This document shows positions 1 through 64,000 of a DNA stretch of 64,000 bases, piece after piece. The position numbers and the translations under genes are program-made. The notes below the pieces were generated by a model. The model ran no database searches and had not been told where the DNA came from. It was given only the letters and a program-made list of their open reading frames with translations. The first letter of the stretch is position 1. The number at the start of each line of letters is the position of its first letter. The DNA is taken from positions 44,144,281 to 44,208,280 of the forward strand of contig OX381718.1 in NCBI GenBank assembly GCA_947462335.1, given 5' to 3'. This DNA comes from Harmothoe impar. Lineage: Eukaryota > Annelida > Polychaeta > Phyllodocida > Polynoidae.

Positions 1-220
1 CAAAAACTGTTCAGTAGGATTTTTTCTAACTGAGGTTCCACTGTTTTCTACCCTCATATTACACATTGGCATAGAGAATATATTGACACCTAGTCAGGAT
101 TTTGCGCTAGGAGCAATCTGTGGGGCGAAAAACAGCCAAAATGAGCCACTGGTCTGAAGTATAAAACTGGGCATCGATCACTATAGAGCTACAAAGAGAC
201 AGAGAATCGATGTCCAGTAA
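1..220. repeat. Dispersed repeat fragment shared with 26233-26450
   Basis: The first 220 bases match 26233-26450 and the corresponding part of duplication copy B (about 33205-33422) almost base for base, with scattered substitutions and small indels. The shared block begins within the window edge, so its left limit is unknown. It carries no coding frame in common between copies. Its class is unknown. The copy here is more diverged than the two internal copies are from each other, so it is an older dispersal of the same family. Confidence 0.8.
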
Positions 221-1501
221 TAAGATATGTATACCTCCCCTTGTATAAGTGCGCTGTTCACTATGATAAAGATAATTTTATATAATTTCCAAACTTTCAG
301 ATTGTTACCTATTATCAATAAGATTCATGTAAAAGAAAGTAGAATCACGTTTCCTAGCTGCTAATTTACATAAATACACAAACATGACGCACACATATAT
401 CTATGTGATATTACCAGGATTTGTTCTAGTCTGTTCTCTTTATAAAAGGTACATTAAATGCACATAAAGAACACATTTACATCACCATATATCCAGTACA
501 TACAAACGGAGACAACACGTTCACATTGTACATCCCAATAATATACATCCCCACACATCTGTTTTACATACATTTATTCATAGGGAATTTGACAAAATGA
601 AGGTAAATCAGTAGTAAAGTCTACTTAAAACGACACATTTCAACAGATAGGTTATCAAACTTGCAGATATATCCTAACTTTGCCTCTTCGGTAGATGAGA
701 AAACAAGAGTTATTTTCTCATCTTAAATAATTGCTGCATACTTTATATTTCAGGTGATTTACATGATATTAAGGAATGTAAACTTGTAAAGTGTACACTG
801 CGGACAATGGATTGAGATTTATACTCTGACAAAGTGAAAGTAAGTGAAACTGTTCTATGAATCTCCGAAACCTCTTAATTATTTTCGGTTGCAATTTTGA
901 CAATAAAACAGCATTTTAACTCATATATAAAGGAGGAGTGAAAAACATTTTAAAGTACAATACACGCGCATCTGAGCATCGTAACATGTCTCAACATATC
1001 CAACTTTTCTTTGGGGGATTTATAGATCAACAGGCGCAGCCATAATTCCCAATCGAGTAATTTTTTTATGTAAAGTTCAAGGGTTATCTTTAAGATAATC
1101 ACCACACTAGGCGGACACACATACATAATCTCACACAATCCCATCCATAAAATGACTTAATCTTCTGTAAGAGAACTGAGTTATCAAATAGCTAACAAGG
1201 CTAGAAAAGACAATCTGAAAATAATTGTCACTATATGGAACATACTTAAAGTGATATGCATGTTTTAAACTGGAGACTATTTAAGCTACCTACCTTCTCT
1301 TAGATATGATCAAACTAATATCTCTATGTATCTTAAAGTTAGTCAACATTCACAAGCACACCGGTTGTCACTTTTGCTCATATACATACATCTCAAAAAC
1401 ATGTACTGTCTGGTCCCATGAAAATAGATCAAATATGCAATACCATTTTTCAAAAAATCCATCTAAGATTACCAAAGCTGCTGTTTCATATGAAGCCACA
1501 A
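221..1501. other. No gene seen; downstream flank or 3' UTR of the zinc-finger gene
   Basis: AT-rich sequence without a convincing ORF. It lies downstream of the zinc-finger stop codon and may include its 3' UTR. No clear polyadenylation signal close to the stop was recognised; the one TTTATT (minus-strand AATAAA) noted, at 573-578, is about 1.2 kb away and is weak evidence. Confidence 0.4.
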
Positions 1502-1751
1502 TTAACCCTTTGAGGACAGCATGTTGCTAAATAATGACATTTGTCGTCATGATGCATCAATGCAGCCCCAGTGAGTAGCTCGCCGGTGCTGCCTTGGGGC
1601 ATCATGCCGACCTTTCAGGAGTGTCCCACCTCATAGAGTCGGCATGATGCTTAGATGCAGCCCTGGCGAGTTACTCGCCAGGGCAGTATTCATGTATCAT
1701 GGCGACCAAGGCATAAGGCATTAATGCATTTTGCTGTCATCAAAGAGTTAA
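1502..1751. repeat. TTAA-flanked palindromic MITE-like element (family P)
   Basis: Bounded by TTAA on both sides, with CCCTTTGAGG-like and CAAAGAG-like ends. The interior has self-complementary blocks such as GCATCATGCCGAC / GTCGGCATGATGC and GGCGAGTTACTCGCC. Relatives in this window lie near 51145, 52389, 54730, 57794 and 60858. TTAA borders suggest piggyBac/Kolobok-type mobilisation, which is inference. It lies just downstream of the zinc-finger stop codon and could be in the 3' UTR. Confidence 0.7.
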
Positions 1752-1783
1752 GTAAGCGGATGGCAACACAATGTTCAGCTCAA

Positions 1784-2452
1784 TCACTCAGGGCCTTTGC
1801 AGATAACAGAATGCTTGGTCAGATTCCTCGTTGAGGAAAATCTTCGGCCACATTTGTTACAACAATACGGCGTCTCACCGGTGTGCAGCCGAAGGTGATC
1901 TTTCAGGTAGTTACCCGATGTGAAAATCTTCCCACAAATATGACATTCAGCGGGACTTTTAGCCGGTGCGTCAGCCAGGCCAAAGTGGAACATCATGTGG
2001 TTATCTAAGTTTTTCGGTTGTTTGAACACTTTATCGCAGTACTGGCACGCGAGACCCCCGCTCTCTATCGTAGCCCCGGCGCCATTTTGATTTGGACCCG
2101 GTGGTGGTCCTTGGGGAACTCCCGAACTGTGCTCCTTCTCATGCAAATTCAGGGCTCCCTGACTGGAGAAGTCCTGACCACAATATTTACACTCGAAAAA
2201 CATATTTTCAGCTGCTGATGTGTCGTTAGCTCGGTTATCATTGTTAACAGGTTTAAAGTTGTCTAGGTCGGCAATCTTGGGACCTCCCAACGGGTTGTAA
2301 TTGTTCAATACATGGGTTTGTTCATGTCTTTTAAGCAGTGATGGTCGGGCAAAACTCATTCCACATACACAGCACTGCCCGGGTCTCTCAGGTGGTGTCA
2401 TCTGTTGGACATTATTAGGAGGTGGATAGGTCGTCGGCCCAGCAGTACGGTT
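1784..2452 (-). CDS. Zinc-finger gene exon 8 (terminal coding exon)
   Basis: This exon encodes residues 1179-1400 and the stop codon. It begins after a strong acceptor (TTTGCTTTCAG on the minus strand) in phase 0; the upstream ATG in frame at 2401 is internal. It contains five fingers of C-x2-C-x12-H-x3-H/C form: CCVC..HEQTH, CKYC..HEKEH, CQYC..HMMFH, CHIC..HLRLH and CNKC..HSVIC. The linker between the last two is TGETPY, close to the canonical TGEKP linker, so these two probably bind DNA side by side. The last finger ends in Cys, making it C2HC. The other fingers are separated by long flexible segments. Confidence 0.9.
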   Translation of the reverse strand, partial: NRTAGPTTYPPPNNVQQMTPPERPGQCCVCGMSFARPSLLKRHEQTHVLNNYNPLGGPKIADLDNFKPVNNDNRANDTSAAENMFFECKYCGQDFSSQGALNLHEKEHSSGVPQGPPPGPNQNGAGATIESGGLACQYCDKVFKQPKNLDNHMMFHFGLADAPAKSPAECHICGKIFTSGNYLKDHLRLHTGETPYCCNKCGRRFSSTRNLTKHSVICKGPE

Positions 2453-2941
2453 CTGAAAGCAAACGTTATTCAGATGACAGTTTAGAATTTCAGTATAAAT
2501 GGATGAACATATCTACATTGAGAATTATCATAAATTTGCTGACAATTTAATTTTTTTCCAAGGGAGTGGTCATTTTTGTAACAGCATGGAGGGTGAAAAA
2601 CATTTGCACCCTCCCCTCTAGAAGTGTTGACATTTTTTATCCCCCTCCAGTGGATCGGAAATAGCATGTGTTTGGGCACCTTTGTTGCAAAGTAACGCGT
2701 GGGGGGTCTTTGCTGATAACAGGTGAAATCTTAAAACCTTTGGTCAAGGGGTCGACATTTTTTACCCCGCCCCATTACACCAGCCCACCCTGTTGTTAAA
2801 AAATGGGCACTCCCTAATTCCGTAGTGACCACTTTCACACTGACTTTTCATACATCTCTGTCAAATTACATTTTTATTACTATCAAGTCAACATTAGGGA
2901 ATAATAGTCTCAAGACCTCACAATAAAACATGGCTACTTAC

Positions 2942-4707
2942 CTGGTGATGTGCATTAGCAGGCTTTGGCACCTGGCTTTGCTTGCGTGCTGAATGTGTTT
3001 TCATATGTTCCTCGATGGCTCGTTTATCTGATGTCTCATAAGGACAGGAGGCACAGCTGAAGGCAAACGCACCCGGCGTCGTTTTGTGCCTCATCCAATG
3101 GCGCGACAGGTCTGATGACTTCATGAAAGCCTTTCCGCAGATCTCACAGACGAAGCGGCCCTGGTGAGCCCGCTGGTGGTCCTCCCAGTTTGAGTGGACG
3201 CTTGTCACGTAATTACACGTTGTACATCTGTAAATGGCTTCCCCAGACCTGGCGCGCTTTGGGTGGTGACCGCCAGGATATATTGCCTGGCTCTGCTGTT
3301 CTCGCTTCTTCTCCGATTGCTGATAAGCGATGATTTTATTTTGATCCTTTGTCCAGATTTCTTCTCCCTTTTTCAGCATTGCTGCTTTCTCCTCCTCGCT
3401 CGGCTGGGTTTTTGGATGATCCAGAATTTCAGGGATATGCGCTGGTAATGATATAGTGGGTATTGCCTGGATGCTTATGTCGGACATATCCGTCATGCCA
3501 CTGAATAGCGTAATCTCATTCTGAGCATTGACTTCACATTTCAAAACGGACGACCGAACAAGGATGTTCCCTTCAAACTCCTCAAATCTCGCACAGAATG
3601 TGTTATGGTCATTTGTCTTATGCAGAGCCAGATTTTCCTCAGATATGAACTTCGCCCTACACATGTCACATGGATAGAACTCAACAGGTTTAGGGCCAGA
3701 CTGCTTAGGAGATGGCTTTCCTGTCTCACTCGGAGCTTTTTTTGGTGAAGGTGATGCTGACCGAGGAGAAACCTGCGCAACAAATGTTCGCTCTCCGGAT
3801 TCCTTCGAGTTTTTGCAGTGTAACTCCTCATGGCGAGCTAAGTCCGATGAGCGCTCGAATGCCTTATTGCAGTATGTGCAAGTCCTAGAACCCTTGGTAT
3901 GAGCCAAGAGATGCTTCTCCAGTTGCCAAGGGTCCTTGGTAGAGTAGTTGCAGATGCTACAGCAGAGGTTTCGAGAGTTGGATGAAGCGCTGGTGTTAAC
4001 ACGTGCAGAAGGATTTGGTATGTCGATCGACAGTTCTGGCTGAAGTGAGCTTGGTGGTGGTACCCTCCCGGCGATATAGTGCGCTGAACTCACATCGTAT
4101 AGCATTGGCTCAGCCTGACCATCGCGACCCTTGCCATCCTGAGAACGGTTGAGGGCTACTTTCCTTATTCTGTCTTTGATAACCTCAGCAGTTAGTCCAG
4201 TCTCCTGATGGCTAGATGTGTTGTGAGAATCAGTCGGTGCTATGACAATCTCCTTCCCTGGCACTATCATCGGCATAACTCCATCATAAGGTTCAACCTC
4301 CCTGTGGTGTTGGTTGCCCCACATGTCAGCTTTCTTGCTCTCCTGTCTGCCATAATCAACAGAAGGATGTACCACTGTATCAAAATCCATTGGTCTAGGA
4401 GTAATAACCAAGGGTTCAGGGGACTCATAGGCCTGTTTAGGCACCATAGGTTTCTGATCTGTGAATTGAGAATAGACCTGCATCCCATGGAAATTGCCAT
4501 ATGTTTGTCCTGGGTAACCTTGCATGTTAGCACCATACTGGTGTTGCGGTTGGATATTGTCTGGTGGTATGTATGTGGTAGGGTAGTTTGATGTATTGTT
4601 ATTCCATGCGGAACTACTCCCACCATAGTTCGAAGTGTCATACGCACGGTTTTGGTAAGGATGAAAGCGGGCCTGGGGCTGTTTCACAGATTTGGATTTG
4701 GACACAC
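2942..4707 (-). CDS. Zinc-finger gene exon 7 (six C2H2 fingers)
   Basis: The largest exon, residues 590 (split Gly) to 1178. The acceptor is TTCTTATATTCAG and the donor is CAG|GTAAGTAG; the exon enters in phase 1 and leaves in phase 0. The first 245 residues are low-complexity, rich in Asn, Gln, Tyr, Pro and Ser. Then come fingers CSIC..HLLAH and CTYC..HEELH as a close pair, CDMC..HKTNDH alone (His spacing x4), and CTTC..HQRAH, CEIC..HWMRH and CASC..HMKTH as a triplet. An S/P/K-rich stretch with several SP sites separates the pair from the single finger. The open frame runs past both splice sites, so the unspliced ORF ends (MSGLFY.., ..VSSHVLL) are intronic. Confidence 0.9.
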
Positions 4708-6734
4708 CTGAATATAAGAATACATGCTCAGTGATGTAAAATAAGCCACTCATATGAGAGTTAAACAGAGCACATTGGATTCCAAATATCTATTCCTTTG
4801 TCTAATGATAAAATAGTGATAACACCTAAAGAACACCAACTTCAGTCATAACGTTGAGATCTCAATTTATACTACTTTTTAAGCGACAAATATCTCCTTA
4901 AAATTATGTCTGATATATAAGCATGATATGATAATGACTTGAGCTGGGAGGTTCACTTTTTACACATTCTTAAGGTTCTGTTGCAATATTAGATTTCAAA
5001 ATGGAAGAGTTGTAAAGCAAGACAAAACTAACATTTTTTCATGCTGTTTTGATTACATAAATTGAGATATAACTAAATAAACAAGTGCACACAAACATAT
5101 ACATATTAATGGTGCATATGCATCACAGAGATTGATATTACCATATTTGAGACTTATTTATTGTTAGTTTTCATTTTTTGTCGGTTCTTGAGGACACTTA
5201 ATTTAACAGTGCAAAACCTTCCCGATAATTTATTGTTAGTAAAACTAAATGAATTTCTAATGTGAGGACCATTTCCCACACATCTTTGAAATAAGGGTAA
5301 TAAGGGGTCATTTTGGTAGTATTCCTTTCCTACATTGGACAACCTAATAGAAGCAGTAGAAACTATGTAGAACCCAAAGCCACATATGGATATACATACT
5401 GGTACAAACAATGTTTCTTTAGTGGGCTGGTTGATAGAGGTTCGATGTAGGGCCATTTTAAAGAAATTGAATTAGCATAACATCAAATCTAATCAAAAGA
5501 TTAGTTCTCACAATCTTAGTTTCTAAATGTGTTGACTGAAATACCTATTTCTCAGATAATAATGTAAACTATTCTATCTCTAACTAAATTTCTCTCAAAA
5601 AGTATTACTGTGTGTAATCCACTCTTCCTCAGACCGCTCTTCATGGACAGAGGACGGCTTTATATTGGTATTAATCTATTGCACTAGTCTTAACAATAAG
5701 GTAAGTACATATCCACCTGTGTTATATTTGCTAATATCTGACATGATCTTCTAACTGGAACTTCAGTGTAGGGATGCACTAGGCTTCTGTTTTTCCCAGT
5801 TCATGTCACATATTATATCAACATTTTATATGTCAGGTTTAAGTCCCAGGAAGCTGACCATAAAACAGCCTACACTGCTTTCAGCACTGACATTAACCCA
5901 CTATTCTGAATTTGTATGGATCTCAATAATATTGTCATCTCCATATCAGAAAGTGGTTTTGCTTGAAATGTCTGTTTTTCATTGTGACCAGACAAACTGA
6001 AAAATGTCATAACTTCATGCACCTGCTACTACCTTCTACTGTTCTGATTGACATACAGTTGTCAATTTAGAAAGTTATATCAAAATGAACATGACTTACT
6101 GTTACCTTTCACAATTACAAAAATCAAAGGTTACAACACTTATACTATTAAACAATATAACCCAATAAAGCTTTAACTAGCAGAGATGCCACTACCTGAT
6201 TGAGAAAATAGGAAAGAATTCTCAGGCTTTGGTTAAATTTTTTGTAGGAAATATAATTTGTTACAAAAATTCTGGACAAAAAGGAGGAATACCTGTAAAA
6301 GTAGGAATAGTGGCATCTCTGAAGTAGGCCTCAATGTGGAAGCTAAAAATTTGAGTGGTAATGAATTTTATTTTTTGGATAACATATTAAATATCTAAAG
6401 ATAGAGCCAGCTACATAGAAATGTCTAGTGTATGTGCTCAATTTAAGACAAAAATGACACTGTCCAAAGTACAATGAAGTAAAGGCAAGGAAATAGTTTG
6501 TACTTCATGAAAGAATACAATAAAATTAATTTTGGTTAAGAAATGACCTTTCTAAGTAGCTGGAAGTGGTTACTTGATAATATAAACAGTTTCCCGACGT
6601 AAAAATTTACTATCCTAATACTTAAATGCAAGGGATTTCCAAAGTTTCCACTTTGTGGCTTGATGTCAACTAATTTCAGAAATACAAATATCAAAGCACT
6701 ACTTTATGATGAGGACTACGGCACGAAGGCCTAC
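4708..6734 (-). other. Intron 6, no features recognised
   Basis: A phase 1 intron of the zinc-finger gene, AT-rich. No coding frame, tandem repeat or transposon end was recognised in it. Confidence 0.7.
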
Positions 6735-7407
6735 CTGCTTCAAATGTATGAGCTACGTCTGCCTTCTTATCAGCTACTGTGTTGAGAATTCGCTTTATCT
6801 CCGAACTTGAACCTCGGTGGTGGTTTCGACTGTTGTCTATCATATCTAGCGAGTGTCCACCTTGGCCGGCTGATAAGCCGGGGGGACCGGGCAGGCCGAA
6901 CATTTGGGCCTCCATATCTCCATCCCCCAGCAGCATTTTCAGATAGCTATAATTGTTCTGACTGCTTTGAGGTGCTCCTACTTCAGACTTGACAGGCCAC
7001 ACAGGTGGGTAAAAAGGCTGAGTGTGGTTGTTAGTGGTGGGGTGGTGAGTAGCTCTTGTAACAGGGTGGTGGTGTTGTGGGTTAATAGCACTCATGGTTG
7101 TTGGACCTAAAGGTATCTTAGCTGTGGTGGTAGCATTCATACCTTTAGCCCCTGATTTACCTGTCTTGTGGTGCTGAGGTGTGTTGGTGGTGCTGCTGGC
7201 CACAGGAGGACATGGCTGATTTGTGGGGGGCACTTGATGGCTGTTAGGGGAAGGTGAAGGGGGTATAGAGGAGTTACTGGAAGCACTGGAAGGCCTAGAG
7301 TTAGTCTGTGCGCTGTCCTTATATAAAGGCTTTACGGCTTCTTCCAAACCTTTCGGACGAATACGGGCGTGCGCATGTGCAATGGCGTGACGCTGCTGAT
7401 CACATTT
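6735..7407 (-). CDS. Zinc-finger gene exon 6
   Basis: Residues 366-589 plus one base. The acceptor is CTTACCTTTTCCAG and the donor is GCAG|GTAGGCC. The exon opens with KCDQQRHAIAH, which completes finger 2 whose cysteines are in exon 5: joined, the spacing is exactly C-x2-C-x12-H-x3-H. This independent check fixes the exon 5-6 junction. The rest is a disordered linker rich in Ser, Pro, Thr, Asn and His (SSASSNSS, PPSPSPNS, repeated HHP/THHP runs), typical of transcription-factor activation or interaction regions. The 673-nt length changes phase from 0 to 1, matching the start of exon 7. Confidence 0.88.
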
Positions 7408-7638
7408 CTGGAAAAGGTAAGTATCAGTAAGCTATGCTTTATTCAATCTGAAATACCGTATTCAACATAATAAGTGTGTCAATAAAAAAAGAGTACAATG
7501 AGGGTTAACATATCAGTTTAAACTAAAATAGTCCCAGTTGAAGTTACATGGCCAAAAGAAGAAGAAAATAATGCATTTTGTACTTTGGTGAATATTATAA
7601 TGTAATCATTAAGATAATTAATAAATGAAATGTCCAAC

Positions 7639-7812
7639 CTTGATAAATGCACGGCCACATATATCGCAACCAAATTTCCCTGAGATATGGGCACGTATAT
7701 GCTGTTCTATTTTGTCCAAGCGGGGAGAACCGTAGGCACACTTCTTACAGTAGTATTTCTTATCCAAGTCAAGTAATACATAACTGTCGGGAGACACTTC
7801 TGCTTCATCAGA
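7639..7812 (-). CDS. Zinc-finger gene exon 5
   Basis: A phase 0 exon of 58 codons, residues 308-365, between acceptor TATATTTTCAG and donor AAG|GTTGGAC. It holds complete finger 1 (CKKCAYGS..HIRAH) and the first half of finger 2 (CDICGRAFIK). An acidic stretch (SDEAEVSPDS) precedes the fingers. Finger 1 has the Cys-x2-Cys-x-Tyr knuckle and finger 2 the GRAF knuckle, the same order as in two later finger pairs. Confidence 0.88.
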
Positions 7813-8117
7813 CTGAAAATATAGAGCAAAATTAGAATATTGATTTGTTGTAAACATTTAAATTTTTACCCTTGGTACACAAACCAGGTGTAGACTGATC
7901 TACTCCTGTCAACCAAATCTAATCATAATATGACCTAACTATAGCAATAAAAGCTTAGCAGATTGACAGAACCATTTCATTTGAGAATATCAATATCTTG
8001 GACCAATTTGGTTATTGCATAAGAGTCTCTGGAAAATGCAGCAGAAGGTATACATCTTTACATACAAATTAGTGTAATCCTGAAAATAGACACTAGCAGT
8101 TGAATTCCCAAACCTAC

Positions 8118-8171
8118 CGATTTAGGTCTTGGTGCAGGGGTGGTTGAGCTATTCATAAACCGCCTGACCGT
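8118..8171 (-). CDS. Zinc-finger gene exon 4 (54-nt small exon)
   Basis: A small exon of 18 codons (TVRRFMNSSTTPAPRPKS), phase 0 on both sides, bordered by acceptor TATACTTCAG and donor TCG|GTAGGTTTG. It is supported only by splice-site quality and phase agreement with exons 3 and 5, since it has no domain. Because its length is a multiple of three it could be skipped without changing frame. A transcript would settle it. Confidence 0.7.
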
Positions 8172-10594
8172 CTGAAGTATAGAAATCATATAACTTAATA
8201 TTACTGAATATTAGTAGGCTTGCCTGGAGCAGTAGGTGGAGTTAGTTCTGCTATCATTATGATAGGAAATGCAATTAGGATCCATTTCAATTGTTAAAAC
8301 ATATTTATAGTCTTCTAAAAAAGGAAATTACCATAATATCACAGATATATGTATATTAGGCATTGAGATCTGGTACATGTACATATTGAGAATATGCACT
8401 AAAGTCTATAATCATCAAATAATGTTAGCATAATGCAGTCCAGGAACTACACTTAGAGCAAACCATTTTTATACCAGGAAGCACACTGATTGATTAAAGT
8501 TAAACATTTGTGCAAATTCTTTTCTCTACACAATTGCAAAATAGTCCTTATGCACTACACAAGTCATTGATCTTAAAGTTAGTATCCCAGCTGTTGTTGT
8601 GACTAATTTCCACTTTTGGCATGAGGATAAGCATGGTATTCTTGTAAGTCATATGTGAAAGTATATAAGTTCTGTGAGTACTATTTCTATACAAAAACCT
8701 CAACACAGTGAGCAAAATGAATTTCAACTGAACAGTCATAATTAGATCAATTAGCATAGCAGCTGAGTGCAGTGTGTACAGGTTAGTTTCACTGCAGACC
8801 CAGTAGGTCATTTGCATTCATGCACACATTAGTGAATAACATTTTGTATGGGTGGCAGCATATCTCAGGTGATTTCCCATGCTTGTGTTCTCCCAGACAG
8901 CTGTGGATCTGATCATCATGACACACCTTACACTGAAGCATTTATGACTTGGTAACAGGAATTATGTTTTTATTTCAGAAGATAGGTATATATTCAGGGG
9001 TTTCAGTTAATTATTAATGGAGGTGAGCTTTAACCACGCCATTTAGGATCCCAACTTTAACCAAAGCTATAACTTAACATATTTCTAATTTTTCAGTTAC
9101 AAAACAATCAATAATGCCTAGCAAGTTGGCTAGCACCGCAATGTTAAAATCAATGAATAAACCAAATGTTCCTGCAGCAGACATAAATAAACAGCTATCC
9201 TTTCGGGTATAACAACCTTTGTTTTCTTTTCTTTACTTCATAATAATGCTTTTCCTGATACATTAACAATATATACTCGTTGAAATCATATTCACTGGGA
9301 ACCCATTTATCTTATCTTTATTTGATTCAGTATGTAATAAAAAGATAACCATCACCCGTTACCTCTGTGTTAAATGTATCAACACTGCTAACTGCAGTGA
9401 ATACACTGAGCAGTCAATAATTGAATGGTAGACCACTAGGTGTAGTTACTATGGTTAGCAGGATTGATATACTAAGCAGTTGCACACCTCTATTTAAAAT
9501 GAAAAAAAATGAATGTGTTTTGAAAACCTTTTTGCATCTAGATTTCCTGATCCCTTGTAATGGTGAAATATTTAAAAGCATATCACAAGCCTGTGTTTGA
9601 GCATATTATTGAACATATATATAGGAGACTTACGGCTGGCTACAAAATTAAGAAAGATTCAAAATGAAAAAAGAATCTTGTTAACAGTTTTAATAACAAC
9701 AGTAGTGAAATGGATGAAAAAAACCTGACTTCAAACCCGTTTTCTGCCCTCACTGGTGAAGTGTGTACTCAGAGCTGGCCCTTTAGAGAGTGGTCTTTTT
9801 TTTTAAACAGATGTTCTTCTTTGCTAAAAAAGGGTGACATATCCATGTTCCCCTGCCCCTGTAGTTGATTTAATTCCATCACCTGTAATTCTTTGATACT
9901 GCGCCTGCTTATTTTTTCTATTATCTTTTACATGGGAAAGAATTGCAGTTGCACTGAGAATTAGGGGCCTAGAATAGTTTCAAGAAAAACTAATGAATGA
10001 ATGGTATAGTGATAGGTATCACGGTTGACCCAGGGCAGGGCAGGGAAGGGAGGGAAGGGAGGGAAGGGAGGCAGGCAGGCAGGAAGGGAGGGAGGCAGGG
10101 AGGGAGGGAGGGGCAAAGGGACGACAGAGTTGCAGAGACAGGGAGGAAAAGGGAGTCTCTGAGAGGGAAGGGGACGCAGGGAGGGAGGGACAGACTGGTT
10201 CTACTACAAAACGTCTCATATACCGTCTCAAAAAGCATCTCACCTAGCTGCTACTATGTAAATGTATAGGCATCTCACTACATGCCACTCTTTTGGAGGG
10301 CTGTTCTGGGAGGTGTCCCATAGAGCTCAATACTAAGCAAAATATGGACAGAAATGACAAAAGTAACTGTTTTTGTTTTGCAGATTTGAGCCATTAATAT
10401 TTATCAAATGAAAGACATTGATGCAGAGAAGTCATACATGTGTGTCAGTCTGCTGTAAAGGAAATATGAAACAGACAAATTAGATTTAAAGTGTACCTAA
10501 AAAATGTCTTCATTTTGTAGAAAACCGTCATATAAGACCCTGAGGGCGCAGACGTGCCCTGGGTCAATTAATCTCAATCATACTAATTACTTAC
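8172..10594 (-). other. Intron 3
   Basis: An intron of the zinc-finger gene between exons 3 and 4. Apart from the purine-rich tract at 10033-10200 it is ordinary AT-rich sequence with no coding frame or transposon ends that I recognise. Confidence 0.65.
10033..10200 (+). repeat. G-rich purine tract (GGGA/GGCA microsatellite)
   Basis: Runs of GGGAAGGGAGG and GGCAGGCAGG occupy most of this tract on the plus strand; the transcribed pre-mRNA carries the pyrimidine complement. The many GGG runs with short loops could form a G-quadruplex on the non-template side. Overlapping ORFs in this tract are low-complexity artefacts. Confidence 0.85.
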
Positions 10595-11218
10595 CGCTGC
10601 CACATCATCTTCCAACGATGTCGCCTGTACCGGTTTATCCGACGGTTTCCTAAACCTGTCCGATCCCCGAGCATCCCAAGAGTCCACATCTGAAGTAGTT
10701 GTATCTGGCTGCACAGTTTCTTGCAATGGCGTCTTTGTATCGGTAGACACTGACTTCTTGTTAGCTTTTTCAGCTGACTGATTGCCGGTGCTACTGTTTT
10801 GGTAAGTCTCTTGCTCAACTTTACTGCTAGTCGATGGCTTCACTTGGGTCTCTTTTTGGGGTATTGGCACTTCTTTGGAAGCTTGAGCAATGTTTTGTGC
10901 AGCATTTTGCTCCTGGTTTTTCTTACTGTTGTCACTATGGTGCATGGGGTATTGTGAAGAGGAGCTAGTGACCTGACTACTTGGATTACTTGGAAAGCTA
11001 TTTCCTTGCATGCTTTTACTTGTTGGTGGCATCGGTGTTTGATTTTGATTCTGGGTTCCCCAATGATTAAATGATTGACTTTGACTTGTGTCTGGCATCG
11101 CAGTTGCGGCAGTACTGACGTTGTCGCCTATCTTAGGTGGGTACATGCTGGCAGTATTGCGGTATATAGTGTCGTATGGAATCACGGGTGGGGCAAAACC
11201 TGCTGCATGATATGGCAT
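10595..11218 (-). CDS. Zinc-finger gene exon 3 (disordered region)
   Basis: A phase 0 exon of 208 codons, residues 82-289, bordered by acceptor TTTGCTTTGTTTCAG and donor GCG|GTAAGTAATT. It starts with MPYHAAGFAPP and continues the Pro/Tyr-rich segment of exon 2 (..PMYLPPPDYPANSQ). The remainder is Ser, Gln, Thr and Asn rich with a basic cluster (EKANKKS) and ends acidic (SLEDDVAA). There are no zinc fingers. The Met at the exon start is internal; the frame is open upstream only through the splice site. Confidence 0.87.
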
Positions 11219-12894
11219 CTGAAACAAAGCAAAACAGAAAATAAGTCATCTAAACCCCCTCATATAAATCGAACCTGCAAGTATGATTGCCAGTCATTTG
11301 AGTTTTGGAATAACTTTGAGAAGCGATTTTACCTAGGTTGGGCTAGAAACATCCTGAGAAAAGGTTATTGATTACAGTGGACCAGATATGTGTGTTTTAG
11401 TCTAAGATATGTGAAGAAATTATGGAGGAAAAGCAGAAGAAACATGATTCATAGCTATGATGAAGGTTGTAGTATTTAAACTGTTTTATTTCCCCAAAGT
11501 GATTTTACAAATTCAATATTGCAACTCCTGTCAACATAAAAGTTCACATAGTGTTGAAGATACAAAGACATTGCTACATGAGATACAAGTATAGTAAAGA
11601 TACAAGTGTAATTCACATCATATGTGACTCAGGGTCTGGGACATTAAGGAATTGAATTGATTGATTGCAGGATTGAAGCTGTATATCATTTGAGGAACAA
11701 TGTATTATTTGTCAATTTTGAGAGCAGAGACATATTCCTGGCTCAAAATTATCCTCAAACATGTGTCACTGTTGTATGTTATCCCCTTTCAGCTTAGCGG
11801 GTGGGTGTGGGTAAGTAGGTGGGTGTGGGCCAGCAGGTGGGTGGGAGCAGAATTGCCGGGCAACAGACAGTAACAGCTGGTTTCTGTCGGAAGTGTCCTA
11901 GCCGAAAATGGAGTCAATGGGATCGTAAACAGCGACAATATCTGAGTTTCCATTCTCTCTGACAGATCTTAGTAAGTTTTGGTTTTGCGCCTTGCCGCCT
12001 GCTTTGATCGCCGGGGCATATATCACTGTCCTTTCTAAACATTTCAGTCAATAGTGGCATTGATACATTGTGGACCTAATGAGTTGTGTGGCTGACTTTG
12101 AATGGAGGGGAGCAGACTACTTCTTTGTTTCATTATGGACTTCAACATGTATGAGAGTTGTCACCAGTCTGTTTTACCAGCCGCAAATTAGAACTGATTC
12201 AGGACTTTTTAAAATTTTATTATTTCTTCTCTTCTGCTAAGAACGCAGCCATTATGAATATAGCTATTTTGATGTGCTACATGGCAAATTGTTCTAATGG
12301 GAGAGGTTTAAAGTTTTTGTCCGTTCAAGTCGTCCTGAGCCATCGCACTAGACTCAATAAATTCCAGGGTTCTCCACAGACTTAAAAATCACACCGTAAA
12401 TTCTTGGATAAGCCGCGGCTTGTACAAACGTCAGGCTCCAAGGTGGGGATGCCGCTTATACAAGAGCTTGCGTTAGTATAATACAGTACTAAACTGGCAA
12501 TTCAGGGCTGCTTTTTTTGGATAGAAAGTGCTAAAATGGGTATAATTTCTGTTCTATTTGATGGATTTTCAAAATTCAAAAACTCATAGAAAGCTAAAAT
12601 GACACCGGCAGCGATTTTGGGGTTATTTGACACCGGCGGCAGTAAAAAGGACGCCGGCGGCCCGCCGGTGTCATTGCAGTGTGGGGAGAACCCTAAATTC
12701 TATCTAGGCTTCACAGTTGTACTCCTCAAGCGTAGGCAACTACCGTAAAACCTCCTGTACAACTGTCATCTTGCATATAATTCCCACCTAGACGTTGAGA
12801 AAATCCTATGACCTGCACTTGGGCTCTTATTAAGGGTGCTTCATAACTGATAGTTTCCAAAAGCTCTCATATCAGCCACACCCTGACTGTGGGA

Positions 12895-12935
12895 ATATTG
12901 TATAGGCTGCACCAAGAGTGCAGCCTATACAATAT
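12895..12935. repeat. Perfect 17-bp-arm hairpin
   Basis: ATATTGTATAGGCTGCA is followed by a 7-nt loop and its exact reverse complement. It sits in intron 2. It may be a MITE relic or a transcribed stem-loop; the short arms do not favour a miRNA precursor. Confidence 0.85.
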
Positions 12936-14368
12936 ATATATATACACATGTGGAACATGATCTAAGTTATAGGCCACTCACAAATAGGTCACTGGATAAC
13001 CAGGTCAGGTCACAAGTAGCAGGTTAGGGCATGCAGGTAGATGGGAGGGGAAGAATTTGTCATAGTGGGTTTAGTTACCATCTACAATGTACCAATGAAG
13101 AACTTTGTAGATAATATAACTCTACAGTTCTGTACTGGCTTAGAATGCCCTAATTCTGATATCATTCTAATGTATGATTTGTAATCGCTAACAGGGATAC
13201 ATCTATTCCAGATATAGATATGTTAAGGTAAGCTTTCTTAATGATAACTACAGCACAGAACTTGACCTACTTTTTTCTAGCTATGTGTGTGCACTTTGAG
13301 TCCCATCTTTATGTTTATCTACAATGCTACCATGATAAACCAACAGTGTTGTCAATAGAGGCCTGGAGGAGGAGGCCCACTATTGCACAATGAGGTTACG
13401 TTTACGTGGTGAAATATCTGTTCACACTTAAAAATTATAGCTAATTATGTTTGGCATAACTGACCAATACCAAGTGGCACGCATGGCAAACTCTTCCTTG
13501 ACTGATATAGTCGACGGGCATCTGTCACTGTATATTCCCTATAGCGTCTGAATCAACTTACCGTTTACTCCATAGGAAGTACCAAATACACAAACGCTTT
13601 CGTTTTCAATGTGGTATAGCATGAAGCAAGCTCTCAGCACCTAAGCGTATGCTCAACAAGTGCACCAAGTGAGGTCACTACATGGTTAGTTATACTCCCA
13701 CATGGAGCCCAACGAGTCTGTTTGACCTCACACTGTGCTAGTTTCTACGCCTGGCCTACGCACACAGGTCAGCGCCTCATGGTGGGCAAGGCCACAACTA
13801 ACTGTTACAAGCAGGACTGTGTCACATACACTCTCTGCCAGAAGGTATTCACTCTCATGCACTGAGTGTTTTTATCAATATTAAACACTTATTTTTTAGT
13901 TACCGTAAATTCTCTCATAGAAGCCGCTGCTCGCCAATGCAGCTTATAGGAGCTGGTGAAGGCTTATGTTTTTAGACGTATAGTACCGTATTAAAGTTGT
14001 CATGATTGTACCCCTTGTTAGGCTTATAGACTTTTCTGAAACTCTACGTGCTGCTTATACGTCAGTTAGGATAGGATTATATGCCATAATGCTTAGATGC
14101 CGGGAAACCACATTTGTATCTGAGAGAAGAGGGAGTGGTACATGAGTTAACGACTCGTATGACACAAAAGCGATGTACTGAAATATTGATAATCAAATCA
14201 ATGTGTTGCAAATTCCATATCTACCATAGCGGTTTCCATAACTTCCTTCTTAGGACCTGACTATTAGAACATATGGTATCAGCTTCTTCTAACTAGAGGG
14301 CTTGAACAGCAAAAGCAGTGCAAAAAATCTAGTGTGTGAGCCTAATCACAAAAGAGTCAGGGTAGGTG

Positions 14369-14470
14369 TCTGTAGTGTGCTGCCTGTAGTGTGCTGCCTG
14401 TAGTGTGCTGCCTGTAGTGTGCTGTCTGTAGTGTGCTGTCTGTAGTGTGCTGCCTGTAGTGTCCTGTCTG
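14369..14470. repeat. 14-bp tandem repeat
   Basis: About seven units of GCCTGTAGTGTGCT with C/T variants. It is followed by a CCCCACCC-rich stretch to about 14575. The ORFs spanning it are artefacts. Confidence 0.85.
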
Positions 14471-15699
14471 AGTGCACCCCTGACCCCAACCCCACCCCCG
14501 ACATCAACTCCTATCCCGACATCAACCCCACCCACAACCTCAACCACACCCCAAACCTCAACCCTACTCCACCCCACTGTCAATTTTGTCCACAGATGGC
14601 AAACTGGTCTGACAAAAAGTGTCTCAGGCGAAAAAAAATTGACACTACCATTGGTTTAGCACTAAATCGCAGCATGGACCAAGCATCCACGTTAGTACAT
14701 TCATGTTTGTCTACAGACCCCAAAAAAGTTTTTGGTAAGGTGTACTTCGGCCTTTTTTTTAGGGGGTAAATAGTGGACAGAAATGATTGTTATTTTTTAT
14801 GAAATACGACTGTGCCATTGCTTTAACCAAGGACACCCATATTTAACACCCCCCGTTCAATAACCAATGGCCGTATTTAACAGCCTGTGACGTCATCAAA
14901 AACGGTGGTTTGTTGACATTTGAACGGCATAGAAATAAGTTATTTCAGCTACTTTTACTTTTTTGAATAAAAAAACATAAAAAATAAACACAAAGGCACA
15001 CTCATTTAGGTCTGTTACTTGGGTTATTTCACTTGTTGAAGGTGGGGTCGCATTTCACTCGGCCTACGGCCTCGTGAAATACGGTCCCACCTTCAACTCG
15101 TGAAATAACCCAGCCAACAGACCAAAACTCGTGAACCTTTGTCTATGTATTTAAGTCATTGGAATGGAAAACACACCCAAAGTGTGAAATATTTTGAGAG
15201 GCCTAATTTTTTTTTCATTAAAAAAAATCTATGCAAGGCATCACATAAGACTCTGGGAGTGTAAATTAGGGTTGTAATATGGGTCAAGTTAAAGTCATGT
15301 AGTATTTGTTATGTGTAATTATAGTATGAATGTGAAGTAAAATAATTAATAATGATTGAATGTGTGCTTTACATTACAAATGACTCAAGGTCAGAGTGAA
15401 GAAGTGATTGAATTGATTAGTTGAAGCTGCTGTAATGATCAAGCCCTGTGCTTGATAATTGATTGGGGATTTGTAACAGAAATGTAATTAGTTTTAATAG
15501 TAATATTCAATGGTAAAGCGAAGACCTGATGTTATACACAAGGGGACAAATTCAAGGATTTTACGGCAAAGCCGTAGTGGCTTTGGGTTTTATAAGATTG
15601 TTATGAACTACATGTGAGAAAACGAGGGGGCATAGATTTATAATTTTTCGTGTTTCTGGGGTTCTTATGCAATTCATGTATGGCATAACAATAGAATCC

Positions 15700-16676
15700 A
15701 ATATGTGTCAATGGAATCAAATAGGTACCAATGCACCTCCATTGATGCCTATGCAAATACCATCTTGGCAGCCATCTTGAAAATTACCTGGATCAAAAAT
15801 CGGAGCCTACAAATGGATTCTACACCCCAGAAAACCCTATTATACATGTGTCATACAAGGAAATCGGACAATCTTGAGTATTTGGTGGCCATCTTGGCAG
15901 CCATCTTGGAAATTTCTCGGATTAAAAATCTGAGCCTGAAAATGGATTCTACATCCTAGAAACCCCTATTATCCATGCATCACACAAGGAAATCAGACAA
16001 TCTTGAGTTTTTGGTGGCCATCTTGGCAGCCATCTTGGAAATTTCTCTGATTGAAAATCTGAGCCTGAAAATGGATTCTATATCCCAGGAAACCCTACTA
16101 TCTATGTGTCACACATGGAAATCAGACAATCTTGAGTTTTTGGTGGCCATCTTGGCAGCCATCTTGGAAATTTCCCGGATTGAAATTGTGAGCCTGAAAA
16201 TGGATTCTACATCCCAGAAACCCCTACTATCCATGTATCACACAAGAAAATCAGACAATCTTGAGTTTTTGGTGGCCATCTTGGCAGCCATCTTGGAAAT
16301 TTCTCGGATTGAAAATCTGAGCCTGAAAATGGATTCTATATCCCAGAAAACCCTACTATCCATGTATCACACATGGAAATCAGACAACATTGAGTTTTTG
16401 GTGGCCATCTTGGCAGCCATCTTGGAAATTTCTTGGATTGAAAATCTGAGCCTGAAAATGGATTCTATATCCCAGAAAACCCTACTATCCATGTATCACA
16501 CATGGAAATCAGACAACCTTGAGTTTTTGGTGGCCATCTTGGCAGCCATCTTGGAAATTTCCCGGATTGAAATTGTGAGCCTGAAAATGGATTCTACATC
16601 CCAGAAAACACTACTATCCATGTATCACACAAGGAAATCAGACAATCTTGAGTTTTCGGCAGCCATCTTGGCAGTC
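15700..16676 (+). repeat. 129-bp minisatellite with paired YY1-like motifs
   Basis: ATCTTGGCAG recurs at 15762, 15891, 16020, 16149, 16278, 16407, 16536 and 16665, a constant period of 129 bp. Each unit carries GGCCATCTTGG and AGCCATCTTGG, whose complement CCAAGATGGC is close to the YY1/Pleiohomeotic site CAAGATGGC. Because 129 is divisible by three, a 43-residue repeat ORF stays open on the plus strand (15705-15959 and 15975-16901), broken by one TAG. No signal peptide, domain or splice context supports coding. Confidence 0.9.
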
Positions 16677-16727
16677 AGAGGGAGGAGGAGGGGGCAGAAG
16701 GAGGGAAAGCAGAGGGAGGAGAAGGTA

Positions 16728-17430
16728 CCTGGGGGGGCCACTCCCTCAGCCTTACTGACTAGGCCAAAAAAAAAAAAAGGTTTGTTTCCGGTCACCCGAC
16801 CGGGTCTAGCAAAACAGGGCCGGGTCCCCCTCTTTTCTTCTCTTTTTCAAATCTTTCCCTACATACCAGTTTTTACGGTTTGTAAATCGGATAATTTTTA
16901 AGGATTTTAGAGGAAAAACGCTAAAAATAGGCCTAAAATGAGAAAATTAAAAAAGAAAATTAAAAAAGAAAAAAAAAAATCCGACCGGCCGGGTCTGGGT
17001 TGTCTGACCATGTTACCGGAAACCAACCTTTTTTTTTATTTGGCCTTATGTGTGAACACGATTCCAAGGGAAAGGGTATGTTTTTAGACCTTAGGCACGG
17101 ACCCGTGAGGGCCCTTGGATAGGGCTGCTTTTTGGGCAAATTTGGAGAATAAGGGGTACATATTAAGGCCCAATGACTAAAAGAACTGTTCAGATGAAAC
17201 TTGTGTACGTATTTTCTCTACATAAGAAATATAAGAGTATATTTTAAGCCTACCTTTTTTTGTAATTTTCTTTGATTTTCCTTGGTCACCCTTTAAAAGG
17301 GTATGTCTTCTGTTAATTTTCCCGTAAAAAGGGTGCTATTTTGTTGATTAGTCTCCCGTGATAAGGGTGTCAAATTTGAGGTGATGTTCACACATAGTTA
17401 CTATAGAAAAGATAGGGAGTGGCCCCCCCG
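16728..17430. mobile_element. Non-autonomous DNA transposon with 10-bp target duplication
   Basis: Inverted ends GGGGGGGCCACTCCCT (left) and AGGGAGTGGCCCCCCC (right) are flanked by the identical 10-mer GGAGAAGGTA at 16718-16727 and 17431-17440. The surrounding purine-rich minisatellite continues on both sides. A 9-11 bp duplication fits Mutator-like elements; the class is inference. A second element (16761-17046) lies inside it. A related end fragment lies at 42421-42545. Confidence 0.75.
16761..17046. mobile_element. AGGCC-family MITE, copy 1 (nested)
   Basis: Inverted ends AGGCCAAAAAAAAA and TTTTATTTGGCCT, followed inward by TTTCCGGTCACCCGACC and its counterpart GTTACCGGAAAC. Other copies lie at 47382-47745, 53926-54160 and 62957-63213. 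The middle shares a TTTTTACGGTTTGTAAATCGG block with elements at 45392 and 56583. Confidence 0.75.
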
Positions 17431-17440
17431 GGAGAAGGTA

Positions 17441-17660
17441 ACAGGAAGGAGGAAAATGGGGTAGAGTGGGGGGGGGGGAGGGGTAGATGGGGTAGTAGGA
17501 GGGGGCATAGGAAGGAGGAGAGGGCAGAGGGAGGAGGAGAGGGCAGAGAAAGGAGGGAGGAGGAGGAGAGGGCAGAGGCAGGAGGAGGAGGAGAGGGCAG
17601 ATGCAGGAGGAGGAGAGGGCACAGGGAGGCACAGGGAGGAGGAGGGGGCACAAGGAGGAC
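17441..17660. repeat. Purine-rich minisatellite (GGAGGAGAGGGCAGA)
   Basis: Imperfect units of GGAGGAGAGGGCAGAG; the left part of the same array is at about 16677-16717, split by the transposon at 16728-17430. Overlapping Pro/Ser- or Gly/Glu-rich ORFs on both strands are low-complexity artefacts. Confidence 0.8.
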
Positions 17661-18947
17661 TTGTGATGGCCTAACTTTAAAGACTCAGGGTTGGTGCATG
17701 TGTGTGTGGGGTGGGGGAGGGGTAATTATGTTGGACTTCACAGTTTGTCTTTGGGCGGGCTTGAGTGATTTCAAGAGCCACCCTGGACCCACTCAACTTC
17801 TAGTATAGGTCCTGTATGTGCATAGTATGGGAATTGGCATTGACATTGACAGCTTGGCTTGACATAGGAGTCAATAGTTATTAGGCTGGTACCTATCCTT
17901 GCCATTGACAGCCACATTAGAGAACTCAAAATATGGCTGTTCACAAGATGTCTAGGCCTTACCACACGGTACATTGGTTCTACATGTAGTAACTGAAAAC
18001 AAGATCTAGGATAAATTAGTCTTGCACATGCCTACAAGGACACATGGGGATACCAGTCCTAAGCAAGGTTTAAGGGCCAGCTAGGGCTATATCTAACAAT
18101 GAACAAGGGGGCCTATGCTAGTCTTTTCTTGTCGAAAAGCTGACACACTGGTCAGTGGTGCAAATGGCTTTGGGGACAAGGTCCCAAAGCCAATAATGGG
18201 ACCAGAATGTTATAGATCATGACCGGAGAATCGTGCAGGTCATTAAAGAGGATGCAGGATTCTGGAATACTCAGATAGTGTAAGTGGGTATGAAATTGCA
18301 GCTTCGCACACAAGTGGGTTATTACATACAGAAACTTGACCGCTTTATGACAGGGATGCCAAGTTACCCCACCCCTAAATCGTATTTCTTACGCTGTTTA
18401 GACCCCAAAATCGTAACAATTTTTGACTGAAATCGTAACAAAAATTGTAACAATAGAATAACATATCTAATGAGTCAGCATGATGCAAAAATGTATTCAT
18501 GGTTCATTGAAATGGTAATCTGACCCATCATACAAATCATCATTTGCTTGCTCCTCAATGTGTAATGTTATATTTCTAGATCTGTTTGCTTAGTGAGCAA
18601 CAGAATCTATTTTGTGTACCTGTAGTAGGCTGTTTTTCCCATATCTCAGCATGGTACACTTATATTCTAAAAAAGACCATAGATGATTGAAAATGGTAGT
18701 TGAATATTCAAAATTGTAATGGGCGTAATAGGGGGTCAAAAATCGTAAAATAAATAGCGGTTTAAAACTATACAGCTACTATAGAGTAACACAAATGTTA
18801 ACTAAAGGAGTGGGCTATGTAACTAGCCTATAGATCTATAAAATGTATGCAAAACATGATTATTCAATAGGCTTATCTTTCTCAATTTCAATGTCTTATT
18901 GTGCACCCAGATATTCAAAGGGGGGGAGGAGGAGACTTGTATTTTTT

Positions 18948-19050
18948 GCCGCTACTGAAATGTATCAATTCGCCGCTACTAAAATGTATCAATTCGCTGC
19001 TACTAAAATGTATCAATTCGCCGCTACTAAAATATATCAATTCGCCGCTG
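18948..19050. repeat. 24-bp tandem repeat
   Basis: Four units of GCCGCTACTAAAATGTATCA plus four bases, then an ACACAC microsatellite at 19064-19080. Confidence 0.9.
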
Positions 19051-19819
19051 GTAACGAGTTCTCACACACACACACACACATACACACTCATTTCATGACT
19101 TCATGACGTACGTTATCTTAACCCAAATATTATTTGACCTTTCAAGAGAAGCTGATGTAAGACTCAACTCGGTGCACATATTCTGACGTTACGTTCTGTG
19201 ACGTAAGGCCCCGCCAGTGTGGGCGCCAGACTGCATCCGTTCCCACCAAATTGTCAGCGCTGCGGCGTAAACAGCGAAGTCAAAGAGCAAACACCATGAT
19301 AAGACAATGCACTGTCTTTACAGAGATGCCAACCGTCCCGAATTGTCCGGGACAGTCCCGGAAATCGACCCTCTGTCCCGTGTCCCGCCCGCAAGGGTGT
19401 GTGTCCCGGAAAATTCAGATCAAGAGCTACAAAATGATATCTTATATGTCCAGATACTCCCACTGGTTACAAAGTTATTAAAAGTCAAAAAGAAATCACC
19501 AAAATGCAGCATTTTACCCCGGTCCCTGCACTCTAATACCTAAGCAACACCATCCGTGTTACGTTTTTTTAAATGTGCCCTCTTACCTAACTTTTGCTGT
19601 AAAATACCCCCCTTTTAGGATAAAAACGCTGAATTTTTTGCCTCTGAAAATACTCCTATTTTTTATTACGCTGACTTTTTCAGCCTTTAAACACCCCCTT
19701 TTTTTCTCTCCAAATACCAACCCCCAGGGAACATCCCCATTTTCTAATAAGCTAATGAAAAATGTTCGCCGAAATTGCCATGTAAATAGGCCTATATGTT
19801 CTTAGGCCTTACACAGACT

Positions 19820-20406
19820 TGATTGATTGATTGATTGATTTGTTTAACATCCAGACGTATATCAAGTACCTCACGGGACATCTCAAGTTGGCAAGGAGTC
19901 ATCCACAAATAGTGGTAGTCTGCCTTGCAGTAGTAGGACAGGTATTTATATGCTGCTTGCCCAATACAGCAGTGACCGCATCTATGGATGATCGAATCTA
20001 TGAAATGAATGACCGCATCTATGAGGTGAGGGAGAAAACCGCTACCGGGGCACGTCCCCTACTCTTTTCGAAGGATAGCAAGTGTTCTTTTATTTGCCTG
20101 GTCCTACCTACCTGGGTTAGTACCATAGTAGGCAGGGTGAGACAAACCACGGCCTTTGATATCTCAGACGTGGTTCACTGAGGAGGAAATCCCATGCCAG
20201 ACCACCAGCAAGAAGGCCCGGGCCCGCGCATATGGGCAGCGGTTGCCAAACAGCTTATGTGACTGATCACAGCAGTAAGGCACGAGACCCCTCAAGTTTT
20301 GTCACCTTTTACGAATCCGGTATGCCCATTGGTATTGTGGAAGGCTCCCGATGTAGTTATTCTACTCCTTCATGCCCCTATCATGAAGGTCCCCACTAAC
20401 ACAGGG
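19820..20406. repeat. (GATT)n-linked dispersed element
   Basis: A GATT run (19820-19843) is followed by TTGTTTAACATCCAGACG and sequence with no long ORF. CCCATTGGTATTRTGGAAGG (about 20325) and the sequence after it recur near 23885 and 30856, so part is repetitive. The class was not identified. Confidence 0.5.
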
Positions 20407-21083
20407 GGACTTACACAGACATAAAGGGTCAGAGATTTGCCCTTTTTTGCTTTATTCATTGAGATGATAGTATATTAACCCCCTTTCCTACTTCTCACTG
20501 ACATTTGGCTGAAAAAGACCCCCTATTTGTGAATTTCACGGACGTGCAGAGTGAGTTAAAAAGTACCCCTTTCTCGGCGTTTTGGTAACCTCTGTAGTAA
20601 CCTCTTTTTTAAAAGGGCCGCGTTGGCCTATCGATTTTTTAAATGGCTGTGTTGCCATGTCGCCCGTGTCGTTTTTTACCCATGTAGGGGCACAACTCTT
20701 CACGTAGCCATGGGTAGTTGTCATTGGAGGGGATTGTGGTGCCAAGATACACATACTAGTCTACTCATACTACCTTCGGGATCGGCACATCTCATATTAA
20801 CACATCATCATTTTGGTAAGAATATCATATTTATCTGTCAGTGGTTTCGGCGAGTCAATCCCTCACAACAGAGTTCTGTTAAGTGGATTCTTTCATACTA
20901 GTTATTTCTCTCTGCATGGTGTACTGGGATATTTCATGTACAGCAGTGCACACTCTTATGCAATATTTTATCTTTGATGCAGTTGACCAACTTCGCCGAT
21001 CGCGAAACACCGCAGAAGATGAAATCTACGTGAAAAAATGCCAACTTTACATCAAAATATTGTTTTATTGCTAAGTATTTTCA

Positions 21084-21163
21084 TTAACCCTTTCACCACT
21101 GGGTTTCTTGTAACTCAATGCAATTTTGTGCAATATATTGGCTTACCGTGTGGAAGGGGTTAA
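21084..21163. mobile_element. 72-bp TTAA-flanked mini-element, absent from copy B
   Basis: TTAA at 21084-21087 and 21160-21163 encloses 72 bp starting CCCTTTCACCAC and ending GTGTGGAAGGGG, which are imperfect inverted ends. The matching place in copy B (about 28117) has a single TTAA (TTCATTAAACTAAC), a precise empty site. Confidence 0.88.
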
Positions 21164-21783
21164 ACTAACAACAGGAGTTATCACCATTTTTAGTAGGGAA
21201 TACAACAGAACAAAAATTGAAATGGTACACTAATGAAAATTAGGTTCTCCAAAGGTTCACTTTTTTTGGGAGAATCTCAGTTTTTTTTCAGTTTTTCAAA
21301 GAAATCTCTTATTTTAGGTGATAAAACTTATTTTTTTCCCATTTCTTTTGACACATAGAGATTCCTGAGGTGTTTTGCAACAAAATGATATAGCTCAAAT
21401 AGTTCACATGATAGTGCATCAAGGTGTAATAGATGAGAGAAAAGAGGTCTGCACGAAAAAACAGGGCTTGACCTAGTTTCACAGCGTTACAGAGAACATA
21501 GCCCACTCCAATTACGAAAAAATCGTAACACTTGACATCCCTGGCTTTAGGAGATCATATTGAAACTGAAGGTCACAACGCAGTGACACGTGAGGACCCT
21601 GGAGGGGACCTGGATATTGGGTATATAATAATCATTGCACTGATGAAATATTATTGATTATGTTTGTTAATTAATTACAATTTACTATGTTTATTAGAAT
21701 ACTTTATATTCATGCATTACAATCGGTTACAGGTATAACTGTTCTAGTTAAGGTTTTGGTTTATGTATACAAATATATATCTA

Positions 21784-21968
21784 TACCGTATTCGACGTAA
21801 TAAGCGCACAGTGCGCTTAAAAAATTATCATGGACACCATTTAGTAGTTAAGAGTTTAATTGGGGTCAAAAATTGAGAAATTTTTGGTTATTTCTAGTAT
21901 AAGAATCAGCCCAAAAAGGGGTGTGTGCGCTTATTAGGGGGTGTGCGCTTATTACGTCGAATACGGTA
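21784..21968. mobile_element. TA-flanked MITE (ACCGTATTCGACGTAATAAG ends)
   Basis: Long inverted ends, TACCGTATTCGACG... and ...CGTCGAATACGGTA, enclose about 185 bp; TA at each side suits Tc1/mariner/pogo-type insertion. The second copy lies at 28755-28939 by duplication. Confidence 0.8.
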
Positions 21969-23044
21969 TATATATATTGAATTGTCCATATTAAACTATC
22001 AGCAAGTGGTCATAAAAGCACCGTGAGTTCCGAGCCTATGGAGAACGCACGATCGGAAACTATTTTGATACGCAGCCATCTTCGGCAGCATTTGGAACGT
22101 GTTCGGCCGTCCTCTGAGGTTTTCTGCATGACTACGGCGGGTCTCGGGCCAACCTCGGCAGACCGCCAACCGCTAAGCCAATCAAAACGCCTATTAGATT
22201 TCTGCCCAATCAGAGTTCTCCTGACAACTTCACGTCCACAGAATTTCCCGCGGATCACGGCACATTGGAGTCGTGCAAAATCTAAACAGGAACGTATTGT
22301 TTGCATTTCAAAGTTTTGTTTCAATTCTTTGAATTTCCATTTAGTACACTGTAATTCGGTTTTATACCATTCCAATACTACCAACACTCCCTAGTCCACA
22401 TAAAGCTGTGAGAAACCTTCAGTTCTGTGAAGATATAAGAAGGTAGGAGGTGAATTCGGCTATTAGAGCATCTCGAAAAGCGTCTCAAAGAATATTCTGT
22501 GTAAAGTGCAGATTGGTGAAGGTTGCTGCTTTATTTAGATCCCTATGCTATAACATTTAAGGCCAAATCTGCTTTTTTATGATTTTGTTATGTTTTTTCA
22601 ATCCCATTTTTCAACTATAGATATTGCTTGGATTCATTCCGGGATAGATCTTAGGTATTGAGATTGAATGAAAGTCGCAACATGCAGGATTTTTGCCTTA
22701 GATTTCGCACTATTTCATGCTGAAAAACCGTTATAACTTTCACTGAAATTTTGCAGAATTTCGCTAAAACACCTGTCGTATAAGAAACTGCGGGCACAGC
22801 GGTACCCTGGTTCAATAAAGCGAAGATATGATTGGATAACCTGGCTGACTGTCCATACAGGTTGGGAGCCGGTGCCTCATCGGAATAGCACCACACCACA
22901 GTTTAAACAACACTTTCTGCGCCTTGTCGCCAATCTCCTGCGAATTATACTAAACCATCACTAATGATGTACTCTGCTTTAGTAAGTTTCAATTGACATT
23001 TCAACCAGCCACAAAAAACTAGGTGGGGAGGAGCAGTATGAAAA

Positions 23045-23850
23045 ATATCCTGCCTTCCACCTAATACCACCTGCCAGCCACTATACCTCCTGCCACCCAC
23101 TATACCCCTACCACGCACTATATGCCCCCTGCCACCCATTGCACTACCACCACCTAATGTACCCCTGCCACCCACTGTACCACCTGCTACCCACTGCACT
23201 ACCATAAAACCTCGCGGATAAACCTAACTCGCGTATAAGCCGCACCCTGAGTTTGGGCCGATCCTATAAGCCGCAGAGGCCTCCTGAATGGTCCCTAAGA
23301 AAAACATGTACCAGTTATGTGGGGGTCATCCTTCACTGCCTGCCCCCCCCCCCCACACACACACCCTGAGTGATGCCCAAGCTGTGAGAATGCTTGTGTT
23401 GCAACCTACTACCAGCACTCTTCTGAGCTTTTATAGAGGAGGTGTGAAGATATATAGCATCAACACTGCCCACTCACCCTTGTGAGCCACAACCCCCAAC
23501 CCCCCACCCCCTCGCAGTCCCTGCAGCTCATGGGGAATCTAAGGAATTTTGGAAATTATGCTTTGGAAAAACTTGTGTATAAGCCACACCCTGAGTTTGG
23601 GCATATCCTATAAGCCGCACTGGCGATCTGACTCGCGTACTAGCCGCAGCTTCTACACGAGGTTTTACAGTACCTGCTACCCAATGTATCATCTGCCACC
23701 CTTGTTACCAGCTGCCACCCTCTGTACCAGCTGCCACCCAATGTACCCCTTGCCCCCAATGTTGCCCTGCTTTACCATACACCACCTGCCACCCAATATG
23801 ACATCTGCCACCCACTGTATCATCTGCCACCCTCTATACCACCTACCACC
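23045..23850. repeat. CTGCCACCCA minisatellite interrupted by a TA element
   Basis: Imperfect units of about 19 bp (CTGCCACCCACTATACCAC) occupy 23045-23199 and 23673-23850. Between them, 23200-23672 has inverted ends TACCATAAAACCTCG and CGAGGTTTTACAGTA with TA borders and internal GTATAAGCCGCACC motifs. The same arrangement recurs in copy B, with the element at 30171-30643. Confidence 0.8.
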
Positions 23851-25648
23851 CAAGTAACCCCTCAAGTTTTGTCTCCTTTTACACTGCCGGTATGCCCATT
23901 GGTATTATGGAAGGCTCCCGATGAAGTTATTCTACTCCTTCACGCCCCCATCATGAAGGTCCCCACTAACACAGGGAGACAAAACACCATTCAGCAGGGA
24001 GCATCGAAATGGGAACAGTTCACCCTGCACAATATTTTGAGGCATAAGTCTTAACTGCCCTACCGGACAAAAATTACAAAGCCGATAGTTTAAAAACCAT
24101 TATTCTCATGGTTTATGTTATATAATAATTACACAAGCCTGCCTTACTACCGTCAATTCTTGTGTATAATCCACATCTCACCTATAACACGCACCTGTTT
24201 CTGTTTCGTCTATAACCCGCTGTTTATATATGGGAATTTAATTAAGACATATATTATAAAGGCAAACAAGCATGTATAGAGTTAGCAGTTGAGGCATAGG
24301 CTGGGAGGCATGTAGTGAGAATAAGTGTACCAGGGCTTGGTAGTAAGTAAGTAGGTCAGCTGTTATACACAAGCAGGCATACAGGTATGTAAGTAGGGCA
24401 ATGTCGATACACCAGTGACCAGATGGGTTACTGCGTGCGCGTACAACAGGGAGTGGTTTATCCACCATGTTGAAGCTAACAGTGTTGGCAATAGAGGCCC
24501 CAAGTGCTGCATATGGAGGTTACATTTGGTCTGTGTGAGAAATGCTGTATTGTTCACGCACACGACTAGCTGCTATAGCTACCTATATTTGGCAAAACTG
24601 ACCAATATCGTGTGGCACACGTGGCAAACTACGGGCCTAACGCCATTTCACGTATTCAGTCACAACTCACCTATAGTTTACCTAATAAGCTGACCCATAG
24701 TTATTGAATACCAACTAACCAATGATGTGCGTAAAGAGCATACGAAAAAAACAGGTGTGCACCTGGAACCTCAGACACCTACCTCTCCCATGCGACACGA
24801 CCACTATACTACCTCGAAATGTCTAGCTGTTGGGCTCCTTCAACATAATGAGGTTTGGCCCCTTGCCAGCTAGTGTGCTATTTCTGGACCTCACTTTGAG
24901 GTCACGGCCTTCTGGTTGAAGAAGCGCTTTCCTGGTAGTACCACTGACTGTAGCCATAAACTCCTTATGTATATTAACTCTCCCACAGTATATAGCTGCA
25001 TATAACACTGTACATGTATATATATTTTGCACACACTATATTTCAGAATTAGGATGACTTGAATTGCTCGGTTATAAATGTATACATTATGCAGGTGTCC
25101 CTCACTACATCTGTTGATTCAATACACACAGGAACATGAATTCGCACTGGAGGATTATTGATTCTACGCTGTTGTACATTTCATTTGTATTGCATCACGA
25201 TAAGCGTGGGTCCAGTGTACAGGAGGAGGAATGCTAATAGCAATTCAAAGTACTGTAAACTTTCGTGTATAACCTGCATCTTGTGTATAACCTGCATCAT
25301 TAACTTTGCAATTGCCCATAACCCTGCACAGAGAGCCTAATTATTTCTATTCTAGTACTATACAATACTATAGATACCTCACCCCTTTAACCCACAGCCC
25401 CAACAAGAATATACAGCAGTCCAACATTATAGCACTCCAATGCACTATATGGGTATATATCTAAAACTGGACATCGACATCCATGTATCAAAGTCCTTCT
25501 AACTGAAAGCTATATTCAGTCTCATCAAAGTAGAAATCCATAGGTTGCTATATGAAGAAGAAAACCATGTTCATGCCTATGTGTGTGTCTGTGTGGGTGT
25601 ACATGAGTTTGTGTCCATGAGTGTCTGCATTCATGCTACAGGTCATAG

Positions 25649-25819
25649 GGTGTTTTTAGGCAAATTTCTCTTTTTTTGCGATTTTGAACTATTTTCTCGC
25701 CAAATCAGGTGTTTTTAGGCAAATTTCACTTTTTTGCGATTTTGAAATTTTTTCTCGCCAAATAGGTGGTTTTTAGGCAAATTTCACTTTTTTGCGATTT
25801 TGAACTTTTTTCTCGCCAA
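25649..25819. repeat. Tandem repeat of about 58 bp, three units
   Basis: Units of GTTTTTAGGCAAATTTC...TTTTCTCGCC; also present in copy B at about 32620-32790. Confidence 0.85.
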
Positions 25820-28800
25820 CAGCTGCGGAATCTGCCTCCAACGGTGATCCTATTGATGGACTCTGGATAGACCCATGCATAGTGAAGACCTACATAGTGG
25901 ACACGAGGTCAAGTTAAAAACTGCAAGTCACTTGTTTTGCAACTTGCACTGAACTGAACCTTATTAATAGCCCTTAACTGGGTTGTCAACAATCAATTAA
26001 ACTATGACAAAACTCCCTCTATTTCGGAGACCAAATACACAATCAAATGATATATATTTTTTCAAAATAACACCCTGTGTAGAATGGCCCGATACTCAGG
26101 AATCCTACTGTGAATAAGAAAAAGTCAAATTCGAATCATTAATACCTGAAAATTGAGAAATGCTGACGTTCACGGTTTATGTAGGAAATGTACTAAAAAC
26201 AGCAAAAAAAGGCAACAAAACCCTAATTTTCTCAAAAACTGTTCAGTAGGATTTTTTCTAACTGAGGTTCCAGTGTTTTCTACCCTCATATTACACATTG
26301 GCATAGAGAATATATTGACACCTAGTCAGGATTTTGCGCTAGAAGCGATCTGTGAAGCTAAACAGCCAAAATGAGCCACTGGTCTGAAGTATATAACTAA
26401 GCATCGATCACTATAGAGCCACAAAGAGACAGAGAATCGATGTCCAATAACAATTGTGTATTTATACTCTCATCTGGGGTCATATAAGCCCACTGAGTTA
26501 TATGTAGGAATCTAATGTTTGATTACATGTTGGGACTTAAAACCGTGTACAAGATTCCTCTGATCTACTGTTCTGGAAGGCTTGCTCATAACAGCAATTC
26601 ATCTCAACTGAACCTTCACCATAAATGACAGCGTAAATTCACGCGTATGACCTGTGAGGCTGATAATTTACACTTGACCCACATAAAGATTACAAAAAGG
26701 GTACTGCAGATAACAGAACTATAGAAAGGAGGGTTAGCCCTGATCTTTGAGTAAACAATTTCAAGTCACTAGACCAGCCCGGGTCAGCTCCGGTCCTCCC
26801 GGCATGAACTTGGGCAAACAGCCAGAGCTGCCACCGTGCTTCAAAACCTGTCGTGGTAGCGCGGCGCACCACAAAGTACCACAACCCTCGAAAATAGAAC
26901 ACCAACACGATGCGACATCGTTAAACGAAGCTCACGGTGTGTATTACCAGTATATAACAAATGTCGAAGTAGGCATATTCAGAAAGTCAGAAATACATTA
27001 CGAATTCTTCCAGCTTACCCTGAACAAAGCAATAATTTTCTTCAAAAATCATATACGTATGTATACATCTTCTGATATTTACTTTATATTGAAGAGGGTA
27101 TACATGTACAAGGCCTAAGAAAATGTTGTTTTTCAGGTAACTTGAACTACCAGCACCCTATCTTACTGGCGCTAGCCTTAAGTTATTTGTGCTTTTTTAA
27201 ACCAAAAAGTTTTTACAGGACCAAAATAAAAGTAAATTGTACAGTTAAGTGTGGGAACAAAATTCAATAATAAAATATTCCCATTTCCAAAAGGAATATG
27301 TATACAGGATTTAAACTGATAGTGTGTTCACTATAAACTGGGCCTTTCAATAATGCAGCTGTACCGTTGTGGAGTGGTAGCTTTTTTCATACAGTGCTGT
27401 AGTAATTACAGTGGCGAAACAATAACTGTAATACTGAACTGCGGACTTACACAGACATAAAGGGTCAGAGATTTGCCCTTTTTTGCTTTATTCATTGAGA
27501 TGATAGTATATTAACCCCCTTTCCTACTTCTCACTGACATTTGGCTGAAAAAGACCCCCTATTTGTGAATTTCACGGACGTGCAGAGTGAGTTAAAAAGT
27601 ACCCCTTTCTCGGCGTTTTGGTAACCTCTGTAGTAACCTCTTTTTTAAAAGGGCCGCGTTGGCCTATCGATTTTTTAAATGGCTGTGTTGCCATGTCGCC
27701 CGTGTCGTTTTTTACCCATGTAGGGGCACAACTCTTCACGTAGCCATGGGTAGTTGTCATTGGAGGGGATTGTGGTGCCAAGATACACATACTAGTCTAC
27801 TCATACTACCTTCGGGATCGGCACATCTCATATTAACACATCATCATTTTGGTAAGAATATCATATTTATCTGTCAGTGGTTTCGGCGAGTCAATCCCTC
27901 ACAACAGAGTTCTGTTAAGTGGATTCTTTCATACTAGTTATTTCTCTCTGCATGGTGTACTGGGATATTTCATGTACAGCAGTGCACACTCTTATGCAAT
28001 ATTTTATCTTTGATGCAGTTGACCAACTTCGCCGATCGCGAAACACCGCAGAAGATGAAATCTACGTGAAAAAATGCCAACTTTACATCAAAATATTGTT
28101 TTATTGCTAAGTATTTTCATTAAACTAACAACAGGAGTTATCACCATTTTTAGTAGGGAATACAACAGAACAAAAATTGAAATGGTACACTACTGAAATC
28201 ATGTCGAAAATTAGGTTCTCCAAAGGTTCACTTTTTTTGGGAGAATCTCAGTTTTTTTTCAGTTTTTCAAAGAAATCTCTTATTTTAGGTGATAAAACTT
28301 ATTTTTTTCCCATTTCTTTTGACACATAGAGATTCCTGAGGTGTTTTGCAACAAAATGATATAGCTCAAATAGTTCACATGATAGTGCATCAAGGTGTAA
28401 TAGATGAGAGAAAAGAGGTCTGCACGAAAAAACAGGGCTTGACCTAGTTTCACAGCGTTACAGAGAACATAGCCCACTCCAATTACGAAAAAATCGTAAC
28501 ACTTGACATCCCTGGCTTTAGGAGATCATATTGAAACTGAAGGTCACAACGCAGTGACACGTGAGGACCCTGGAGGGGACCTGGATATTGGGTATATAAT
28601 AATCATTGCACTGATGAAATATTATTGATTATGTTTGTTAATTAATTACAATTTACTATGTTTATTAGAATACTTTATATTCATGCATTACAATCGGTTA
28701 CAGGTATAACTGTTCTAGTTAAGGTTTTGGTTTATGTATACAAATATATATCTATACCGTATTCGACGTAATAAGCGCACAGTGCGCTTAAAAAATTATC

Positions 28801-31800
28801 ATGGACACCATTTAGTAGTTAAGAGTTTAATTGGGGTCAAAAATTGAGAAATTTTTGGTTATTTCTAGTATAAGAATCAGCCCAAAAAGGGGTGTGTGCG
28901 CTTATTAGGGGGTGTGCGCTTATTACGTCGAATACGGTATATATATATTGAATTGTCCATATTAAACTATCAGCAAGTGGTCATAAAAGCACCGTGAGTT
29001 CCGAGCCTATGGAGAACGCACGATCGGAAACTATTTTGATACGCAGCCATCTTCGGCAGCATTTGGAACGTGTTCGGCCGTCCTCTGAGGTTTTCTGCAT
29101 GACTACGGCGGGTCTCGGGCCAACCTCGGCAGACCGCCAACCGCTAAGCCAATCAAAACGCCTATTAGATTTCTGCCCAATCAGAGTTCTCCTGACAACT
29201 TCACGTCCACAGAATTTCCCGCGGATCACGGCACATTGGAGTCGTGCAAAATCTAAACAGGAACGTATTGTTTGCATTTCAAAGTTTTGTTTCAATTCTT
29301 TGAATTTCCATTTAGTACACTGTAATTCGGTTTTATACCATTCCAATACTACCAACACTCCCTAGTCCACATAAAGCTGTGAGAAACCTTCAGTTCTGTG
29401 AAGATATAAGAAGGTAGGAGGTGAATTCGGCTATTAGAGCATCTCGAAAAGCGTCTCAAAGAATATTCTGTGTAAAGTGCAGATTGGTGAAGGTTGCTGC
29501 TTTATTTAGATCCCTATGCTATAACATTTAAGGCCAAATCTGCTTTTTTATGATTTTGTTATGTTTTTTCAATCCCATTTTTCAACTATAGATATTGCTT
29601 GGATTCATTCCGGGATAGATCTTAGGTATTGAGATTGAATGAAAGTCGCAACATGCAGGATTTTTGCCTTAGATTTCGCACTATTTCATGCTGAAAAACC
29701 GTTATAACTTTCACTGAAATTTTGCAGAATTTCGCTAAAACACCTGTCGTATAAGAAACTGCGGGCACAGCGGTACCCTGGTTCAATAAAGCGAAGATAT
29801 GATTGGATAACCTGGCTGACTGTCCATACAGGTTGGGAGCCGGTGCCTCATCGGAATAGCACCACACCACAGTTTAAACAACACTTTCTGCGCCTTGTCG
29901 CCAATCTCCTGCGAATTATACTAAACCATCACTAATGATGTACTCTGCTTTAGTAAGTTTCAATTGACATTTCAACCAGCCACAAAAAACTAGGTGGGGA
30001 GGAGCAGTATGAAAAATATCCTGCCTTCCACCTAATACCACCTGCCAGCCACTATACCTCCTGCCACCCACTATACCCCTACCACGCACTATATGCCCCC
30101 TGCCACCCATTGCACTACCACCACCTAATGTACCCCTGCCACCCACTGTACCACCTGCTACCCACTGCACTACCATAAAACCTCGCGGATAAACCTAACT
30201 CGCGTATAAGCCGCACCCTGAGTTTGGGCCGATCCTATAAGCCGCAGAGGCCTCCTGAATGGTCCCTAAGAAAAACATGTACCAGTTATGTGGGGGTCAT
30301 CCTTCACTGCCTGCCCCCCCCCCACACACACACACCCTGAGTGATGCCCAAGCTGTGAGAATGCTTGTGTTGCAACCTACTACCAGCACTCTTCTGAGCT
30401 TTTATAGAGGAGGTGTGAAGATATATAGCATCAACACTGCCCACTCACCCTTGTGAGCCACAACCCCCAACCCCCCACCCCCTCGCAGTCCCTGCAGCTC
30501 ATGGGGAATCTAAGGAATTTTGGAAATTATGCTTTGGAAAAACTTGTGTATAAGCCACACCCTGAGTTTGGGCATATCCTATAAGCCGCACTGGCGATCT
30601 GACTCGCGTACTAGCCGCAGCTTCTACACAAGGTTTTACAGTACCTGCTACCCAATGTATCATCTGCCACCCTTGTTACCAGCTGCCACCCTCTGTACCA
30701 GCTGCCACCCAATGTACCCCTTGCCCCCAATGTTGCCCTGCTTTACCATACACCACCTGCCACCCAATATGACATCTGCCACCCACTGTATCATCTGCCA
30801 CCCTCTATACCACCTACCACCCAAGTAACCCCTCAAGTTTTGTCTCCTTTTACACTGCCGGTATGCCCATTGGTATTATGGAAGGCTCCCGATGAAGTTA
30901 TTCTACTCCTTCACGCCCCCATCATGAAGGTCCCCACTAACACAGGGAGACAAAACACCATTCAGCAGGGAGCATCGAAATGGGAACAGTTCACCCTGCA
31001 CAATATTTTGAGGCATAAGTCTTAACTGCCCTACCGGACAAAAATTACAAAGCCGATAGTTTAAAAACCATTATTCTCATGGTTTATGTTATATAATAAT
31101 TACACAAGCCTGCCTTACTACCGTCAATTCTTGTGTATAATCCACATCTCACCTATAACACGCACCTGTTTCTGTTTCGTCTATAACCCGCTGTTTATAT
31201 ATGGGAATTTAATTAAGACATATATTATAAAGGCAAACAAGCATGTATAGAGTTAGCAGTTGAGGCATAGGCTGGGAGGCATGTAGTGAGAATAAGTGTA
31301 CCAGGGCTTGGTAGTAAGTAAATAGGTCAGCTGTTATACACAAGCAGGCATACAGGTATGTAAGTAGGGCAATGTCGATACACCAGTGACCAGATGGGTT
31401 ACTGCGTGCGCGTACAACAGGGAGTGGTTTATCCACCATGTTGAAGCTAACAGTGTTGGCAATAGAGGCCCCAAGTGCTGCATATGGAGGTTACATTTGG
31501 TCTGTGTGAGAAATGCTGTATTGTTCACGCACACGACTAGCTGCTATAGCTACCTATATTTGGCAAAACTGACCAATATCGTGTGGCACACGTGGCAAAC
31601 TACGGGCCTAACGCCATTTCACGTATTCAGTCACAACTCACCTATAGTTTACCTAATAAGCTGACCCATAGTTATTGAATACCAACTAACCAATGATGTG
31701 CGTAAAGAGCATACGAAAAAAACAGGTGTGCACCTGGAACCTCAGACACCTACCTCTCCCATGCGACACGACCACTATACTACCTCGAAATGTCTAGCTG

Positions 31801-33661
31801 TTGGGCTCCTTCAACATAATGAGGTTTGGCCCCTTGCCAGCTAGTGTGCTATTTCTGGACCTCACTTTGAGGTCACGGCCTTCTGGTTGAAGAAGCGCTT
31901 TCCTGGTAGTACCACTGACTGTAGCCATAAACTCCTTATGTATATTAACTCTCCCACAGTATATAGCTGCATATAACAGTGTACATGTATATATATTTTG
32001 CACACACTATATTTCAGAATTAGGATGACTTGAATTGCTCGGTTATAAATGTATACATTATGCAGGTGTCCCTCACTACATCTGTTGATTCAATACACAC
32101 AGGAACATGAATTCGCACTGGAGGATTATTGATTCTACGCTGTTGTACATTTCATTTGTATTGCATCACGATAAGCGTGGGTCCAGTGTACAGGAGGAGG
32201 AATGCTAATAGCAATTCAAAGTACTGTAAACTTTCGTGTATAACCTGCATCTTGTGTATAACCTGCATCATTAACTTTGCAATTGCCCATAACCCTGCAC
32301 AGAGAGCCTAATTATTTCTATTCTAGTACTATACAATACCTATAGATACCTCACCCATTTAACCCACAGCCCCAACAAGAATATACAGCAGTCCAACATT
32401 ATAGCACTCCAATGCACTATATGGGTATATATCTAAAACTGGACATCGACATCCATGTATCAAAGTCCTTCTAACTGAAAGCTATATTCAGTCTCATCAA
32501 AGTAGAAATCCATAGGTTGCTATATGAAGAAGAAAACCATGTTCATGCCTATGTGTGTGTCTGTGTGGGTGTACATGAGTTTGTGTCCATGAGTGTCTGC
32601 ATTCATGCTACAGGTCATAGGGTGTTTTTAGGCAAATTTCTCTTTTTTTGCGATTTTGAACTATTTTCTCGCCAAATCAGGTGTTTTTAGGCAAATTTCA
32701 CTTTTTTGCGATTTTGAAATTTTTTCTCGCCAAATAGGTGGTTTTTAGGCAAATTTCACTTTTTTGCGATTTTGAACTTTTTTCTCGCCAACAGCTGCGG
32801 AATCTGCCTCCAACGGTGATCCTATTGATGGACTCTGGATAGACCCATGCATAGTGAAGACCTACATAGTGGACACGAGGTCAAGTTAAAAACTGCAAGT
32901 CACTTGTTTTGCAACTTGCACTGAACTGAACCTTATTAATAGCCCTTAACTGGGTTGTCAACAATCAATTAAACTATGACAAAACTCCCTCTATTTCGGA
33001 GACCAAATACACAATCAAATGATATATATTTTTTCAAAATAACACCCTGTGTAGAATGGCCCGATACTCAGGAATCCTACTGTGAATAAGAAAAAGTCAA
33101 ATTCGAATTATTAATACCTGAAAATTGAGAAATGCTGACGTTCACGGTTTATGTAGGAAATGTACTAAAAACAGCAAAAAAAGGCAACAAAACCCTAATT
33201 TTCTCAAAAACTGTTCAGTAGGATTTTTTCTAACTGAGGTTCCAGTGTTTTTTACCCTCATATTACACATTGGCATAGAGAATATATTGACACCTAGTCA
33301 GGATTTTGCGCTAGAAGCGATCTGTGAAGCTAAACAGCCAAAATGAGCCACTGGTCTGAAGTATATAACTAAGCATCGATCACTATAGAGCCACAAAGAG
33401 ACAGAGAATCGATGTCCAATAACAATTGTGTATTTATACTCTCATCTGGGGTCATATAAGCCCACTGAGTTATATGTAGGAATCTAATGTTTGATTACAT
33501 GTTGGGACTTAAAACCGTGTACAAGATTCCTCTGATCTACTGTTCTGGAAGGCTTGCTCATAACAGCAATTCATCTCAACTGAACCTTCACCATAAATGA
33601 CAGCGTAAATTCACGCGTATGACCTGTGAGGCTGATAATTTACACTTGACCCACATAAAGA

Positions 33662-36600
33662 GTGCCACACATTTCTATGTATATCCAGAAGAAGGTTCTC
33701 GTCCTTTTGGTTCTCTCTTGCTTGTAAGTATACAAGTGACTTCAGTACCATCTCCAAAATGTCAGACAGACTTAAGGTAGGTCGATACCATTGAAAACGT
33801 GACCACTGCATATGTTTCCTCGCATCTACCTTAAATACGTCAGCATGACGTCATATTTGGGAGGTGTATGGTCATCTATACCCTAATCACCCATGTAAAG
33901 TTTTGGACAATTCTGACCAAAATGTTTGTTGCTGTGGATTCACTGAGAACTATTGTCAGAAACTAGGTACATCCCCCACCCCTGCTTGCTTGCATCCTAT
34001 TATTTTCCGTTTTTGGTGTTGCCTAAGTTAAAAAAAGAGCCAGTTACCTGTGAGTTGGCTGGGTAGTCTGGGGGAGGAAGGTACATGGGTGCAATCTGTG
34101 TGGCCAGCATGGGTTGCGGCTGGTAGATATGGTGCGTCATGACATTACCCTGGTAGAAGGGGTTCACCAGGCCACTCGACATGCAGTCCGTGCCTGGACT
34201 TGCTATCTGCAAAACACAAAAGAGATACAGGGTAAGTCTGGAGTATAGTAATCATATAATGTATTCTTTAGGGGTGGGGTGAAATTGTGCACAATATTTT
34301 TAAACTCCCCCTAGAGATGTAGCATTTCCCCAAAAATGTGGTACAAGCTGTCCTAGTGGCCTCAGGTATACTTCTTTTCTAAAAAGAAAATGCATGCAAA
34401 AGGTACATTTTATGTAACAAATAGGGACATCTTACTCTCAACTTGAAATTTCATTTTAAGAAAATCAAAAGATTTCGGGCAGACAATGGCAATTTGCCTT
34501 AAATCTCAACAGTAGATCCAAGTAATCAGAATTATATGATATTCAGAATTAAATTATAGTCAAAATATAGTGAATTCAATACATCATTAGCTGTGTTTAT
34601 TTAGACCCCTATTCCTAAGGGGAATCTTGAAATTCAATTTGAGATTTGGCCCTGATGCTAGAGACGTTTCTAGCAGAACTATTTCTGGAAAACAATTGAT
34701 TTGGTGTACTTTGATATTAATGATGACATATATATTGGAGGGACAATTAATCTAATTTCCTTATTAAAACTGAACTTGACTTGACTGTGTGTGACCAAGG
34801 CTTCCTGTTGCAGTCTAGTCCTTATTGTTTCTAAACCCTTTGTAAGAATTTAGAAGATATGAACGATTTTTCTTTACAATAACAAAGAATACACCTGCCC
34901 ATAAATCTGACCCTGGAAAATCATCCCCTGTTTCAAACCACCATAATTATTTTATCTGAAAGAATTTGAATTAATCACTCAAGTTTTGATTACGCCGTGC
35001 ACTATGTATTTGGACAAAGCAGAAGCATACATTTTACCAACAGTCAATCCAAAGATACACACTTGTAGTCTCTAATGCCACTTTGGTTAACTATGTGTGC
35101 CCTGGATTAAGGGATTTAGATGAGTATGATGTACAGCCAAATCCTCTAATACACATCCAAACACAGGTAGTTTGAGGCTGGATAAGTGAGAGAAGGAAGC
35201 AGGGAGGCTGGGGTCTATGATGTCATCTGACCACAACCAGATAAACCTAATAACTTGATATATTTCCTTGTTACCACATTTTTTCTATACCTTTTTGAGT
35301 GTTGTTCATAAATTTATGGCTACCAGAGCCAAAATCAGCTAGTTTTTATTTTTTACATCAAAATTCCTATTCTAAGATCTGGTTTCCTTGTATGCAATGG
35401 GAAAAGATTTCAAAATACTCTGCAGTAATAAGAAAGCACATAGAAAAGCGTATGAGATCTTCTAAATAGCATGTCTACATCTTTACAAAGTCCCCAGGGC
35501 TCAATGTAGTGGACACACAATCTTCCCTGCCATTAGAGCCTCACCATATTGTCAACTCATATGCTTGTGGGAAGAATTTATCCTAGAATCTGTCACTTTT
35601 GTTGATTCACATATGATGAATGTCTGGGAATCAAATAGTTAAGATTGATTGTTATGGTGGTTTGTGGGAAGACGATACCTCCGCGGAAACCGAATATCTA
35701 AACTTTGCGGTGTCTGACTACTTGACTTCTGCGGTCTTTACATCAATGTTACTATGGCAGTATAACTCTATCTACCAAGTGTAAACAATGAAATAATACC
35801 AAAGCAATCCTTAAGCAACACTAATTTACATATAGAAATGATTTACACCGACCTGGAAGGGGTGAGACTGACCAAAGTGAAACCACCACATTGTTGTTAG
35901 TTGCTCCAAGACTACAACACTGGGAACATGTATTCTGAACAAATCTCTGACTATTTGCCCTCAGTCTCGAGAAATATGATTGGTCCATGTGAGGGGACAT
36001 TCGGAAATCCATTCAGAATCCCCCTAAATGCAACAGCATTTTCAGTTCTGTAGTTGTCTAAATTGACATTTGGCTCTATCATAAAATATGTGAATCCTTA
36101 ACTATCAAATTAGCAAAGTTTTATACTTTTATTTGTTCCTATTTAAGTCTTATCTCATAGATTTACCATAAGTAAGGCCCAATACTAAACACACAGGATA
36201 GATGATGACCGAATGCAACCAACAAACTTCATGCTATCAAAAATAGAAATATATAAATTTGGATATGCAGAGAGTAAACTTAAGGAACATTTCCTCCAGT
36301 CAATCAGAAATAAAGATTTGTTGGCAATAAGAAAGGTCAAGAGGACAAACACTAATTCTGTTGAGGAATAATATTGAGACTACTCAAGGAAGTCATTTCA
36401 GGTGAGGCTGAATGGCCACCACCATTTTCACAAGTGTCTGTCATATTCATGGAGCCAAATATAATGTAAGAAATTTTCACTGAATATACCATGTTAGCTG
36501 TGAAATATCTAGAGAAATATCCAGAAATGCCTGAATTTCTGAATACATGATAAAAAATTCCCTTTGTAACAAACACTTCAAAGATGACGCGAATATAGGA

Positions 36601-36918
36601 GGTCCTCGTTAAAAATCCATTCGCGAATATAGAACGACTGTTTACTGTTCAAACCGCATCTGATCCATTTACAAATTTCACGAAAACACAGTTGTGTGCC
36701 CAACGGCTTCACTATGTACAAAAGGGTTAGCAAGCCGGTGCGAAATATGACGGCCGCAGGATATGGGGGAAACGTGAGCGTCCCGGGCCTCGTCTGAAGC
36801 GAAGCAACTTTGAATCGTCTGTTGTCATAAGGCTTTTCAAAGTCAACTTTAACTATGTATAAGACACACTAATGACAAGTAGCAGAGTACTGCTATGTTT
36901 AATCATTCCATTTAGAGA
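33662..36918. other. Exon-2-bearing segment present only in copy B
   Basis: The left edge (..CATAAAGAGTGCC) and right edge (..TTTAGAGATTAC) share AGA; copy A reads CATAAAGATTAC, a clean join at that 3-bp microhomology. Besides exon 2 the segment includes a CpG-rich patch at 36590-36840. The ORF at 35821-36012 ends in phase 1 and does not fit exon 2, so it is not called as an exon. Confidence 0.85.
34048..34206 (-). CDS. Zinc-finger gene exon 2
   Basis: A phase 0 exon of 53 codons, residues 29-81, with a strong acceptor (TTTTGTGTTTTGCAG) and donor (CAG|GTAACTGG). The product is rich in Pro, Tyr, Met and Gln (HHIYQPQPM, MYLPPPDYP) and continues in composition into exon 3. No domain is present. 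Intron 2, which separates it from exon 3, is 22.8 kb and includes copy A of the duplication. Confidence 0.83.
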
Positions 36919-38636
36919 TTACAAAAAGGGTACTGCAGATAACAGAACTATAGAAAGGAGGGTTAGCCCTGATCTTTGAGTAAACAATTTCAAGTCACTA
37001 GACCAGCCCGGGTCAGCTCCGGTCCTCCCGGCATGAACTTGGGCAAACAGCCGGAGCTGCCACCGTGCTTCAAAACCTGTCGTGGTAGCGCGGCGCACCA
37101 CAAAGTACCACAACCCTCGAAAATAGAACACCAACACGACGCGACATTGTTAAACGAAGCTCACGGTGTGTATTACCAGTATATAACAAATGTCAAAGTA
37201 GGCATATTCAGAAAGTCAGAAATACATTACGAATTCTTCCAGCTTATCCTGGACAAAGCAATAATTTTCTTCAAAAATCATTTACGTATGTATACATCTT
37301 CTGATATTTACTTTATATTGAAGAGGGTATACATGTACAAGGCCTAAGAAAATGTTGTTTTTCAGGTTATTTGAACTACCAGTACCCTATCTTACTGGCC
37401 CTAGCCTTAAGTTATTTGTGCTTTTTTAAACCAAAAAGTTTTTACAGGACCAAAATAAAAGTAAATTGTACAGTAAAGTGTGGGAACAAAATTCAATAAT
37501 AAAATATTCCCATTTCCAAAAGGAATATGTATACAGGATTTAAACTGATAGTGTGTTCACTATAAACTGGGCCTTTCAATAATGCAGCTGTACCGTTTTG
37601 GAGTGGTAGCTTTTTTCATACAGTGCTGTAGTAATTACAGTGGCGAAACAATAACTGTAATACTGAACTGCGGTCATACAAGATGGTCGGGGGGTGACTT
37701 TAGTTCATTTCTTCTCCATTGAATTGTATGGAATATATGGCTATTTGAACAATAATTCTTGGACAGACTCTAGTATTGATATCAAAGCTAAAGACCCTAC
37801 ATTTGGATCTGGTATAAATTACCGTAGATTCCTGTGTACTACCTGCATCTCGCATATAACCCGCACCCCGACTTTGGGATAATCCTTTAACCCGCACAGA
37901 GGATCAGAGTGCTCACCGGCGCAAACTCTCGTATAACCCGCACCTAGACTTGAAGAAAATTGCTAAATATTACCCATACCCTTCCCCTCCCCCTCCCCCG
38001 CCCTGAGAACAGCGAAATGCTCTCTACTTCCCCTCAGTTGCATAAGGTGGGTAAGGTGTGACCGCCACAGGTGCTCATGAACTGCAATACTGCCATGATA
38101 TTGAAAGTCGCAACTTGTTGTGTATATTTTTGTCAATAAACTTTTACAAAACTCAAACTCAAAACTTACTGAAGGGTTGAGGGGGGGGGGGGGAGCTGTG
38201 AGCGCCAAATAATAATACATGCATTCTACCTCCCTTGGGTAAGGGTGTGCTGGGGGTGGGGGGAGAAAGCTGTGGCCGCTAAAGGTTCCTGCAGTGAGAG
38301 GGGACTGATGGGGAGGTACCATTTCTAAAATAGAGGGTATAACCGTAATTTAGGCTATGATATGACCATAATTCGGTTATCAAATTGTCAGGTTTAACCG
38401 TAATTCTAAGAAAATGTATGACTGTAATTCTCTGAAAATGTATCACAGTAAGATATTCTTCTTGGTGGCATGCTCGTCAATCTTGGAGGGTTATGTCTTT
38501 TTTATACAGCAATTTTTCCCATGTAATTAATAAAATACCCACAAATTGGGAATACAACGAAATAAAAATTTGGTCATACTCCATTTGTAAGCAAGAATTA
38601 TGGTTATAGTGTGTGAATTTCATTTATACCTGAGCA

Positions 38637-39034
38637 CAGGGATGCCAAGTTATCTCACTCCAAAATCGTATTTGTTACGAATTTTGGGCCCCAAAATCGT
38701 AACAATTTCTGAAGGAAATCGTAAAAAAAAATCGCAGTTATAGCATGTCCTTCAAATGCACTTACACATAGGTAATCAATGACTTTTAACTCCTTATATG
38801 ATGCATAACTAATACTACTTCATTCCAGACCACTTCATAGGCAGGTACAAAGAGGTTCAATGGATTCATTGCCCTGTTTTTAACCCCCTTTTTATATCCC
38901 CTTTTTACTAGACCCGATTTGGGTTTGGTTCAAAGTTATGCGTTTGCATACAACACTTTAAGAAATCGTAATGGTCGTAATTTGGGTCAAAAATCGTAAA
39001 ATTACGAAGAAAATCGTAACACTTGGCATACCTG
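38637..39034. mobile_element. Intact CAG...CTG MITE (398 bp)
   Basis: Ends CAGGGATGCCAAGTTA and AACACTTGGCATACCTG are inverted repeats. TGAGCA at 38631-38636 and 39035-39040 is a likely 6-bp target duplication. ATCGTAA motifs recur inside. The ends look hAT-like, but hAT elements usually duplicate 8 bp. Confidence 0.8.
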
Positions 39035-39929
39035 TGAGCACATGGTTGGCCTTTTGTTCTCTGGACACTACAATTTGTTCCCTTTAGACACTACAATTTG
39101 TATTTTAAAGCCATAAATATTTCTAAGAAATAAACTGACAGAATTACGGTTATACCTGTGGTGAATTACGGTTATACCAATGAAAGTTTCTCATGCCACC
39201 CTCCAGGATTCAAACACCCCCTGCCCCTAGCAGTGTTCTAATTTAATATGCTGCCTCTACTAGCTACAGTATAGAAATGCACTGAGGGTTTCTATTCTAT
39301 TTGGGTCCTCACATAAAATGTTAGGCATGCATATCAATATTGTATATAGCAATCCCATCTATCATAGTTGGCAGAGGTGTGATAAGGTTTTGGTGGGAAG
39401 TGTAAGGGCTCCTGATTTCCGCATCAGCGGAGATCGGCGATTAAACTATTAACATGCCGATTCTATGACTCTGTGATAGCTAGATGTGAGGCTGTAATAT
39501 CAGGGTACCCTCCAGCGAAATCTGGGATGAAAAAGACCAATTATTAACAATCTTACACCCACTTTAATTTGAAGACAATTTTGAAAGTTGGATTACGATA
39601 TTGAATATTGTAAACACCTAAGAAATAACCCCCGAAACAGCTTTTTGGACACAAAATGACCTAGATACAAATTTCTATGTACTTATGAGTTGGTCCAATG
39701 TAATTTTTGGCTGGGGCAAATTAGGACGCATAATCCCTTAATTTTTTACTATTTACTGTAGGGTGGCAGTAGCCTGAAAAGGGGAGTAGGAAAGTGGGGT
39801 ATGGTCCTTAATATTTTTGAGATACAAGGTTTACCTGTTTACTATGCTTTAGTACCGGTACTGAAACTCAGAAAGGGCCGTATTCAATGCCTCCATTGAA
39901 AACAATGTGGCTTCGTGGGATAATGCCCC

Positions 39930-40375
39930 AGCCCCCCGGGGGGGGGGGGGGGGGTACTTGAATTTTTTCTGATAGGGGTGTGCGCCTGGACCAATGACCA
40001 CCCTTACCCTTGCTAGGGAGATTTTGTTTCAAAAACCTACCCTTGCTAGGGCATTTTCGGCTGAAAAGTCCTTGTTTTGAGGAGGAAAAACACTTAATGT
40101 CTCATGGATCAGTAATTTCCCCGAGAAATTTTACCTGTGCCCCCAAAATTTTGGAAAAAAATGGGCCAAAATGGGACATTTTGGTGAAAATCGGGTCATT
40201 TTGTTGGAAAAGTGACCCTTGCTAGGGAGATTTTGTTGAAACTAGACCCTTGCTAGGGACATTTTTCTCTGAAACAGGACCCTTGCTAGGGAGATTTTGT
40301 TGAAAAAGTACCCTTGCCAGCCGCACACCTGTGTATACAAAATATACTAAGTGCCCCCCCCCGGGCCCAGCCCCC
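39930..40375. mobile_element. MITE with poly-G ends and CCTTGCTAGGG repeats
   Basis: The left CCGGGGGG..TACTTGAA and right CTAAGTGCCCCCCCCCCGG are inverted. Inside, CCCTTGCTAGGGAGATTTTG recurs about five times. The ends resemble those of the 16728-17430 element. Confidence 0.65.
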
Positions 40376-40765
40376 GCTCGTGAAATAGATCTACAATAGA
40401 CTATACACTACAGAGACAGCCTATTCATACTGTCAGTATGAATAGGCGTTAACAACAGCAGGGGGGGGGGGGTGAATGTTACATAGTGCATCTCATTTCT
40501 AAACAATATTTATTTTAAATGCATTTTGTTCTAGATCTCTTGCGATGAGTCATACCCCGGGTACCTGTTTACAGTATTACCGGTAACCCCTTTCAAATTC
40601 AGGTGTGAGATCAGACTGATATTAAAGGGCTACAGTCTGCCATTCTGGCAGGCTCTGTGTTAGTGTGTGAATTGTAATCATTCATTGACATTGTGGTCAA
40701 TTGTAACAATCGTACCGGTACCCGGTAGTCACGGCTGAGACTCTATTTGTGGTAGAGAGGGATTA

Positions 40766-41395
40766 TGGACGATTCGCATTATTGTCAGTTCACCCTAGAT
40801 GATTCGCACTACACCTCCTGGATGATTCGCACTACTTGTTGGACCATTCGCCCTACCCCAGGGCAGGAGTATGGGATTGGATGATTCGCCCTACTGCTCC
40901 CCGGGGTGTGGGCCTCTCCTCCCCGGGGGTGTGGGCCTCTAGTCTCTACTCCCCGGGGGTGTGGGCTTCTACTCCACAGGTCACTTACACTATGAGTCTA
41001 TTTGGATAGAATCGAAAAATTGTTGGTTTTTTTTTGTCCTTTTTTAAGTGTAGGGTCTTGTTGTGGGGGGCTCTGCCCCCCAACCCCGTCTTTTTTTTTT
41101 CTCTCTTTTTTTTAGGTACCGGGTATGTTACTAAAAACTTCAAACGCATTATTTCTTCCTGCCCTTACGACAGTTGTGGGAAGAGACATGTTAGAATACA
41201 TATTTTAGAATTTTCCTTCTATCACTATTATTAAGGAAATTAGAGCAGTTTGAATGGAACAAGGTTCATTGAAACCTGACTAGTGTTAAGTAGTGTGAAT
41301 CATCCAAAAAGTAGGCTAGTGCCAATCGACTAGGGCGAATCATCTAGTAGTGCGAACAGACAGTAGTGCGAACTGACAGTAGTGCGAATCGTCCA
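40766..41395. mobile_element. MITE with GATTCGCACTAC subterminal repeats
   Basis: Inverted ends TGGACGATTCGCATTATTG and AGTAGTGCGAATCGTCCA, each followed by several GATTCGCACTAC/GTAGTGCGAA copies. Length about 630 bp; no ORF with a recognised domain. Confidence 0.72.
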
Positions 41396-41783
41396 TTTCC
41401 CACTGGAAGGACCTTCTCGGGGCGTTCGCTCCAGGTCCAGGGTCTGGCAGGGATCAATCATCTAGATCCAGTAGATCTATCCATGTTAATTTAGTTGTCT
41501 CTGCTCTGGCACTGGCTGCATATCTGGTTAATCTAGCCACCAGGTCTACCGTTTTATCAAGCCTGGTTGAACATGAAACACGATGACAAAACAAACAACA
41601 ACAATAAATCAGCGTGGTAATGTTTATTGTTGTTGGAAAACAACGTCTATGGAGGTTCAACACTACAAGTCCCCGATTATCGTTCACAACATGTTTGAGC
41701 TATTATTGCCGGGCCAAGTGTTAATCAGGAGCCACAAAAACAAGAGGATAATTTTTGGGATAGATCATATATTGTTACTCTAC

Positions 41784-41867
41784 CTGAGAGGACGGGGTGG
41801 ATTCATTGTTGACGTCGTGTTGATACTTTTCCACCCCTCCGCCTTCCTCCCCGACCGCTGTCGCCAT
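41784..41867 (-). CDS. Zinc-finger gene exon 1 (start codon)
   Basis: Encodes residues 1-28, MATAVGEEGGGVEKYQHDVN and eight more, ending at donor CAG|GTAGAG in phase 0, which fits exon 2. The ATG sits in AACAAAATGGCGACAG, a good initiation context that also resembles a YY1 site. The frame stays open upstream (to 42005) without a second good start, so the upstream ATG is less likely. The link to exon 2 rests on phase and composition across a 7.6-kb intron; a different first exon is possible. Confidence 0.68.
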
Positions 41868-42010
41868 TTTGTTGGCATTTTCCGCGAAGCTGGCGTTGTT
41901 TGTAGTTCGGGCGTGACCCACGGCGTGGCGCCACGTGACAGACGCGCGGACCGGACGTTCAGCTGTCGTCTGCTTCTGCCCTTTCTGCCTCGATATCTGC
42001 CTCACTGTAT
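41868..42010 (-). promoter_or_regulatory. CpG-rich 5' UTR/promoter region
   Basis: Locally GC- and CpG-rich compared with its surroundings, with CACGTGGCGCCACG (E-box-like palindrome) at about 41930 and several CGCG/GCGC sites, directly upstream of the exon 1 ATG. No TATA box was seen. The transcription start cannot be fixed from sequence. Confidence 0.5.
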
Positions 42011-42044
42011 CACGGTAACTATATTTTCGGGTAGGCTAATTCAT

Positions 42045-42250
42045 GGGGGTAGACCCCTAAAATCGACAGGGCGACATGGCTATTTCTTAAAATCGACAGG
42101 TGACATGGTGACAAACGACAGGAGAAATGAAAAAATAGTGACAAGGGACATGTGCATTTCTTAAAATCGACAGGAGGAATAGAAAGATAGTGACAAAGGA
42201 CATGGGCATTTCTTAAAATCGACAAGCGACATGGGGACCCCCCATCTATA
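42045..42250. repeat. TTTCTTAAAATCGACA tandem repeat
   Basis: Imperfect units built on ATTTCTTAAAATCGACAGG and GTGACAWRKGACA. A related array lies at 44800-44945 and a weak one at about 52130-52200. Confidence 0.75.
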
Positions 42251-42420
42251 CCCCCTAATTCGGATCCAGGATTGAATTTTCTTACACACCATGCATTCAT
42301 TGGGGGCGAGTCGTTCGAACGACTAGAATTTGACATGGCTTTTTTTGGGATGGTCACATTTATGATTTAGCCCATTAATGAGTATAGGCCTACATTATAA
42401 AATGTTGCCTAGGCCATCCC

Positions 42421-42545
42421 CTGGGGGGGGGGGGGCACTCCCTATCTTTTCTATAGTCACTATGTGCGAACATCACCCTAAATTTGGTACCCTTATCAAG
42501 GGCGAATTTTTTTATAAAAGGCATAGTCTACGGTAGGCTTTAACC
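42421..42545. repeat. End fragment related to the 16728-17430 element
   Basis: GGGGGGCACTCCCTATC, TTTTCTATAGTCACTATG and the following bases match the reverse complement of the right end at about 17330-17425. It stops where the TA-flanked element at 42561 begins. Confidence 0.7.
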
Positions 42546-42560
42546 TTTTCAAGGTAAACT

Positions 42561-44667
42561 TAGGGGAGCCCTGGGAGAATTGGGACAAAGGAGAACTGGG
42601 ACACTGTGTATTCTGCCCATAACCAATAAGTTTAATGCATAGCCACCGATGCTATTTTTTGGGCCAATATGACTCACTCTCACCAAATCAGTGCAACTAA
42701 AAAAGTGACGTACATGATCGGCGGACGTACATGATCGGCGGACGTACATGATCGGTGACGTACATGATCGGTGACGTACATGATCGGTGACGTACATGAT
42801 CGGTGATTATTGACTGCCCCAGTCTTTCTGATCATCATATAACATAAGTAAACCTTACCAAGGTGTTCATATAATGTCTGTATTGGTATTTAAAATGGTT
42901 TAAATGTGTAAATGATTCTAGTAAGAGTATTTTAAATGACATTTCAATGCCGATCATGTACGTCATGTGACGTACATGATCGGTGACGTACATGATCGGT
43001 GATTATTGACTGCCCTACTCTTTCTGACCATAATAAAACATTTATAAACCTTACCAAGGTGTACATATAATGTCTGTCTTGGTATTTCAAATGGTTTAAA
43101 TGTGTAGATGAGTCTAGTAAAAGTATTTTACATGACATTTCAATACCGATCATGTACGTCATGTGACGTACATGATCGGCCATTATTTATTGACTGCTTT
43201 AATTACCTTTTCTGACCATATTTAAAACATAAATCAATCATAGTGAGGTGTACATATGATGTAGGTCTAAATATGTGTAATCATAGACAGGTCAAGCAGT
43301 GGGTAAATAGGAAATTTTACATGACATTCCAAGCCGATCATGTACGTCATGTGACGTACATGATCGGTTACACATTGAGCCCCCCCCCTCCGGCCCCTAT
43401 AAATATTTTGGGAGGTTTTTTTTTCTAATAAACTCCCCAAAGATACATTACAGCCTGTAGGTATGGTTGGGAGAGATAAACATCGTAGTGCAGGGGGTAA
43501 AAAACGGATTTTGGACTCTGCCGATCATGTACGTCCGCCGATCATGTACGTCCGCCGATCATGTACGTCACTTTTTTAGTTGCACTGATTTGGTGAGAGT
43601 GAGCCATAATATTTAAGTTTTTTATAATAAAAAAAATTACTGTGATGTTATTACGTAGAACTATAACAGATTATAACATTTTTAGGGAAAAAGTTTTTTT
43701 TTCAGGTCTCTGACGATTAAATTTACGTACCAATAGCGTTACCTTTTGATGAGAAAATATTCTTATGTTGCATTAGGCCTATGTAGCATTGATAGTTGGT
43801 AAAATGACCAGCTACTTACAAAAACACAGTTAAGCATATTTTGAACTGTGGATAAGACCAGGCAGTTGCTACTCGCTTGCAATGCGACCACGATATAAGC
43901 TTTTAGTTAGAAGCCACCTACCACTTTGAATCTACCGCCCCAGTGGGGGTAGGTCTGCAGTGAGGTACCCTTTCTCTTATTGGTCCATTTTCCATAGGAA
44001 CCAGGAATGCTACACTCTGATAGGCTCTCTTGTGTAGATTCCTCCCAACCACCCCTGATACGGATCACCTGATTGGTTGATCCATCTTGCCCTTAAAATT
44101 TTTTTCTAGAACCCTCTTTAGGGTGGGACAAAAATTAAAAACATATTTTGAACTGTATCAACATTTTACTTAAAAATCTCAACCTGGGGAGAACTGGGAC
44201 ATTCATTGCAGGGAGAACTGGGACACTCTTCACTACCGGAGAGAACTGGGACACTCTGAGTGAAGTTTTATTGTGCTTTAATTATTTTTCTCTCAGACCT
44301 ATGACTGAAGCTAATATGTTACATATGATCATATTGAATGTAAAGTAAAGCAAAATGATGTTTCATTGGTTAATAATCACACTATTTACACTGTCCCAGT
44401 TCTCCCTGGTGTGTCCCAGTTCTCCCCAGGTAGTGTCCCAGTTCTCCTCGAAGTGTCCCAGTTCTCCCTGGAATTTCTCAAAATTTCAAAAGGCTCTAGA
44501 TGGATATCATGGCAGGCTAGGATGAATCTAAATAGTCCAAATGAAAGGTTTATTGGGAGCCTTTCTTCATGAAACAAAGGCATTTGGTTATTGTTGGCAT
44601 TGTAGAAATCACAAGCAAACATGTTATGATTTTAATTTAGTGTCCCAATTCTCCCAGGGCTCCCCTA
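42561..44667. mobile_element. TA-flanked non-autonomous transposon (2.1 kb)
   Basis: TAGGGGAGCCCTGGGAG at the left and CTCCCAGGGCTCCCCTA at the right are exact inverted ends of at least 25 bp, with TA at both borders. Many GGGAGAACTGGGACAC copies lie inward of the left end and at 44183-44250, and in inverse orientation at 44390-44475. TA borders fit the Tc1/mariner/pogo superfamily; no transposase remains. It contains the element at 42673-43603. Confidence 0.8.
42673..43603. mobile_element. Nested palindromic element with GACGTACATGATCGG hubs
   Basis: Inverted ends CTCACTCTCACCAAATCAG and its complement enclose three tandem units of about 190 bp. Each unit is joined by a near-perfect palindrome CCGATCATGTACGTCA-TG-TGACGTACATGATCGG (about 42952, 43146 and 43334), and GACGTACATGATCGG arrays flank both ends. 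No coding frame. No clear target duplication was found. Confidence 0.78.
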
Positions 44668-44799
44668 CCAGAAAAACGGACCCTAACCACAGGGTGACCC
44701 TGAGAAAATATCTGAATCAAAGAAATGTTGTAGGAAAATAAAGTAGAAAATACCTTTTAAAAAGCCATGAAGGTCTGAAAATGTACCTAGGCCCTACCC

Positions 44800-44945
44800 C
44801 TTTCATCCCAAATTTATGGGTATCGACCCCTATCGACATGGCAACATGGCAATTTCTTAAAATCGACATGGCGACATGGCAATTTCTTAAAATCGACATG
44901 GGATGTGACATGGCCATTTCTTAAAATCGACATGTGACATGGGGC
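44800..44945. repeat. TTTCTTAAAATCGACATGG tandem repeat
   Basis: Three to four imperfect units of about 35 bp, of the same family as 42045-42250. Confidence 0.8.
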
Positions 44946-45391
44946 TTAGTGACATAGTAAACAATTCTCATTTAGTGTAAAGTAAACTTTCACCTTGAAT
45001 GCTCGTAATTATTATTAGAGCCTTGGCTTATATCAATGATATTGCCTCTCGACCCCCAGGAGTAGGGCCTACATCCAGTACAAAACTTGCACTGCGGGTT
45101 TGCTTCAAGATTTAGACTGAGGCATACCCAGTACTATGGGCGGTAATTCCTACTCCTACTGATCCTCAAGACTGGCCAGTATACAATCTATAGGCTATAA
45201 ACTATTTAACTACCGCATCATAAACCTAAACCCAAACTGCATAGGCCTAAATAGGCCTATCTATAGAATCTGCTATGGTGTCCCACATAAGCCTATCTCA
45301 GAAGATTGTATTTTCAATTAGCTGGAGCCTATAGGCTGGTTAGTCTGTGCTGGTAAAATTGTACAAAATTGACGGGAATAATTAACTGATG

Positions 45392-45694
45392 CAGGGGTAG
45401 ACACTAACGCTGGCCCGGGAGCCAATGGCCCGTAGTTTTGGGTCCGGGCCCGTAGTTTTCAGACTATTTGCTTTGCTACGGGCCCGGGTGGCCCGTAGCA
45501 GGGCTCTAATTTTGCTCTACATGCCAGTTTTTACGGCTTGTGAATCGGACCATTATTAAGGTTTCTAGAGAGTAAAACATTTTACTGTAGGCCTTAAGAA
45601 ATATCCGGGCCCACAGCATTAATCCCGGGCCCACAACTTTCAGAAGCTGCGGGCCCGGGTGGCCCATGGTCTATAATGTTAGTGTCTACCCCTG
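45392..45694. mobile_element. CAG...CTG MITE with GGGCCCGGGTGGCCC blocks
   Basis: Ends CAGGGGTAGACACTAAC and GTTAGTGTCTACCCCTG are exact inverted repeats flanked by TGATG on both sides. The core shares TTTTTACGGCTTGTGAATCGG with elements at 16761 and 56583. Confidence 0.82.
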
Positions 45695-46589
45695 TGATGC
45701 CCTACAATTAGGCCTAAATTAGGCCTACTCTGACATAGGCCTATAAATCTACCTATGCAACATGTACGTCATTAAAGTTTGGATTAACCAAGCTGCCCCC
45801 GGAAGGTGATTAGCATTACCGCATTGGAATGCACTTTTATCCCATTTAAGGTGGCTAGTGTATACGGATCAGTTAGTTTCAAGTTGCTATAAAAACATTT
45901 GGGTAGGCCCTAAGCTCTTTATAAGAGACTGGTAACAACTTCGATTGTGTGCATGTGCATTCAATCTAGTTTGATATGATCAGTGCGTCGGGTAAGTTTG
46001 TTAGACTGACTCATTTATAGTGGATCTGGAGTTTGTGGGCCTTTCACCTGTGACCTCCAATCTAATGCCCACTGTATGTGTATGTATGTGGTCAATAGCG
46101 AAGTCTCGGATTTCTCCGTATGGGCAGCCATGTTAGTTCTGAGCTCGCAATGTATCGTGAGACTTAGGCAGTGACCAGATACTCACAACCCATAGCTTCC
46201 GGGCAACAAGCTACAGCACGAGAGCAGAACCAAGGTCTCACGAGATTGCTGGTGTCAGTGTATACAGAGTGGTTGCGGGAACAAGTCCGATCCCGGTATA
46301 GCCCTATAGATGTGAGATGGGGAGTGCATCATAGGCTTATGCTATATATAGCACTAGGGCTCTCAAAATAATTTCGAGCATTTTACAATTATGTCACTGC
46401 TAGGGGAGTGGGTGAGGGTGTGGGGTTGAAGCACAAACTGAAGTGTTCCCGTACATATTATATAACATTTAAAAAGTGGTAACGGCCTCGGGGGGGGGGA
46501 TGCTGTTAAATATTGAAAAACTATTAATGACGTATACGTCTTGCTTAAAAAAGCTGAGATTTACTGGTTGAATGGTTTACATCATTCAC

Positions 46590-46805
46590 ATAATTATATT
46601 CTCAAAATACAGATACCAGTGGTCCCATGATGGACCCCTGTGGGACACTACATCATATTGGTTCTTTCTTTGAGAAGACGTTATTTGCTTATGTAAGTGA
46701 AGTATCCAGTTCAACCAACAATGGGTGTTTTTGTGTAATCATATACATCCAAGCATTCCAAGAAATCTAGAATTCTCCATCGAATTAAATGCCTTAGAGT
46801 AGTCA
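46590..46805 (-). pseudogene. Degraded non-LTR retrotransposon reverse transcriptase fragment
   Basis: On the minus strand, 46804 onward reads DYSKAFNSMENSRFLGMLG, the conserved D-Y-S-K-A-F-D-S block of non-LTR reverse transcriptases. About 150 bp further, in another frame, VPQGSIMGPLVSVF matches the P-Q-G-S-x-x-G-P-L block. A TGA follows the first block and the frame shifts between the two, so it is dead. The catalytic YxDD segment was not seen. The clade cannot be assigned. Confidence 0.8.
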
Positions 46806-47381
46806 ATCTATAGGCAGCCACGGAATATCATAACTTCTTTATTCCTAAGTGTAATGTGTTATCTCTGATTTACAGTAGCTATTATACACAGATGTCTTTC
46901 CAGGACCGATTTAGATTTTTTTTCAAACTAAGGCAGGAGTGGGGGTGAGCGTTTGGAAAATCGAATACGTCAAAAATAATTGCCCCCCCCCTCACCCAGA
47001 CCCTAGATCGTTTTTAACTTTATTACAAAAACGACATTGGCGTATACTGATAATCCTAGGCACTTTTTACCTACAATTTACTACCTTGTAAGGTGTTTTA
47101 GTGAAAAAGTCTCAATATACTTGCTGGTGAGTGATAATAGTCAAACCTCTATACTTCAGACATGCGATCACTGTTTTTCGACTTACATACTGTCGAGTTT
47201 AAGGGCCTCCCTAAAAATGCTGTAATTTGTGATCGAGCCACATTTTTCTCTTAAAAATTTCGTCTGAAAGAAATTCAAAAAAACAACACTGTTTTATTAT
47301 ATTTCTCTCTCTTTAATTGGTTTTCAATTAATGCACTAGCTGGTTAAATAATTATTACGTCTATACTATATAGACAATACT

Positions 47382-47745
47382 AGGCCAAGTTTTAAAAAAA
47401 AGTTGTGTTTCCGGTCACCCGACCCTACCTAGCTAAACAGGGCCGACCCTAGTTTTTTTTTGACCCAAAAGATTTTTTTTGGTATTTTTTTAAAATGAAA
47501 ACTATAATAGAAATAAACAAACATAGGCATATTTGGTATTAAATCAAAGCTTATACTGGCAAAAATGCAGTGACCTAGGAATAACTACCACTTTTACAAA
47601 TTTTGCACATTTTGCGAACTTTATACCCTACAAAAGGGCTGCTTCTGGATTCAAGCGGGAAAAAAACAAAGAAAATCCGACCCTACCTACCTAGCTCTTT
47701 CCATGATGTTACCGGAAACACATACTAGTACTTTTTTTTGGCCCT
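47382..47745. mobile_element. AGGCC-family MITE, copy 2
   Basis: AGGCCAAGTTTTAAAAAAAA at the left and TTTTTTTTGGCCCT at the right, with inner TTTCCGGTCACCCGACCC and GTTACCGGAAACA. It lies just downstream of the neuropeptide gene's likely 3' end. Confidence 0.72.
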
Positions 47746-47807
47746 ATAACAGGGAGTGGTTGTGACTATGGGGGTACTGATAAGACATAAGTCACTTTTT
47801 AACAGCA

Positions 47808-47813
47808 TTTATT
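47808..47813 (-). promoter_or_regulatory. Possible polyadenylation signal of the neuropeptide gene
   Basis: The minus strand reads AATAAA, 380 bp past the stop codon of the peptide precursor. The motif is common in AT-rich DNA, so this is only a candidate. Confidence 0.35.
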
Positions 47814-48192
47814 GATATCCACTGAACTTTGTTATTTTTTTACATTATTATCTACAAACAATCAATAAACATAAGTAATGCTGGTACAGCGTATCCACAA
47901 AATGTATGTATAACATTAATACTGACATGTCACATAATACTTCCCAGTCATATAAAACCTCCTCTCACTAGATAATACCTGAAAGTTAGTATATCTTGGT
48001 GATTTCATTGTGCATCCGGGCATGTTTCTATACAAAGTGACTACATGGATGATAGAGATACATCTCCCTGTGATGGTTATCGCAACGTTTTATAAATATG
48101 GTAGTGTTCTGAAAAACATGTCTGAGGAATTTTGTGCTTTTTACACCAAGATTTCTGATGCTCGTCGAGTCAAAGCGAGCACTTCAATTCCC

Positions 48193-49848
48193 TTAGGCAT
48201 GCTCTCTTTTCTCAGCACGCTTGCCGAGCGTCAACAGGCGGTTTTCTTGGCCGTTATCCATCAAGTCTGAGAGCACATGGAGGGCGTTGTTCACAGACAG
48301 AGGTCCACGCTTACCGAGTGCCAACAACGGGTTGCCTTCACCACCTCGTCCTGCTTTGTATAAGTCAGATAGGACACTGAGTGGCTGATTCACGGATAAT
48401 GATTTCCTCTTACCGAGGGTCAAAAGACGATTGTGCTGCCTTGAGTTTCCCTTGTACATACCGGAGAGCACACTTAAGGGTTGGTTGACTGACAGAGAAG
48501 CCCGCTTGCCCAGAGCCAGTAGTGGGTTTTCACCTTTTTGAGAGTTGTACATTCCAGATAGGGCATACAAGGGCTGGTTGACCGATAGAGGTGCACGCTT
48601 TCCAAGAGCAAGCAGAGGGTTTTCACTTTTGTGTTGGTTATACATTCCTGAGAGTGCATGCAGGGGTTGGTTGACTGATAGAGCAGCACGTTTTCCAAGG
48701 GCAAGCAGTGGGTTTTCATTTTTGTCTTGGTTGTACATACCCGCAAGCGCATGCAGGGGTTGGTTGACCGATAGAGGAGCACGCTTTCCAAGGGCGAGCA
48801 GAGGGTTTTCACTTTTGTCTTGGTTGTACATTCCTGCAAGCGCATGCAGGGGTTGGTTGACCGATAGAGGAGCACGCTTTCCAAGGGCGAGCAGAGGGTT
48901 TTCACTTTTGTCTTGGTTGTACATTCCTGCAAGCGCATGCAGGGGTTGGTTTACTGATAGAGGAGCACGCTTTCCAAGAGCAAGCAGGGGGTTTTCGCTT
49001 TTGTGTTGGTTATACATTCCTGAGAGAGCATGCAAGGGTTGGTTGACTGAGAGAGCAGCACGCTTCCCAAGGGCAAGCAGTGGGTTTTCACTTTTGTCTT
49101 GGTTGTACATACCCGCAAGCGCATGCAGGGGTTGGTTTACGGATAGAGGAGCACGCTTTCCAAGGGCGAGCAGGGGGTTTTCACTTTTTTGGGAGCCATA
49201 CATTCCAGAAAGGGCATATAGGGGCTGGTTGACGGACAAAGGTGCGCGCTTGTCCATATCTTCTTCTGCAAACATATCATCAAAACTATCTCTCTTTCCC
49301 AGGGTAAGGAGACGGTTATTGCCGCCACGCCCGCCAGAAACCATATCCGAGAGAACACTCAAGGGCTGGTTGACGGAAAGCCGTGCCCGTTTTCCGAGTG
49401 ACAACAATGGGTTGTGCTCACTACCTCTGCTCCTGTACATATCAGCAAGAATACTAGCAGCCTGGTTCACTGACAGAGGTGCCCTCTTGTCTTCTTCATC
49501 GTGGAAATAGTCATCCTCGGTTTCATCAGCATCGTCCCGCTTCCCAAGCGCCAGGAGGGGATTCTCATTGTTGGCTCTGCTTCTATAGAGATCTGATAGC
49601 ACGCTCGTTGCTGAGTTCACCGAGAGAGGTGCACGCTTGGCTTCTTCCATGTCTCGCTTTCCCAAGGTGAGCAGCCGGTTCTTCTGTCCCTTACCTCTGT
49701 ACATCCCAGATAGGACTGACAGGGGCTGATTCACAGAGAGGTGAGCGCGTTTGTCATCCGCATTATTCTCTGAATGTAGCCCCTCATCAGCAACAATGGC
49801 CGCTACAGCGAAGATGCAGAGCAGCAAGGCTGAGGTCAAGGTCGCCAT
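48193..49848 (-). CDS. Multicopy amidated neuropeptide precursor, ELH/DH44/CRF-like
   Basis: A secreted precursor of 551 residues. The start chosen is the Met at 49848 because it opens a signal peptide (MATLTSALLLCIFAVAAIVA) and lies 8 nt after a splice acceptor (CTCTTTTCAAG); the longer ORF to 49974 reads intron. Fifteen peptides of 27-30 residues follow, each starting (A/K/G)-x-LSVN, with a hydrophobic L/M pattern, and ending NPLLALGKR or NRLLTLGKR: Lys-Arg cleavage and a Gly amide donor. Acidic spacers follow copies 1, 2 and 4. Copies 6, 8 and 9 are identical. The LSVNQxLxxLxxM start recalls Aplysia ELH (ISINQDLKAITDML) and insect DH44; assignment is inference. Neuroendocrine signalling through a class B GPCR would be expected if that is right. 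Confidence 0.9.
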   Translation of the reverse strand: MATLTSALLLCIFAVAAIVADEGLHSENNADDKRAHLSVNQPLSVLSGMYRGKGQKNRLLTLGKRDMEEAKRAPLSVNSATSVLSDLYRSRANNENPLLALGKRDDADETEDDYFHDEEDKRAPLSVNQAASILADMYRSRGSEHNPLLSLGKRARLSVNQPLSVLSDMVSGGRGGNNRLLTLGKRDSFDDMFAEEDMDKRAPLSVNQPLYALSGMYGSQKSENPLLALGKRAPLSVNQPLHALAGMYNQDKSENPLLALGKRAALSVNQPLHALSGMYNQHKSENPLLALGKRAPLSVNQPLHALAGMYNQDKSENPLLALGKRAPLSVNQPLHALAGMYNQDKSENPLLALGKRAPLSVNQPLHALAGMYNQDKNENPLLALGKRAALSVNQPLHALSGMYNQHKSENPLLALGKRAPLSVNQPLYALSGMYNSQKGENPLLALGKRASLSVNQPLSVLSGMYKGNSRQHNRLLTLGKRKSLSVNQPLSVLSDLYKAGRGGEGNPLLALGKRGPLSVNNALHVLSDLMDNGQENRLLTLGKRAEKREHA

Positions 49849-49856
49849 GATGTAAC

Positions 49857-51144
49857 CTTGAAAAGAGATGGAAATATTTTTGTTAGATTGACACTGACAC
49901 TTTTCACTTTTCATTCTGATGAGAATAATCCAAGTGACTGGTAAAGCTGAGAGAAAATTAAAGTGAAGGGTCAAACTTCAATCCACCTAATTATACATGT
50001 TCAAACCATCTATAATTTAGCTCATAATTATTTGACCAGATTTATGCTTGATGCAACTCTGGGATTCTCCATCTGCATGTGAAGAGAAAATATTGCATCT
50101 GTAGCAGAGGCTTTGGAAGAAACTTTCTATTAGCAGTGTATCTGATACAGGTCTGACACAACGGTTTGCATTGTTGTATGTTGTTCAACACATACACAAA
50201 TCGATCTAGGAATATATATGGGAATGTAGTGATAATTTTAGCAAAGTGCCTCAATCTGGGATATAGGTTTCTATGTAGGACTATGTATATGGAAAGTAAT
50301 GATAATTTGAGCTCCCCCGCCCATTCCCACCGTTCTGTACACCACTGCAATGTGTTATCATCAGCAGATGCATACATATTGTACCTTAGTGGCCTTAGTA
50401 CGTTTTACATTTATTACCCACCCACTGGGAGAATCAATTTGCTTGTGCTGCCACCTGGTGCTGAATTCCTGTAGGTAGCTGGTTAGCTAAAGTGAGTCAC
50501 TAACATATAAGTAAGCATTGATGCCTTTGATTTTCAGTGCACAGATTTGAATGAGAAAATAATAAATATGTATGCAAGCACATGTCTAGTATACCCATAA
50601 AGTGCAATATTACTGATGCAGTACCCCATTCAGCATCCATACACTGTTTTAGCCTTATCAACCCCTGCCCATGGAGCTGGGCTAAATGTTGCCCTAGGAG
50701 AGGAGAGGGATGGGTGGGAGTCCTTTGTCTAATAAAGCTACTGTCTGGGAATCCACCCACCTGATGTGGGGGCTGTAAAAAGGGTCCTCACATGTACAAA
50801 CAACCCCAACACAATCATCTAAACCTTTATTTATGGGGTGATCTCTATGACCGGCAGGCATGAAAAGGGCTAACATGGGGCATATGTAGAGGGAAATGGT
50901 GGGAAAAAGTTAATGTATATTTTAACACTTTATATTACTAATTTGGAGGCAATAATTCTTCTTTCCCCTGACATTTATAAAATCGTTCATGGGGCAAACT
51001 GGAGGCATTTTTCTTGTCCATCCTGAGTCATAATTCGGACCTAATCTTATGAATGAGATGGTAAATATGATTGATACCGACACATTCTAAAGCCGGGTGA
51101 ACCAGAGTCCCTGAGGAAGGTGGACCATGGGTTTATATGCAGTT
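49857..51144. other. No gene seen; upstream of the peptide gene
   Basis: The splice acceptor at 49857-49858 implies at least one 5' UTR exon further upstream in this direction, but no promoter or exon was recognised. Short ORFs here show no domain. Confidence 0.5.
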
Positions 51145-51378
51145 TGAACCCTTCAATGACTGCGCATGCATGTCGCTAAACGATGGCATTTGTCGTCATG
51201 AGCAACTCGTCAGTGCTGCATTGGTGCATCATGCTGATCCTTTAGGGGTGTTTCAACCCCATAGGGTCGGCATGATGCTTAGTTGCAGCCATGTCGACTT
51301 ACTCGCCAGTGTGCATTCATGTATCATGATACCTAAGGGCACGATGCATTAATGTGCTATGCGACCCTTAAAGTGGGG
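51145..51378. repeat. Family P palindromic element (degenerate)
   Basis: Shares TTTGTCGTCATGA, GCATCATGC, GGGTCGGCATGATGCTTAG and AATGTGCTATGCGACCC with the copies at 1502 and 52389; the TTAA border is lost on the left. Confidence 0.7.
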
Positions 51379-51526
51379 TCACATGGGTATTATACAAGTA
51401 CAGCAGGGCACATTGTCCCCCATTTTCCCAGGGGTAGAGACATTAGGGGATTCATCAATAGGCCATGAATGTAGCTGAAGTACACCTGGCGAGCCTTTGT
51501 CACTTTAAGATTTTGAAACAGATTTT

Positions 51527-51873
51527 CAGTGTTGCTGAAATAACGCCGGCACGCCGGCTTTTGTCGGCGTAGAACCTTAATGGCCGGCGAAGGGCCTTAG
51601 GACGCAGGCCACAATGGCCTGCCATGATCTCAGCTTCCTAATGGTGAAATAATTTTTCATATCGGCCAATTAGAAGCGAAGATAGGGCCATAGGCCCCTA
51701 TTTGTAAAATTGATTATTTTCTAAATTTCTTTTAAGCTTTGCATGGTATAAAACAAGTTATAATGAAGTTTATGAAGGTACCTTGAAATATCAAAATTCA
51801 TATGGCCTGCATGAGAATGAAATGACCTGCGTAAGACTTGGCCTGCGTTGAGAAAAAGTTTTCGGCAACACTG
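51527..51873. mobile_element. CAG...CTG MITE with GATTTT target duplication
   Basis: Ends CAGTGTTGCTGAAA and TTTTCGGCAACACTG are inverted; GATTTT at 51521-51526 and 51874-51879 flanks the element. The interior has ACGCCGGCACGCCGGC and repeated GGCCTGC motifs. Length 347 bp. Confidence 0.82.
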
Positions 51874-52388
51874 GATTTTGAACATGGATAGGCCATACTG
51901 CGTTTACTTTGAGTTTCATGGTACAAAAAACAAAAGAAAAGGTTTGATATTTACCATAGCAGCCTATATGTAAGAGCTATAGTATAAACTATACAACCCA
52001 TGTGCTTATTTAAAAGTTATATAGTCGATAGTGTTTAAATACCACTTTACCATCGACACTTAATAACGATCGGCGCTTGTTCAAAGACCCGGCGCTTATT
52101 AGGACCCTGAAGGGTAAAATTATCACAGGCCTTATTTCTTAAATTCGACATTAGCATTTTTTTAAATTGACAAGTGACATGAGGGAAGATGAAAAGGGAC
52201 AAGACTTCTGTTTTTTAGATATGGCTTATTTAGCCATCCACGTTCATCTGCCGGAAGACAAAAATCACATGCCCATATAAGGCACTTCCTGAGCGTTGTT
52301 CTGCATGTTTGGGGAAGTTCTCATTCATTTAGATGTTATAGAGACGTTAATTGTAACCTTTAAGGCGCTACCTTCCCCTGTGCCGGCC

Positions 52389-52634
52389 TAACCCTTTAAG
52401 GGTCACATGGTGCTTTAATGTGCTATGCCCTTTGTCGTCACGATGCATCAATTCAGCCCTGGCGAGTAATCTACCAGTGCTGCATTCAAAGCATCATGCC
52501 AACCCTCTGGAGTTGATTCACTCCCAAAAGGCATGAATGCATCACTGGTAATTAAGTGGTCAGGGCTGCATCCATACACAGTGGCTTTAAAGGGCACGAT
52601 GTACTAAAGCAATATGCGGGCTTTAAAGGATTAA
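52389..52634. repeat. Family P palindromic element
   Basis: TAACCCTTTAAGGGTCACATG at the left and CTTTAAAGGATTAA at the right, with the family's CATGATGC/GCATCATG and CTGGCGAGTAA internal blocks. Confidence 0.75.
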
Positions 52635-53183
52635 CCTCCTCATTGCTACTGGTCTAATGTCATCTAATGTGACGGAGCCGCCCACAAAACTTAGCGACGT
52701 GCAAGCTTAAATGCCTTGGTATTTTCCCATTTTCACAGTTTTTCTGATGTGCCAAACCAGAGGCATTTGAACATGTCAGATTAAGTCCCGAGTACCTATA
52801 TATAGGTAGTTGCATTACACTTAGATACCAATTAGTTGATGAATATAATTGCCATTGCAGAAAACAATATTTTGGTATATGCTCTTTATGTTGTTCTTCA
52901 TAATTGTTCCGTTCATAGGGCTTTTAATACCATCAATTCATCACCATGGGATAGAAGTGCACGTATACTAAAGAAAATTGCCCTGCATGGGCAGTCCACG
53001 CTGACCAAATAGCGTTCTAGATGTTTATTACCCTGCATGAATGCAGCCCTGGCGATGCTTTTATCATGTTAACTCAGGGGACGTACCCTATAGGTACGAC
53101 AGTCTATAGGGCCTTAGCGAGATGACCAGTGGTCAGTGCCATTTCCACTGGTACTAGGCCTATTCCCAGTACCCACAGCAACA

Positions 53184-53587
53184 AGCTTAGCCAAATCTCG
53201 TGGCCGAGATTAGGGTACAAGCAAGGTGCAGGTATTGTGAATAGCTTGTAACTGGACAATACTCATATCACCTAGTCCTGGATAGGGTAGTGGTTAGCAC
53301 TGTGGACTCATGATGCAGAGTCCCTGAGTTCAATTCTCTTCCAGGCAATGCATGGTAATCAAATTTATAAGTAAAGCTATTTTGGAAACAGAATACATTA
53401 TTCATAATACTAAAGAAAATTTAGAAATATATAGGGATTTGAACTTGGGCTCCCAGCATTATGAGTCCACAGTGCTAACCACTACCCTATCCTGGACAAG
53501 GTGATATGAGTATTGTCCAGTTACAAGCTATTCACAATACCTGCACCCTGCTTGTACCCTAATCTTGGCCACGAGATTTGGCTGAGC
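53184..53587. repeat. Large inverted repeat with tRNA-like arms
   Basis: Arms of about 155 bp (53184-53338 and 53431-53587) are near-exact reverse complements around a 92-nt loop; weaker symmetry extends to about 53105 and 53665. Each arm holds TAGTGGTTAGCACTG and GAGTTCAATTCT/AAGTTCAAATCC, which resemble RNA polymerase III A and B boxes, and CTCATAATG, an anticodon-loop-like CAT. CCTGGA and TCCAGG could form an acceptor-like stem. This is best read as two head-to-head tRNA-derived SINE copies, not a functional tRNA. Confidence 0.8.
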
Positions 53588-53925
53588 TGGTTCTTGCACA
53601 GCAAAGGGTTATGATTGTGACCAGTGGTCCAAAAGGTGGAGCCACTATATCTCGCTAATGCGGAATAGTATCGGAGCGGCACCCTAGGCATCCAGGTTAC
53701 ATGTATCATTGTCAGGGTATATAATATTATTACGATGAATAACGTGACCATTATTTGACTGGAAAGACACCTTCCTGTCACCATACTTTTCCACCAGGCT
53801 TCTCAGAGTATACCATTTGACCCCAGATCAATATTGTTTAGCCTATATACAATGGTCATCCCAGGTACTCAATCAGACAGCTAGTGTCTATGGGAATGCA
53901 GCTTATATCTATACTATATAATAGA

Positions 53926-54160
53926 AGGCCTAAAAAAGAAAGAAAAAGTTGTGTCGCAGTATCCCGACCGACCCTACGTTTTTTGGGGGGCAACCCTAAT
54001 GTCTTTTGGACATTTCTTTTGAGAAAGAATATGATATTCATGTATTTGGTGATTTTACGACTAAAGTTGCTTCTTTTTTTTTTTACTGAAAAAGAAAATC
54101 GACCTACCGACCCTATTATTTTGCCCATGTTACCAGAACACAATTCATTTTTCAGGCCCA
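53926..54160. mobile_element. AGGCC-family MITE, copy 3
   Basis: AAGGCCTAAAAAAGAAAG and TTTTTCAGGCCC ends with inner ATCCCGACCGACCCTACG and CATGTTACCAGAACAC. It is more diverged than copy 1. Confidence 0.65.
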
Positions 54161-54729
54161 ACATATCACCTGCAGGGACATGTATCCATGCCCTCTGTGT
54201 GCATGTGCTGTGACGCATGTAGATATAAAATTTAACATGTAGTAGCCGTTGTCAGAATTCGCATAATGCGAACAGATAACACCTCTTTCACCTACATGTA
54301 CTGATTGTGTGCCAAAGTATAAATTGTATAGAAACGATGTTTCAGTGGGTAAAGATCCTTTAACTATGTCAACCCTTGACATCATGATGACAAAGTGTAT
54401 AACAAATTTGTTGCTGAAAAGGGGCGCCAACCCAACCTCTAGAGTGGTCAAAATCATTGAGCCCCCCCCCCTTTCCCCACCCGAAATCCACCAGCCCCCT
54501 TGTTGTTAATGATGACCACTACCTTAGGTGAAATACGAAGACAGGAGGTCTAGACCTGTACCAATAGAAATACAATAGACAGATTAATTCCTGAGAATCC
54601 TTGACTGAGATGACACCAAGAAAGCGGTAATCGCGCCGAGCAGAGAATCATGAAGCCACTTTTAAGACCAGATCATGTTTCGTCTGGATTTCAGAAAATG
54701 CGATGATTTTCCTGTCATGCCGGCAACTA

Positions 54730-54946
54730 TTAACCCTTTAAGGGCCACATAGCGCTTTTTGTTCTGTTTTTGGTGTTGTGATGTATGCGGCCCTGGTGAG
54801 TAACTCGCCACTGCTGCATCCGTACATCATGGCCATGGATGCAGGGATGCGGCCCTAGTCAGTGGAATGGAAAGAGCTGCATTCATGCATCACGATTACA
54901 AAAGGACCTAAGGAGTTGATGCGCTCTGCGGCCCTCAATGGGTTAA
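54730..54946. repeat. Family P palindromic element
   Basis: TTAACCCTTTAAGGGCCACA at the left, GCCCTCAATGGGTTAA at the right, bounded by TTAA at 54730-54733 and 54943-54946. Confidence 0.82.
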
Positions 54947-56079
54947 CTTCTAAAACAAGGCTGATGCTTTCTGCTTGTGACGTCACCGACTTTTGTGTGA
55001 TTGAGCAAGTTGGAAATGTCTCTGACTCTACTAGATGCACATGGAAATTTGAGGCTAATACCCTAAATGGTGAAAATGCATCAATTCAATTACAATCTAG
55101 CACAATTAGGCCTAATGCACTCCCAGCTAACAAAATCTCAAGCGGAACTCGTGCTATTCTTGAGTCATGACTTGTGATCCCTAGAATAGTTTGAGAACGT
55201 TTCTGGAGCGTTTTTTGGACATTGTCTTGTGTAATATATATGCCCTGGAATATTTTGAATGAGTGAAATTCGGGAAGTTCAGAACGTTTCTGGAATTTTC
55301 TTTTGTTGTTGTGAGCCTCATGTTTCCTGAATGTTTTCTTGAATGTGTGAAACTCGGGCAATTCACATCATTATTCTACTTGTGAAATTTCTTGTTACTT
55401 GCACCAGTAAAATTCAGGAAATACACATCACAATTGAGCATGCCACTAGGAACATTCACTATTCTCTAGAATCTCCTGTGTATACAGCATGTGTGATTCC
55501 CGAGAAATACCAACTTGTGTCATTCTAGAGTTCTGTTTTGAGGGCTGCCTATACAACTGCCAGTTTTACTAATTGGCTTTGCTGGAATAGAAGGTGGTAG
55601 TAATAGGCATATTGATATATTTTAATGAGAAAGAAGCTCCTGTTCATTATGTTTATTGGAAAGTACCATCTAGCAAAAACATAACCAGTAGGAAGCTGAT
55701 TAGATAATGGATCTAGCTTCTAGGGCGATCTAGGTTGGTAGGTGCATGATCCTTTACTTCTTTCTAGCATGATTTGTTCAATTCATCATGTCTAAATTAA
55801 CCATTTTTAAAACCCTTTTTCTTCTTCTTTAAATTGACCTATAAAGATTTAGGATAGCTCAGCTTACCTAAACATGTTTTAGGTCCTATATATGTTCTAT
55901 ATGTATTGATGGAAAGAAAGTATTAATCCATAGATAATGATGTAATTTGTCACTTCTATGGAAGTATTTACAATGTGCTGTGCTAGATTAATGTAGTTTA
56001 CATGGACTAGGACACGTCAACATATTGGCATTAGTATAGCTCTATACATGTATTAAGATATGTACTTAGTAGACTAGCA
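54947..56079. other. No gene seen
   Basis: Noncoding AT-rich sequence. Several imperfect direct repeats of a GAACGTTTCTGGA / GAATTTTC type occur at about 55190-55340, giving short overlapping ORFs without any domain. Confidence 0.6.
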
Positions 56080-56121
56080 GATCGACGTATTGGCATTATC
56101 AACCATGCCAATACGTCGATC
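56080..56121. repeat. Perfect 17-bp-arm hairpin
   Basis: GATCGACGTATTGGCAT, an 8-nt loop, then its exact reverse complement. A related ACACGTCAACATATTGGCAT lies about 60 bp upstream, hinting at a larger decayed repeat. Confidence 0.88.
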
Positions 56122-56582
56122 CAGGACTTAAAGGTATGGATATGCGACAAGACTAAACAAGTGTATTTTAGGTTATAATATGACCCAAAAATATAGGTTA
56201 GGATCGGATTTCTTTTCTTTTAATTTTTTGCTTAGGCCTGAAAAGTACCCAAAATTTGATCCTTGAAATCTCAGAGACCATGACCTTGATAATTTTCAAG
56301 AAATGATAAAGATTATTGGATCAGATCTGTTTTCCTTAAACAGGGTGGGATAACTTAAGGCTCTTTTTCTGGGCCTAAATGCGATGTGTATAGAGGCATA
56401 ATGTATAAACATAATAGATAGCTATTGGATACATATGGGTCAACATGGTTTATTGCAAGTAATTCATAAGTAATAATTTAGAACCCATAGTGTCCGGGTT
56501 ATAATAATACTGAATGAATTTGCAAACTATTAGATACACATGTGGTAAGTCCAGGACTACCATTGGTTATGCCGCTATTAGC

Positions 56583-56998
56583 AGTCTATACGAAAACCTG
56601 CCGGACACCAGCTATAGCCGGCAAACAGTCTGCCGGTCCGGTAGAGAGGTGTCTTATGAATGGCTGGCTGTAATCTAGAGGTCCTTGCCTACATTTTAGT
56701 TTTCACGGCTTGTAAATCGGACCATTATTAAGGTTTCTATAGCATAAAACAGAAAGCTAGTATATTTTCTGTAATGTTTTTCAGTTATTCACTTATAAAA
56801 ATGATTTATATAATTGTAACATACAAGGGAACCATATTCAACATAACTATCAGTACAAACACTTGCTTTATGATTTATTTTTAGATTACAAGATTGTACT
56901 GCAATATCTGGGCCTGCACATTTTATTTCGGGCCTGCAACAAAAAAGAAATATGCAGGACCAAATGTCCTTCATGGTGAAAAGGTTTTCGTATAGACT
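56583..56998. mobile_element. MITE with AGTCTATACGAAAACC ends
   Basis: Exact inverted 16-bp ends AGTCTATACGAAAACC and GGTTTTCGTATAGACT. The core contains TTTTCACGGCTTGTAAATC, GGACCATTATTAAGG and a GGGCCTGCA motif, shared in part with 45392-45694. Confidence 0.8.
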
Positions 56999-57793
56999 AT
57001 ATAAAAAGCCTTATAAATTCATTGACAATTGAGTCTGGTAGGCCTATTCCCATTAGATTCTATGATATGTCTTATATATATCTTGTTAGGTCGCACAATC
57101 TTCTCAATTGGTTTCTCCCAGCAGAGCCTATTTAGCAAACAAGCACTATGTCTGCCTTATATGCTTACAATGGATTACTCAGTATCTATAATATAATACT
57201 GAGAACAATTTTGTAAATATTTTAAGCCCATTCACTAGTCTTGCTGAAAGGTGTCTTCCAGTAGAAAAAAAGGCGTATTGCAGAACTGGCAGTTAGGCAG
57301 TGAATTGTGCTTCATGATAACATTGGATTTATTCGGTCGGATTATCAAAGTCCATCGCCAGTTGTTATGATAAGACAATGAGTGCAACGGGATATTGCTG
57401 TTACACTAAACATTATGTAAATCCCCCTTGGGTCTTGTGATGTAAATGTAAGTAATTCTAAAGTAATTTTCTGAATTTCACTTCCTCTGTAGTTTCCCCT
57501 GTACGTATCTACACACAGGTGCATACACAGAAAGCAACCTTAGCTTTATCTAAATACAATGGCCACACAGTGATTTTTACTATACCATGTTTACTTTCCC
57601 CCGGTTGCTATGTTAGGGATTGTTCAGGATGTATAAGAAGAATCGCTACATAGCCAACAGTGCTGAGTATATACATCCCTCCCTAAACACAGCACGCCAT
57701 GCAGCTGCATACTTTGGTATGTTAAAGAACTCCCCACCAACACTTGCTGATTGATCAGCTGCATAGAGTCAATGGCAGTAACTATGTTGGTCC

Positions 57794-58043
57794 TGTAAGG
57801 ACCGCATGATGCTTTAATGCATCATGTCCTTTGTCATCATGATGAATGAAAGTAGGTGTAGCAAGCAACTCGGCAGTGCTCTATTCCAGCATCATGTCGA
57901 GCCAATGAGATCCATAAACGCCAAAGGGTCGGCATGATGCATGGATGCAGTACTCACAAGTTACTCGCCAGGGCTGCATTCATGCATTAGATGACAAAGC
58001 ACACAGATCACAAAAGCACTAAATGCAGACCTCAAAGGGTTAA
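57794..58043. repeat. Family P palindromic element
   Basis: GTAAGGACCGCATGATGC at the left; CTCAAAGGGTTAA at the right. The flanking unit (GTTAAAGAACTC..ATCAGCTGC) recurs at 57720, 58040, 59910, 61096 and 61320, so the MITE travels inside a larger local repeat. Confidence 0.75.
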
Positions 58044-58330
58044 AGAACTCTCATGTATGCTTAAACTATTTTTAACACAACTGTTCAAGCGACACTTCCT
58101 GATGAATCAGCTGCTTAGGGCTCTACTCCTGGCAAATGGACAAAAACCTAATAGATGCTGTACCGTATCTCTAACTCTAAGGGAGGAAAAAAAGGTTTTG
58201 TAGTTTCAGTTGTTGTATTCTCAGATAGAAAGCTTGCTAGAGATGATCAATATAACTGTTTATTTTACACCCGATGATCCTAGCGGCATGGTGTGCGTGG
58301 GCGTGTTGATCGAGGATGGAATGAGCGTTT
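58044..58330. repeat. Local repeat unit, also at 61100-61590
   Basis: GAACTCTCATGTATGCT through GGCATGGTGTGCGTGG recurs twice in diverged form at about 61100-61320 and 61320-61590, with the shared middle GTTTCAGTTGTTG / ATTCTCAGATA. No coding function is apparent. Confidence 0.7.
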
Positions 58331-60014
58331 GATAAAACAGAACAGTTTTTGAGACAACATCAATTTTTCTATGTTTAGATCTAAACATGGGGAATGGTTA
58401 GAAACTAAAATCAGTAGAGAAACTGAATCTTAACTGGATAAAGACAAAGTTTGAAGTCGCTCGGAATTTGTTTTTCTCCCCATTTTCCATGTACAGATTT
58501 AAATGAACGTCAGCCTGAGTATGAACAATGTCTCCAACACAGCCACATTTGCATAGTCAGACTTTTTAACAAGGCTCAGGCATTGATGGACTCTCCTGGA
58601 GTCTAGCATTCCAAGATAACAAGAGTCTAGTAATGCTGGACTCTCGGGGCCCTCTTTTCGGGCCCCAAGAGTTCAGTGATGGCTATAGCTATAGGGTATG
58701 GAAAAGTAGTTGAAACAATCACAGAAACGTCCCCACTCTAAGTAGTTTTCATCAGGTCTAAGCAATGACCAGGAAATGACCCTGCAAAGACTTATGAAGC
58801 CGGGGCCATTTCTCTCCATGCCTGCCTCCACATTACCCCCCACCCCTCCCACCTCCCAAGGTGTGAATGCTCAAGGCAGGTTCATTTTTGGGGCTGCCTT
58901 ACCCCTCTGCTTGTTATGTAATCCCATTGAATACACCTCCCTCTAGGCCTTTCTTGTGTTAGTAAAGAATACACATACAAATATAATTTAAAATTCAGTT
59001 TTCTCAGCTGCTATACTTCTGGTACCAAAGTTCTCCCGGATTTTACTAGATTATATTGTGGTTCTACTGATGAGGTGCTTTTTCTCTGTCACAAATTTGG
59101 CACACCAGTCACATTTGCATTCTTCTGAGAATATGGAGCTACTCTCTCCCATGTCTGGTGCAAGTATTTAGTATACTACTTTGAAAAATCATTGGGAGAT
59201 ATTTTGAAATACTAAATTGCTAATACTTGTAGTTCTCCTTCCATTTATGATGATTTCACAATTGAAAAGTGAAGGCAAATATCTGAAATATGCATTACAC
59301 AAAGGCAATTACTATGATTTAAGAGCAGGGTCATTTTCCACAATGGCTTCATAAGCCAGGGTGAAAAATGACTACAGGTTCAAAAGTCGCTGGCATAGTC
59401 ATTTTAAGGAGTTGCCAGCACCTGTTCATGCTGGCCGCTTATAGCATGAAGAAATTAATACTTTTTTTTCAATGTTTTTTTTCCAATTTTGTTATGTCAT
59501 TTTTTGATCTGCGGCAAGGACAGTATCACAATTGTTTTTAACTATTATAGTTCTATTCTTTAAGGATGTAATAGTGGTTTTCATAGCTATCGATTCTCAT
59601 GGTCATAAATCGACCTCCAAGCAAAGGTATGTAGAGTGGTTGTTTTGTCGGGTTACCGTCCACTTGTCTGCGGCTGGTGGCACAGAACACAATCATTTTC
59701 ATCGAGAGACGGCTCACCATGGCACTTAATTTTGTTTGCGTCCATCTATAATGGCCACAACAAATTTCCACTGCCTGTGTTTACTTTCCCTCTAGTTACT
59801 CTGTCCAAACACTGAGCATTGTACTGCTAAGGAAACTGTCGTCTACTATACATGTATCCCTGTTGTAGTATATGTACAAAGGTATACCCACAGCAGGCAC
59901 AACTATACGTTAAAGAACTCCATGTATGCTCATGATGTTTTTAATATAGCGGTCTTTGCGATACTTTCTGATTGATCAGCTGCATAGAGTCAATAGCAGT
60001 AACCATGTTAGTCC

Positions 60015-60857
60015 GCACTCTAAACAATGTGTGTAAACTTAACACACTTTTGTAACACACTTTTTTGTATACTTATGTTACACACCATTTTTTTTAACAC
60101 ACTACACACTTTTGTCAAAAGTGTGTTAATCTTAAAAGTGTGTTGCGATAAAAAGTGTGTAAGAGAAAGTGTGTAAGTGATATATGTGTGTTGCCTTATA
60201 AAGTGTTTAAATATATTAAGCATGTTATTCAACATTGCCTGGCACCAGCTGCTAGTGGAGCACCACTAGTGTACCAACATGCAAAATTTCACCAACCACA
60301 GCATGTATAATTACCAGTGCAATGGTGGCCCATTGTGGCAGCCATCCTTCATAGCAAAGCCCTGTACAGAATGACCTTAAGCAGGCCTTAATTACACATT
60401 GACTTATATTATTGCTGAACGCACAGGAAAGGTGTCCAATTCGTTCCACATTCGTTAGACTTCCCTAGGACAGCATATTCAATCTTCAAAGGGATTCTAA
60501 TTTAGACTTCCCTAGGACAGCATATTCAGTCTTCAAAGGGATTCTAATTTCTTAGCCTCATGCAACCATTGAAGTTACACTTCATTATATGTTTAAAATT
60601 TGATATCAAATCATTAAACATGATCAAAAATGCATTTACAATCGTGAAGTGTGACTGAAATTTCTAAAACAATGCTTGTTGTGCCATATGGTGTCAATAA
60701 AAAAGTGTGTATATTGTACACACTTTTATTACTTACACACTTTTGACAAAAAAGTGTGTAAGTGTGTTGAGAAAAGTGTGTTCACGCTTAAGTGTGTTAA
60801 AAATATATGTGTGTTACTCTTTATCCATGTTCCCGCAACACACATTTTTTACAGTGC
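60015..60857. mobile_element. 843-bp element with AAGTGTGTAA/TTACACACTT interior
   Basis: Inverted ends GCACTCTAAACAATGTGTGT and ACACACATTTTTTACAGTGC. Inside both ends many AAGTGTGT / ACACACTT repeats occur in both orientations. It interrupts the repeat that is continuous at about 57780-57800 (ATGTTGGTCCTGTAAGGACC), which serves as an empty site. A 48-bp direct duplication lies at about 60457-60553. No transposase. Confidence 0.82.
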
Positions 60858-61099
60858 GGTAAGGACCGCATGATGCTTTAATGCATCATGTTCTTTGTCA
60901 TCATAGAGCATGAATGCAGGCTTGGCAAGTAACTCGCCAGTGCTGTATTCTGGCATCATGTCGAGCCTATGAAATTGATACAGTCCTGATGGCCCGGCAT
61001 GATGCATGCATGCAGCACTTGCAAGTAACTCGCCAAGGCTGCATTTATGCAACAAGAGAAATAGACCATTAAAGCACTATGTGGCCCTTAACAGGTTAA
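60858..61099. repeat. Family P palindromic element next to the 843-bp element
   Basis: GGTAAGGACCGCATGATGC at the left and GGCCCTTAACAGGTTAA at the right; homologous throughout to 57794-58043. Confidence 0.78.
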
Positions 61100-61759
61100 A
61101 TAACTCTCTTATATGCTGAAACAATTTTTAACACAATGGTTCGAGTGACACTTCCTGATGGATCAGCTGCATAGGGTTTTACTCCTAGCAAATGGACAAA
61201 AACCCTGTATCTGTTAAAGAGGAAAAAAAGGTTTCAGTTGTTGCATTCTCAGATACTAGTAAAGGGGGTTGCCAGAGAAGATCAATACAAATGTTTATTT
61301 TACATCGGCAACTTTTAGAGAGTTAAAGAACTCTCATGTATGCTCAAACAATTTTTAACACAATCGTTCAAGTCACACTTCCAGATTGATCAGCTGCGTA
61401 GTTCTACCCCTTAGCAAATGGGCAAAACAATAGCAGATCTCTAAGGGAGGATAAAAAGGTTCTGTAGTTTCAGTTGTTGTATTCTCAGATAGAGTAGTTT
61501 GGGATTGCTATAGAAGATCAATACAAATATTTACTTTATATCAGCCGCTCCTGATGGCATGGTGTGGGTGGGTTTGTTGATCAATGATTAAATAAGCATC
61601 CCCAGTGATACAGACTTCTAGTACCGCACAGAAAGGATGCTCCCTCCTTCATCTGTTCATAGCATGCCTTATTGCATGAGAGTCTGGCTATGCTCAGTCT
61701 CACACACTCATGCTAACACTGCTCCAGTGCCCTATGCCGTATCCAACTGGTAGGATAGA

Positions 61760-62040
61760 CTCTGGTCGACTCTCTGCTCAGGGTCTGGCTATGCTGGACT
61801 CTACTTAGGGTCTGGATATGCGGGACTCTCTGCTCAGGGTATGGCTATGCTGGACTCTCTGCTCAGGGTCTGGCTATGCTGGACTCTCTGCTCAGAGGCA
61901 GGCTATGCTGGACTCTCTGCTGAGGGTCTTGCTGTGCTGGACACTCTACTCAGGGTGTGGCTATGCTGGACTCTTTGATCTGGGTTTGGCTATGCCGGAC
62001 GCTCGGTTCAGAGTCCAGCTATGATGTACTCTTGTAGCCT
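61760..62040. repeat. 29-bp tandem repeat
   Basis: About nine imperfect units of GGTCTGGCTATGCTGGACTC plus TCTGCTCAG. A scattered relative (GGACTCTC, GAGTCTAG) is at 58580-58680. The ORF across it is a by-product of the repeat. Confidence 0.85.
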
Positions 62041-62956
62041 TGGATGAGAGTCAATTTGGCAAGGAGAGCCCAGCATTGCCTAACTCTCCTTAAAATTTCT
62101 CACTACGGAGCATAGTTGTTTTAGAGATACTGTCCATGTCCCAAAACTGACAAAATCCTGCAACGGTTTGCAAACGTTAGGAAAACGTGTTTTTTTTGTT
62201 AGCTGGGTCGTTCACAACCAGTATCGTCAAAAGAAGTAACTTAGTTTTTCCCATATGTCAATAGAAATAAGACATATATTATGAACCAAATTAAATGTTG
62301 TGAATCCCCCCCCTCCCGACAAATTCTCATAAGACAACCATTGACTAAGCATGTATGGCCTATCACGAGTGCACTCGTCAACTTGGTATTCTACACTGAG
62401 GAGGGTCCTTCAGAACGAACACGTCAGTCGTCATAATTTGATTTTCGTCAAAGGGTGTCACTAGTGTAATATTTTGTGTTGGCGACCATGGCAAATGTGT
62501 GGATCCCGAATGGTAGTCAAACGAATATTGGGGCCATTTCACAAACTATACTATACATTATAGATAAATGGCAAACACTATGCCCTTAGGAAAATGGCAA
62601 ATATGTCCAATTCTATTTTCTGACGACTTCATCTTGTGAAACACAATTTACTGGTGGTCGTCAAATAGGTTTCGTCATGTCACCATTTGCCTATGACCAC
62701 GTCAGTTGTTCTGAAAGACCCTCCTTAAAGACCACCCTGGATGATGCTCACTTCTTTCTTTGTGCAGGAGCAATCTGCCTCCTGGGCATATCATGTCAGC
62801 CCTGGAGCAAAACGGGTGATCGCATTAAAGCCCAATTACACATATAATAATTATGATATTTCATCACAAAATGTGTATGTATTTAAATACCAGGGATGCC
62901 TGACCTTAACCAGAAACGAAGTACCGTAAAACCTCATGTATAAGCCTAACTTGCTT

Positions 62957-63213
62957 AGGCCAAAAAAGAAAGAATGTTTGTTTCAGGTAACATGGCATTA
63001 AAATGTAGGGTCGGTAGGTCGGATTTCTTTTTTTTTAAACTTTTTTTTTTAAAACTTGAAAGTACTACCCGGCCTCTACAAAGACCCGAAAATTGACCCA
63101 AAAAGGCTAAAAATAAGGAAATTTCTTCAAAATTGCATAAAAGAATGTAGGGTTGGCCCTCTTTTGATCGAGGGTCGGTCGGGTGACCTGAAACAAACCT
63201 TATTTTTTGGCCT
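62957..63213. mobile_element. AGGCC-family MITE, copy 4
   Basis: Ends AGGCCAAAAAAGAAAGAA and TTATTTTTTGGCCT, with inner GTTTCAGGTAACATGG and GGTGACCTGAAAC. It is preceded by TACCGTAAAACCTCATG, the end of another TA-type element. Confidence 0.75.
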
Positions 63214-64000
63214 CATTACTATTAGCCACACCTCGACTTTGGGCTATAGTCAATACCAGAGGATTGAGTAGATCTACCCGGAGCAAGTTAATTGACAAAG
63301 CTGGGTTTATATTGGGGGTCATAATTACGAGATGGTATATATCTTCCTAAGAGGAAGATCTATCATGTCCTGTAGTGAGATTTGTCACCTTCAGAGTCCT
63401 CTGTCTACCATAAATGGCCACTCCAGACTCCAGGGTGTACACTGTAAATAGTGAATAAAAAACGACCTCTTTTTATACCAACAGGACACTACTGTCCATG
63501 TACACGGATACCAAAGCATATAGGCCTACTATATCCATACTAAAACTACATTAGATTCTACTGCTGAGCTACACATTCACTTTTAACAGTGTAACATTCA
63601 ACTCCCAGCATGGCGTCTTGACATGGTCTGATTTTCTAATATCTTAAATCCTACTTAAATGTGTTCCAAACGTTAGTACAATATCAAAAGATATTTATCA
63701 TCGGCTTAAAACATGCTAGTCAATGTTCTTCAATGCAGATTTTCATTGAGACAATCATCATGCGGAAAATTGATGTTAAAATCCCATAATCACTCCTATA
63801 ATGGTACAATAGAAATGTTGCATTACTAGTAATTCCATCCGTTAATAGGTCTATTAGAGTATTCATGGAAGTATTCAGATAACCACTGGCTGGTCTGTAT
63901 CTAGATCAATCCAACTGTGAGATCCTATTGTATGTTACACAATGTCTAATTACCTCTTTCATGCCCGTGTCCAAGCTCCATGTCTTTGGTTGTAGTGATA
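63214..64000. other. No gene seen
   Basis: Noncoding; no ORF of note, no tandem repeat and no transposon ends recognised. Confidence 0.6.

Follow-up and report, generated by a model that had tools for sequence, protein, structure and literature searches.

The question raised by this locus is whether a gene that encodes many short, predicted amidated peptides in a single reading frame can belong to the CRF/DH44/ELH family, in which peptides of ~35-46 residues with a helical middle are expected, when its own peptides are 27-30 residues long. The gene is found at positions 48193-49848 on the minus strand of the window, which is the whole stretch of DNA that was analysed (64,000 nucleotides). We propose, at a probability of roughly 0.85, that its product is a secreted precursor holding many copies of DH44/ELH-type (CRF superfamily) neuropeptides and that the predicted cleavage and amidation would release peptides with two end modules that act on a class B receptor. 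The open frame, the anatomy of the units, the purifying selection, and the family relation through relatives are directly supported.

The coding sequence is an uninterrupted frame of 551 amino acids and a stop, with the ATG at 49848 and the stop codon at 48193-48195. It starts with the leader MATLTSALLLCIFAVAAIVA, which is hydrophobic and resembles a signal peptide by eye, and a short N-terminal spacer that extends to the first KR (49753-49848 in all), and these are followed by 15 units bounded by dibasic sites. The earlier note, which names no strand, had described fifteen peptides with LSVN near the N-terminus and Leu-amide ends, and this description holds at the sequence level: LSVN occupies positions 3-6 in 15/15 units, and all 15 are preceded by KR and end in Leu-Gly-Lys-Arg, where the GKR after the terminal Leu is a predicted amidation and cleavage signal. 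Nine of the units have 28 residues, four have 29, one has 30 and one has 27. There are 12 distinct peptides among them, as units 6, 8, and 9 encode the same peptide and so do units 7 and 11.

Reading along the minus strand, unit 1 (49663-49746; 28 residues, NRLLTL-amide type) is followed by the spacer DMEEA (49639-49653), unit 2 (49546-49632; 29 residues), an acidic spacer of 16 residues (49489-49536), unit 3 (49396-49482; 29 residues), unit 4 (49300-49386; 29 residues with a Gly-rich connector), and an acidic spacer of 13 residues (49252-49290). A central block of similar units, each 28 residues long, opens with unit 5 (49162-49245), continues with unit 6 (49069-49152), unit 7 (48976-49059), unit 8 (48883-48966), unit 9 (48790-48873), unit 10 (48697-48780), and unit 11 (48604-48687), and closes with unit 12 (48511-48594). 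The last three are unit 13 (48415-48501; 29 residues), unit 14 (48316-48405; 30 residues, with the longest connector, which is Gly-rich and has 8 residues), and unit 15 (48226-48306; 27 residues, with the shortest connector, of 5 residues). Spacers are present only at the 1/2, 2/3, and 4/5 junctions, the latter two being strongly acidic; units 3 and 4 adjoin directly, as do units 5 to 15.

Each peptide would consist of a 16-residue N-terminal module with the consensus x-x-LSVNQxLxxLxxM-x, a connector 5-8 residues long, and a module at the C-terminus, Asn-Arg/Pro-Leu-Leu-x-Leu, that ends in a predicted Leu-amide. The C-terminal module reads NRLLTL in units 1, 4, 13, and 15 and NPLLAL or NPLLSL in the other 11. 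Within these last six residues (units at 48226-49746), Arg at position 2 pairs with Thr at position 5 in the former four units and Pro at position 2 pairs with Ala or Ser at position 5 in the remaining 11, and this coupling may define two peptide subtypes. Upstream of the ATG, a possible splice-acceptor AG (49857-49858, minus strand) was seen by eye behind a pyrimidine-rich stretch, 9-10 bases before the start codon, and a 5' UTR intron is possible. Downstream, a motif scan identified an AATAAA (47808-47813, minus strand) 380 bases past the stop as a possible polyadenylation signal; this motif occurs in the window at chance density (82 copies vs 88 expected). At 53596-53703 a further unit upstream of the gene was considered (tblastn E 0.029), but the match has neither LSVN nor GKR and was rejected as due to chance.

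Relatives of the precursor were sought among ~5.8 billion proteins, of which the best 7996 candidates were scored. Three relatives, all of them 'ena' records, were found among these scored candidates: P0002 (E 3.6e-112), P0003 (E 4.3e-17), and P0004 (E 1.2e-16). P0002 has 427 amino acids and matches 70% of the query at 50% identity; ten units are seen in it by eye, and a script finds nine with a Leu-GKR end and a length of 28-32 residues. The fifth unit of P0002, as read by eye, ends in ENPLLRRGKR without the usual last residues before GKR and is possibly a decaying copy. P0003 (312 amino acids) has six units by script that start with LS and end in Leu/Ile-GK, and four of the six read LSF(N/T)QDLxSxADM, an N-terminal module that we take to be nearer to mollusc ELH. 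The script finds five units in P0004.

P0003 matches the Pfam ELH family (the egg-laying-hormone precursor family) over five stretches at 40.5 bits, where the cut-off is 20. The match of P0004 to ELH is under this cut-off at 16.8 bits, and P0002 does not match ELH. The 551-residue precursor matches neither ELH nor CRF, and seven of its units and three of the relatives' units, when scanned singly, did not match any Pfam family. Because of this lack of a direct match, family membership was assigned through relatives and profiles. A profile of the four precursors reaches P0005, annotated as 'DH44 [Urechis unicinctus]', at E 5.3e-6. Judging from this echiuran annelid, the single relative that carries a name, and from the Platynereis precedent described below, the gene would come from a lophotrochozoan, probably of annelid-like kind. 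The Urechis protein carries two amidated peptides, starting RPLSVNQALVPLSNL and GMLSIDMPLGTLSSML; CRF is the sole Pfam match of the second (17.7 bits, below the cut-off of 22.1; E 0.0038), and the first has no Pfam match. TPP_enzyme_N is the one Pfam family that the precursor matches above a cut-off (32.3 bits over the full protein, against 26.8), but no stretch passes alone and the best covers 26 residues, and the match was rejected as summed repeat noise. The short matches to Ribosomal_L40e and Sigma_1_2 in the precursor and to DUF2664 in P0002, again with no stretch passing alone, were rejected for the same reason, and the remaining non-ELH matches of P0002-P0004 are all under their cut-offs. 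No CRF-family chain was returned from the PDB when the precursor, two unit profiles, and a single Urechis peptide served as queries, and a scan of viral contigs returned no relative.

The unusual shortness of the peptides is borne out when the core, counted from the LS motif to the C-terminus, is compared: it is 25-28 residues in the precursor units, 28-34 in P0003, 29-30 in P0004, 33 and 36 in Urechis, and 36 in CRF and urocortin 1. Length does not look strictly defining in this branch because the units of P0002-P0004 are also mostly 28-32 residues long. In the alignments, the units differ in length in the stretch bounded by residue 16 and the final six residues, except for one extra N-terminal residue in some of the relatives' units. 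We compared a profile of the precursor and P0002 units (A2, 19 sequences) with one of the P0003, P0004, and Urechis units (A3, 13 sequences). The two align over their full length with 97.5% probability, and when the C-terminal columns alone were shuffled the observed score was reached in 0/150 trials. With the final 7 or 8 residues anchored, the permutation fractions were 0.001-0.002 against A3 and 0.005-0.006 against Urechis alone, and the predicted amidated end is conserved between the precursor and the relatives' units. Since these last 7-8 residues are kept, the length has been lost from the connector and not from the amidated end. The earlier note had described a much shortened C-terminal half; the shortening stands, but its place is the connector, and the end itself is retained when set against the relatives' units (0.001-0.006).

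The connectors contain Gly, Asn, and Ser (16% glycine), and their mean helix penalty is 0.52, vs 0.29-0.35 in the middles of four canonical peptides with limits chosen by eye. In an AlphaFold single-sequence model of unit 6 plus its GKR, residues 7-18 form a helix that is followed by a break and, near the end, by a single short helical turn, at low confidence (mean pLDDT 62). The connectors look non-helical. A short connector did not appear in the text passages covered from the literature on short or many-copy forms (including PMC4200219 and PMC7737342), and it may be a new variant within the family.

We infer secretion, cleavage, amidation, a receptor, and a physiological role for these peptides as follows. 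Prohormone convertases would cleave at KR and each GKR end would be converted to a Leu-amide, which would yield fifteen peptides of twelve sequences, and the many copies would allow a large dose of near-identical hormone to be released. The hormone may serve in egg laying, in diuresis, or in the larva. By the two-site binding known for CRF, the amidated end would bind the outer domain of the receptor and the LSVN end would activate its membrane domain. In the sections of PMC10886364 that bear on this, CRF peptides are divided into an N-segment, a middle segment, and a C-segment that binds the outer domain of the receptor via the terminal amide. Urocortin chimeras in which the connector was cut from 11 to 4 residues have EC50 values of 0.6-50 nM, and the shortest has 4.6 nM (PMC10886364, as tabulated in Table 2). 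The core of this shortest chimera is 29 residues, one to four more than in the precursor peptides, and by analogy the peptides described here could still span the two sites of the receptor.

The leading view is a DH44/ELH hormone that works through a class B receptor, with altered receptor use as its main rival: the shortest chimera is active, but complete helical connectors alone are reported to be potent and the connectors here look non-helical. According to this rival, the peptides descend from DH44/ELH but have lost the helical connector and with it the two-site mode on the ancestral receptor, and they would signal through a class B receptor that has diverged or through some other receptor, or would serve as partial agonists or antagonists. 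The 5-8-residue connectors, with 16% glycine and few helix formers, would fit such a change, as would the break after the helix in the low-confidence model of unit 6 (pLDDT 62) and the statement, in the chimera study as reviewed in the relevant part of PMC10886364, that complete helical connectors alone were potent. The purifying selection on both end modules described below, the two-end design common to P0002-P0004, and the 4.6 nM chimera with its 4-residue connector (from the same part of PMC10886364) argue against it, and we consider it unlikely. Within the leading view of a two-site hormone, a stronger form can be put forward tentatively, namely that the peptides of this branch are the shortest natural CRF-superfamily hormones and are full agonists on a DH44/ELH receptor by means of two end modules and a probably non-helical connector of 5-8 residues. 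If this were true, the long helical middle that is thought to be essential in CRF peptides would be dispensable in nature, and the receptor would need a closer or more flexible placement of its outer and membrane domains.

A second rival is that the units are an unrelated lophotrochozoan peptide family whose likeness to ELH/DH44, an LSxN start with an amidated Leu at the end, arose by convergence. The units were compared with a reference profile of seven canonical CRF, DH44, and ELH peptides (A4), two of which were confirmed in PMC10886364. The relation to ELH/DH44/CRF peptides suggested by the earlier note is supported at the N-terminus by a comparison of unit and family profiles, the kind of check that it had named: by hhalign, A2 aligns with A4 over 16 N-terminal columns with 90% probability (E 1.6e-6), 0/200 column shuffles are as good, and the reversed control fails. 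The N-terminal motif common to CRF/DH44/ELH, [LI]S[VIF]-x-x-x-L/F-x-x-[LI], is present in the units. At the C-terminus, the global profile tests against A4 were matched by shuffles in 88/150 (A2) and 70/150 (A3) trials, and the anchored ends of the precursor and P0002 units gave a marginal 0.047-0.061. The view that the C-terminal module is demonstrably that of CRF was not borne out against A4 on these figures (88/150 shuffles; anchored 0.047-0.061), so the claim is made for the relatives alone; the amidated end may plausibly correspond to that of canonical CRF peptides.

The restriction of the direct match with canonical peptides to the first 16 columns, and the lack of a Pfam ELH or CRF match for the precursor and the singly scanned units, speak for convergence. 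It is opposed by the chain that leads step by step to a member of Pfam ELH (P0003) and a named DH44 (Urechis), and by the register-specific C-terminal likeness to the relatives' units. The C-terminal ends of the P0003 and P0004 units, anchored in the same way, match the canonical ones at 0.007-0.012, and unit 5 of P0003 and both Urechis units point to intermediates of 30-38 residues with full-length connectors. We regard convergence as very improbable, and the profile matches together with the Pfam chain through relatives make membership of the precursor in the CRF/DH44/ELH family well supported, though indirect.

Tandem Repeats Finder reports a 93-bp array of 8.4 copies with 85% matches at 48478-49256, which covers part of the gene; this regular array is a reflection of the central block, and divergence is greater among the outer units. 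When all 105 unit pairs are taken together, the first 16 residues have a pN/pS of 0.29 and the last 7 have one of 0.23, values that are descriptive only since the pairs are not mutually independent. In the central units 5-12, pS is 0.48 and pN is 0.03 (pN/pS 0.06), and in the seven outer units pS is 0.79 and pN is 0.24. Because synonymous change greatly exceeds replacement change, this is a real coding gene, and both end modules are under purifying selection. The plus strand of the repeat region also has an open frame, of 321 amino acids, which is open because the repeat period is a multiple of three. A non-coding minisatellite that is open in one frame by chance, to which the 93-bp tandem structure and the long open frames on the opposite strand might point, is largely refuted and has a negligible probability in light of the leader, the acidic spacers, the dibasic sites at every junction, the pN/pS values (0.06 in the central block and 0.23-0.29 overall), and the relatives with a like unit design in other records.

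The comparison with P0002 also bears on how the gene reached its present size. Like the precursor, P0002 has acidic spacers, and units 3, 4, 13, and 14 of the precursor are reciprocal best matches of units 3, 4, 1, and 7 of P0002, respectively. The order of the units is only partly colinear, as the partner of unit 13 is the first unit of P0002, and the unit-to-unit scores are close. Unlike the precursor, P0002 has ten units, one of them with the ENPLLRRGKR end, and by eye no expanded central block. Growth of the precursor through duplication in the middle fits these matches, because four outer units pair with units of P0002 and P0002 is without the expanded block. The gene thus illustrates how a hormone precursor may grow by internal duplication under purifying selection.

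Several other repeats were observed in the window. A direct duplication of ~7 kb is found at 20407-32639, where each of three 300-nt probes recurs with 100% identity (20407/27443, 21235/28206, and 25368/32340) with spacings of 6971-7036, and it is either a recent tandem duplication or an assembly artefact. A 129-bp tandem array at 15631-16704, with seven 300-nt windows in register at 61-100%, overlaps a 308-residue open frame on the plus strand (15975-16901) whose Pfam matches are all under cut-off, and is probably a minisatellite. The repeat pair at 26679-26978 and 36908-37207 is 98% identical and is possibly a mobile element; each copy overlaps a 123-residue open frame, which had no Pfam match in the one copy scanned. 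On the minus strand at 1784-4753 there are two C2H2 zinc-finger open frames, and the longer has one relative at 39% identity across 64%. Additionally, an inverted repeat lies at 53180-53592, in which the arms are 160 nt long, 91% complementary, and separated by 93 nt, and two 196-nt copies that are 92% identical lie head-to-tail at 42771-43162. No tRNA was found by the tRNA search, and all Rfam families stayed below their gathering scores.

Among the systems with which the precursor can be compared, vertebrate CRF and urocortin have one copy per precursor. Their peptides are like the units in having an LSx/ISx start, an amidated hydrophobic end, and two separate binding segments, and unlike them in having a 36-residue core with a helical middle (PMC10886364, from Tables 1-2). 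The natural short-connector peptides described here (core of 25-28 residues, where CRF has 36 and the shortest chimera 29) would be test molecules for two-site activation of class B receptors. P0003 differs from the precursor in its cores of 28-34 residues and its Pfam ELH match above the cut-off. Urechis DH44, the expression of which drops at one step of larval development in the part of its description covered, shares with the units the peptide start RPLSVNQALxxLSxL and has the amidated ends NFLNSI and NALASL; it differs in having two units and longer cores (33 and 36 vs 25-28). Multiple ELH peptides occur in some lophotrochozoan precursors (PMC5627052, in the passages concerned), and in the nemertean Lineus longissimus DH44/ELH is listed among the precursors with peptides confirmed by mass spectrometry (PMC8557429, in the portion covered). 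The earlier note had taken the copy number to set the precursor apart, and this did not hold: high copy number is not new in the family because the DH44-1 and DH44-2 precursors of Platynereis dumerilii hold 13 and 16 copies (PMC3890597, in the section on these precursors), and a mollusc survey gives 'up to 16' copies (PMC6425005, in the text covered). The Platynereis precursors are like the one described here in belonging to the DH44/ELH family, in being highly repetitive, and in their predicted amidated peptides, and the likeness is drawn on these features and on copy number (PMC3890597, same section). The published multi-copy DH44/ELH precursors of the Platynereis type are now extended to another sequence.
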